DNA of 64,000 bases, taken from assembly GCF_037975245.1 (NCBI RefSeq), contig NC_092561.1:1958501-2022500 (forward strand), in the 5' to 3' direction. The DNA comes from Apostichopus japonicus. Taxonomy: Eukaryota > Echinodermata > Holothuroidea > Aspidochirotida > Stichopodidae. The first letter of the stretch is position 1. Each line of letters begins with the position of its first letter. Made by a program: the position numbers and the translations under genes. Positions 1 to 64,000 of the stretch are shown here, piece by piece. The notes below the pieces were generated by a model. That model saw only the letters and a list, made by a program, of their open reading frames with translations, made no database searches and was not told the DNA's origin.

Positions 1-595
1 TCGATGAATATTCATGTATAATCATACACTTAGTAAAGGTTGTTGTTTGTGATGGATATATTCGTAAAAGGATACACTCTCTCGTTCCTAAAAATGCGTT
101 TTCCTTCAGACATAACAAATAACGTTCAAACCTAGCAGTAGTTATGAGATGTGCCATCAAAGACTTTATTCATATCAATGATAATTCACAATTCAGGAGT
201 GATAGACACAGACGTTTATTTTATTACTTTTATCTGTAAGTGAAGTAAACCATGAGTTTCCTTCAGCTGATTCAAATGAATGACAGGATGGTGGTGCCTT
301 TCTTCAATAAACCGTTGTTAATACCAATGGACACCATTCTCACTTGTGTTGTAAACGTGGCATTCTCTATAATAAGCTGACGATTTACCTAATCACCCGA
401 CGATCGAATAATAAGTGTTACATTTCAAATGCAAATGTATGAACATTTGGCTAGGCCTAGATAAGAACATGCTATGAAATGCTGAACTGTAAAGCAACCA
501 AATTTTACATATAATGTCATTGGCATATATTCTACACATCACTTGAAGCTATTTCTGAATTTCTCTTTTGTTTTGAGTGAGTAAACCAGACCTAC
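1..595. other. CPT1 intron 8 (partial)
   Basis: AT-rich noncoding sequence downstream of the exon ending at 596. I see no further CPT1 exon here on the minus strand, so the next exon lies outside the window. Confidence 0.6.
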
Positions 596-3500
596 CTCTC
601 TCCTGCAGTCAGAGCAGGCAAATGGAGCTCAGCCTCTGTGGGTTCATAAGTGTCTTCAAGAATGCTTGTAAAAATCCTGAAGATTAAAGAAAGAAAGAAT
701 AATATGGATTGCTCCGACAACTTTGAAAATATGTATCAAAAGACGAATATTACCTAAATAAGTCACATTTGGTAGTTATTTGCATATAGTTCAAAAGATA
801 GACTTTTTTGTTCAGTTTAACAACAAGTTTGATCAAATCAAAAAATGTATAGGGAAATAATCGCTATGACGATGTTGTCAAGACTACCCAACAGAGTCCC
901 ACGCCTGATAATACATTAATGTTATTATTATAGTATTATTATTTACATTGCTGTTTGTGCACATAAAATTTGTTGCAAAAATGGAACCACCGTAAACACA
1001 CAGAGGTGTCATCACATTAATATGAAATCCATCTTATTGACAGAACACAGACATTAGAAGCAACTTCAAGATGAAATGTGACACAGAAGCTACTCACTTT
1101 TCTAGATCACAGGGCTCCAAGGTGGATCCGTTTAGCTGGAGGGGTACCTTGTAAAAGCGACCTCGGTTTAGAACGGCTATATGACGACTGTCGTTCAAGT
1201 GGACATTTCTTCAAAACGAAAAAGATGTGAAACATTACATTGCGACAGGCAATCAAGGCAAAATGCATAACAATGAAAATGAAACACTTCTTTCTGTCAA
1301 AAAATCAACAAAACCAACACTTACATAAGGAATAACGACTCATCACAAACAAAAGGCATAAAGAGTGGCCGGGAAAATGCATCAATCGATAACAGCAAGT
1401 CTTGATAACAGTTTTGTAAGAAGTCAGTTCATTTTTAATGTTGAGTGATGGCGAGTTATTTTCCCGAGTTAGAGTTGTGTCATTGCCAGTTATTTTCCTG
1501 AGTTAGAGTCCAGTCATTTTCCTGAGTTAGAGTCATTGCTAGTTTTTTTCCTGACTTAGAGTCCAATCATTTTCCCGAGTTAGAGTCGAGTCATTGCAAG
1601 TTATTTTTCTGACTTAGAAGTCCTGTTCAATGTCTCAGAGGTGCAAATTAGCGGAAAAGTCCAAGAAAACGCATCAAAGAGGAAAGCTGCAGTAGGTTTA
1701 AGAACACACGCTCGGGCTAGAATGAATTAATATCAAACAATAGTTACTATCTCTGCAGACCTGACGAGTTCTATTGTGTGAAATGCAGAGCACAAAGATT
1801 GTCTTAGTTTTGCATCCTGGCTGCAGAATGCTGCAGCCCTAACAGACAATGCTTTACGATGTCTCAGGTGGGATCCTTACCTATCTGTCTCAATGCCGGG
1901 TAATCTGGTAGTGTTAAAGACCCTCTCATACTGCCAGGAGCATAGAGGTACAGTACCAGCTCCCATAATGGGTTTAACATCCTCCCTGTCCAGAAGCTTA
2001 CGGAACTGAAGTAATGCTACAACGCAGTTAGCAGCCCGGGCTGCTTGAATATATGATAGTTGGCAAGTGATTGTATCCTGACGTAGAAAGCAGAGAGAAA
2101 AGTGATGAAACAAGATTTATTGAAAAGCCCATGCCTAATTTATATCATTTTTAGTGATAAGTTGATGGTGTAAAGTAACAGATTTATGTTCACAGGTAGG
2201 ATACCAACGCTTTCTGATCAGGAACAGTACCATTGAAAATAAGTAAATTCAATGAAAAAATGCAGCTTTGAAGTTTAAGGCTAACCCTGTTTCCATTTTT
2301 AAATGACCCCTGACCTTCCTCTCTCTACCAGTTTCATACAAAATAGTCCTTCACGAAATGAGTGGGGTCTGTAAGGAACATACCATTCCGTAGTAGTTAC
2401 TGTTGACCATGATTGGAGAGCGCCCTCTGAGGTACACATACTCCTCCCACCAATCGCTGACGTAGTTTGTCGACCAGAGCCATTTGAGGTAAAGGTATCT
2501 TTGAAATCTTGGTCCTACGGTGTCTTCAAATTCTTTGGCAAGTTTTGAAATACGGTCATACTCATCGTCCTCCAGGAGGCCTCTCACTGACTTTAAATAC
2601 TGCACACCAAAGAAAAGGACGACAAAGAAAGAAGTTTTACAAAAGATAAACAAACAAAATTATTTCATTTTGTAAATAGATGCTGATGCAAGATTATGTT
2701 GTTATTCGTTCTCATGCTGTTGTACTCATACTCATGCTGTTGAACTCGTAATCATGCTGTTGCACTCGTATTCATGCTGTTGCACTCATAACTATGTTGT
2801 TGAACTCGTTCTCATGCTGTTGTCCTCGTACTCCTGCTGTTGTACTTGAAATCATGCTGTTGTACTTGAACTCATGCTGTTGTACTCGTACTCATGCTGT
2901 TGTACTCTAACTCCTGCGTTGTCATTGTACTAATGCTGTTGTACTCATACACGTGCTGTTGTACTCGTACTCATGCTGTTGTACTCATACTCAGGCTGTT
3001 GTATTCATGCTATTGTACTCAATACTCATGTTGTTTTACTCATCTCATTCTGTTGTACTCGTACTCATGCTGTTGTACTCATTCATGCTTTTGTACTCAG
3101 TCAATTTCTTGTAGATACTGCAGTCTAAAAAAATTTCAGCCATCTCTCTCTTTTGACGATTTAAATGAAACTTCAAAATTAGTAGTATTCTGGTGAAAGT
3201 CTAAAAGATTTTTTAGTTTAACTTTGTCCAGACTTACACATACTACAAATTGTATGCTTAAAAAGTACCTACTGGTTTTGTAAAACATATTGCAGTACTC
3301 GGGTCAAAGGTCAAGATCTTACCCTTGCTGTGGTATCTTTCAGTGCTGGTACGGGCATATTAGGTAAAGATCCTTGGTAGCTGTATAAGCCTGGTTTCTT
3401 GGCACAGAAAGTCTTCATTACAGCCTGAAATAGTTTTGAGGACAGAATGTTATAAAGATGAAATACATGAAAATACATGAAAATACATGAACACTATTAA

Positions 3501-6500
3501 CATGAAAATACAACGACACGCCTGTAGGCTGGGGAAGGAAAATGGCGGGAAAACGTAGGCAGTTCGCGGAACTGCTATCCCCGCAAATAAAACCTAAGGG
3601 CGGAAACGCACTAGGAAAAACAGTCCCCAAAACCCTCCCTTTCAACAAAAAGGATACTTATCGGGCTGGAAAAGACTGCTACTGTAATACTCCTAAGAAT
3701 CCAAGGAAAGAAAACTTCCAACGATCGCAAAAAAAACCAAGACGAAATCCAAGGGAAATTTTTCCACAAGAAATCTGTGTAATGACACTTTTATTGGTAG
3801 AATGAGAAGGAAGGGCAGAGACCGGGGGGGGGGGTCCGGTCATAGAGGGCGCACAGTGTTACTATTTTACCAGGACTTAATAGGCACGGTAGAACGAGGT
3901 GCTTAGTTTGTGAGGAGACAGGTAAGCGAGGAGCAATGTAAATTAAAGAGTATACATATGTTGAGAACTAAGCATTCCTTTTAGGGGTCACTTTGGTAAG
4001 TGATGCTGTAACCCATACGGAAGCAGTATGTTAGCTTAGGTACCTTGTCAAAAATAGGATGCTGAGGGGGATGCAGCTTCCTGCAGCCAGGCTGACCTAG
4101 TACATAATATTATGTGCTGTGCAGTTTCACACAATAGACACTGCTGGTGTTAGGAGATAATCCCTATCATTTTGTATTGATTCAGCCTAGCTGAGGAGCT
4201 TGCAGCTGCTGCAGCTTTTCTTTTTGACAAGTTGCCTTTAACTAGTTAAGTTTGAGTATTAAAATGTGAAGATAATGTTGAAAATTAAGTTGAACATAAT
4301 AACAGCTTGTAAATGTTTGACTGAAGAAGAAAAAAAACACTAGCAAGCTGTCTTAATTTGAACTGTTTGGCCTATTCCTTTGTTGAACAAACTTTGGTAC
4401 CATTGATAAATTTGGGAAACAAACACAAAAAGTTGTTTAATGGAAATTTTACCAACAAGTAATCTGTCCTGAAGCATTTTATGTCCTCCTTAAGCCAAAT
4501 CTATCAACATCTTAAAAAAAAAAAAAAAAAAAAAATTTGGCTCCTTCCTACGACAGTAAACTTGGAATCGTATCACCCATAATGCAACCAGGCAAGTAGA
4601 TTCCAAAAGATGGAAAAGGGGGGACTAGGCACTTCTAGGCACCAATGGTAACAGGTCGTTAAGGGCGTGCAATGCTAAAAATGTTTCCAATTCACTGTAA
4701 GGCATGGCAGAGCTGGAATGGTTGTGCAGAGACAGGTAATGTGAAGAAGCAAAGTCAATTCATACCATCCATATTGTAGTGCTCCAGGATGTTCTCCCTC
4801 TTGGTTCATACATGTAACCTTTGTAGTATAGGAGAGCCTTCAAGGAGTACCTCAAGAAGATGATGATTCCCAACCAGAGAAACGAGGCAAATAGAAAACT
4901 AGAGATGAAGGTGCCGGTAAGTTTATTAAACGACCTGAGGGAGAAAGAGCACAACAAAAATTCAGAGAAAGAGCTGATTGACGACAGCTTAATGTAACTT
5001 CACGTCTCTCTTAAAGGTCATACTGTATTTAAGTATTTTGTGTTCCCAAATTTGATGAAAACTAAATTGGCCTATAAGATTTTTACAAAATTAGAATTTG
5101 TGAGTTTTCCAAAGTTTTCCAAAGAATCATTTCCTACAGATACCTGACCATTGAAACTATTTCCTTAGTTATGGAACTACTGTAACTGTGTCATTGAGAT
5201 CATATTCTTGGAGGCAGGAGGGATAAAACTTCTTGAAATTTCTTTCGCATCGAGCTGCATACGCAGAGCCGAGACATTTTTTTTAAACTGTGTTAATTTA
5301 TTCAATTTTTACAGCCAAGTGTAATTAAAAGACCTACTCTACAATATGTTGTTACACTACACTACTGTACATAGGTGTAGCTATAGCAACATACTATGAA
5401 AAATGGCCAGGTTGCTACAAAAATTCAAAGAGAAAATAGCAGTTTCTTTTGGTACAAGAATGGAGGAACCTATTTAGAGTTTATCTGTTCATTTCGGAAA
5501 CACAGTATGTACAGGGGGGACCACTCACGTACTTTCAACATTATTAAATGTACAATGGCATACAGGTCTATTCCATTTCTAAGGGACTAAAATGTGATAC
5601 CTCACTCCATGTAACACCATCCTCATCACACCATGTAACACCATCATCATCCCACCATGTACACCATCATCATCACACCATGTGTAACACCATCATCATC
5701 ACACCATGTACACCATCATCATCCCACCATGTAACTGGTCATCATCATCACACCATGTGTAACACCATCATCACATCATGTAACACCATCATCACACCAT
5801 GTAACACCATCATCACATCATGTAACACCATTATCATCGCACCATGCAACACCATCATCATCACATCATGTAACACCATCATCATCACACCAAGTGTAAC
5901 ACCATCATCACACCATGTACACCATCATCATCACACCATACAGTACAACACCATCATCATCACACCAAGTGTAACACCATCACCATCACACCATGTGTAA
6001 CACCATCATCATCACACCATGTACACCATCATCATCCCACCATGTAACTGGTCATCATCATCACACCATGTGTAACACCATCATCACACCATGTAACACC
6101 ATCATCACACCATGTAACACCATCATCATCACACCATGTAACACCATTATCATCGCACCATGCAACACCATCATCATCACACCATGTAACACCATCATCA
6201 TCACACCATGTAACACCATCATCACACCATGTAACACCATCATCATCACACCATGTGCAACACCATCATCACACCATGTAACACCATCATCACATCATGT
6301 AACACCATTATCATCGCACCATGCAACACCATCATCATCACATCATGTAACACCATCATCATCACACCAAGTGTAACACCATCATCATCACACCAAGTGT
6401 AACACCATCACCATCACACCATGTGTAACACCATCATCATCACACCATGTACACCATCATCATCCCACCATGTAACTGGTCATCATCATCACACCATGTG

Positions 6501-9500
6501 TAACACCATCATCACACCATGTAACACCATCATCACACCATGTAACACCATCATCATCACACCATGTAACACCATCATCATCGCACCATGCAACACCATC
6601 ATCATCACACCATGTAACACCATCATCATCACACCATGTAACACCATCATCACACCATGTAACACCATCATCATCACACCATGTGCAACACCATCATCTT
6701 CACACCATGTGTAACACCATCATCATCGCACCATGCAACACCATCATCATTACACCATGTAACACCATCATCATCACACCATGTGTAACATCATCATCAT
6801 CGCACCATGTAATACCATCATCATCACACCATGTAACAGCATCATCATCACACCATGTGTAACAGCATCATTATCACACAATTAGAGACTCAATGGGTTT
6901 CATGCCCAGACTCTCTCTTGGATGCCTCTTGTTAAAAAAGTACAGTATATAATAATATTCAGAATATTATGGCAACATTTGTCATGCATAATTTACAGCA
7001 TGCAAGAGTTACAGTTAATTGATTGCCACATTGGTTGCTAGTATATATATGCCAACAAATTCTGCACAAATTCTATACAAATTCTTGGGCTTTCTGTCAA
7101 CAGTGCTGGTTGAAACCTGTATTGATCAACACAAATCCTTGGCATTCAATTTGAGCAGTGAGGCTTATATTTCTTCCAATAGGTTATATTTTGAAAGATA
7201 CGTCATCATTGCCAAAGAATATCTTGTGGAATTTTTGAGCTTACCAATGAATATCACCTTCATAAGGACAAAAACAAATTCGGTGGTGCAATACCATTTC
7301 TGAAGATCACTTTGTCAAAGTTGGATTTTGTAATAAGAAGGACAAAGTTTAAAAAAAAAAATGTAAATACAGCATGTATTGCTATATGGTTAAATTGTTA
7401 TGACATTCTCTGTGTATTCAACTAATACACAAGAAAAGCAATTGTGCAGTTGTGAATATACAATACTGTATATATTTTTACATTTTTTTAAAATATAATC
7501 ACAATGCAAAATTAAAGAAGAACGATAGTGACAGAAAAAAAATCTCTCATTTTCATATATAATGTAGTTTGTAAGTTACCAAGCAACATATTTTTTTAAT
7601 TTTCCAAATAGCACACCAGAAAGTTATAAAAAAGGGTATTAAAACATCGTTTTTTCGCCTCCGTAATTTGGGAATTTGCAAACACTGCAACGACCTTGAA
7701 CAGCCCTCAGGTCAGTGAATGACGTCACTGTGATGATCTTTTTCTGTTGTGAACTGTTCAGTACGGAGCTGTGCGTGCATTTCGTGTCAGCATAACTGTT
7801 ATTTTCCGGCGTAATGTTCAAGACATAAATAGATAATGAATATCATAGTGTTTCTTGATTTCTTCACCACGTGTTTAGAAGGTTTTTTTTACGAAATTTG
7901 CGGCGATTTCGCAACGATTTCCCAATATCTGAAGAGGTAACTCGCAAGCTGACCCAAAGTAACGTAAATCTCAAGATCACGTTTTTGGCGGGTTTTATAC
8001 AGAGTGATGTATGAATGTGCTCTCTTACCAGTCAAACTGGCACAATAACAATAGTGATGATAGTCTCAAACGTAGATTAGTATAACATCCGAAAGAAAAT
8101 CCAAAGTTCTAAACAAAGTAGATTCGCTTGTATGCACTAGGCCTACTGTAAAACATAAACGTTCCTTGTTCCGTGCGTCATGAAATCCAACAGAAAGGTT
8201 TCATTGAGCTTGAAATACAACTGCATTTGAACTCAATCGAGTTGTTAGTCTAGCTCGAACAATTTTCTCACTACATGCAATGCCTATTGCGTTTATTCAC
8301 ATGCATGCCTCGTGGTTTGGGCTTCAGGAGGAATCGTATTCTAGCCCAACTTCACGTAGGTCCGCAAACGGTACTTTCACACTGTGCAAACATAAGTGAC
8401 AGTGTGCTCTACCGTAAGTAATACTTACACGATGTTTTGTTTCGCTCGAGCATACACACATTTCCTATTCGTATTACATTTAAAGTGGTTTGGAGGGTAT
8501 GAACACATCTCTGCCCCAAAAAAACTCTGCCTAAGCGACGTCCATGCCCCAATTGAAATTTGCACGTTGATTCTCTCCTCACATACCGTAGTCATTAGGT
8601 TGTTCACGTCTGACATGTCTTCCAGTTCTAACACTTACTGTTGCATTTATCGGGATATATATAAATAATGCGGCATAAAAGCATCAATCTTTCAAACTTT
8701 TATTACTTTAGTGACCTTGCCACACGCAAATTTCAATTGGGCCCGAGAAGCATCTTCTGTGAAGTGGGCAGAACAAACTTTCACATTCTTGCCATGAGAA
8801 ACTCCTGGTGCGATGAAGTCTTTCCTGGTTCTCCTCACAAATCGTATCCAGAGTTTCCGATATCTCTCACTACTTTTTCCGCTTGGAAAATTGAGAAAAC
8901 TTATTGTAGAGTCCACATTCATTCTGTTGCATCCCCTTACAACGCAATTTCTTGGATTTTGCTAGTGGTTTACGTTGTTTGTCGAGTCTAATATAGAGTA
9001 GGTTGCAACTAAACTTACACACTAAGTGCACACTGCTGAAGTACACTACGCCGAGCTCACGTTGTTATCATCATAATGACGTCACATGTCACTGTAGATC
9101 ACGTGATCATCATATCGCTTTTCGCGAAAAGCCCAATTTTTGTTTAAAAATCAACGAGTTTAGGAATTTTTTTTAAGCCTTTCCCAACATCGGATTGACT
9201 TGAATTTTCACATGTGTAAAATGGAAACCAACTACAATACTCTTGAATAGAATCGTATTTTTTCTTCGATGGTGAAAAATCACTATCGTTCATCTTTAAT
9301 ATAAAATAAGGTCATTTGAAAGAATTTTTCAGTGCTAGAGGATGGAGATCTCACCTTCACAGTAACTTAACAGTCAGGTTATGCTGTAATATTATATGAG
9401 GTCACTTTGAAACACTCAACACTTATCTTTTGAAAAAAACAAGTCACACTGTTTGTTTACATTCTAAAGCAAATCTATAAATGCAGATTACTTTATTTGC

Positions 9501-12500
9501 AAACAACTTATTGCTTTCTTTCTTTACATCTGTACTCATTGAGTGACTCCCTAGCAACCATAACGCTCAACAACAGTATGTACTTGAAGTTTCTAAAGCT
9601 AGGGCTGCCATCAATTTGTCCCCCAAACTCTACCGTCCCATTCTTTTTTCTTTCTTTTTTTAAAGTAAAAAAGAAGATGATGTTCTGACCTGTAGGAAAA
9701 CATGCTACTGTACTTGTTCCAATTATTACCATGGAAACGAGTACTTTCCTGTTTGGTTAACCTATTTAGATGTTCATAGTAATTTACAACAATGTGTTTT
9801 TAAACAATTACCCAGTTTTCTACAACAGCAGATTTCCTTATACAAAGTTCTGAAGTCACAAAGGTCTAGATACCTTAACATGATACAGTGCGGTTGAAAG
9901 TAGGCATAACAGGCAGTATTGTGTCAGGGACATATTTATAAGTATTTACATACTGTATCAAAATGTCATGCAAAATGTGCAAGTTTCTATATGAACAAGT
10001 GCCAAGATGTAGTTAATAGCAGTTTTTGTGCATGTACAGGAATCATATAGTATTTTATAGTCCTGAGACAAAAGTTCATAGCCTTCAATAGCTGCTACAC
10101 AAAGATTGAGAAACTTAATTATTCTCTGTGTGTGACATTCACCATAGATATACAGTATGTAGTAAGCGTAGTTAGCGAGACTGGCACGCTGATAAGTGAA
10201 CCAGTCTTCAGTTAATTATGATCTGCTTGGTAAAAGTCTCAGGTCAAACTGGTCAGTGATTACATTAAGTGTATCTATATGTACTGTATATCAACTGGCG
10301 TGACAACGTGTGGAAGGAGGAAATTGTTCCATCCAGCTGGACGAATGGACGATGCAAATAAATGGCAAGTCTAAGGCAGAACACACAGCTATCGCTACTA
10401 TATCATGTCAGACTTTTGACTGACTCTATTCAGCAGACTTGTAGCAAGTCCAAACTTGTAAAAGTACTTGTGTATTAAACTCACATTTAAATGGACTTGT
10501 ACTCACACTGGTAGCATTTTGGAATGTTACAGTAGTATCTAGATACTCAGTACTACAATGAGAGTAAGTACTAATATGTGTACTCATAACCAGGGGAAGT
10601 CTACTGCTAGTTGTACTTGCATGTGTTGTTGACACCTTAGTACAGTACAACTCGGTTACGGTATGTACAGTAAACTAAATTTAAAATCCTTACTACCATG
10701 AAACAGAACGTTCTGGCAGTTACTAAGCCTTTTCAAATGACAGTGTTTGTTAATGCCTGCACACTGTAGTTATAGTACTACAGGTCTATTTGTACATTTA
10801 TTGATATGAAACATTGCATGGTACGCTGCGACTGTATGTTATAAAATGTATTCGTTAATGCCAGTTCATGTTCTGCAACCACTACCAGCAATAAGAACAT
10901 AGCAAGTACTGTACACATAAAGCAATATAAAGTGACAGGCAAAATAATTTAAGAAAGATAGATAAATAAAAAGCATTTAGCCCAGCTTCTATGTATGTAT
11001 ACATGTCAAATTAACATATGTACAGTAGAAGTAGACATACATGTACAGATGGGCTTTGATCCAAGAAAAGTGATAAAATATCTTATTACAACAAAGCAAT
11101 ATCTACTGTACAGACACACCAAATGGATGAATTCATCGCACTTGTGGTGTCACAACGTACTGTAGAAAGAGACCTTCAGTTTGCTCTTAAAGGGACAACC
11201 GACAAGACTTTGAGATCTGTTATCCCCTTGACCCCCCCCCCCCGCCCTCCAAACACCAAAAACCGTCAACATTTCTAGCAAACCCATCCTTAATTTAGTA
11301 GTTAACTTGGCCGCACCTCTCTCTGCCTTTCTTGTAATCTTCAATGGGGTGAGATTTTTTATCTGGTTAACCAGAATTAAGCTCTTTCCTGGTGGAAAAG
11401 ATGACTTCAGGCCAAGTTTTAGCCTTGAAATGATTATATAGTACGAGGAAAAGAACAAACTTGAATGCTAATACCGTTTCTATAGCTAATGCAGTTTTTC
11501 AAGATATTCAGCTTTCAAATTAAAAATGTCTGGTATGCTCCTTTAAGGCTCAATTGATGAAGACACTGGCTCCTCAGTGCAGACCTAAATTTTTTTAGCA
11601 ATTGCTTTACAAATTTGTTCTGTGGGGTAAGTCAATCAAAATCGTCATTTAAGACGTAAGAACAACAGTGTACTCTTGGATGACTTGCAACACCCTTTGC
11701 CCAAGTTTACAAATTTTAAATGCATTTTATAGATGGCCATAAAAGTAATAAACGTGTTGCTATTGACATTTTGCGTTGTGTTAGACTAGGTCACCTATCA
11801 ATTTAATAAATGATAAGCCTCAGATGTTCAAAGGAGCATTTCTCAAAAACTAAAAGGGATCTACGGAAATACGACCGTGACTGACAAACAATGTTTTCCA
11901 ACGGTCCAGAGCATACCAACATTAACGTCATGCCTCATGGCATCCTCTGACTACAGTTTGTTCACCTATGATCGGTACAATGCCCAAGATGCACATTAAA
12001 TATTGCAAAACAGTCAAATATATGTAGCAGTGACTATTACGTAAATATAAAATAGATTTAATTCTTTTTACAGTCATACTGACCTAAAATCAGAAATAAA
12101 GAATATTGTTTAATTAACTGTAGTTTGAAAGACTCGAAGGGTTGTAAATTAACTTTACACCTTGCTGACGAGAGGGACAATGGAACACCACTAGTATGAC
12201 CCATTTATACTGTACAACAGTTTAGAACGAAACTCTGGGGTAAATGGCTACTGTAAGGCAATGTTAACCCTCACTTTCCTTGACCTGTTTTTAGCTCCAT
12301 CCAAGGAGAAAAACTGCTGGTAGAATCAGAGATATTACAGATTAGTTTTCACAGTTGTTTGCTTTAATATTGATCGTAGAGTTGTATATGGGTTTCTCAA
12401 TATAATTACTGTACATTTACAGATTTATGGATACAGGAGTTAGCTGGGAAAATACTGAGAAATGGTAACCAATTATTAAAAAGAGTTCTCACTACTGGAG

Positions 12501-15500
12501 ATAGACGAAAGACTGTTTTTATGTTTTTATGGTAGGCTAACATAGAAAGTGAAAATATCTTGGATCTAAATTTACTTCCAATGGTATCACCATTATGCAA
12601 TTGAGTACCTTTAATTTGGTAAAAAATGCTCAAAGGTGAGGGGGATCTCACCAGTATGCCCTTCTATATTGGTTACACTTTTCAGGCAAATCGTTAGTCC
12701 CCCTTCACCCCCCCGCCTCCCACTCAACGTCAAATTGGGCTCCTATGCCCATGAATATTTAACACGATAAAAGAGCTAGCCTTTCCAAGTAAAAGCCTTA
12801 CATTGCTGTACGAGATACAGTATATTGCAGATTTACTGTAGGTAATTTTTAACAGGTCAATAAATGAGCAGTTGGTGATTAACTACAAGCTGTGTAACCT
12901 CCAACATCAAACAGACCCCTATAAATATATTTGCACAATAATAAATAATTTCCCGTCACTGAGGATGAGGGTTAGCTTTGTTCTGTATATACCGTATTTT
13001 ATACAAAGTGACCTTCTCAAGATGAAACCTGCTTTACACCATCTGGGCTGTGTACTTTAGTCCTTGAATTACCACTAAATACACAATAAACAGGTAATAA
13101 AGACAAACCTTAGTAGATGTACTGGGTTATTTCTTATGTATATACATATGGAATATTCCATCTCCTAAATAGTCACATGCCATACATATCTAATGTATGA
13201 TCCAACCGATTAGGAGTGGCTGTGGGAGGCCAATTGGGCAGTAATCAAAACAGTTGTAGTTCCTTTTTCACTTTCAAGTTTACCATACTAACTTCTCTCC
13301 CCCAACCCCCCCCCCCTCACCCAACCCACCCCTTTCCAACATACACACAGCAGTGAGAAATGTAATATGTTCCAAATTTTGTAGAAATTTTGTTCCAAGT
13401 CTTGAATTTTCAAGATTGTAGATAAGACTAACTGTACTTCATGAATCTTTGCACTTTTTAGTATGGTACTGTACAGTGCAGTTATTTGACCATTTCGCAT
13501 CTATAATACTTTCAATTACTTTGCAATGTGATAATGAATAAGTTATTCCCTGCACACATACACAGACACAAACATACAGACAGACAGACAGACGTACAAA
13601 AATAATTACAATTGGTACAGCAGAATGTTACCCAAGGACTTACAGTAAATATCTGTACTGTACCAAAGTCCTTGTTTGAGTCCATCCTACTGTACGATAT
13701 GGCCAGTATACCATTTAATTTTCACCTTGACTTTGAGTCCTGTAGGATATATACTGTATATTTAACTGTCGGGACAAACACTATTAAACTTTTAAGAGGT
13801 TACTTAAAATGTAAATTGGTCTAAATGGTGACATTTCGATCAAAGTTGCCAAAAAGAGCCACAACGTTATGAACGTACTTCCTACTGTGTAGCTAGGGTT
13901 TCAATTAGTGTTGCGCCGATATTACCAATATCGGTTTTGGCCGATATCCGATATTATCATCCCAATATCGGTCCGATACCGATACCGATACCGATATTTT
14001 TTAACAGACAAAATAAAGGCAAAATCGTACTTTTAGTCATGCATACATTCACAAATAAATCTTCAAGTAAACAACAAAATATGGTGTTTTGTGTTCCTTT
14101 TGTCCTAAGTTGAAAAGAATGACTTTTTTCCTGATTTTGAAAAAGAGAATTATAATTGAAATCCAGCCAGAATCTTTTTCACTGCAGCGCTGCACGCGAT
14201 AATAAAATGGACGCAGTAAATGTGAGCCTTAACATCGTAAAGACTTACAAGTAGCTATAGTGTTAACGTATGCTTGCAAAATTGCATCTTAATTAGGTTA
14301 CGAACTGTCGATCACAATGTAAAAATGATAATTTATTGAGTTTATACTCAATGTACAACTTATTCACTTGACCGTATAGAGAAGAAAAAAACTGAAAATC
14401 AGTAGAGAAATGACCAATTGTGTACGGAAAGTAAGGTGGTACACCTTTCAAATATTACGAAAGATCGAACAAAACACTTTCGAAAAATTCACGCAAAACT
14501 GGCATATCGTACTAAATGCAACTAATGTCATGTAAACAAGGCTCTAGTGCATCCATTTATGAATATACCGTAAGACCACATCTGTTTTTAAGCGGGGGAA
14601 AAAAGAAAGTATTTTCTAGAATTTCCAAAAATACGGAAAAAATAATATCCTACCATAGTTAATTGTATAGCAAATAGCCTAACCACCTCGGCGGTTACGG
14701 ATCTCACGTAACTGAAAAGTTCCCTGGCAACTTGCCAAAAAATGTTAACAAACAGGTGTTACACAGGGGATGAGCTTACAGTGTGTTTGGGAAGGTACCT
14801 GGGAAAATTCGCAGCACATGTACGGCGGTAGTTGGGTATAGGGTTAAACACCGCAGTTGTAAAAATGTACGCATTGTGCACGCTATTCATTGTTAGGCAG
14901 TCTAGAGACAGGGCTTTGCTGAACGTTGTTTGTTTCATAATATCGGAAGTTTTGTAAGTTGCACTTTTTAAAGATTGAAAGACAGATTAAATCTCTTTTC
15001 ATTTTATAACATAATATAGCTACTCTAACTTGTCATTTTAAAATTTTCGTCTGTTTCGTGACAATTTAAATAAGAAAATTATTTTGCATACTCAACTGCG
15101 ATTTTTTTTTTATCGCCAGACACGCAAAAAAAAGCCAATTTTTCGGGGCTTTATCCCCCAGGATCCCCACAAGGGGTTCTACCCCATGACCCCACCAAGG
15201 CCCTAAGGCGGGCCCCTGGACACTACGCCTTTTATGCTCGCGTGCTCGGCGTGTTCGCTGGGCGAACACCGGCGGGAAATCGGCAGTGTGTTCGCGGAAA
15301 ATTAAAAGTGCAGTTATGCATCATGTTCAAGGTTTTCACGGAGGCCTTGGAGAAAATGAATGGTTAGTACAGTACAGTGTATACATGCTGCACTAATGCT
15401 ATGTGTAGGCCAAGGTTCACGAAGGTCATTGGTTATATTCGCGCGCCGTAGACGTGTTTTAGAGGTTACGGAGGGTCAGGTTTCCATGGATATTAATCGA

Positions 15501-18500
15501 AAATGAATAAGAGTTTAACTGACGCTAAAGAAATGGATCGTCTTGGGCAGATTAACAAATCATTGCAAGTATAAATAAGTAGCTCTGCTGTGAAAAAAAA
15601 GTTCAATATCGGCTTGCTGTTATCGGCAATTAGGCAAAATTTTACCGATACCGATATGCTGCCGATATTGCAAATATCGGCCGATACCGATATTGAAAAC
15701 GATTATCGGCGCAACACTAGTTTCAATGAAATACTTTTCCCATGCAGTGACCATTAACAGCATATTTTGCCAGAACTTTCAAATTAGGCAAAATATCATC
15801 ACAGAAAAATCAGGTCTACAGTCATTTTTGTTTTCCAAGTAACTTACCCTGTAAGTGCTGTACTGTACCATTTTCAAAGTTTTGTAGTTATGTTGTGTTT
15901 GTCAATCTTTCTATGCAAAATTAGATGCAAATATTTTTTTTGTGATAAAGATAAACTCATACTGGATCCTTCCCTTACTTAAACAATCAGTCTGATGTTA
16001 CATTACATGTACAGGGATGAGCCTGGGGTAAAAAAAAAATTGCAGAACTTTGCAAAAATAGCGGTATGGGCTCCAGTTTGCATATATACTACAGTGTGTT
16101 AGGATATAGTTTTTGTCCCTTGGAGTTTGGATATCCATAGGTAATGAAAAACATGCGAACGACGGATCAATTGATACAACGCTGTTGTTAGAAATTCATT
16201 GAATTGAGAGGTGTAAATCTCGGAGGTAGAAAATATTCCGCGAATTCGCGGAAAAAGCTCATGCCTGCATGTATTAGTTCAGACAGTCAGACGAACGGAA
16301 GGATGGCCCTGCCTCTTTAATTTATGGATCCTCCTGGAGGAATACTCACGAAGGTAACAGGTTGGATCTGATTATTTCTATGAGCCCCATCGAAGGATCC
16401 ATCTGGGCATAAACACATGCAAGCACAGCGGTTAGAACCGCTAACCACGTAGCCGGACTCACTGGGTACGTATTCCGATGCATACGATTCTGAATAAAAA
16501 TAAATAAAACAACGGTGAAAAGTGGAAACAATAATTACTAGCAGTTTCAGAGATGGCTGTACACTAAGTATATAAATATATTCAAACTTACTGTAGAATT
16601 TATGGTAGACCAATTGACTGCTAAGGTTGTGGGGATACAGGTAAGGGAGGAGGGAAGTAAATTTGCAGAATACTGGACTAAAATATTAATAAAACAACAG
16701 TAAAAAGTGGAAACAATAATTACTAGAAGCTTCAGAGTTGGCTGTAAACTAAGTAAATAAATATTCCAAAACTTACTGTAGAACTTACAATAGAACAAGA
16801 GTGTAAATGTTGTGGGGGGACAGGGAGGAGTGAAGTAAATTTGCAGAAAATTGGACTAAAATACAAATTGTGTGGAGGAGACTAACATTTCCATTACTTC
16901 CATAAGCAATGGTCGTTCCTCTGATATTTTCCTCCACATATCTCTTTCCGTAATGTTTTTTTGCTACTGTATTTATAAAGGTTGGTGAACCCAAGCCTTT
17001 GAGAAGGACATGCACTGTTTACCTTTCAAAGTCAGACAAAATTTACATTGGCACGAGGTCTATTTACAGGAAAGATTATATCAAGGGATTACTACATTGT
17101 GACTCACTACTTAAAATAGATTCCTCACTAGTTATGCAATCATTTGCAGTGTTTCTGACCTTTGTACACCCCGCCATTCAGATCTATCATAACCTACTGG
17201 ACTTTATCCGAGATTTGCATAACAAGAAAACAAACAAAAAGTAAAGTGTTACTGATACAGTCTACACTACTAGACACTACTACAGTACAGTATATAGTCA
17301 CATGGCTTGGAGATCTTTGGACTGATGCCAAAACGGATACTATACAGTCTAACAGATATAAAAACAACATAAAAATGTTGAAATTGATTAGATTTATGGG
17401 ATAAAAGAAACCTACTTGAGACTTGATCTATTAACAACATCAATTAATCATGTGTCATATCAGGGATTTTGCAAAATACATAACAAAGTTTATTGCTTGT
17501 CGTTGTTGATTATATTGTGAGTGTGTGTGTACTGACTACAGAGGGCAATATTCTTCTCCCTTCTCCCTACTCCATCCCCCCACCCCCCCCCCCAACATTT
17601 TCTACTCCACATAAATGTGACTTGACATCAAACATTAACAGTGCTTAATTAATTTTTCTTTGTCTCTTGGGGAGGATGATTCCAAAATCCAATACACAAA
17701 GAGTCGGTTTTATAAAATCTTGGGGCTGCCCCTGAATTCAGGATAAATTATTCACTGATTTCTACTCTACACATATCCTTTTACAATTCAGAATGGGAGC
17801 TGTTGCATAAACATTGTAAACTGTGATACTGTTGACTGAGACTTTAGGAAACCTATTACCCGTTTGCTGTGGTTTCCATTCCTGTGTTGAAACCAAATAA
17901 ATCACTTGTTACCAAACAAAAGGATAGTGGGGGGGGTGACTTAATATGAAATAACATTCTGTACGATTCAAATTCACAAGTTGTTAATACCAGGAATGGT
18001 TAGAAAATGTTCCCCTTTCATCACTCTAAAACAAACTTTCAAACTGTTATTGACTCAACCTACTTTATTCTGAACTTTTGTAAACTACATCCTAGGTATA
18101 ATCTGGATCTGAATCAAATTCAACCATTCAAACTTGGTGTTCTAATAATCGCAAATAACAAAGCACACTTTTTTTTTTCAATTAACACGCTGCACTGCTT
18201 CTTCAGTATCCCTGTGAACAGGTGTAAAGTATTTAAAGGGGGATATGGAGGGGGGATTTACATCCCCACTTTTTTGTCTTAAATCCATACAAAATTTGTT
18301 ATTCACACAATCTTTCATTTAGATCTAATTTATTTATAGTCTAGACAATACCACAAAATTCCCACAAAGCCTCACAATATCTCAAGCATCGTTCATTCAC
18401 ACTTGAGCACAGAGAGGTCACAACAGTGACAACACCATAAAGTAGAACTTTTAGGTTCATAATATATACATATCCAGTGTCATGCTAGAAATTATTCATC

Positions 18501-19180
18501 CATAACACACTGTGATTGAAAATATGAAATAAACACAAGAATTTCATGACGATGAAACTGTTCTACTCGTTTTATATATAGCCAGTACAGGATCCTGGTA
18601 TATTTTAATTGAACCATACATGGACTTGCACTCCCTTTCTTCAGCACTTCACCTCCCTCCCCCCACCCCTTCCCCCACCTCTTTCATTTTTACTAAGTTC
18701 TAGAGGTAGCACCAGAGGATTCATTCTGGGGTTGGGAGGGAGAGGGGTGGAGGGGGGAAGAGGTAGTGTGAACAAACTTTAAACAGACATGTGACTTTGC
18801 TTTGAGGGGACAACCACCAATTTACCTCAAAATGCTAGATTATAAAATGATACTACCCACCCCCACCCCATCCCCTGGGGCTCCACAATCCTTGTCTATT
18901 ACCAAGTGAGCCCATGCAGATACCTACTGAACCAATGTTGAGCACAATGAGTTATGTACAGTCCAAACTGAGGTGTGGTAACTACTACATACAACAAAAA
19001 TGTTTAAAATACTGTACAGTCAAAATAATGATTCACCTGCAATCTTTTCAGCTTCTTGATCCAGGTTCGCCTTCCTGTCTGGTAGATTTCCTTGAGCATT
19101 TCATGATTGACATCGAGATCAATCTTACCCTCATGGGTGATGGTGAACTTTAGGGCCACCGCCTGGTGGGCCTCCGCCAT
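596..19180 (-). CDS. CPT1: Carnitine O-palmitoyltransferase 1, N-terminal half (3' part off the window)
   Basis: Outer-mitochondrial-membrane enzyme that moves long-chain acyl groups from CoA to carnitine, the entry step of fatty-acid oxidation. Coding exons on the minus strand: 19180-19037, 16489-16350, 4934-4766, 3424-3323, 2599-2384, 2077-1881, 1208-1098 and 676-596. All have AG/GT borders and matching phases, giving about 386 residues. Exon 1 starts MAEAHQAVA, keeping Glu3 and His5, which are known to matter for malonyl-CoA inhibition of liver CPT1. Exon 2 ([14 protein letters not shown]) and exon 3 ([16 protein letters not shown]) carry the two membrane segments. Exon 5 carries the family motif [16 protein letters not shown] and exon 6 [11 protein letters not shown]. 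The catalytic His and the rest of the acyltransferase domain lie beyond position 1. Intron 2 is 11.4 kb. I chose this ATG because it matches the family N-terminus exactly. Vertebrate CPT1A, B and C cannot be told apart here; this is probably the single invertebrate form. Confidence 0.95.
1436..1625. repeat. Degenerate minisatellite in CPT1 intron 6
   Basis: About seven irregular copies of a unit built on TTTTCCTGAGTTAGAGTC, separated by variable AGTCATTGC-type spacers. It lies between the exons at 1208 and 1881. No coding potential is seen. Confidence 0.7.
2693..3100. repeat. 20-bp minisatellite in CPT1 intron 4
   Basis: About 20 imperfect tandem copies of a 20-bp unit close to CTCATGCTGTTGTACTCGTA, between the exons at 2599 and 3323. 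The array gives a spurious open frame on the plus strand rich in Leu, Tyr and Cys. Confidence 0.85.
4935..5584. other. Start of CPT1 intron 2
   Basis: Unique-looking AT-rich intronic sequence between exon 3 and the minisatellite. No exon, RNA gene or element is recognised. On the other side of exon 3, intron 3 carries a pure run of about 23 A near 4514. Confidence 0.5.
5585..6885. repeat. Minisatellite with higher-order structure (AACACCATCATCATCACACCATGT units)
   Basis: About 1.3 kb of tandem units of roughly 18-24 bp built on AACACCATCATCATCACACC, with ATGT or ATGTGT linkers. The units are grouped into larger blocks. A block beginning CCATGTGTAACACC and containing the rare variant GTAACTGGTCATCATC starts near 5678, 5990 and 6418, spaced about 312 and 428 bp. 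The last two blocks are almost identical over hundreds of bases, pointing to recent block-level duplication. It lies in CPT1 intron 2. The open frames across it (Thr-Ile-Ile-Thr-Pro and His-rich) are repeat artefacts. Confidence 0.95.
7516..9295 (-). mobile_element. Kolobok-like (T2-type) DNA transposon with TTAA ends and THAP remnant
   Basis: Inverted termini: the left end reads AGAAGAACGATAGTGA after TTAA (7512-7515). The right end, reverse-complemented, reads AGATGAACGATAGTGA, followed by TTAA (9296-9299). TTAA target duplication plus a THAP-type zinc finger inside is the combination known for the Kolobok superfamily, and TTAAAG-type termini resemble T2 MITEs. P-like is less likely because no 8-bp duplication is seen. 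The element is about 1.8 kb and holds only a THAP fragment, so it is probably non-autonomous. It sits in CPT1 intron 2. Confidence 0.65.
8692..8966 (-). pseudogene. THAP zinc-finger fragment of the transposon-encoded protein
   Basis: Read on the minus strand, this frame gives a THAP domain: CVVRGC (first Cys pair), then FLNFPSG, the core Trp in KLWIRF, and CSAHF (last Cys-His). That is the C2CH pattern of DNA-binding THAP fingers. The frame then runs only to KVTKVIKV and stops at 8692, far short of a transposase. Upstream there is an in-frame TAG before the first Cys and no in-frame Met between them. It is therefore either a spliced second exon (a CACTAG acceptor is possible) or a broken gene. 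No catalytic domain is seen in the rest of the element. Confidence 0.6.
9301..13897. other. CPT1 intron 2, middle part
   Basis: About 4.6 kb of AT-rich intron with short C- or G-runs (near 11229, 12707 and 13303) and a CAGACAGA microsatellite near 13577. Short ORFs occur on both strands but none shows a protein motif or splice structure I can support. Confidence 0.5.
13906..15719. mobile_element. Non-autonomous hAT transposon with CCGATA-rich ends
   Basis: Exact 8-bp target duplication GTTTCAAT at 13898-13905 and 15720-15727. Terminal inverted repeat TAGTGTTGCGCCGAT at the left, its complement at the right. Eight-base duplications with TAGTG/CAGTG termini are typical of hAT. The first 90 and last 80 bases are dense in CCGATA/TATCGG motifs in both orientations, looking like subterminal transposase-binding sites. 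I find no transposase. A GC-rich stretch near 15080-15300 looks like a fragment of another dispersed repeat. It lies in CPT1 intron 2. Confidence 0.88.
15728..16349. other. CPT1 intron 2, end next to exon 2
   Basis: AT-rich intronic sequence between the hAT element and exon 2. Nothing else is recognised. Confidence 0.4.
16505..16866. repeat. Direct duplication, about 185-bp period, in CPT1 intron 1
   Basis: Two adjacent diverged copies, for example GTGGAAACAATAATTACT at 16522 and again at 16707, and AAGTAAATTTGCAGAA in each. The duplication begins just upstream of exon 2 on the minus strand and does not include coding sequence. Confidence 0.8.
16867..19036. other. CPT1 intron 1, remainder
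   Basis: AT-rich intron with C-runs (17576-17594) and pyrimidine- or purine-rich patches near 18650-18770. No exon or element is recognised. Confidence 0.5.
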
Positions 19181-19244
19181 TCTCTACCGGCTTCCGTCAG
19201 CTATGGCACTTGCTATATTTAAGGCCCTCCTACCGATCGATCGA
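19181..19244 (-). other. Probable 5' UTR part of CPT1 coding exon 1
   Basis: Just upstream of the CPT1 ATG there is a plausible 3' splice site on the minus strand (CCACCCCACACAG) ending at 19245. The first coding exon may therefore begin at about 19244, with its promoter and a leader exon further right. A possible leader-exon donor (AAAAGTAAGTTCC) ends at 23515 in a CG-richer stretch, but nothing ties it to this gene except strand and order. Confidence 0.3.
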
Positions 19245-21499
19245 CTGTGTGGGGTGGCAAAGGTTACAAATGATGAAATGAAAAACATTAAATTTACGGA
19301 GTTATTTATATACTTAGAGTAACAATAGACCATTAAACAAAGAAGACGAAGCTTATAATGTACAGTCATATCAAACTGTCTATGGCGATGTCTGTGTAGT
19401 TTGTGTGGATTTTAATGTGTTTATGGGCATGGCTTATCACTGCATACAGTCAACTACAGAGTGCAAAAGTTACTTAAATATATACTGAACAAGTGAACAG
19501 CAGACAATTTAAAGGGGAAAAAACAAAGAAAACATTGCACCTGTGATACTAATGTCACTTACGAATCCCTATTTTCCTGGTCTTGTCACATGTATCATGT
19601 TTTCATCCAGTGACTTGCTGTTCTAATGTACACACTTATAATGCATTGCGTACAAACAGTATGTACTTATATTTTGTATTAAATGGAGTGTTGTGCACAG
19701 CTTTATGACCTATATACAGCAAGACATGCTCTGGCTGTGTTTCATGAATTGTGCAAAAACATACAACAAATTTCAGACAATCAACAAGAATAGATAAAGA
19801 ACTGGGCTTTGGTCCAAAGTTCACTAAGTATTTTGATATGAATCACAGTGACTGTATCACATTTGTGATTATTTTTGGCTTGCTGTTATCATGTTATGTG
19901 GACATGTCTGTCTGTCTGTCTGCTGTCTGCTGGCAAGTAAACAACGGACTATATATACATGTGGCTACAGCTACGACTTCTACAGCATGATAGTTCAGCT
20001 TTGTTTATATGGATGCAAAGAGTCACAGCTTTAATATCAAAGGCGCAGGGCATAATTTGTCCGGTATGCTATGCATAATGGGCAAGATCTATACCAATTT
20101 TATTGTACACAAGAAACAGAGTATTTTGTAACCTGGGAACATTCAGAGGTTTGAAAACTGAACTATACAAAACTCAAGCACTAATTATTCCCTGCAACGG
20201 ATGCTGTAGATTACACAAAAGGTACAGCATATCAGACATAGGTCTATTAGGAAACTGGTCCCATGGACCAACGTTCAATGGTCTTAACTTCACTACTTGC
20301 TATGAACCCTGTAACCTGCACATGTATGTATGAATCCTGTAACCTGCACATGTATGCATACAATTTGTTAGTTTATTTTCAAGGGTAAGAAAGTAATTAA
20401 TTTCATTGAAATTTCTCAAGAGCACTATGAACAATGAACATGTAACTGACACGGCCTCTGAGTGAGTAAATATGTTATCTTTAAATGCATTTGGTTAATT
20501 CCAGGTATAGCACACCACCAAACAAACAATTGAGTCACAAGTCACATGAGCTCTTCCCGAACCTACCAGCATTTTCTCTCTCTTCTGTTGCCGTCCGGTC
20601 TCTTTGCCGTCTGCTCAAGTTGCAATTGTGTACACATTGCCGATTAAACTGCCCCGTGCAGACCAGATGTTTAAAACTATGTTTTTATACCTAGATATTT
20701 CCATTCATCTTCAGAGAGATCACTTCATATTGACTATTGGGGGCAAGAGAGTGGGGGCGGAGGGGGGGGGGGGGTGAAGAGAGGTACCATGGGGATTGGG
20801 ATTCAATTTTCAAATGGTACTGTCAATCTTTTGCATAATATGTATGACCACGCATTATAATAACATACATGAAACTGAGCTGGAAAATCATTTTGTTCAA
20901 GCCTCAATGAAATCCATGGCACTGAATAAAGGAGATACAGTAATGTTATATGGCAAGTTTAACAGCAAAAAGGCAAATATCTGTGATTGTGCAGTGCAGA
21001 TAAAAAGGGGGGGGGGGGGTACTTATTGGGCCAAATTTGTTCCAGTTGCAGAGACATTGAACACTGAAATTATTCATAATTTAGTTTATTTCGATAGAAG
21101 TGCCTTGCACAGTAACCAGTGACATCACATACATGGCCAACACAGAAAGGCCGTCTTTGTTTTGTTTTTCAGTTTATTTATCACAACTGGAACTTGATAT
21201 ACATCTGACATTACTACAAAAGATATGCCTCACAGTGGTTTTGAATATAAATTTCCAAAAATTCTATCCAGTTTTAGAACACAACAAGGAAGTTACAGCA
21301 AACTTGTATTGCTTGGTAAAATTGCGTCTTCCTGACTGTGATATGGGTTTACTGTGTATACATGAAACAGCAGACCTGTGCCATACATCTATTTTGGTAT
21401 TTGTGCAACTATTTCCTGTTACAACCAGAAGACCCTTCCATTGACTGAACAAAACTTCCTGCTTAGTCTACATGAATGGGTAACTCCAGGTGGCTTTCA
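19245..21499. other. Region upstream of CPT1 (promoter or leader intron)
   Basis: It should contain the CPT1 promoter or an untranslated leader intron. I see no conserved motif. There is a G-rich tract near 20750-20780 and short ORFs without recognisable domains. Confidence 0.4.
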
Positions 21500-21612
21500 A
21501 TGTACGTATGTATGTAATTTAGATCCTCCTGCAAGCAGGAACTTGCGAAGAAGCCATCATTGGCTTATCAAAGCCGCAAGCTGACCGAAGTCAGTCTCTT
21601 AGATTCATAATT
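21500..21612 (-). repeat. 3' fragment of the tRNA-derived SINE family
   Basis: Matches the 3' half of the full SINE copies at 35880 and 53141 (shared core GCAAGCTGACCGAAGTCAG) with its GTATGTATGTA tail, but lacks the tRNA-like head. 5'-truncated copies are expected from LINE-driven retroposition. Confidence 0.8.
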
Positions 21613-21615
21613 AAC

Positions 21616-24600
21616 ATTGTGGGTTAATATGACCCATTTAACATGCTGAACCTTGAAGATCAACAAAAGTGATGAGAGACATTTCAGTGTTGGTCCCCAA
21701 ACTAAGGGTAAGTGAGCCACGGAAGAAATACAGTGGGACAGGATATTTCCAGACATCAAAAAAATTTATCTACAGCATTCAGTCTGTCAACAGAGATCTC
21801 TTAAGTTATTTATAAACATAAATATTCAGTTTCATAGTCCATAGCTAATGTTCATGCATTCAGAGGATCGTTTTCCTTAGGGGGTGGGGGGGGAACGGTG
21901 ATCGATCATGACTCAGTACTCGTGAACGATCCTGGGTTGTGGGTCTAAGAATTAGCAGACTGCTGCATTACAGTATACTACAGAAGGTACTGTTACATAA
22001 TTCAAGCACAATACAGCATATTAGATACATACATAGATATTCAGTGTGTGGAATGTGGTGAGACAAATTACTGTGTTCATGCCACGATCTCTAACTATGA
22101 GGTTGCTTCCCAAAATGGGTTGCCAGGCTTTGATGGTGGGTTCACAGTGATGAAATTTGGTTTGATCTACAGACACTGTAGAGTGACAGTGCAATGGTTT
22201 GTAGGGTTGTGTGTCAAGAAACACAAAGGTAAAATATCATTCATGATCAGTAAACGATGTTTCCAATAGAATCTGACAAAAAATGTCCTCTTCGTGACTT
22301 GGTAATTCTCCAGTTTTGACAAAGGTGTGTTTGCAGTTCTTAACTTATTTCGGTCAATGTGTAATCAGCTTGCAATCACATGTATTAATTAGAATGACCT
22401 ATCACAACAGATTACACATATATATTGGGTGATTTTAGGCCTTCGTCATACATAGAAAATATAGAAAATAGTGGCTAGCCTTGGCCATAGGCCAAACTCA
22501 ATACAGGCCTAAGTTAACTTAACCTAGTTTGTGAATTACAACGAGGATTATACTGGCTAACGCCTTTTCATTGATACAAAATTACTTCCCCGAAGACAAA
22601 CATTTTATCGCCACCCTTACTTACCGATTGTCTTCGTAATATACCAATCAGTTCCAGATGAAAGTGCGTTTGTTTCCTATATGCGATACAATGTTTTTTA
22701 ATGTTAAATTTGCAGTCAACTTACATACACATGGTTTTCTTGTTGTATGTGTAAGTTCCCGGCGTTATGTATTTGTTAGTTCCTCGAATAACTACGTCAC
22801 TATTGAGCCATTCCATTATTGTATTTTGAGAGGGGAAAAATATAGTATTACAATTATTTTGTCCTATTGCTTCTTTATATCAGTAATTTTGATACTTGAA
22901 TTTTCATTGTTAAGAACTTTAATAATATTTTAAATTTTCTAAATTACTAATTGTTAAGTTTTATGAATAATATAAATATATATTATCAAACTATTACCTA
23001 TATTTTCACTTCCCGTTTTGGAGGCTTGGTCGAGGACGATAATGGGCGTATCTAGCGCGAGCTGCATGGTTTGTTTACTATAAGTGACCTACAGATGACT
23101 TTCACATTCTCTTCACTGTATAACTATAATGCAACAAAACTACTCTACGGATTTTCAACTTGAAAGTCACCTTGGCACTCGGGTTATGTGTTACGTTTAC
23201 AAGTCCGAGTAATACTCAGCCGGAAACTGTTCATATCAAGAATAAATTCTCTTCCTATGACCTTAATGAATAGTCAGTTACTAAACGTACCTATAGTCAG
23301 CTTCCGCAGAATTTTTAGTGAAACAACATTCAGTGATTTTCTTCATAGAGTAAAATATCAATGCGACCTCGATCTTTTCACATATGCTAATGACGGTACC
23401 AAACATTCTCGGTACGATTGAGGGGAGGGTGAGGACTATTGTGAAGAAACCAAGTTTTAAATCAGCCTCCGGGACCCGACAGAGTGGTGCGGTGGTGAGT
23501 GGAGGGGAACTTACTTTTGAAGCCACCGAGAAGGAAAATTGACTACGTAGTGTTAATTAACGGGTAGTAAATTAATACGGGGGTATAAACAAATACAAAG
23601 GTAGTATAGAAAATGATCAAAGAGGTTGAACGCTGGGGCAGGTGACAGCTATAGGCGATCGGTAGCCAGGCCGTGCCACTATCCCTCTTCCCGTGCTGCA
23701 GACTGCTGTGTCCCCCCCCCCCTCATTTCTGTTTCACAATCAATTTCACACCTTACAGGACACGAATATTGCACCATCATTTCAAACTTCCTGGCTACGA
23801 GTATGACTGGGGTTAACTACCAGGATTAGTAAACTGTTAATGGCTCTTTATGATGTCACAATTAAAACTTGTTCAAGTGGTGAGCAAAACCAATGCTTGA
23901 GCTAACTTTGTTGTTTTACTATGTTAGTAGTAGTATGAATGGTTGGGTTTACGTGCTGCTCTGTATAGTATTGAAGTCAGCTAATATACCTATTTAGTAT
24001 AGAGTCAGATATGTATACAGTGACGGGTGTATGCTTTCTCAATACCCAGAGCGTAGATAGACTTCTGTATTTAGGGCCTCGATGCTCTATAATTATAACA
24101 GGGGTTAGGCATGCATGACCTATTTCTGTAAAAAAAAACAATTCTGACAATTATTTTTCTTGGGAAGGGGGGTGGGGAAGCTGACAGGTATTTGGGTCCT
24201 AGCCCACACCCTGGCTACGCCACTGTATTAGCGTTTACGCAGAGTTTTTTATCATGGGAAGTACCACACAGTTTATCCGGACTGGTTTTGTCAGATTAAA
24301 GTGGATTAAAACATATAGCTTCCGGGACTTTCCTCCAGGTCTCCGATGGGGCCGGTGCCCTCCGAACACAATGGGCTTCCACTATATAAGTGATGTTAGA
24401 AACATTATGATACAATTTTCGTTTACTAAAGATGAAATATTTAGAGGGCTCGGCGTTTTGGTCTTATAGCAGGACGGCTTCTTCCGGCAAATAACGAAAA
24501 CTGTTTGCTTTTGAAGACGATTCGTCAGGCCCTCAAAAGTATATGTTACCTAAAACAGGCCCTTTGCAGTAGATGAGCAATTTGTTAACTGTTTCTCTTT

Positions 24601-26010
24601 CTTGAATTTAAGATAGAATATTGATAACATGCATGTCTGAGTACTACGTACGGTGACCGTATCTGGCATCCGTGGTGAAAGCAAATATATATATATACTA
24701 CTAATTAAAAATGTTACTAATTAAGGAAATCTTGATTAATAAAAATAACAACAACAATAATAATAATAATCAGGCGGTTATTAATTCGATACTGCTATAT
24801 AAAGCAAAAAACGAAAAAAAAATTCCACGTTATCGTCCTTTAAACTTTTGTATATATCCATTGTTGTGTTTCAATCACCAATTAGATGCCCGTACACATT
24901 TGGAATCATCAGGGCATGCTAGCCACAAAAATGTGTTGGATCTATGTGATGCTATCCTTGTAATTACATCCGCCATTCATCGTTCCGATACAATGAATGT
25001 ATAGCCCTCTTAAATGTCTACTTTTGTTGATTGCCACCACATTATGAATTAATTAGCGGTTATTGTTCTAGCTTCCTTTAAGCTGAACATCAGTAAACGA
25101 GTAGTAGGCCCATACGTCTGTTCTGTCAGGCATACGGCCGTAGCCGGGCAGTAGTACTACAGGTTTAACGTCTTTAATTAATCTATGGTGGCATACGCCA
25201 TATGGAGTCTATATAGTCAGTCCGCCCGAGTGTTCAGGAAAAGTGCAGAAAAACATCAGGAGAACATCTGGTTTGATACGTTATGAACTTCTTCTTGGGG
25301 CTTGGATGTCAGAGTGCACAAATGGAGGTAAATGTGATGCAAAACTTGGTAGGTCAATTGAGGTAATTAATTAGGCAGCATACGAAACATGTTTACTACT
25401 GAATAAAGAGGTTTGTTTACAAGTGACGAGACCTTCAGGCTCCCACATACAAACAATCTTCCTAGTCACAATACTGAAATTTGAAAGTGCCATGAGTGAC
25501 CAACGTGTTAGCTATCCAGCTATTGAGAACTTCTACAAGGACTTACATACCAACGTTACTTTGACGATTTCATGTGTTAGTCAATGGAGCAATAATATGG
25601 CTGTGGTACCCTATGAGGAGTACGCATAAAATAGATGGCGCTCATCCGAAACCATACCATATGCGCAGAAATTAACCTTGAATCAAGGAATATTCTTTAT
25701 ATATATAGTGTGGTATAGTTCTAGAAATAACCATGTAAACAGCTGCGCTTAAAGTGAATGGACTGTAAAGTATATTACAATGATTTTGACAATACTAATT
25801 TAAAAAAGTTATCCGTAACCATGGGATGGGGAACCGTTGAAAGGTCTTCTCCTGATATAAGACATCCAGCAGCAAATAAAATGTAACTACAATGTCCATG
25901 TGTATATTTATTGCATCAGTACATGACCGTACGAAATGTTATAGTAAAACGTATTACGAATTCAGCTCTACACTGTAAGACTTTCAACAAGAGAGTATAC
26001 AATGAACAGT
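21616..26010. other. Intergenic, with one hAT end fragment
   Basis: No gene is recognised. Around 24160-24223 the sequence ends, on the minus strand, in CAGTGGCGTAGCCAGGG followed inward by C-rich sequence. This is a typical hAT terminus, but I could not find its partner. The segment 25430-25590 resembles 31200-31345 (both contain GAGAACTTCTACAAGGACTTACA), an unclassified dispersed repeat. A short AAT-rich microsatellite lies near 24745. Confidence 0.45.
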
Positions 26011-26014
26011 AAGC

Positions 26015-26231
26015 TATATAGAATAGTCCAGGTCAAAATTTCGTTTTGATATGTTAAATAGGAACATAATCTAAGCATTTTAGTGAAATTTGCATTTAAT
26101 TCCTATGTACCCTTTTTGAGATACTGACAATTGAAGTTAACACCTTCCCATAGGCGTACGAGGCGGGGGGGGGGGGGGACCAAATTTCTAGAGGACAATA
26201 AATTCGGGCAAAAGTCGAGAAGAGGAGAAGA

Positions 26232-26267
<36 letters not shown>

Positions 26268-27475
26268 AGCTTGCCCGAATCTTTTTCAAATTTTTGCCCG
26301 ACAATTCTGTGGAGAGCGTTTTATGTTATTTGTTTTGCGACATTAATATTCATATAGGCCTAATGATTTTCTTTATTTAGCATCATGTTGCCCGAATATT
26401 TCCGTGTAACACCACCGTAAGCGCAGCTCATCTGGGCTACCACGCTTTTTGCACTATCAAAAAATTTCTAACTAGTACGGTCAACTGTATACCTGGACAT
26501 CCCCGACATGAGTGTATATAAGAAACGTTATCTTGTTCATGGATGGTGGGTTTACAGGTTTATCATATTCTTTGTTATTTTTCATACTTTTTTGTGAGAC
26601 AAATTGCAGTCTCACCCGACACAGCGACATTATCCCGCCTACGTGTCGTTGAACAATGTATGTTTTTCTGGAGGTAGCTGAGTACTGTGTTAAAATAATA
26701 AATATGGTAACTAAATAGGAGCTTAAAAAATATACTGTCCTATTTTTCCCCTTCAAAGTGATGTTACCATTTTTTCTTCTTCTAATTTACCAAATTTTTG
26801 GGGAAGTGTCCATTTCTAAAACGTGAGATTATAAAATAAAGAATGTTTAGATGCAACTTGTAAGGCCTCAGAAGTGCCATTTCCGGCAATCTGAGAGGCA
26901 GTTTTTGCCAACAAAAATTCTTGTACGCTACGCGCCAACCGATGGTGGCGCTCCGTTTAGATAGTGTCACGGGAACTTTCGGGCACAAAACTTTCTGCCC
27001 CCCCCCCCAAACTGAAATGGTCCCGTACGCCTATGCACCTTCCGTACCATGAGTGAACTTGGAGCAAACAGGTGTGACGTCATAGTTACACACTGACAAA
27101 TAATGTTTTTTTTTCTTTATTTTTCAGTCTATTGAATTGACCTTGGATTGGATTACTACTTTGTCTAAAGGAAATGTGAAGTTTATAAAATACCAATACC
27201 TATGGTACATTCACATTATGGATGCATCCAATTGTGGAGTATAAAATTAGAGGTACATTTTAAAGGAAAACAAAACATTATTTATCAGTGTGCAACAATG
27301 ACTTCACACCTGTGTGCTCCAAATTCACTTTTGGTACTAAAGGCGACAACTTCAACTGTCAATATCTCAAAAAACTGTTAATAGGAATTGCATGAAAACT
27401 TCACCAGAATGCTTAGATTTTGTTCCTCTTTAACATATGAAAACGAAATTTGGACCTGCTCTATATTCTTTTAAA
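26015..27475. mobile_element. Inverted-repeat element with arms of about 200 bp, split by a hAT insertion
   Basis: The left arm (26015-26148, resuming at 27044-27120 after the inserted hAT) is the inverted, diverged partner of the right arm (about 27280-27475). Matching pieces include CAGGTCAAAATTTCG against CAGGTCCAAATTTCG and GGAGCAAACAGGTGTGA against GGAGCACACAGGTGTGA. The central part carries no ORF. No target duplication could be fixed, so the family is unknown. Confidence 0.7.
26149..27035 (-). mobile_element. Non-autonomous hAT element (8-bp TSD CACCTTCC)
   Basis: Exact 8-bp duplication CACCTTCC at 26141-26148 and 27036-27043, with inverted termini CATAGGCGTACG at both ends followed by G- or C-runs. 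Inside are an (AT)n microsatellite near 26236 and, on the minus strand at 26872-26985, a copy of the AAGCGGAGCGCCACC core shared with four other places in this window. It interrupts the left arm of an older inverted-repeat element. Confidence 0.85.
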
Positions 27476-28822
27476 GCCCGGCGAACACTGTACGACTCAT
27501 CCCGACCAGTCTCAATTCAGACCGTCGTTAAGTGGAAATACTACGTCGTTAAGACTGTTAGTGCTACGTACGACTGACCTACTGATCAGTGCACACAACG
27601 ACTATAACGACCGCCCCCCCCCCCCCCTTGAGCATAATTTGTTTGTATGTGTTATGATATCGCTAGTAATTTCAAGCTTTGTTCAAGCTGTACAGTTTAG
27701 CTGTGAACCACAGCACACAGATCGCCACTCGATATAAACGATACATCTTCAGTTTTCGCGACTGAAGCCTTTTTACGAAACTTTAAACTGGCAATACCAA
27801 ATCATGGTTTTAAACCCATGCACTCACACCACCCGACTATCCATGATTTCCCACGTAATGACAGTTGTGTAGTGTTTAGCGCTATAATAATACAGGTATC
27901 TCTCTATATATAATATAAACATACATACTACCAATATTATCTGTTACGAAATACATTGGTAAAATATCAAGACTTTGAGCAAGTACTTCCAATAATATGC
28001 ATATTGTGCGGTCAATGAAAGACTTCTACACTTGCAATTGATTAACATATCAAGTTAATAAAAACAACTGAATATATAATAGACCATATATGCATAATTT
28101 CGTTTCTATTTACAAATAAAACATCTTTAATAAAATGTAAGTAAAGACATGTTTATAATACAAGATAATTTTCTTCCCCCATGCATAAATCTCTTTTCCA
28201 ACTTTTCGAGTGGTATATTCTACCAAACACAGGATAGCTGGTTACCTCTTAGAGTTGGTGCTAAACAGACGAGAGGCAAGTTTAGAATATTGAATTTCTC
28301 GCCTAGGAGTAATATCCACATCACATCAAAGAATTTCTAAAATGATTAATTTCAATATCAATCCTCGTTAATTTCATACAATCTGTACTTTGGTTTATGC
28401 TCCTAAGCAATCAGGGAAAAAAAGGCATTTAAGATTTCTAAAAATATGAGTAAAAAATAACTGCATTTGGTTTTCTTTGGCATTTTACCCGACAATGGTT
28501 ATTCCTTCGAGCGGACGTATACTGTTATTATCGTATGCCACCTGTAGTGGAAGAAGTATGGGGCGCCATAGGGAACAAATTCAATAGCTTTATACATTAT
28601 GAGACTTATGATACGAACAGCAACTTGGCAGCATAATCGCTAACCGCAGCATTAAGTATAAAACTAAACAAAAGGAATGTATGAAGAATAATTTGATTGG
28701 TATTTAACATAAAACTTTGATCTAACGGTATAAAGAAAATAATTGACGTCTGTAAGAGGGCTTTTCTGGACTGTCAACTGCAGTTCTTTAGCGACTGAGT
28801 CTCTTTTCTCTGGTTTCGTCGT
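27476..28822. other. Intergenic and 3' flank of the transporter
   Basis: AT-rich, with a C-run at 27613-27628. It should contain the 3' UTR and poly(A) site of the minus-strand transporter. I could not identify a clear AATAAA in that orientation. Confidence 0.4.
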
Positions 28823-31800
28823 TCACCCGTGGGCAGCAGTTGCATTCACATAACACGGTACAGTAAACTGTGCGTCTCCTGTAGCTATTGCATTGATAGC
28901 GGAGTAAGATGATGATATCCCACCAACGATACCCACAAATATGATCTCATAATGTATAATCCACTGGTAGAGAGGCAAGGGTCTGTAAAAAAAAGATAAA
29001 ATTAGCAAAAAGGAATAGAGATGAATGGTTAAATTATCAAACTGACGCCCGCCTACCCCCCCCCCTCGTTCACCCCACCCCATTTATCTTCTCATTTATG
29101 CTCATCCTGCAATAAAATGAATTTGATATCTTCTCTCCCCGCCTTTTACAAAACACAGACTGTTGGTATTGAGACTAGCAGACTTGGTAAATAGCAAAGA
29201 AAGAAAATAAATTAAATAGCTACTACCTCGACCACGACGTCCTCGCCTAGTTTACACCCTTCCACCCACTCTACACCCATTTCAAATGCCTTGTCAGTAA
29301 AAGATTGCTACGTTTTCTGTCAATTGCCAATATTTGGGTTCAAATATGTTTATAAATCTATTTAGTTGAGAATGTCCTATTCAAGCTTTAAAAAAATGAC
29401 TATAAATAACGTGTCATTTTAAACTAACAGACCCATAGAAACTGATTAAGAAAAAAACTAAAGAAAGTATCAAAATGGGTGTAATCTCAGTGAAATGCTG
29501 CTCGTTATATTTTCTTTTGAAATATGAAAAGAAAACCCAAGGAAAACTAAAGGGTTTTACTTACTTGATTTAACTATATGAAATCACACATTTGATGGCA
29601 GCCCCAGACATTGACTTTTAAACTAGAATATCTTCCAAACGATGAGAGAGCCTTTTTTTCTAGAGTTCTGGGCGAGTTATTCATCACAAAATCTCTCTAA
29701 ATTAAACTAAAGATGGTGATTGGGTTCGATTTTCTTTTAAGACAAAAAAAAAGGTACGGTCGCAAAAGAAAACCACTGAACTTACATTCTGGAATAAGTT
29801 TGATTCGGACAGCTGGTGGAACAAAGTTTCAAATAAAACAGAGATGGAAATACAAATGTAAGGAGAGTCACTGTTGATCCACCAACAAGAGACAAAATGG
29901 CGCCGAACTGTGGTATCGTCTCCGCCACAAATAGGATAAGTCCCATTATAACCGTCCGATTTATGACTCGCTTCCAATTAAACGCTGCAGGTGAAAGAAC
30001 AAGAAACCACTGAAGTAATTACCGGGAAGGGGGAGGGAAGGGGAGGCAATGGGGAGGGGAGGGAATGGGGAGGGGAGGGAAAGGGAAGGGGGTAAGGGAA
30101 GGCGAAGAGTAAGGGGAGGGGGAAGGCGAAGGGTAATGGGCTTGCTTACATGTATATATGTGGGGAAAGGAGAGAACACGGAAGGAATAATTTTATCTAC
30201 CCCAGCGCCTGCCCCTCCCCCCTTTCTCTATCTGCATCTCTTTCACTTCCCATTGATAATCAAGCACTCTCCCTTTAGGAATAATGGATCGGTCCCATGT
30301 ATGAACTGATGAACATACTGTATAAGAAGAGAACAGTTACCCAGAAATCGAATAAGAAAATTTGGAAAAATTCGATTACCTTTATCAATTCCTAAGAAAT
30401 CTTCGACTTCTTGGCTGAGGGGGTTAATAACTATTATAAAGCCCATGATAAGATGCACGGTAATCAGACACGTAGCTGTGGTGGTCAACCAAGACGCCGA
30501 CAGTACACCTAAAATGTTGTCTTCGTTTTTGTCTCCATAGACGAAATAACCAGCCGTAGATACCGGTAAATACATGCAAACTATTCCTGAAATATTAATA
30601 ATAATAAAAAAATAATAAAAAAAAAATAATAAAAAAAAATGAAAAGTATAAATTAATTTGAGTACTTTAATCTTGGTATATCTGGTTCGGAATTATGTAA
30701 CAACACTACACAATTGTATACGGGACGCTGCATGTGAATTGTAGGATGCACTCCACCGAAAAAAAAACACATAAAGTGATGATGGCGGAATATATCTTGT
30801 ACAAATATCATCCTCTGTATATATAGATTGCCCACTCTATTTCCACGTGTGTTCGCATTGTCTTCCTCCCTTGCGGTAGCATATTCACATCGAGTCTATA
30901 TATAACCGCGCTAGCCCTCCTCCAGGAAAAAGTGTCGAACAGCATCCGGGGAAGTGTCGAAAAGCATACGGGGAACATCTTGTATCGATATTTTCATCGA
31001 AAAAGGTTTTTTTTGTGTGTGGCTGCGATGTCAGCGTTACACACATCGAACACATGTTTTGCGAAAAGTGTAACAAATGAGGCAAGTTTAGACCACTGTA
31101 GGTCCTCCAAGATCGGCAAACGAAAATTGTCATTGATGAGGCTATTAAAAGTCACAGAAACTTTGGGCTCCCATATATAGCAAAACGTCTACACAGAGGG
31201 TCATCGTACGGAAACTTGAAGGTGCCATAAATGGCCAACTTGTCAGCTATCCAGTGACGAGTGTAGGGTTTACCTAGTGAGAACTTCTACAAGGACTTAC
31301 AGACCACATCACTTTGGCGATATAGTGTTTTAGTCAATGGTGCTGTTATTTGGAAAATGGTACCTTGTTTTTACCATTCCAAAATAACGGACATTGGGGT
31401 GGGATGTGAAGCAGAATGGCAACACCTCTAAACCTCTGCGCTCAAGACATGTGACGTATTTAGAGTCTAACGACAATTCGACAGCATTTGTGTCGTTGTC
31501 TATCAAATTTTCGTTCCGCTATGTTATACGGAGGAGGACATTAAAGGTGATTTTCGGAAAGAGGAGGGCCGGGGGGGGGGGGGGGGTGGGAGGAGGAGGC
31601 GTGGTTTAAGCTTGCATTGACACTGTGCACCAAATAAAAGTGAAAGTAGCAGTCAAACTCACCTGCATACGCCACAGTTACAACTTTTGAGAAATCCTTT
31701 GGATTTCTCATATCATGTTGAATTGTAGGAAAGGCAGCATGTCCACCGAAGGCAAAGAGAATCACACCAAATGCTAGAAAGAAATCAGAGAACCCAGACG

Positions 31801-34800
31801 GAGGATAAGTTGGTGTTTCCGATGCATTCCGATCCAGCAGAATCTGAATGAACATGGCCAGACACGCAGTGGCTGTTGCACACATTGCACCAATAGCCAC
31901 AGGCCTGGAGAGTAAAATAAGACAAAAAAGCTGACATTAAATCAAGAAATTATCTGGAATGAAATAATTTGAATAGACCACTCATGTGCCTCGACAATAG
32001 GGAACCGTGCGGCCGTGTCCACCCCAATCATTTTTACAGCTACATATGGCAATTTCAAAATCCCTCAATAGTGTAACTATTGCTTTCGACTCTCGTCCCT
32101 CCACACACCCCCATCTTAGACATGTGTCGGGACCCCGTGCACAACATTGATGTTAAAATAAAAATATATCTATTAAAAACAACTTGACTCACCAGAAATC
32201 TTTAGGTGTCCCCAACCAAGTGATGGGCCATAAACATACGGCTATGATTGGTAGCAGAGCACAAAATGAAAAGTCCTTATGCAAAGTTGTAAGAAGCTCC
32301 TGTATATTTTCAGATGCTATGAGAAGAAACACTGTACCTACACCAAATAGTGTGGCATTGACACAAAATGAGACCAAATATCTAGAAGCAAATATAGAAA
32401 TAAGAGAGAGAGAAACTATGAAAGGATTTTAAATGTTCTCATAGTCACATTGGAGGACAAATTGAGTTAACACAATACAAATAATGAAAAACATGACGTC
32501 ATCGTATGCAAAATGGCCGCATGCAATCTCACCTTTCATTTAGCAATGTGTAACAATCCTCTAAGGCAGGGTCTCCCTAACTTTATGCCCCCACGAACCC
32601 CCTGTGGATGTCAGAGTTGTCCGTGAACCCCCAACTTTCGAGACTACTATAATACGCATGACAGTGCTTCGTAAAAGAACAAGTTCATAGTGTTGTAATG
32701 AAAAAAAAAAATAAGAGATGAACAAATATTTCATAATTCAGTTATTTATCATTATGTACGGTACGGTTATGGCAAGCCATATGGGCAATAATTCGACAAA
32801 CCGAGTTTATCGTTGACTTAAATTCGGTGCCTTTCCGATCCTTCCACACATAAAAAAAATTGTTTTCCTTTGTGTATCCCATTACATCCTTATCCCGGTG
32901 TCACTGTTACATCTAGTTTACTTCATAAATGAACTTGATCTACGGTATATTAACTCACCTTCCCTTATTTCCATACGTCTCATAGCCGATTGCAGGGTAT
33001 GGAAATCTGGTCTGTTGTTTGTATATTGGGAATCTGTCTTGAAGTATGGTCCAACACCGTCCAAGGATAAACCCGGTATATGCAGACATAACTGCACACA
33101 CTAGGATCATTACTATGCCTATCCATCCTAAAATAGAAGAAACATATGTTTATGTAAAGGATGGCGAATTTATGCAGACTTTCTAATTTTTAATAGTTAT
33201 AGTCCACGAAAGAATTAACTTAAATATCTCATTGTCAATAATTAGAAATTTTGAGTAGGGGTGATCATTTTCTAACTATTGGACATACTCGGGGGTTGGG
33301 TGAGGTGGGAATACTGATGACCTCTAACCTAGAAAAAAAGACTGCACGATCGTGGGGCAGATCAGTCTTGTATAATGGTGGGGACGCGTGCCTATTCTCT
33401 GATACTATCTAAGCGGAGCGCGACCATGGGCTCGCGCGTAGCGTACAAGAATTTGTTTGGCAAATATACCTCCCAGATCGCCGGAAATAACACTTCCCAC
33501 ACCCAATGATGCTCCCAAACCTCCTTAAGCTTGAGATCTAATGGCTTAGAAATTTAGTTTGGGGAAATACATGGGCGTCTGCAGAAAAAAACAATGGACA
33601 AATTTCAATTTCCAATTATCATGATTGGATATGTTTAATTTTCTATTGTCTATGGTTACAAAGGCTTGATCGCGTTAAGATATCCTCTCTGGGGAGGGAA
33701 GGGGGGGGGGTCCTCGATAGCATGAGCAGGTAAGATACTAGAACTTAGAAGGTCAAATGAGACTTAATCAATGATTGTCTCTTGTATGAATGGAAACGGA
33801 ATAACCGATGACAAGAATATATTCAAATTAGGTCAGTTGTTCTGAATTTTACCTGAGTCCAAAACTGCCTTTGGAAGAGCAAGGACCCCACTGCCTGCCA
33901 TTTCTCCAATAATGAATAGAGAAGCTGTTACAACCGTCAGACCACGAATAGTGTGAACCTTCAAAAGAATTAAGAGTCTCTTATAAGTGTACGGAAAATC
34001 TTACCGTTTAACGGTGAAGTTATACAGACGTAGGAACCGGTTGTGTTACCAGGAAGTTATAGTACCTACGAAAACGTTGACGTGGATTTGAATTTGGTCT
34101 ATCCCTGCATGTGCTCATCATCTACAACTATATAGTCCCCACCAGGTAGCTTGTTGTAAAAGTGAGCAGTTTCTCCCTATTCGCTATAGCTGTTACATCG
34201 TCGTTGCTGGTACATACATACAGTTAAAGGGAACAATATTATTGTATACCCTTCTAGCGCAAACTTGTATAGGTGTAGCTAGGGTCGAAAAGGGTGAGAA
34301 TTTGCAAAGCAGAATAAGAAATGTCGGATTAACTGTCCGACATCTTAAAGGGCAGGGCACCGGCTTCGGGTGAGGGGGTAAGTGTCCATTACCCCACAAT
34401 ATGTTTCGCAGCAATGACATTCGCAACAATGACTTTCGCGCCGCAAGTAAACATGGTGACACCAAAGCGAAACTTTTACCTTTACTGAACACTGGCCGCC
34501 CCTCTCCCCTCCGCCCCCACAAGCCCAGCCTCAATTCTGTGTCGGGTCCCGACTGTAAAGTATAACGGGGTTTATTTTAAGCTATAGTCGATTTCTTTTT
34601 CTGGAAAAAGCTGTCAGAAATAGAGTCATAGTGACGTCAACTTTGGGGATTGTAATTGCTTTCGATTTAGTTTCCGCAAGATCCCCCTCTCCTCCCCTCC
34701 ATTCCCCTCCCCCGACACCACAAGAGTGGTCACTTATTAGCCTAATACAGGCATAGATGCGTATGATACGTTATGGACTGAATGACTATGACATTATACG

Positions 34801-37800
34801 TGTATCGGTGGCGTCAAATGTGAAGGATGTAGAAAAATGATGACAATTTTCAGACTAAATCCGCAAGTTGCTCCGAATCTCAGACACGGGACCAGGGTCA
34901 ATGTGGGGCTGTGTAAAACTAACTGTTTTCCGTCCCATTTCCTATCTCCTAAATAAATCCACGGCTCAGAAGTCACCTATATATTTATATATTTAGTTCG
35001 GTGTATAGTGTATACTGATACATAAATACATGTACACAGATTTCCATGGAAAGAATACATGACTACACAGACAAGGGCGGCGGAAGCACTTTTAATCTGG
35101 GGGGCACCGACATCAAAGGGCACTTTGCAGAAATTCGATTGCACTGATGCAGCCTTATATTTAGTACCCTTTATAACTCTTATTGTATTATCTTATATGC
35201 GTATACACATCACTCCATCAAGGCCCCCCCCCCCCCCTCAAAGAAAATATGCATACTAGTACTGCAATATCCAATGTGCAAATTGGGAAACAAGTTTTGA
35301 GACAAAATGAGGTGATATCATGCTTGTTGCTAGTGTAGGAATCTTCCAAATTAGACATTATTTCTTGTTTATATCTTAACAATATTTTTCCATTCGAAAT
35401 AGCTTTGAGTTTGACCCACAGTTATTCATTAAAAGTCAGGGGCGTAGTAAAGATTTGCAAAGTTGTATGCACGACTATCTGAGCGGAGCGCCACCATCGG
35501 TTGGCGCGGAGCGTACAAGAAAATTTTTGGTTTTACAAACCCCTAAGATGGCCGGAAACGGCCCTTCCCGAGTGTTCATTGTGGTTCCCTAGCCTCTTGC
35601 TAACTTGAGACACCTCAATTTTTATGTAGAAAAAGGGCACATTTTTAACCTGAGGAAAAGTGGGGGGGGGGGCACGTGCCCCCTGTGCCCCCCCGGTTCC
35701 GCCGCCCTTGTACACAGAAATGTGTACCAGGAATGCTCGCCTTTTAAAAAATATCATTAGGGATGACTGGAGGCAGGGTAAGACCCAGTTCCTCACAGGC
35801 TCTTGACGGTTCGCCTTGGGTAATAATATATTCATCTGTAGGCCTATGTCGTGTCACGTGAGTCCTTCATGTAACTCTCATGTATGTATATGTATGTATG
35901 TAACTTAGATCCTCCTGCAAGCAGGAACTCGCGAAGAAGCCTCATTGGCTTATCAAAGCCGCAAGCTGACCGAAGTCAGTCTCTTACATTCATATTTAAC
36001 GTCCATGATTATGAATTGTTAATTGTCAATAACTCTGTAACTGGACGGACATACATTTAATCTGGGAGTGTCTCGAACCCGGGACCTTATGATGGAAGGT
36101 ATCGGCGTTAACCACTGAGCTAACACTCCAGCATGAAAGTACTACCTCGTAAACTCCGAAATATACCAGCTGTGTATGTACCGGTATCCTATACTGCAAA
36201 GGTGTCTTTTCGTGTGACGGAGGCTTACAAATCAACCGGCTCAAGTTTATAACAATTGGAGACAACTCTGTCTATATGTGGCTTCTAGATGAGAGCTCCT
36301 TTATATACTCGATGACCTTAGGAAATGTATATAATCCCTGTTTGTACATACATATCTCCGTCTATATTAATTTATATAACCATGTATTGGGATTCTGTAC
36401 GCTGCATCCATTCACTGGCATCTAAACTTACTTCGCCCTTTCCGTACAAACTGTACGTCCACGTGTAGTGCATGTGTAGACCGTTGTACAGTGTACAGTA
36501 GACCGTTGTACAGTAGACCGTTGTACCCCGTCATACTATAGAACAATATATAGTTCATGGAAACAACATGCCTTTGTGCATTTTAATTTCACTTTCACTA
36601 AGAAAGAGCCTGAAGAACATCATCCAATGAATGAAATGAAAGCTATAGGCAATCAAATAAAACAATGAGACGTAAACAGGATATTGTCCAGAAGAAATGT
36701 TAATTTTGTAGCCTTCTTCCCAAAGGGTTTACACTTTGGAATTAATAGTGCATCCACTTATATCCTCATATTCGGGTGTCTATAAAACAAAGACCTAAGA
36801 TCTAAGACCTAAGACCTGCACAACTAAGACCCTACTGCAAAAGTAAGACCCTACCAACTGCAAAACTAAGACCCTACATCTACACTAAACTAAAAACTAA
36901 ATTCCAAATTAAATTTTGCATCTAAAGACAATCGATTGTTGATCATTTTATAACTCAAAGGGGGAGAGCTATTGGAACGTCACCAGTTCGCTCTTTCTAT
37001 TGGTTAAATTTTTGGGCAAATCGGTATACTCCCCCACCTATCTACAAATCAAATTGGGCTTCTATACGTGCACATGCTCACCATGCAGCACAATGATGAA
37101 TAGTTTTGCAGTCGATAGGGTCTTAGTTTTGCAGTAGGGTCTTAGTTTTGCAGAAGGGTCTTAGTTTTGCAGTTGTTGGTAGGGATTTAGTTTTGCAGTA
37201 GGGTCTTAGTTTTCAGTTGGTAGGGTCTTAGTTTTGCAGTCGGTGGGGTCTTAGTTTTGCAGTAGGGTCTTAGTTTTGCAGTTGATAGGGTCTTAGTTTT
37301 GCAGTGGTTATTAGATCTTAGTTTTGTAGACACCCCTCGATCCCTTTTCTAAGCTGAAGTTACTAACAGGTGAGCGTTTCGAAGTCTGAAACTCGCAAGT
37401 ACAGCCTGTCCACCATTCTCCAACCCCTTTCTCATGAATGCATACATACCGTTTGTGGTCCTCCGTCTCTGTCGGAGAGCCTTCTTCGCACGAATCAGCT
37501 TGTCGAAAATTCAAAGTGTTAGCCATTGTAAAATGCTCAGGATTAACAAACTTGGAAAACTCTTCAACTTTCAGTTTAAGTCCTTTTATATCATTTAAAC
37601 GGTTGATCAAGGGTGATTATGATTTTTCGCAAGTAATTATATTATGCAACACAATATTACAGTGATTTCATCATTACATAGACCCGGATAGCCTAGTCGA
37701 TTCATATTTCACAAATAAATTGAGGTAAAAGAACAAAAGTTGAAACAGTTCAAATATCGGTTGCACTTATGATGTAAACTGATATCATGCTAATGCAATC

Positions 37801-38676
37801 TTTCAGGGGGTCTGAGAGGGTTCGCAAAGTTGGATTTCTGATACACCGAAGGGGCCCGTTAACGTTGCATTGACAAATACTACCAAGTTAGTCAAAACAA
37901 GTCTGAAAAGGCCGTATGGATATGTGGCGACGTGCAACATTCTATTGGAGTTACACTATCGTGTTAAATATGTTTACTAAAGCTTTTTATAACTGTCAAT
38001 GAGAGGGTATTATACGCACGTGTCACGATTGTGCAGAGTCCATCCCTGGTGCATTTGAATCTGACAATGTAGGGCCTAGACAAAATTACTACTTTTAGAG
38101 GCAAGAAAAGCCGTAATTAGAAAATGAATGAGTAACAAGCCTTTTACACACATTCACACCAGTAGAATCACTGTGGCTTAGTGATACAGACTTACGCCTG
38201 TGATACGAAGGTCCGGTGTTCGATTCCTACAATTGCTTAATGGGTCCCAAAAAAAGACGGAACAGGTCGTGAAGTATGGAACTTTTTCTGGTGTTTTGAT
38301 CTTTGTTAAATTATTGTATACCTGTCATACCAATTGTTACACATTCAGTCCATAATTGTTTATACAGGCGGCAAAAGCCTACAGTGGAATGACGGCCTTC
38401 CTATATAACTGTTTCGAAACTCTTGACATTCAATCAGTCGTCCATGGGCCTAGTTGGTTAGCGTGAAACTAAATTACAAAGAGTATGCCATTCTTCAACG
38501 GTGCAGGCTATATTTTCAATGACTTCTTGTGTATAGCGTTACGTACGAGCCTGCGGTTACATGTTTGAAACCTCTATAAAAAGTCCAGATCAAATATAAC
38601 ACGTAATACTTACATTGTCAGGGTGAACCCCGTTAATCAGTGGAACGTTTTCTAACTTGGCTTCGTTATCCATCAT
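28823..38676 (-). CDS. AAAP-family (SLC32/36/38-like) amino-acid transporter, complete, 444 aa
   Basis: Membrane carrier of the amino acid/auxin permease superfamily. Coding exons on the minus strand: 38676-38614, 33958-33853, 33127-32959, 32381-32193, 31904-31663, 30586-30380, 29984-29786 and 28982-28823 (TGA at 28825-28823). They total 1335 bp and all phases agree. The N-terminal tail ([16 protein letters not shown]) is followed by about eleven hydrophobic segments. Family motifs are [15 protein letters not shown] in the first segment (residues ~39-53) and [10 protein letters not shown] in the sixth. The short C-terminus ends NATAAHG. Substrate and membrane (plasma or vesicular) cannot be told. 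It resembles the invertebrate AVT1-like group more than classical PAT or VIAAT proteins. Intron 1 is 4.7 kb and holds a hAT, a SINE and part of a duplicated promoter region. An alternative first exon lies upstream at 41522-41439. Confidence 0.92.
33405..33512 (+). repeat. Copy of the AAGCGGAGCG dispersed repeat core
   Basis: Starts CTATCTAAGCGGAGCGC and runs through GTAGCGTACAAGAA to GATCGCCGGAAAT. Related copies lie at 26872-26985 (minus), 35473-35580, 47518-47622 and 48741-48842. Where boundaries are visible the copies sit in hAT elements, so this is probably a truncated hAT-derived fragment. It lies in transporter intron 2. Confidence 0.75.
35072..35710 (+). mobile_element. Non-autonomous hAT element (8-bp TSD TACACAGA)
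   Basis: Exact target duplication TACACAGA at 35064-35071 and 35711-35718. Inverted termini CAAGGGCGGCGGAA at both ends, followed inward by G- or C-runs. It contains the AAGCGGAGCG-type core at 35473-35580. No transposase. It sits in transporter intron 1. The perfect duplication suggests a fairly recent insertion. Confidence 0.88.
35880..36130 (-). repeat. tRNA-derived SINE, full-length copy
   Basis: Read on the minus strand it begins TGGAGTGTTAGCTCAGTGG (A box) and carries a B box (GGTTCGAGACAC). The body continues through CATAATCATGGACGTTAAATA and GAAGCCAATGAG-type sequence and ends GGAGGATCTAA with a TACATACA tail. A near-identical copy lies at 53141-53384. The tRNA-like head has no proper acceptor stem, so it is not a tRNA gene. 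Confidence 0.88.
36774..37335. mobile_element. Foldback element 1 with minisatellite arms
   Basis: The left end GGGTGTCTATAAAACAAAGA is mirrored by the right end GTTTTGTAGACACCC. The left arm is tandem CTAAGACCCTACTGCAAAA-type units (36795-36890). The right arm is the same unit inverted (GTAGGGTCTTAGTTTTGC, 37105-37330). Copy 2 of the segmental duplication lacks it at the matching site (about 41325-41331), so it was inserted, or lost from copy 2, after the duplication. Flanks CCTCATATTC and CCTCGATCCC may be an imperfect target duplication. Confidence 0.8.
37450..37526 (-). pseudogene. Alternative first exon A, copy 1, phase-broken
   Basis: ATG followed by [17 protein letters not shown] and a GTATGTATG donor at 37449, homologous to exon A of copy 2. 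A length difference of 7 bp within the exon leaves this copy ending in phase 2. Transporter exon 2 (33958) needs phase 0; spliced to it, the frame hits a stop within about eight codons. It is therefore probably unused or noncoding, unless it joins an exon I have not seen. Confidence 0.5.
38160..38240 (+). repeat. tRNA-like SINE head, copy 1
   Basis: A-box-like TGGCTTAGTGATA and B-box-like GGTGTTCGATTCC at tRNA spacing, but no acceptor stem. The same sequence lies at 42165-42245 in the other duplication copy, so the SINE predates the duplication. Confidence 0.55.
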
Positions 38677-38859
38677 TAGTATCGCTCACTGCTAAAATTG
38701 TTTCTATGATTTTTATACAAACCAGGACAGCCAGTTTTATGCTAAGTTAGATCTTCTATATGTCCTTTCGTTTCTTTACTTTGTTACAATACATGTCACA
38801 TGTCGATAGTGCTTGATCAGTATAGATATGTATATATATAGGCCTATGTATCCTACAAC

Positions 38860-39330
38860 TACGGAAGCGTAGAAGGGACATTGCATTGACGAGTTACCAA
38901 CTTGACAAAACGACAATTTTCTGCAAGTTGACGAGTTGTCGAGATGGTAACGTGACAAAATTCAGAAAATTGACGTTTTGACGAGATAACGGATCTCGTC
39001 AATGCAACAATGTTCTGCAAATTGACGAGTTGCACATTTACTACCATCTCGACAAGATGACAAAATTCAGAAAATCGACGTTTTGACGAGATAACGGATC
39101 TCGTCAATGCAACAATTTTCTGCAAATTGACGAGTTGCACACTTACTACCATCTCGACAAGTTGACAAAATTCAGAAAATTGACGTTTTGACGAGATCCG
39201 TTATCTCGTCAAAACGTCAATTTTCTGATTTTTGTCACGTTACCATCTCGTCAACTCGTCAATTTGCAGATAATTGTCGTTTTGTCAAGTTGGTAACGCG
39301 TCAATGCAATGTCCCTTCTACGCTTCCGTA
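38860..39330. mobile_element. Palindromic foldback MITE upstream of the transporter start
   Basis: Nearly the whole 471 bp folds on itself. The termini TACGGAAGCGTAGAAGGG match exactly as inverted repeats, and the direct flanks TACAAC at 38854-38859 and 39331-39336 are a 6-bp target duplication. The interior is built of tandem and inverted pieces around TGACGAGTTG and GACGTTTTGACGAGAT. It begins 184 bp upstream of the transporter ATG, inside the likely promoter. No ORF. The superfamily is not assignable from the 6-bp duplication alone. Confidence 0.85.
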
Positions 39331-39336
39331 TACAAC

Positions 39337-40824
39337 TGAGTTATAAAGGAAGTTCAAAGGTTGCTCACCAACACGTATCATTTTATAGTGTATTGTTGTA
39401 GGGAAGTCCCTTTTATGACATACATATAATCATTGTATAGTGCGCTGGCGCGCTACAATATTGGAATTACTAGCCCGCTCCATCATCTACGTTAATTAAA
39501 GGACCAAACACCGAACTTGCTTCTTCGATATCATGACCGAAATAACTTCAAAGGGGTTGCAGTAACAACAAAGAACCCTCCATTATAGATATGAACTACC
39601 AAGTTTGACCTTCACCACGCACTATACTGTGACAAGTGTTTTTATACAAATACAGTTGTTCTATAGTTGTTTCACGGTATATAACTTCAATATAACAGCT
39701 CACTGTATATAGTAGGTCCCACATCTTGACTTATAGTGGTGGCCGTCTAGCTATAGTCTAATATAGAAACAGAAACCGACAGCTATATAAGCTTCATAAA
39801 CTAGCTTTTTGCATCGTATGTAGATGTTCTCTTCACTGTTCCTGCTCAATCCTGACAAGTGTTCAGAAGAAAAAATATAGGTTGAAAGACCAGGGTGTGG
39901 GACGGGGAAGTGGGGGGTGTCAGAGAGGGCAGCACCCAACATTTTTAACTATAGGGATGCATTCTATGCGGCATTTTTGCATCATTTAACTGAATAGGGT
40001 ATATATGCAATGTTTCCAATGACACATCCTTCCAAACACGTGGTAGCTGATGGCTTGTCCTAAAGTTAGGTGTGGCACCATGACCGTTAGAGTAAGTTGA
40101 ACTCGGAGGAGAATCAAGTTCAGTATACTGAAATCCAATTCTTGCCGATTGCTCTCTCTGCAGGGTAGATTCTTTAAAGAAATATTCCGGTGGCTGGCGT
40201 TAATTCTTTAACAAACATAATGGCAACTTTCTGCATCTTTAGGTAAAGCCCACATCTTAAAGCAGGTTGTACGTGTTGAAGTTATGAATTATTCAAATCT
40301 GGTGGTATTTTGTTATTGCATCTGGCAACAACTAAACAGGTCGAATGATTTCACCGTGGCAACCGTAAATGGTTTTGTTTTTCTTTATCGTCACCACAAC
40401 CCACTTATGCGCAAATGTTAAAATTCTTAATACAGAGAATATTGACAGCTAAACAGGCATTCCCAATGAATCAAATTTCAAGGTTTGAAGAACCTCTGCC
40501 GTAAGGATATCACATATGTTATCTACTGTGGTCCACTACCTGGGTTATAAGTCAGTCAAAATAGATAACATTCATGAACCATACCAAGATATCGAGATCA
40601 TGGGGTTTTCAACTAAAGAACAAGTATAAAATTGTGGATTTGTTGTTTCTATAAATATAGTATATGGTACCTCGTCTGCCAAGGAAACCCTTTTCAATCC
40701 TCAATCTATTCACACCATCTGTAGTCTTAATAAATTTAGGCTCTGTAATATATACACGCATTAAAAAAATGATGATGGTATAGCTTGAAATATGTCCCCG
40801 GCGGCCAAAACGCTCATTTAAGAC
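39337..40824. other. Spacer between transporter promoter copies
   Basis: AT-rich sequence that is not part of the segmental duplication. No gene or element is recognised. Confidence 0.4.
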
Positions 40825-41129
40825 CAAGGGCGTAGGAACCGGGGGGCTGGGGGCGCCAGCCCCCCAGTGAAAAATGTGGAGGGCGGAAGTATCATTCCGC
40901 CCCCCGCTCCGCAAGTCAGAAAACCCCTTTTTCATTTCCAAATTGCATCTAAGGCCAGGTGAAAATACAAAATTAAGTTTACAAAATGGAGTGGGTGTTG
41001 AAGTGTGCTACATTGCACCAAATTGCATCTGAGGCCACCTGGAAATGCAAAAAATTCCCCTTAGACCCCTCCCCCAGGCCGGCCATCAGTCTTCAGCCCC
41101 CCACTCAAAAGTACCTTCCTACGCCACTG
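40825..41129. mobile_element. Short hAT MITE (8-bp TSD TTTAAGAC)
   Basis: Exact target duplication TTTAAGAC at 40817-40824 and 41130-41137. The termini are CAAGGGCGTAGGAAC at the left and, reverse-complemented, CAGTGGCGTAGGAAG at the right. The 305-bp body carries no ORF, and GGGGGCTGGGGGC-type sequence lies near both ends. Confidence 0.85.
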
Positions 41130-41438
41130 TTTAAGACAACGTACCAAAATTTAGTACAACGTCTACTGCATAAGTGAATTCACTGAAAAAAAAAAGATAG
41201 CATAAAAGCGGAAATAAAATCTAGGCAATAAAATGAAACAAAGAGACGTAAACACGATATTGTCCAGAAGAAATTTCAAAGTGTTTAGACTTTGGAATTA
41301 AGAGTGCATCCACTCCTCTCCTCGTATATTGCCTTTGCTAAGCTGAAGTTACAAACAGGTGAGCGTTTCGAAGTCTGAAACGCGCAAATACAGTCTGTCC
41401 ACCATTCTCCAACCCCTTTCTCACAAATGCATACATAC

Positions 41439-41522
41439 CGTTTGTGGTCCTATGTCCCTGTTTATCAAAAGAGAGCCTTCTTCGTACAAATCAGCTTGTC
41501 GAAAATTCAAAGTGTTAGCCAT
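41439..41522 (-). CDS. Candidate alternative first exon A of the AAAP transporter
   Basis: ATG at 41522 opens 28 codons, [19 protein letters not shown] onward to GPQT, ending at a GTATGTATG donor in phase 0. Transporter exon 2 at 33958 begins in phase 0, so joining them would give an intact protein with a different cytosolic N-terminus from MMDNEAKLE. The exon is about 2.8 kb upstream of first exon B, in the duplicated promoter region. Transcription is inferred; the open frame, the donor and the phase match are seen. Its counterpart in copy 1 has lost the phase. Confidence 0.5.
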
Positions 41523-42164
41523 TGTAAAAGCTCAGGATTAAACCAACTTGGAAAACTCTTCAACATTCAGTTTAAGTACTTTATTTGTATCATTTACACG
41601 ATTGATCAACGGTGGTTATGATTTTTTCGCAAGTAATTATTATATGCAACACAATATTATAGTGGTTTCACCATGCATGGTATAGACCCGAGATAGCCTA
41701 GTCGAGACGTATGACACAAATAAATTGAGGTAAAAGAACAAAGGTTGAAACAGTTCAAAGATCGGTTGCACTTATGATGTAAACTGATATCATGCTAATG
41801 CAATTTTTCTAGGGCACTGCGAGGGTCCACAAATTTAGATCTCTTATACCCCGAAGAGGCCCGTTAACATTTTATTGACTTAAACTACAAAGTTAGTCAA
41901 AACAAGTCTAAAAGTGCCGTATGGATAAGTGGCGACGTGCAACATTGCATTAGAGTTTACACTATCGTGTTAAATATGTTTACTGCAGCTTTCTATAATT
42001 GTCAATGAGAGGGTATAAAGGACGTGTCACGATTGTGAAGAGTCCATCCCTGGTGCATTTGAATCTGACAATACTGGGGCCTATACAAAATTACCACTTT
42101 TAGAGGCAAGCCAAGCCGTAATTATGAAAGTGAATGTTTAACAAGCCTGTTAAACACATTTGCA

Positions 42165-42245
42165 CCAATAGAATCACTGTGGCTTAGTGATACGGACTTA
42201 CGTCTTTGATACGACGGTCCGGTGTTCGATTCCATCAATTGCTTC
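42165..42245 (+). repeat. tRNA-like SINE head, copy 2
   Basis: Same tRNA-like block as at 38160, with TGGCTTAGTGATA and GGTGTTCGATTCC, carried here by the segmental duplication. Confidence 0.55.
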
Positions 42246-42354
42246 AAAGGGACGAAACAAGTCGTGAAACTTTCTGGTGTGTTGATCTTTAATAATTTAT
42301 TATATATCTGGCATACCACTTGCTACACATTCAGTTTATAATTGTCTACACTAT

Positions 42355-43839
42355 GGAACGCCAAAAGGACAACAGGTGGCGCTACTACTATAACCAAGAG
42401 GTGCTACTACCCTAAACAGGGGGTGCGTATACTACTCTTATTATGAGGTTCTACTACTCTTAACAGGAGGTGCTACTCCTCTAAACAGGAGGTGCTACTA
42501 CTCTAAACAGGAGGTGCTACTACTCCTAAGTGATGATGCTGCTGTAAAAAGGTGACGCTACTACTCTAAATAGGCGGTGCTACTACAGGCGGCGATATTC
42601 GCTCCCATATTCCGTGAACACAAGCAGATGGCGAAACTAGATGTACTAATTCTGATATCACCCTTACCTGGCAAAATTAGGCGTATGGGGAAACAAAGAG
42701 CCAGCTTCACTTTTTTGGATCGACACCCCTCCGTAAATCATTAATGACTATATTTTATATTTTCTTCCTTTTCTAAACTATACACGAAAAATAATTATAG
42801 GAATACCTAACACAAATTCTATACATGTTATTCTGTAAGCCTGTCCCGGAATGGTCAGCAACTAGCTACAGCTTCCCGGTCGATATAACTTTCACTAGCA
42901 AATTTTGAATGCAGCAAGCAATCAGCAAAAGGTTTTTTACTTAGCACACAAGTACGTTAATGTTCTTTAACTTGGGCAGGTAAAATTTGGCATGAATAAT
43001 ATTGCATCTAGTTTTACTTAACATTGTACTGGCAGACGGGTTGAAAGAGCCTTGTCTTTTGTTTCTCATGATATCATTTTGACTTCCATCCAGAAATTGT
43101 ATCCATTAAACTTTTCTGAAATGTGTTAAGCGGCAGAAAATTTCTTTGAAACATTGTATCTCTTTAATGCGGCCGAATGGCAGGTGTACGTATCCGCAAA
43201 AGAATAACCGGCAGATTTGTAATGGCATTATCCTTCACTGCGGTTTGCTTTGGAAACGGGTCGTAGTTACAAAGTAGATCGACCCTGTTTTGGATAGTAA
43301 CACCTGTTTAGGGTAGTATCATCGCCTGTTTAAGGCAGTAGCACCGATCCTGTTTAGGGTAGTAGCACATCCTGTTTAGGGTAGTGACACCACCTGTTTA
43401 GGGTAGTAGCACCTCCTGTTTAGGGTAGTAGCACCTCTTGTTTAGGGTAGTAGCACCACCTGTTTAGGGTAGTAGCACCTTCTGTTTAGAGTAGTAGCAC
43501 CTCCTGTTTAGCACCTCCTGTTTAGGGTAGTAGCACCACCTGTTTAGGGTAGCAACGCCACCTGTGGTCTTTTTGGCGTTCCATAATTAGCACCTTCCGT
43601 TTAGAGTAGTGGCGCCACTAATTTACAGTAGCTTCGCCGCCTGTAGGAGTAGCATAGTAGCATCGCGTATTTAGAGTAGTAGCGACAGCTTTTACAGCAG
43701 CATTGTCTCCTAGGAGTTGTAGCACCTTCTGTAAAGAATATAGTAGCACCTCCTGTTTAGGGTAGTAGCACCTCGAGTTAAGGGTAGTAGCACCTCCTAT
43801 TTAGGGTAGCAACGCCACCTGTGATCCCTTTGGCGTTCC
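42355..43839. mobile_element. Foldback element 2 with inverted minisatellite arms
   Basis: Begins TGGAACGCCAAAAGG (after TA) and continues with tandem units like AGGAGGTGCTACTACTCTAA (42390-42590). The right half carries the same unit inverted (GTTTAGGGTAGTAGCACCT, about 20 copies, 43300-43800). The terminal CACCTGTGGTC...GGCGTTCCA occurs twice, at 43558-43584 and in diverged form at 43813-43839, so the right end is itself duplicated. The central 700 bp have no ORF. Copy 1 of the segmental duplication has the empty site near 38358-38364. Confidence 0.85.
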
Positions 43840-44083
43840 CTACTAAACAGGTAGCAAAAGCCGCTACAGTGGAATGACGGCCTTCTGGTTTGGAACCTCT
43901 GGATATTCAATCAGTCGTCCATGAGCCGCCTAGTTGGTTAGGTTGAAACTAAATTTAAATGAATATGCCATTCTTCAACGGCAGTATATTGTCAATGATC
44001 TTTTATGTATATCGTTACGAGACTGCTGTTACATGTTAAACCTCTATATAAATTCCAATTAAAATATAACATGTAATACTTAC

Positions 44084-44160
44084 ATTGTCAGGATGAACCC
44101 CGAGAGAAGTGATTAAGGGTACAGAACGCCAACGAGGTTCCAATGGGCCCTTTCCCAGAA
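44084..44160 (-). pseudogene. First exon B, copy 2, without a start codon
   Basis: Ends VPLITSLGVHPDN at a GTAAGTATT donor (44083), clearly related to [11 protein letters not shown] of the working exon B at 38676-38614. Upstream the frame is diverged, has no ATG, and meets a TAA before a hAT terminus at 44187. The start was probably lost by divergence or by that insertion. Confidence 0.6.
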
Positions 44161-44186
44161 GAATTTAATATAGTATACATGTATAT

Positions 44187-44233
44187 CAGGCGCGTATCCA
44201 GGATTTTCTAACCCGGGGGGTGCGAATTACTAT
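44187..44233 (+). mobile_element. Left end of a hAT element split by the P-like insertion
   Basis: CAGGCGCGTATCCAGG followed by a G-run, then TGCGAATTACTAT. The same element continues after the P-like insertion at 47518 with ATTACTATCTAAGCGGAGCG. A possible right end (CCTGGATACGCACCTG) lies at 49399-49414. Confidence 0.6.
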
Positions 44234-44819
44234 CAGAGCCTTATATAGAGAGAGTTGCGACAACTGAAATTTGGGCGCCATTTTGGGGCCAAATGGGCAA
44301 CATACAGTATGTGTGGGAATGGGCGTTCAGGTGGATAGGGGAATTTTTCGATGGCATTGTAGAAGTGTGAGCGGGATTCTGGGTTTTATTTTTGGCCTGA
44401 TAATGTTGTGGTGCTTTTGGGCGCCGAGGCTGTGTAAGTAGGGCGTCGAGTGTCGAACGGGAGGGGGGGGGGGGAGGGATTGGCTGCGCTCAAGTTCAAG
44501 GGGATGAGGTTGGCACATTTGGAAGTCCAAATTCAACAGTTGATATTCTGGTACGGTAAAATTGTATTATGACTGGTTATATATCATATTGTAACACATA
44601 TTGCACAGTTGCGGAATATATACATTCTTCCATTGTTGCCATGGTAACCAAACAAAGCCTGTGATTGGTCAAAATTGGGATTAACTGTAACTTGAGCTAG
44701 CAATGGCTGATGAAGTTGATATTTGGACATGTGACTGGTACTGACATGGTGCACAGAATCATGAAGCTAGGTCTTTGAAAATTGGTTGCTATGGTAACTA
44801 AATGGACCAATCACATCAG

Positions 44820-44965
44820 GCTTGGGGCGATTACATCTGAATGTAATCGATTACGATTACTTGAGAATGTATGATTACGATTACGATTACAGCCTAAAGT
44901 TGAAGTAATCGATTACAATTACATTGTAATGTAATCGTGATTACAATCATGATTACATTGTGGTT
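44820..44965. repeat. GATTAC-rich block, likely a solo hAT end
   Basis: Dense GATTAC/GTAATC motifs in both orientations beginning after CAGGCTTGGGGCGATTAC. This resembles the subterminal repeats of a hAT element. No matching opposite terminus or target duplication was found. Confidence 0.5.
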
Positions 44966-46547
44966 ACTTGCACAATCCTCTGCATATCTGTTTAATATAA
45001 CTCTCTGCCGGGAAATAGGGCAATGAAATAGAGCAAGGGAAGGGTATTTACAGTATCATACGGACAAAATTGTGGAAGTATATCTAGAATTCCTACCAGG
45101 CATTACACATTTATGCCTTAACACGTTTAAGATGTGTAACCCATAAGTCCAGTAAAAAAATACAATTTAAACAGACAAAGAGTAAACAGACAAATACTAA
45201 AGTAAAACAAATGAAGATTTTCATGCAACATTTTATTTCAAATGTATGAAATACGAATAATAAATTGCAGCTGACAGGACTTTACCACCATAATATGACC
45301 CAAACTGGGTGCTGTAAGGAATTTACACTAATCTGGAACTCACATCGCAAATATATGGTATATGTGAGTAGGATATTTCAGCGTTATGAGAACTAAGCTG
45401 CTGCTGGAATTTGAGAAGATCTACTTCAGAATATTTTTGTATGAGAGTCAGGCTTTTATCTACGAATTTTATGTCTAATAACTTGAAAAAGCTGCATCTA
45501 TATACTATAGGATCCAAAAAGTCAGAAATTCTTCAAAATACCAATTGAGCCTCTATTACTAGGCATGGGCTTCTATTATTAATGGATAAGGTAATCGTGA
45601 CCAGACAACACCCCCCGGACAACCCCCCCCCCCAACAGAAGCATAAATATGTTGTCAGAAGTCGAAAATTAGAGAAGTTTTCTTTTTTTTGGGGGGGGGG
45701 ATTGCTGGGGGGGGGTGAGTTGCCCGCCAACCATGGTAAAATGCTAGGCCTAGGCTCAGTCAAATTGAATTTCCTGTGTTATGTCCTCTTTTGCTTGGAA
45801 CTGCCCGGTTGTAAGAATATGAATTAGGATCTGTATACTGTACCTATGTATGACATGGACAAACATGATTCCTGAGCCTAATTTGGCCTATGGTTTTCAG
45901 TTGACTCTGTTAGTTTTACCTGCTATCCTCTAACAGGACACAATGTTCTAGGAAATATTTTTACCTAGCCTACAGTGATATTTTAGTAACCTAATTTTTC
46001 AATATTATTTCATAAAAGATAGTGGAGTTCTGGACCAGTTCAATTCAAATCATCAAGTGCAAAGCAGAATGATTAATCATTTCAATGGTCTGCCAGATCG
46101 CCACCCAAATTTTCATAAATAATAAGCCGAACAAGCTCATGACTCAATGGAGCCAAGCAGTTTTTCATTAGGGGGCTAGGCTAGCCCTTGGTGATTTGTA
46201 TTGCACACTGTACTTCGTAGATCCCCGATTTGTCTTGCCACGCTGGAGCCTTCAATTTAAGGAATATACCCACTAAACTTTGCAGAGATATTTTTATGCA
46301 CCTTATAACAGATCTCATCCCAACATCGCAACTTTCTTGATCAGAACTTGTTAAAAATAGACAATTTTCATGCCTGAAATTTATGCTCTGTTTTCTGTGA
46401 TGTTAACTATGCGTGTATGTACACTGCACAGTGCACCATACATAGCTGTAAGGACTGTGTGGTGTAACCCAAAGTCCTGGTTATCAGGGATGTAAGTGCA
46501 GCCAAAAAAAACCCGGAAAACTATTCGGAGAAACCGGGGGAATGTCG

Positions 46548-46690
46548 TCCTAACGCATCCTACTCCTAGCTCTGAATACTTACGCACTATCGTTATGTTA
46601 GGCTAGCTCAAAAGTATTAGCGCTCTAACACATCATACCCCTATTTCTGACTACTTACACACTATCGTTATGTTAGGCTAGCTCCAAGTA
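46548..46690. repeat. Tandem duplication, about 75-bp period
   Basis: Two adjacent copies sharing ACTATCGTTATGTTAGGCTA, inside the P-like transposon. Confidence 0.75.
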
Positions 46691-47212
46691 ACGAATACGT
46701 CGCAGCGAAATCCGGAATAAAAAACAGTCTCACATCTGAAAGCGATCACGAATATCGACTATCATATGCGTATCCTGTAGATTTAGCCGCTCACAAATAT
46801 CACAAGCGTTATTTCCGAAACTTATGTCGAGCACCAGCAGTTACGAATCAACGTGAATTAGGCAAGGTTTTTCAACGACAGAAATGAGCTATGGCGATTT
46901 GAAGTTCGCACGTACGCAACGATGTTCACATGGCACACACGATGTTGTACAGTGCAATGCGATGTGTAACAGGAAATGGTATTTTGGTTGATCGATGAGT
47001 GAAAATTGAAGTTAGCTTGCTGCAACGGGCCAGGCATTTTGCCGCGTTGTGTATTTGATATTTGTACAATTTTGTGGAACTTTATTGGAATTAAAAAAAA
47101 AACCGGATTTCCGTAAAAATACGGAAGACTTACATCCCTGTGGTTATGGACTAGGCTAGGCCTAGTGTTACGAATCTTAGTTCATTGTACTAGGCCTAGG
47201 TGAAGTACTCAC

Positions 47213-47365
47213 ATCACAAAGTTTGTGATTGGAGTTCGCCTTCCAGTGAAGCCTGTTTACTTTTGCCTCCCATGTTTTCCTCCTATCTAGGTTTGTTGGG
47301 AATCTGAAAAGTTTTGAACCGTTTTCGGGACGATTTGAACAGCCCCACGCTGAACAGCCAGGCAT
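47213..47365 (-). CDS. THAP domain first exon of the P-like transposase
   Basis: ATG at 47365 opens MPGCSAWGCSNRPENG, then LFRFP, the core Trp in KTWEAKVNR, and HKLCD, ending at a GTGAGTACT donor. This is the first 51 residues of a THAP zinc finger. The final His-Phe of the C2CH set should come from the next exon, which I could not place. THAP fingers bind the ends of P-type transposons and also occur in host proteins. Its position, reading inward about 150 bp from the right terminal repeat, marks it as the start of the transposase gene. Upstream residues in the same frame are probably untranslated. Confidence 0.7.
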
Positions 47366-47517
47366 TTTGTGATGGCAGCGCAGATGTTGACTGCTCGAAC
47401 GTACGTTGTTGTCGATCATACGGCCAGAATTAGTTGGCCCCAAAATGGTGCCATGAGGTCACGTGATCGAAAATTCCGGGACCCGAGTTGTCGCAACTCT
47501 CTCTATATAAGGCTCTG

Positions 47518-47622
47518 ATTACTATCTAAGCGGAGCGCCACCATCGGTTGGCGCGGAGCGTACAAGAAAATTTCTGGTTTTGATACCCCCCAGATCACCG
47601 GAAATGACACTTCTCGGGCTTG
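47518..47622 (+). repeat. AAGCGGAGCG repeat core interrupted by the P-like element
   Basis: CTATCTAAGCGGAGCGCCACC through GCGTACAAGAAAATTT to CACCGGAAATGACACTT. It joins the short left piece at 44187-44233 once the P-like element and one target-duplication copy are removed. Confidence 0.8.
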
Positions 47623-49417
47623 AAAATGACCAACCAAATGTACACTTTTGCCTGAGAACCAAGTATTTCTCAATTTTTTTTCCATCCATAACCTTTTTGA
47701 AGATTGTCACCAGTCACACATCATGTTCGATCTCATTGCATGTCCTATGGATCATTGCTTATGTAGGCGATTCTACGTCACAGCCCACAATATCCGAAAG
47801 CCCCACTTTTCAAGGTTTTAAGCCCATTATTTGTTGAGAATTTGAAAATTCACATTTCTCGTGAATAAAAATCACTTCAAAACATACCCATAATGTTGCA
47901 CAAAATTCAATCTATGGACAACCAATAGGGAAAAACCTCCTTCAACCCCTAATAGACAGGTACAAATTGCACGAGTAGAGGAAAGTATGATGAAGAATGT
48001 TGGTCAGGAAATTTTCGAAAATTCAGACACAGTTAATTTATTGGTGTACAAATATTAAAACCTCTTATTATGGCTATTATAAAACTTCGTTGAAGGAAAT
48101 GAAAAATAGCAGATATTTCCGATATCAGGTATATCGAAACCGAACACTACACACATAGGCGTAGGTCCCGTAGGAGGCGGGGCTGCAGCCCCACCCCCCG
48201 CCCCGCAACCAATTTTTTCCCATTTTTTTCGGGCACCTACTGAGAGAAAAATAAATAGCAATGAATAGTTTAAAAATTATCTCCTTGGTAATTAAAATAA
48301 AGTTCTAAGATTGGCCGACATTACTACTGTAAAAGAGAGTTTGACATAAATGGATCTGTATGCTTTTTCTCCATCTACATAAGACATTTGGTTGTTTACA
48401 TTAGCATCCGGCGGTATACTGTGCTACTTTCACGGACCGTAAGGTACACGATGCCATGCAATGTAATGACCGATGCTTGCTTATATGATATTGGCATCGA
48501 TATGTTGAACGCGCGAAAAGCGCGCGAAAACTTTTGGCTTTTTTTCGGGCAAGTCGTTACAGCCAAATCCAATTGGGCTACACCTTCGACTACACACATA
48601 GACAGTTTTTGAGGCTGTTCATCGTGGAACAGGCATTTCAATGCTCACTGATATGATGTTATATCTGCTCTTTGCTTTACAAATTCGAACAGGCGTGTAG
48701 CGAGTAATTGCCAAGGGAGGGGCGAAGCCTGTATGCAAACTATCTAAGCGAAACGCCACCATGAGTTGGCGCGAAGCGTACAAGAAAAATTTTGGCCGAA
48801 AATGCCTCCCAGATCGCTGGAAATGACACTTCCCAGGCCTTGTAAGTTGCACCTAAGCATTGTCTAGTTTGAAATTACTAGCGATGTCATAAAGAAAATT
48901 TGCTCGGGGGGGGGGGGCGGTCGCCCCCTTCCCGAAATGCGTCATGTTCCCGACGACCCCGTCGAGTTCAAGACCAGCCACAGTTGGTTCCATATAGCAC
49001 AATTGTTTAAGGCGTCCATACACACACACGCGTTATGATAGACCATATATAGTATTTATATAGATACATTAGTGAGAGAGGGGAAAAAACCTCAAAAATG
49101 GAGTTGTTGGTGTAAGGGGTAGGGTGAGGCGCACACCCCCTCCGTAATCCTTGATCTGTCACTGGCTACCCTGTGTATATAATATGGATCAGCGCTTTAA
49201 CTATGACTGTTCCTCTTTCTCTTCCCGAAGTCTTGGCTATCTTCTACTCCCTCCCTTTCTCCTTTTTCTCTCTTTTTTCTTCTTCTTTTCCCTTCCTTTC
49301 TCTCCTCCTTTTCTTTTTTCCCCCTCCTTTTCCCTTTTTTCTTCTCTTTTTTTCTCTCCTCTTTTTCTTACCCGGGGGGCGCGCGCCCCCAACGCCCCCC
49401 TGGATACGCACCTGTAT
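47623..49417. other. Mixed transposon debris and pyrimidine tract
   Basis: Holds another AAGCGGAGCG-type core at 48741-48842, a GGCGTAGGTCCCG block with C-runs near 48155-48210, and a 120-bp pyrimidine tract (49250-49370) next to a hAT-like terminus at 49399-49414. No gene is supported; ORFs here follow the repeats. Confidence 0.5.
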
Positions 49418-49640
49418 ATATGTATATTAGATCCTCCTGCACGCAGGAACTCGCAAAGAAGTCATTGGCTTATCAAACCGCAAGCTGACCGAAGTCAGTC
49501 TCTTACATTCACATTTAACGTCCATGATTATGAATTGTTAATTGTCAACAACTCTGTAACTGGACAACATACATTATTCTGGGAGTGACTCGAACCGGGG
49601 ACCTTATGATTGAAAGGTCCCCGGTTCGAGCCACTCCCAC
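49418..49640 (-). repeat. tRNA-derived SINE copy with inverted B-box arm
   Basis: Same family as 35880 and 53141, but the A-box head is gone. In its place the B-box region is repeated in inverted orientation, making a hairpin: arms 49581-49605 and 49614-49638 around ATGATTGA, built on GGTCCCCGGTTCGAG. Confidence 0.82.
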
Positions 49641-55247
<5,607 letters not shown>

Positions 55248-55891
55248 CCATCAGTGTAAACACTGGAGGGATCAGAAAGCTTCTCTCTTTGTACAGTATA
55301 TTTGCGATATTGGGCAAATGAGGAGACTGCATTTAGCATATTGGACTATGAAAGTTGAGCTATAGAAATATTCCCAACTTTTGCAGTACGAAAAGTTTCA
55401 ATTGTTGCCGGCCTTAACCCCATGAAGGATCCTATGTGGAACTCAGAATATGGTTTTGCACGCACTGGATTTTCACACCAAATTGAAGCCATCTACAAAT
55501 GTTCCAATATGGGAGTGATTTTAAAGCTATTTAGTGAAGTGACCATTGTACGTCTGTCATGTGACTAGCATAATGTGCATTCGTGATCATACAGTCATGT
55601 CATGTGTTCACTGTGTGATCTTCTTGTGGATTTTTAGTTGCAAACTTTAACAATGCCAAGTTACCCCAGGAACAGTTTGGGAAGGATGATAGGGTAAGGA
55701 TGGGGAGGGGTGGTGGGTTAGGGGTTTTGTGAGACGTGGGGAATAGACATTTTCCATTGTTTAGACAGATTTTATGTTGCTTAAGTTATAGAATAACACC
55801 CCATAGGAATTGAAGTACCAATTCTTTGTTGTGTAAAAAGAATGATTCTTGTGATCAGATCAATTTCCATTATCCATTCCGTGGAGACAGA

Positions 55892-55897
55892 AATAAA
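55892..55897 (+). terminator. Poly(A) signal of PSMA1
   Basis: AATAAA followed by T-rich sequence about 645 bp after the PSMA1 stop. It is the clear canonical hexamer in the downstream flank, which would give a 3' UTR of about 660 bp. Confidence 0.6.
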
Positions 55898-55915
55898 TGT
55901 TTTTGAATTTTGACA

Positions 55916-58734
55916 ACATTCATATTTATTGTACTGTTTTTTTATATCTGGAATCTATGCGATGGTGATGGTGTGTATGAAACACCGTAACTCATAACTA
56001 ATGGTAGGTTAACTTATACCTGGTACGTGGGATCCCTTTTATTGAGTTCAAGAACCCTGTTGTTTGCTGTGAGGTTCAATGTTCATTTGGGGTCAAAGTT
56101 GTAAACAAGATAAATAAAAAAGTACATCTTTGTTGAACTCAAATATGGTATTCAGATCCAGCTTGGGAAGTACAGGAACCCTTTTGAAATTGTTACCTCT
56201 CAATTTTTAGCAGGAATCCAGTTCACTTAACATGATGGTCGACCAGGGTTAGCTATATGATCAACTATAATGCAATAGCATTAAACAGAGGCAAATTATT
56301 CACTTTTTGTGTTTACATGTGAAGTTTCGCTGAGGGTCAAACTGCATTTTGCCTTAATTCTTATGGTTGTGAGCCAGAAGGAATACATTGGACATCTGTG
56401 GACCAAGTTATCTCTCGGGAAGGATAAAACATATACCAACAAACAGACACACACAAAAAGGACAAATAATGACACATAGAAAATATTTATTCAAGCTGCA
56501 TGTGTATTTATCAAATTATGTGCATTATTCTCTTCTTAAAGTTCCTTATCAACCTCTTAATGTGTCTCGAACTCATCGATTATAAAATCAAAAGACATCA
56601 AACAAACCAAGCAAATTATAAAGACAGAAAGCTCAAGAACGCTCTCAATCCATCATACACACGCGTAATGGCTGTGCTTGCTGTTATCCTATGGCGATTC
56701 AAATTTGAATAGCGAGTTGAATCATGTGCTGAATCCAGTCTGTGCGATCCTAAACTCTACAAATATAAATTTAAGTAAACACTACACATTTATGCAAATT
56801 ACCTTTATTAGTCATGTAAATATAATGTAAGCGTACAGGTCCATGTGACCGGGCTGGTGATGTCGGCTCAATGTAAGAACAATATCTGAGTAACATATTA
56901 AATAAAAAATAGTATTTCATGTTTAACTGAACTTTTCCCGTGCGTACCAGTGCGCTACTTTTGAGATAGAAGCTGTGCAAATGTAACGGTTGCTTTTATA
57001 TTAGCTAGTTTTAGAACCAGTTTTTTTTTCTGAAACTACATACATAACATAATAAGAACCCACCATATTTATGTACAGCTACTATTAACGGGAGAGTATA
57101 AATTTTCCCGATATGGCTCGAGTCCTATTCGCAATACCAGGGAGGTAGCGCTATACTTCCTTGGAAATACTTTCCATTATAATAGAAGAAAGTGAATATA
57201 CATAAAAATGGCTAAAATATACTTCAGCAGGTTACAATTGTAAAAAGTGCAGGACGGTCCGTCTGAGAATAGAAATATTTCACGTTCGCTAATTGAAGAC
57301 AAACGTTGAAAGCATATAGTTAGGCTAAACATATATAGTTGCTATAGGACTAACAACTCCCTGGTTACCAGCCTATATGCACTGGTTTGCCTCCTAAAAG
57401 TGAATGCCTAACAGTATTGGCGTTAAACATATGCTTGGATGCAATATAATGGTCACTCGTGCTGAAATGTCAAGAATATGAAACATAAAAACTCAGGTCA
57501 GAAAAAGGTAAAACATGCATTTATTGCCACAATGTTGCGTGTTTACCTCATATATAACTTAAATATGCCCCAGAATGCACCACTTTCCAAGTCGAAAAGT
57601 TTGATGTTTTTTTTTTTTAATTCTGGGGTGGATCCAAAGACCCCCTCCACTCCTAAATACCCCTCTTTCTTGCTAATCCTGGATCCACTCGTGTCTTCTA
57701 TGGCATATCGGTATTGACTCAAATCACAAGAGCAGTTCAGTAGTACAGAATTGACTGCAACACATACCCACGGATTTCCCTTATTCATATTACGTGTTGA
57801 ACTGCAAAACATGAGAAATGACTTCAACATGCACATACCCACGGACTTACCTTATTCGTATAATGTGTTGCACTGCAAACATGATAATTGACTTCAACAT
57901 GCACATACCCACGGATTTCCCTTATTCATACGAGGTTCTTTTGGGTCCTCTGTCTTATTACGAGTGAAAAACGCAAACTGCAATTTCGAAGTATACCGTA
58001 CACAAAGGAACAAAAATATAAAATACCAGCATGTTATTTCAGAACTTATACAAATGCATTTTATGCACAAATTGTATGCATGATGATATGCAAAATATAC
58101 AAATCATACCCGTTATTTTCCATTATATACACAATTAACAATTAAATAGTTTTAAAAAATCTAGACTGATCAATTCACCAAATCTAATCTAACATTGAGC
58201 CTGGTACATATATCCTTTCGTTTATTAAACCGAAGAACAGTGTCAAGATATTATGCGGGTAGATATAGAAGCCCGTCTGTATACTCCACCCCACCCCTCT
58301 CTTCCCCTTCTCGCATTACCCGCCTAACTTTCCCGCCCCCCAACCGCCCGCCCCAAAAGCAACGTTTGTTAAGAATCATTGAACCGCAGGTCTGTCATCA
58401 ATACATCTCCCAATCAACGGTTTATACATTCATATTCAAAATAAGGGAGCGGAGAGGGACGGACGGAGAGGAGGTGCAGGGGATCTGCCACAGGCCCTCA
58501 CAGTACCACCCCCACCCGCCTTTCTCTGCTTGGAAGACTGTGATAAATTGACACTTTCTGTGTTCGGCATGATTGTTTCAACCCCTTATAGGTACTCTGA
58601 AGTGATGTGTATAATTTGACATAGGCGTTCGTTCTTTACCGTATATACCGTATAACCGTATAATAAGTTCATTTTCGGTGTCCTATTAATGACATTGCGA
58701 TTATATCGTCCTGTGATGTAGTAGCTGTCCGGTA
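55916..58734. other. Intergenic
   Basis: AT-rich, no gene recognised. A block near 57765-57935 contains the phrase CATACCCACGGA three times in a short direct-repeat cluster. Confidence 0.45.
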
Positions 58735-60394
58735 TTACTTTGCTGCCACTGGCCTTCTATGTTCATCTTGAAGGGTGCCGATACGATTCATATACTCATA
58801 ATCGTCACTATACTGACGCACAAAGAAACCGTGGACGAAAATTCCCAAACCGACAAAGAAGACAATACCACCGAACAGTGCAGCCCAGATGGCCGCTTTT
58901 TCCTCTCTCTTGAGTCCTGAAAGGACAAAGTACAAATCAAGGAAAAGGTTGGGAAATATAAAAATAACGTCATTATATAAAATATCATCAGTTATGGTAT
59001 TGAACAACAATTCTCTGAAAGTCATTGTTAATAAACAATCAGAAGAGACTGCGCATGCGTAGTACTGATTGATATGCCCCAGCTGGAGTATGCGCGAATA
59101 ACACTTCAGTGCGATATGAGTGTTTAAATTTGAAATGAAATAGGGCTACAAGTATGAAGTTTATAAATGACCAAAACCCTGTTTATGATATATGAGACAA
59201 ATCCTGACAGCTGAGAATTGAAACCAAGCAACCATATTTTGTTTATGAAACAAATCTCTAAGCAAAGACTGTTCTGTTTGGGAGATATTGAATGTCATAT
59301 AGAGGCAAAATTGGAAGCGAAAACCCCACACTTTCCATTTTCATAAATGCAAGGTGAATAGAAACAGTGTTGATCATAAAACCAATACTAGTATTAGGTC
59401 ATTTTTAAGAAGTTCGATATCTTAGACTTAGTACTTACAAAACCCATCTCTAAGAATGACAGGATGGAAGTAATAACAGCAATAATATTATTGAGGATTT
59501 ATAAAGCCAATACATATCCACCGATAACGGTGCTCAAAGCACATCACAATATTATTGCCCTGGTCAACGATAACCTGTGAAACATAGAGACAATCCCTCC
59601 ACATGACAGCAGCTAAACAGCGCCCAACTGGCAGTTTTAACATACAGGTCCCCATTTATACACCTGGGTGAAGAGAGGCAATGGAGACAAAGTGCCTTGC
59701 CCAAGAAAACAACCGAATGATCTGACCCGAGGACTCGAACCAGCAAACCTTAGATCACAAGTCCAATGCCTTAACCACATGACCACAACTATCTTAAAAA
59801 CTTCCTTGTGAAATTGTAAATAAAAACAACCATTCCCCCAAGAAATTCTAGCATATTCAGGAGCATTAATGATAATGTTTAAGGGAGACTTTCCGCTATC
59901 AAAATATTCTACCTTGAATTATGATAGAGTCTTGTTCCAGTGTTTTGATTGCCTTCATTATGATATTCAATTTTTCTTATATCGTTTGACTGCACTCATT
60001 AATATCGCGACACTGTCAAAGTATACGTCTTTAAGCAAGAATTAATATAAAAAAATCTAAAAGCTGAATAATTCAATTCAATAATTCCATCTAATGTACC
60101 AAATTAGAAACCATGGAGCGCACATTTCGCCATTGAATCTCATACCTTCATCAATCGGATATTAGCCTGCCCCACCCCTTCCCCGCACTCACTTCTGGAA
60201 TTATGTGCATGCCACTGACACACACATACACACACCAACACACACAAAATATCCACGGAAACAACAAAACCCTCACCTTTATGAACTTTAAGGTCAGGAC
60301 TCGTTGAGTTTGTTTCCATAGATGACGTCACAGTAATTACAATGCAAAGAACACATATGTAGCAATAAATAGTTGAAAGACGAATGGACTTCAT
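58735..60394 (-). CDS. Unknown 99-residue secretory single-pass membrane protein
   Basis: Two minus-strand exons: 60394-60277 (39 codons plus 1 base, donor GTGAGGG) and 58916-58735 (acceptor TTTCAG, TAA stop), in matching phase. Exon 1 gives a hydrophobic signal-like N-terminus (IYCYICVLCIVITVTSS), then a short NSTS stretch with a possible N-glycosylation site. Exon 2 gives a charged LKREEK, a strong membrane segment (IWAALFGGIVFFVGLGIFVHGFF) and a tail of about 29 residues with Tyr-Asp-Asp-Tyr-Glu-Tyr and EHRRPVAAK. This would be a type I protein with a very short lumenal part. I do not recognise the family. An extra exon in the 1.36-kb intron is possible but not required by phase. Confidence 0.6.
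59470..59800 (-). repeat. tRNA-derived SINE with conserved central domain
   Basis: On the minus strand: an A-box-like GTGGTTAAGGC, a B box GGTTCGAGTCC, then GGGCAAGGCACTTTGTC and CACCCAGGTGTATAAATGGG. That central phrase is shared by SINEs of many marine animals. A LINE-like tail ends in ATAATATTATT. It is in the intron of the small membrane-protein gene. Confidence 0.75.
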
Positions 60395-62005
60395 TTTGAG
60401 TAATGTGAACGCAGTTCTGTGTAAAACATAGAGAGAATAGGTGGAAGATTAGGCCAGTGATACATTTATATGAATATTTTTTTTTATCATTTATATAACT
60501 TTGCTAGAGAAGTATATCAAGAAAAGGGTTAGGGATGATTCTGTAGGTGGCAACATATGCAGATTAACCTCAGACGAATAACCAACATTTGTAAATTAAC
60601 CTCAAACGAAGTGACCAAAAGATTGATTGTATGATTGAAGATATATTCTCTATATTGAAATTTCAAACTGCATAATAATTGTTTCAACATTAGAATATTA
60701 CTGTCAAATATTTGCCGTTTCTCCTTCCCGCTCAAGCCTCTCATTAGCCGTGGTGAAAATATTTTATTTAACGCTAGGCTGGAACAGTCTAACAACTATA
60801 CATATGGCTGGAATGATTGAAAACGCCGCGATTTATTTCTGAAGGCAGTATGACGGAAGTGAGTGTAATGATATGGGGGATTCAATATGTACAATGCACA
60901 TGTCAACACCAAAAGGTGTCGTTATAACTCGTTATGCACAGAATAATACCAGTAAAACGTCCTAATTGGTATATGAAACGAAAGAAAGGCAGTCTAACAA
61001 TTGATAATTCGGCCTGACTTTAGAATCCTGCAATGAAAAACAGGCAATGTAGGCATAGAAACATTCTCCATGCAAATCCTATAACTCGACGATAGCGTTT
61101 TACATCAGTCTCGCCTCGAACACTAGAATAATATGCGCGCGAAAAGAAAACAGTTCAGACTTTTGAAGGTTGTCGAGGTTTACTCACTACATATGCTTGC
61201 CATTCTTACCAATTTGTCCTCGTATGCTCAAATCTTTACAATTAATAATACATCACAGAAGCAGGCTTCTGCCGGGCCCCTCCACCCCCCCCCCCGACAC
61301 CATCCACGATCAACATCTATAGGCTATTAATTAAACCTATCGAGTTGTGTTGCTACGTGCTACGGTAAGCTGGCGATCGATACCAACTTCATATTACGGG
61401 GATAAGATCTATGCAAAAGGAACGTGAAGTGTATTCACAAATTCAGGCCCCCGCTTCTGATTCCATTGTTATATGGACCTCAGGGTCCTTTGTCCCGTCT
61501 TGACAACCAATCCCGCCAGTAAAAACAATTAACGTGCTAATATTGACTTCTGTACGTAACTATGGAATTTCTGATTTATACCCAAAACATATCAGTTATA
61601 ACGAATAGCCTATATACCATAACAGGCCCAAATAACATATAAATAGTTAATATATAAAAAGAAGATTAAGAAATGGCTAGTTAATATTGATTTCCCTGTG
61701 CGACATTTACGTCGAAATATCAGCTACATTAATTTAGTTATTGTAAATCTTTATTCTAAAAATGGCTTTCTCATATCAACGATGGCATAACCGTCGAATA
61801 TGTAATGTGTGTATTAATATACATAGGCCTAAGTGTTTATCATTCTGATAGATCTATTTGAAAACAACAACAGACGTTTGTCCGCTAACGAAAAAATGTC
61901 GGAATTATCCTTCAAGAGTTAAGCTATTAGCGATAGTTTAATCAGTTAAAATAAGGGAAAACGATTAATACTAACCTTAGAAAACGTCTTTCAACATTCC
62001 TTCCG
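60395..62005. other. Upstream flank of the small membrane-protein gene
   Basis: No element or exon is recognised. It probably holds the promoter of the minus-strand gene ending at 60394. There is a C-run near 61285. Confidence 0.4.
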
Positions 62006-62251
62006 CTATCGCGTCTTTTTAAATGGTTTCACCCTGAAAAATACCCAATAGTACAATATGAATGCTGCAATTACTTGAATCATCGTAGTACCTAAATTGA
62101 CGCAATTCGTCCACAATATCGCATACACGATATTCAAAGCTCCCTCAGTATTTTTTGCACGCAAGCTTATACTACTCAAATAGCGCATCTCTGTTACACA
62201 CAGGTTCGTCATATACACGTTACCGTTTGTAACATCGATTGATGACGTCAT
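62006..62251 (-). CDS. Doubtful ORF with a membrane segment, faintly CDF-like
   Basis: ATG at 62251 opens 81 codons (MTSSIDVTNGNVYMTNL onward) ending KPFKKTR before TAG. The second half is hydrophobic. LNIVYAILW plus LGTTMIQVIAAFILYYW has the spacing seen in membrane helices 5-6 of zinc transporters (LNxRxAxxHxxxD, then GxxIxAxIxY), but the metal-binding His and Asp are missing. It could be a decayed exon, a small membrane protein or chance. No splice partner is evident; a TTTTTCAG inside the frame might be an acceptor instead. Confidence 0.22.
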   Translation of the reverse strand: MTSSIDVTNGNVYMTNLCVTEMRYLSSISLRAKNTEGALNIVYAILWTNCVNLGTTMIQVIAAFILYYWVFFRVKPFKKTR

Positions 62252-62314
62252 CGAGTGTGTGCGATGTATTGTGCTTTGTAGATGTAATGAATGGTCATTG
62301 TACGCTGTTTGCAT

Positions 62315-64000
62315 GATTGAACAAGATATAAAGAGTGCGGGGGAATAGAAGGAATGCCGGGTTCTTCAGATACTTTATTCCTACTTGAAAATAAGCCAAG
62401 TGGATCGTTTAGCTCGGAAACCTGATAGAACTTGAAGAACGTACTGTACTGGTGGTACTTGCTAGAATTATTGCTTAAAAGTTTCAAAAGTACTCCCCCT
62501 GTATGTATAGATTCTGACGTACTTTCATTATTTTTCTTAGTCATAGAGAAGTATTTAATTAGGAAATTAGATGTCTTACAGACTGACGAAACTTCAACAA
62601 TGAACCCAACTAGAACTGCATTTGTTTTCAATTAGGCATTATTGTAGTGCGCGTGGAGTGCTTGCAGTATTAGGAAGAATTTTTGGACTTTCACGGTGTT
62701 ATTTTTTGGGCAGACAACACACCAGGGAGAATAGTCATGTAGGTACCTACGAAGTGAGGGCGCCTGTGAGCACCGTGACAGGCTCAGAATAAGTTGGTTA
62801 CGTAGCTAGCCTCTGCAACTGCAAATATACATAGACTTCGTGAAACTTGAAGTTTCAACGTCCAGTCATGTAGGTATCTAAACATTCTGTCTTTTGAATC
62901 TCATGTTTTCGAAATTTACACAGAAAATGGGTAAACTAGAAACATGTTATTATTTTATTTAGTAAAACCTCTTTGTAGGGGAAAATAGGACTTAAGGTTA
63001 CGTTATACGCTGAACTAAGTTTTTTCGGTATTAACTTTTCACGCTATGGCTGTAGGAAAATGGTCTATATGGTAAAGTCAATGGCCTAAAACTGCGGCGG
63101 TCGAACTCAGTTCGCGTGCCGCACAAGGAATGGCGCTAAGGAATTGATATGATACGCTCTGCATTATTCACTGTTCTACACAGGTAATTGAAGATATAAA
63201 AGCACCTATAGATCATTCCGAATATAGGTGTAAATTAATTTTTGGGTTTTGTTATCATTATTTGTTTTACATGCCAAAAACAGACCTACCGGTGCACGGG
63301 AGGGGAGGGGGGGGTGGCAAATGAGCTGAGTGGGTGGGCCGTGTGGGGGACTGGGGGACCGCGGTATGTTAAAAAAGTGGCCCTGGAATGTACTTTTTCT
63401 TAGTTAAAACATTTGGGCAGTGATATTGGTTTTCAATGGGGCATTATTCCATCCCGCCGTTCTGATGAGATGTGATTGTTTCAATTGCAGCTAACGTTGC
63501 ATCGGCACGGGTGGTACTTGCTTCAAACATTTTAGTGTCTATATCGGAAGCCGTTAACATGACCCTAAACCACCGAGTGATACTCTCGGTAGAAACTGGC
63601 CCATGTGGTTTCTTTTAACTTATAAATAATTTCGATTGCTTCCTTAAATTCTTTTTTTTTTCTCAATGTAAACCTCTGAGGGTGAAAATAAACATAATAT
63701 GTTACCATTGTATTTTCTGAACACAATATCCATCGCGATATTTCCCGGGTCGGTTTGCTTGACCTTGGAATTTAATATTCTTATATCTCGTGGTTGCCCT
63801 TAGTTTGTTTCAAATGAGCTGCTTCACTCTAGTAGGCTGAAGTAGATCACAATTCTGAGGTTGATATGCTACGTATCAAGTTTTTTCTTTCATTTATTTT
63901 TCTTCAGACAACTTTTCTATCTGCATTTTGAAAAATAAACTCGGCTATCTTAGATGGCAACTCAGAGCCTCTTGTATCCGTGATAAACAAATCTAAAACA
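62315..64000. other. Right end of the window, no gene recognised
   Basis: AT-rich, with a G-rich tract near 63300-63360 that resembles the G-run ends of hAT debris elsewhere in the window. No exon is supported. Confidence 0.4.

Follow-up and report, generated by a model that had tools for sequence, protein, structure and literature searches.

In a window of 64,000 nt from Apostichopus japonicus, a block of ~2 kb upstream of an Aa_trans transporter occurs twice and differs between its copies at 171 of 1372 aligned sites (12.5% divergence). Two ATG exons with donors, exon A of copy 2 (A2) and exon B of copy 1 (B1), join the same exon 2 in frame and are putative alternative first exons of the transporter gene. 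We suggest, with about an even chance of being right, that this arrangement arose by a partial tandem duplication, after which copy 2 took over the coding role of start A and start B remained single.

The transporter and its candidate first exons

The transporter body (28823..33958, minus strand) consists of seven exons (33958-33853, 33127-32959, 32381-32193, 31904-31663, 30586-30380, 29984-29786 and 28982-28823) that form an open spliced frame of 423 residues with GT/AG junctions; the first exons, TATA elements, block copies and dispersed repeat described below lie on the same strand. The near full-length match to the Pfam profile Aa_trans (PF01490), which covers positions 2-392 of 410 at E 4.2e-73, points to a member of the Aa_trans/AAAP amino acid transporters, and the five matching PDB sequences comprise auxin transporters and proton-coupled amino acid transporter 1. 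One further protein match lies on C3 (E 1.7e-5). Rfam and tRNA scans at default thresholds gave no hits.

Both intact first exons have the structure originally predicted for them. B1 (38614..38676) has 63 nt, or 21 codons, ends at the donor AAT|GTAAGT and joins exon 2 in phase 0. A TATA-like box (38712..38717) starts 41 nt before its ATG and is weak evidence, such hexamers occurring 2.3 times per kb on the same strand. A2 (41439..41522) has 84 nt, or 28 codons, with the donor ACG|GTATGT in phase 0, and there is no TATA box within 120 nt. Its counterpart A1 (37450..37526), with 77 nt, is out of phase at the main donor GTATGT, also in line with the original prediction, and meets a stop after 32 residues. 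A second GT, 4 nt downstream of the main donor, puts the frame of A1 right (...EDHKRY|VHT) without restoring the LL; in a computed U1 duplex this donor reaches -1.9 vs -7.4 kcal/mol. The main donor leaves A1 out of frame, and neither of the splice choices considered gives it the LL, which supports the reading of A1 as a damaged copy of A. The parts of A are divided between the copies: A1 has a TATA box (TATAAAAG, 37583..37590) that starts 64 nt before its ATG, the same position reads GATACAAATAAAG in A2 (TACAAATAAAG in copy 2), and the reading frame is in copy 2.

A2 and B1 each carry an acidic dileucine of the form [DE]xxxL[LI], EEGSLL in A2 and ENVPLI in B1. Between 33959 and 46500 (12,542 bases) there are three candidate first exons that join in phase 0, measure 45-150 nt and have a strong donor, a count that is in itself not unusual given an average of 1.7 in 200 shuffles of this interval; two of the candidates bear the dileucine, compared with 0.055 per shuffle. 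Among 76 distinct ATG-to-strong-donor candidates from 177,640 bases on both strands, five contain the motif, and A2 and B1 are among the five. Similarly, in two paralogs in the same genome exon 2 continues in phase 0 ahead of the first membrane span, with acceptors placed by eye. Their candidate first exons contain EDDNLL and EDDQLI; the motif itself was among the grounds for choosing them from six and two phase-0 candidates, and one other of the six also matches it (EIYFLL). The shared motif supports A2 and B1 as coding. The N-terminal tail is presumably cytosolic, by analogy with the family, and the dileucine may act in sorting. Since A2, B1 and the paralog candidates have this motif in common, we suggest that the isoforms would differ more in expression than in sorting.

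Extent and divergence of the duplicated block

That the block is present in two copies, as had been noted, is borne out by three aligned segments with 74.8-85.5% identity, more than expected by chance. Copy 1 (36633..38632) and copy 2 (41211..44102) align at 37343-38365/41332-42351 (85.5%), 38361-38632/43844-44102 (80.5%) and 36633-36771/41211-41327 (74.8%), and divergence is even along the block, with K2P of 0.134-0.148 (about 0.14 substitutions per site). Each copy contains a foldback-like insertion of its own (no strand assigned), in copy 2 at 42352..43843 with inverted ends GGAACGCCAAA and 22-bp subrepeats, and in copy 1 at 36772..37342 with inverted ends GGGTGTCTAYAAAAC and subrepeats of ~19 bp. 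A genome search identified a dispersed repeat in the part common to both copies (37982..38347, query positions 19-384). Genome-wide, the exon-B piece matches two places, itself and copy 2, and full-length matches to the A block, among the 40 of 782 candidates that were scored, lie at copies 1 and 2 only. Upstream of copy 2 is a young repeated element (44229..46224, no strand assigned) that is about 95-99% identical to other genomic places in a comparison of nine loci, some covering only part of the stretch; one of these loci also matches 46305-46800 and another extends to 44183. A tandem duplication of the whole gene with a body since lost is unsupported: the transporter protein, searched against the window, finds its own seven exons and besides these just three hits, each with E of at least 5, and apart from the block the flanks of the copies share no homology above 60 bits.

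The DNA homology between the copies has its edge within exon B, at 44102/38632, and only the last 19 bases of this exon, CGGGGTTCAYCCTGACAAT, are shared by copy 2. This tail fragment, B2 (44084..44102), has the donor GTAAGT and is without an ATG. The original prediction held that B2 had lost its ATG; the absence of the ATG and the retention of the donor stand, but a loss is not demonstrable with the homology edge within the exon. Because of the position of this edge, copy 2 probably arose without a complete exon B, which would never have been present twice in full. The TATA-like box and the ATG of B1 lie beyond the edge, and copy 1 thus looks like the native context of B.

Proposed partial duplication and alternative explanations

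Combining these data, we suggest that the gene has alternative coding first exons of two types, A and B, and that either would give the common transporter body, joined in phase 0, a short N-terminal stretch that faces the cytosol and contains an acidic dileucine. A piece of ~2 kb, reaching from inside exon B via the promoter and exon A into intron 1, would have been copied once, long ago, and copy 2 would have landed a few kb upstream of copy 1. Given a copied piece that starts inside exon B, A would have been doubled and B would have stayed single, B2 being its copied tail. Later, A1 would have lost its frame and the LL motif and A2 would have retained both, so that the A-type protein, if made, would come from A2 and the B-type protein from B1. 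In this scheme we infer the direction of copying, the ancestral state of exon A and transcription. The scheme is supported by the homology edges, the even divergence, the motif in A2, B1 and the paralog candidates, and the matches of the A and B blocks at the two copies. Counting against it are the lack in A2 of the TATA box that A1 has, residues before B2 that would hint at a once longer exon, the partly motif-based choice of the paralog exons, and the pattern of conservation: a scan of the block for conserved islands found none that is significant (best P 0.052 at 90 nt), and of the 51 nt at the start of exon A two differ between the copies (P 0.038, uncorrected). Both of these substitutions are nonsynonymous, and protein-level selection on A is therefore not visible. 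Apart from this uncorrected P value, there is no significant sign of selection, whether on exon A or on an island in the promoter.

The even divergence, the non-significant scan, the two nonsynonymous changes and the division of TATA box and frame between the A copies would fit a model in which B1 is the sole working start and the two copies of A are remnants of an old alternative promoter in the course of decay, A1 through a frameshift and A2 through loss of its TATA box, such that their reciprocity is a coincidence of neutral decay. We regard this model as possible but somewhat unlikely, given that A2, after this amount of divergence, is still fully open and in phase 0, with a good donor and a motif shared with the paralog candidates. 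Moreover, many promoters lack a TATA box.

Alternatively, both promoters were copied complete and each copy then lost a different half, i.e. duplication-degeneration-complementation, the reciprocal loss proposed originally. The presence of intact B1 and A2 in different copies agrees with this proposal and stands; the complementary loss itself is distinctly doubtful, as the copies have only 19 nt of exon B in common, with no similarity upstream, and the TATA box of A is retained in the copy with the broken exon. VPLI residues precede B2, and this match, spotted after the fact, is unusual at the residue level (23 of 31970 places score as high, with free offsets up to 4 residues); at the DNA level, under two scoring schemes, equally high scores are reached at 94% and 99% of random places. 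Without underlying DNA similarity, we do not take the VPLI residues to prove that B2 was ever complete.

A further variant, in which A1 is still used, transcribed under its own TATA box and spliced at the +4 donor to give an in-frame transporter without the dileucine, is retained solely as a reading of low probability, the donor being weak. If it were true, the partial duplication would have made a sorted/unsorted pair, with A2 and B1 directed to endolysosomes and A1 to the cell surface, and a new sorting switch would have come from a frameshift and a tandem donor.

A haplotype split or other assembly duplication, which the original prediction named as a refutation, can be dismissed as very unlikely because the divergence is six to eight times the k-mer figures for the species, whose heterozygosity, though considerable, is put at 1.59% (k-mer formula), about 2% (simulation) and 0.73% (read mapping) in the part of the published account drawn on here, and because, at the level of hits above 60 bits, the flanks are unrelated on both sides and because the assembly, with no N in the window, is PacBio HiFi/Hifiasm.

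Relation to known systems

As a case of alternative gene starts, the partial duplication preferred here is unusually readable, though not new in any fundamental way. Duplicated first exons with a common downstream body are also found in UGT1A and the clustered protocadherins, which have large arrays of complete first exons, whereas here there is one partial copy. The locus offers a compact example in which the start region and not the whole gene was copied, and in which usable and broken first exons are side by side; should A2 turn out to be untranscribed, this would be no more than ordinary decay. In this genome, first exons that encode an N-terminal dileucine may characterise this group of transporters, and short first exons, which gene prediction can miss, would thereby gain a concrete testable function.

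In mouse TPC1, according to the portion of the literature considered here, an alternative promoter (Tpcn1A/Tpcn1B) gives this endolysosomal membrane protein a different cytosolic N-terminus, and a dileucine motif changes along with it; the motif is missing from the N-terminus of one form, and localisation does not depend on the N-terminal tail alone. The tie of N-terminus and dileucine to alternative starts would be the same here, but both intact starts bear the motif and part of the promoter region occurs twice. Similarly, SLC2A9-S and SLC2A9-L (GLUT9), as described in the sections drawn on, are transporter forms that differ at the N-terminus only and localise to different membranes. The dileucine of SLC2A9-L has no effect on localisation there, a warning for the sorting reading proposed here, and the duplicated block present here is not described in those sections. 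In GLUT8, an N-terminal EXXXLL conforms to the [D/E]XXXL[L/I] signal for intracellular sorting of the transporter; a motif of the same type is present in the predicted N-termini of the transporter described here, although GLUT8 is a sugar transporter of an unrelated family.

The transporter gene and its first exons

The body of the transporter gene (28823..33958, minus strand) comprises seven exons with an open frame of 423 residues. The protein matches the Aa_trans profile (PF01490) along nearly its entire length (E 4.2e-73), and the five solved-structure sequences matching it are auxin transporters and proton-coupled amino acid transporter 1. Also in the window are a proteasome alpha-subunit N-terminal signature (PF10584; 50733-50993, plus strand), which we take to be PSMA1, a carnitine acyltransferase exon (PF00755; 2354-2659, minus strand), two THAP-domain fragments (PF05485; 8695-8961 and 47180-47458, minus strand), a minisatellite at 5602-6879 (24-bp unit, ~53 copies, higher-order period 428 bp) and three copies of a 94-nt repeat (33403-33496, 35473-35566 and 47520-47613). 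The window contains no N and corresponds to C1:1958501-2022500 of the genome searched (671,581,487 bases, 35 contigs); the published Apostichopus japonicus assembly is described as built from PacBio HiFi reads with Hifiasm, giving 671.60 Mb, 23 chromosomes, 34 scaffolds and an N50 of 29.65 Mb (PMC10344927).

As predicted originally, the frame check showed that first exons B1 (38614..38676, copy 1) and A2 (41439..41522, copy 2) join exon 2 at 33958 in phase 0 and that A1 (37450..37526, copy 1) does not. A second GT in A1, four bases past the first donor, returns the frame to phase; its computed U1 pairing is -1.9 kcal/mol, compared with -7.4 kcal/mol at the first donor, and splicing at this second GT would give a peptide with no LL. 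In human genes, tandem donors that lengthen the exon by a few nucleotides have been described (PMC2423196). TATA-like boxes lie 41 nt before the ATG of B1 and 64 nt before that of A1, and none was found before the ATG of A2; with 2.3 TATAWA hexamers per kb on the gene strand, each single box is weak evidence.

Divergence and probable asymmetry of the duplicated block

The predicted duplication upstream of the transporter is confirmed: three stretches, of 85.5, 80.5 and 74.8% identity, can be aligned between copy 1 (36633-38632) and copy 2 (41211-44102). They differ at 171 of 1372 ungapped sites, a few of which probably reflect an alignment slip immediately before exon A, and the K2P distance is 0.148 on the B side and 0.134 on the A side, with a further figure of 0.141. 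This divergence far exceeds the heterozygosity reported for the species, i.e. 1.59% (k-mer formula), ~2% (simulation) or 0.73% (mapping) (PMC5638244). Copies 1 and 2 each contain one foldback-like insertion of their own, bounded by inverted ends. The stretch common to both also includes a dispersed repeat (37982-38347), which therefore probably predates the copying. Searched against the whole genome, the exon-B piece hit two places, its own position and copy 2; for the A block, for which 40 of 782 candidates were scored, copies 1 and 2 gave the only full-length matches. A large imperfect palindrome (38860-39330; 81% against its own reverse complement, ~105-bp subrepeats) is located ~180 bp upstream of B1.

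The phases of B1, A2 and A1 are as first described; the symmetry, with each copy keeping the half lost by the other, is doubtful. At the DNA level, exon B homology is limited to 19 bases, with its edge at 44102/38632, and upstream of these positions there is no DNA similarity beyond chance, the local alignment score being reached by 94% and 99% of random places under two schemes. The VPLI residues preceding B2 (44084..44102, the exon B tail in copy 2) have a score equalled by 23 of 31970 random places and, if homologous, would have accumulated five changes in 12 bases, all silent, against a norm of 12.5% (P 0.011); they are probably, not certainly, due to chance. A young repeated element extends from 44229 to ~46224, starting 126 bp upstream of the homology edge; of nine loci compared, most share the start at 44229 and one extends to 44183 (40 of 610 candidates scored). 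Because the ATG and TATA box of B1 lie outside the shared block, copy 1 looks like the native setting of exon B, and from the outset copy 2 probably had no more of exon B than its tail. Exon A is the only one for which doubling is clear.

We suggest that the best explanation is a partial, asymmetric duplication in which the coding role of A would have shifted to copy 2. The main alternative, decay of exon A in both copies, is in line with the even divergence along the block, a conserved-island scan with no significant island (best P 0.052) and the two changes within the first 51 nt of exon A, each of which alters the protein.

Dileucine motifs in first exons and paralogs

A2 (EEGSLL) and B1 (ENVPLI) both fit [DE]xxxL[LI], a signal type described in lysosomal membrane proteins (PMC5297682). 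Two of the three phase-0 strong-donor candidates in the 12.5-kb upstream region have the motif; in 200 dinucleotide shuffles, the averages were 1.7 for all candidates and 0.055 for those with the motif. In a wider count over 24 sequences (177,640 bases, both strands; 17 of them loci fetched for repeats), 5 of 76 distinct candidates had the motif, i.e. A2, B1, the 2.472-Mb paralog exon and two others; 28 of 51 loci that were within the window, overlapped others or belonged to the near-identical 2.430-Mb paralog were left out beforehand. By hand reckoning, and with the motif noticed post hoc, the chance of motifs in two of two is ~0.0035.

The transporter protein has 22 matches in the genome: seven in the gene itself, 14 in three multi-exon paralogs and one on C3. 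In the paralogs at C10 8.384 Mb and C1 2.472 Mb, exon 2 (acceptors read by eye) is in phase 0 just ahead of the first membrane span, and upstream candidate first exons contain EDDNLL and EDDQLI, respectively. The former has a TATA box 55 nt before its ATG; none was found upstream of the latter. GTRAG-donor phase-0 candidates number six in ~19 kb and two in ~16 kb, and C10 has one further candidate with the motif, EIYFLL. The exon-1 peptide of the C1 2.430-Mb paralog is identical to that at 2.472 Mb, and judged by sequence this paralog is a recent copy arising by tandem duplication of at least most exons. The two genes are ~42 kb apart; their identity is 98.75% in the region of exon 1 and 95.5% in that of exon 2. 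As the paralog exons were picked partly by motif, they support, and do not prove, an N-terminal dileucine first exon as a family trait.

Given that A2 and B1 share the same motif class, we infer that these intact starts are likelier to differ in tissue or timing than in destination. Among the open-licence papers listed by full-text searches, titles and abstract openings showed no case in this gene family of alternative first exons combined with tandem duplication or with subfunctionalisation, or of duplicated first exons or promoters. In SLC2A9 the dileucine was reported as dispensable (PMC3883675), which calls for caution in a sorting interpretation here; the nearest mechanistic parallel in the literature searched is TPC1 (PMC4386455).
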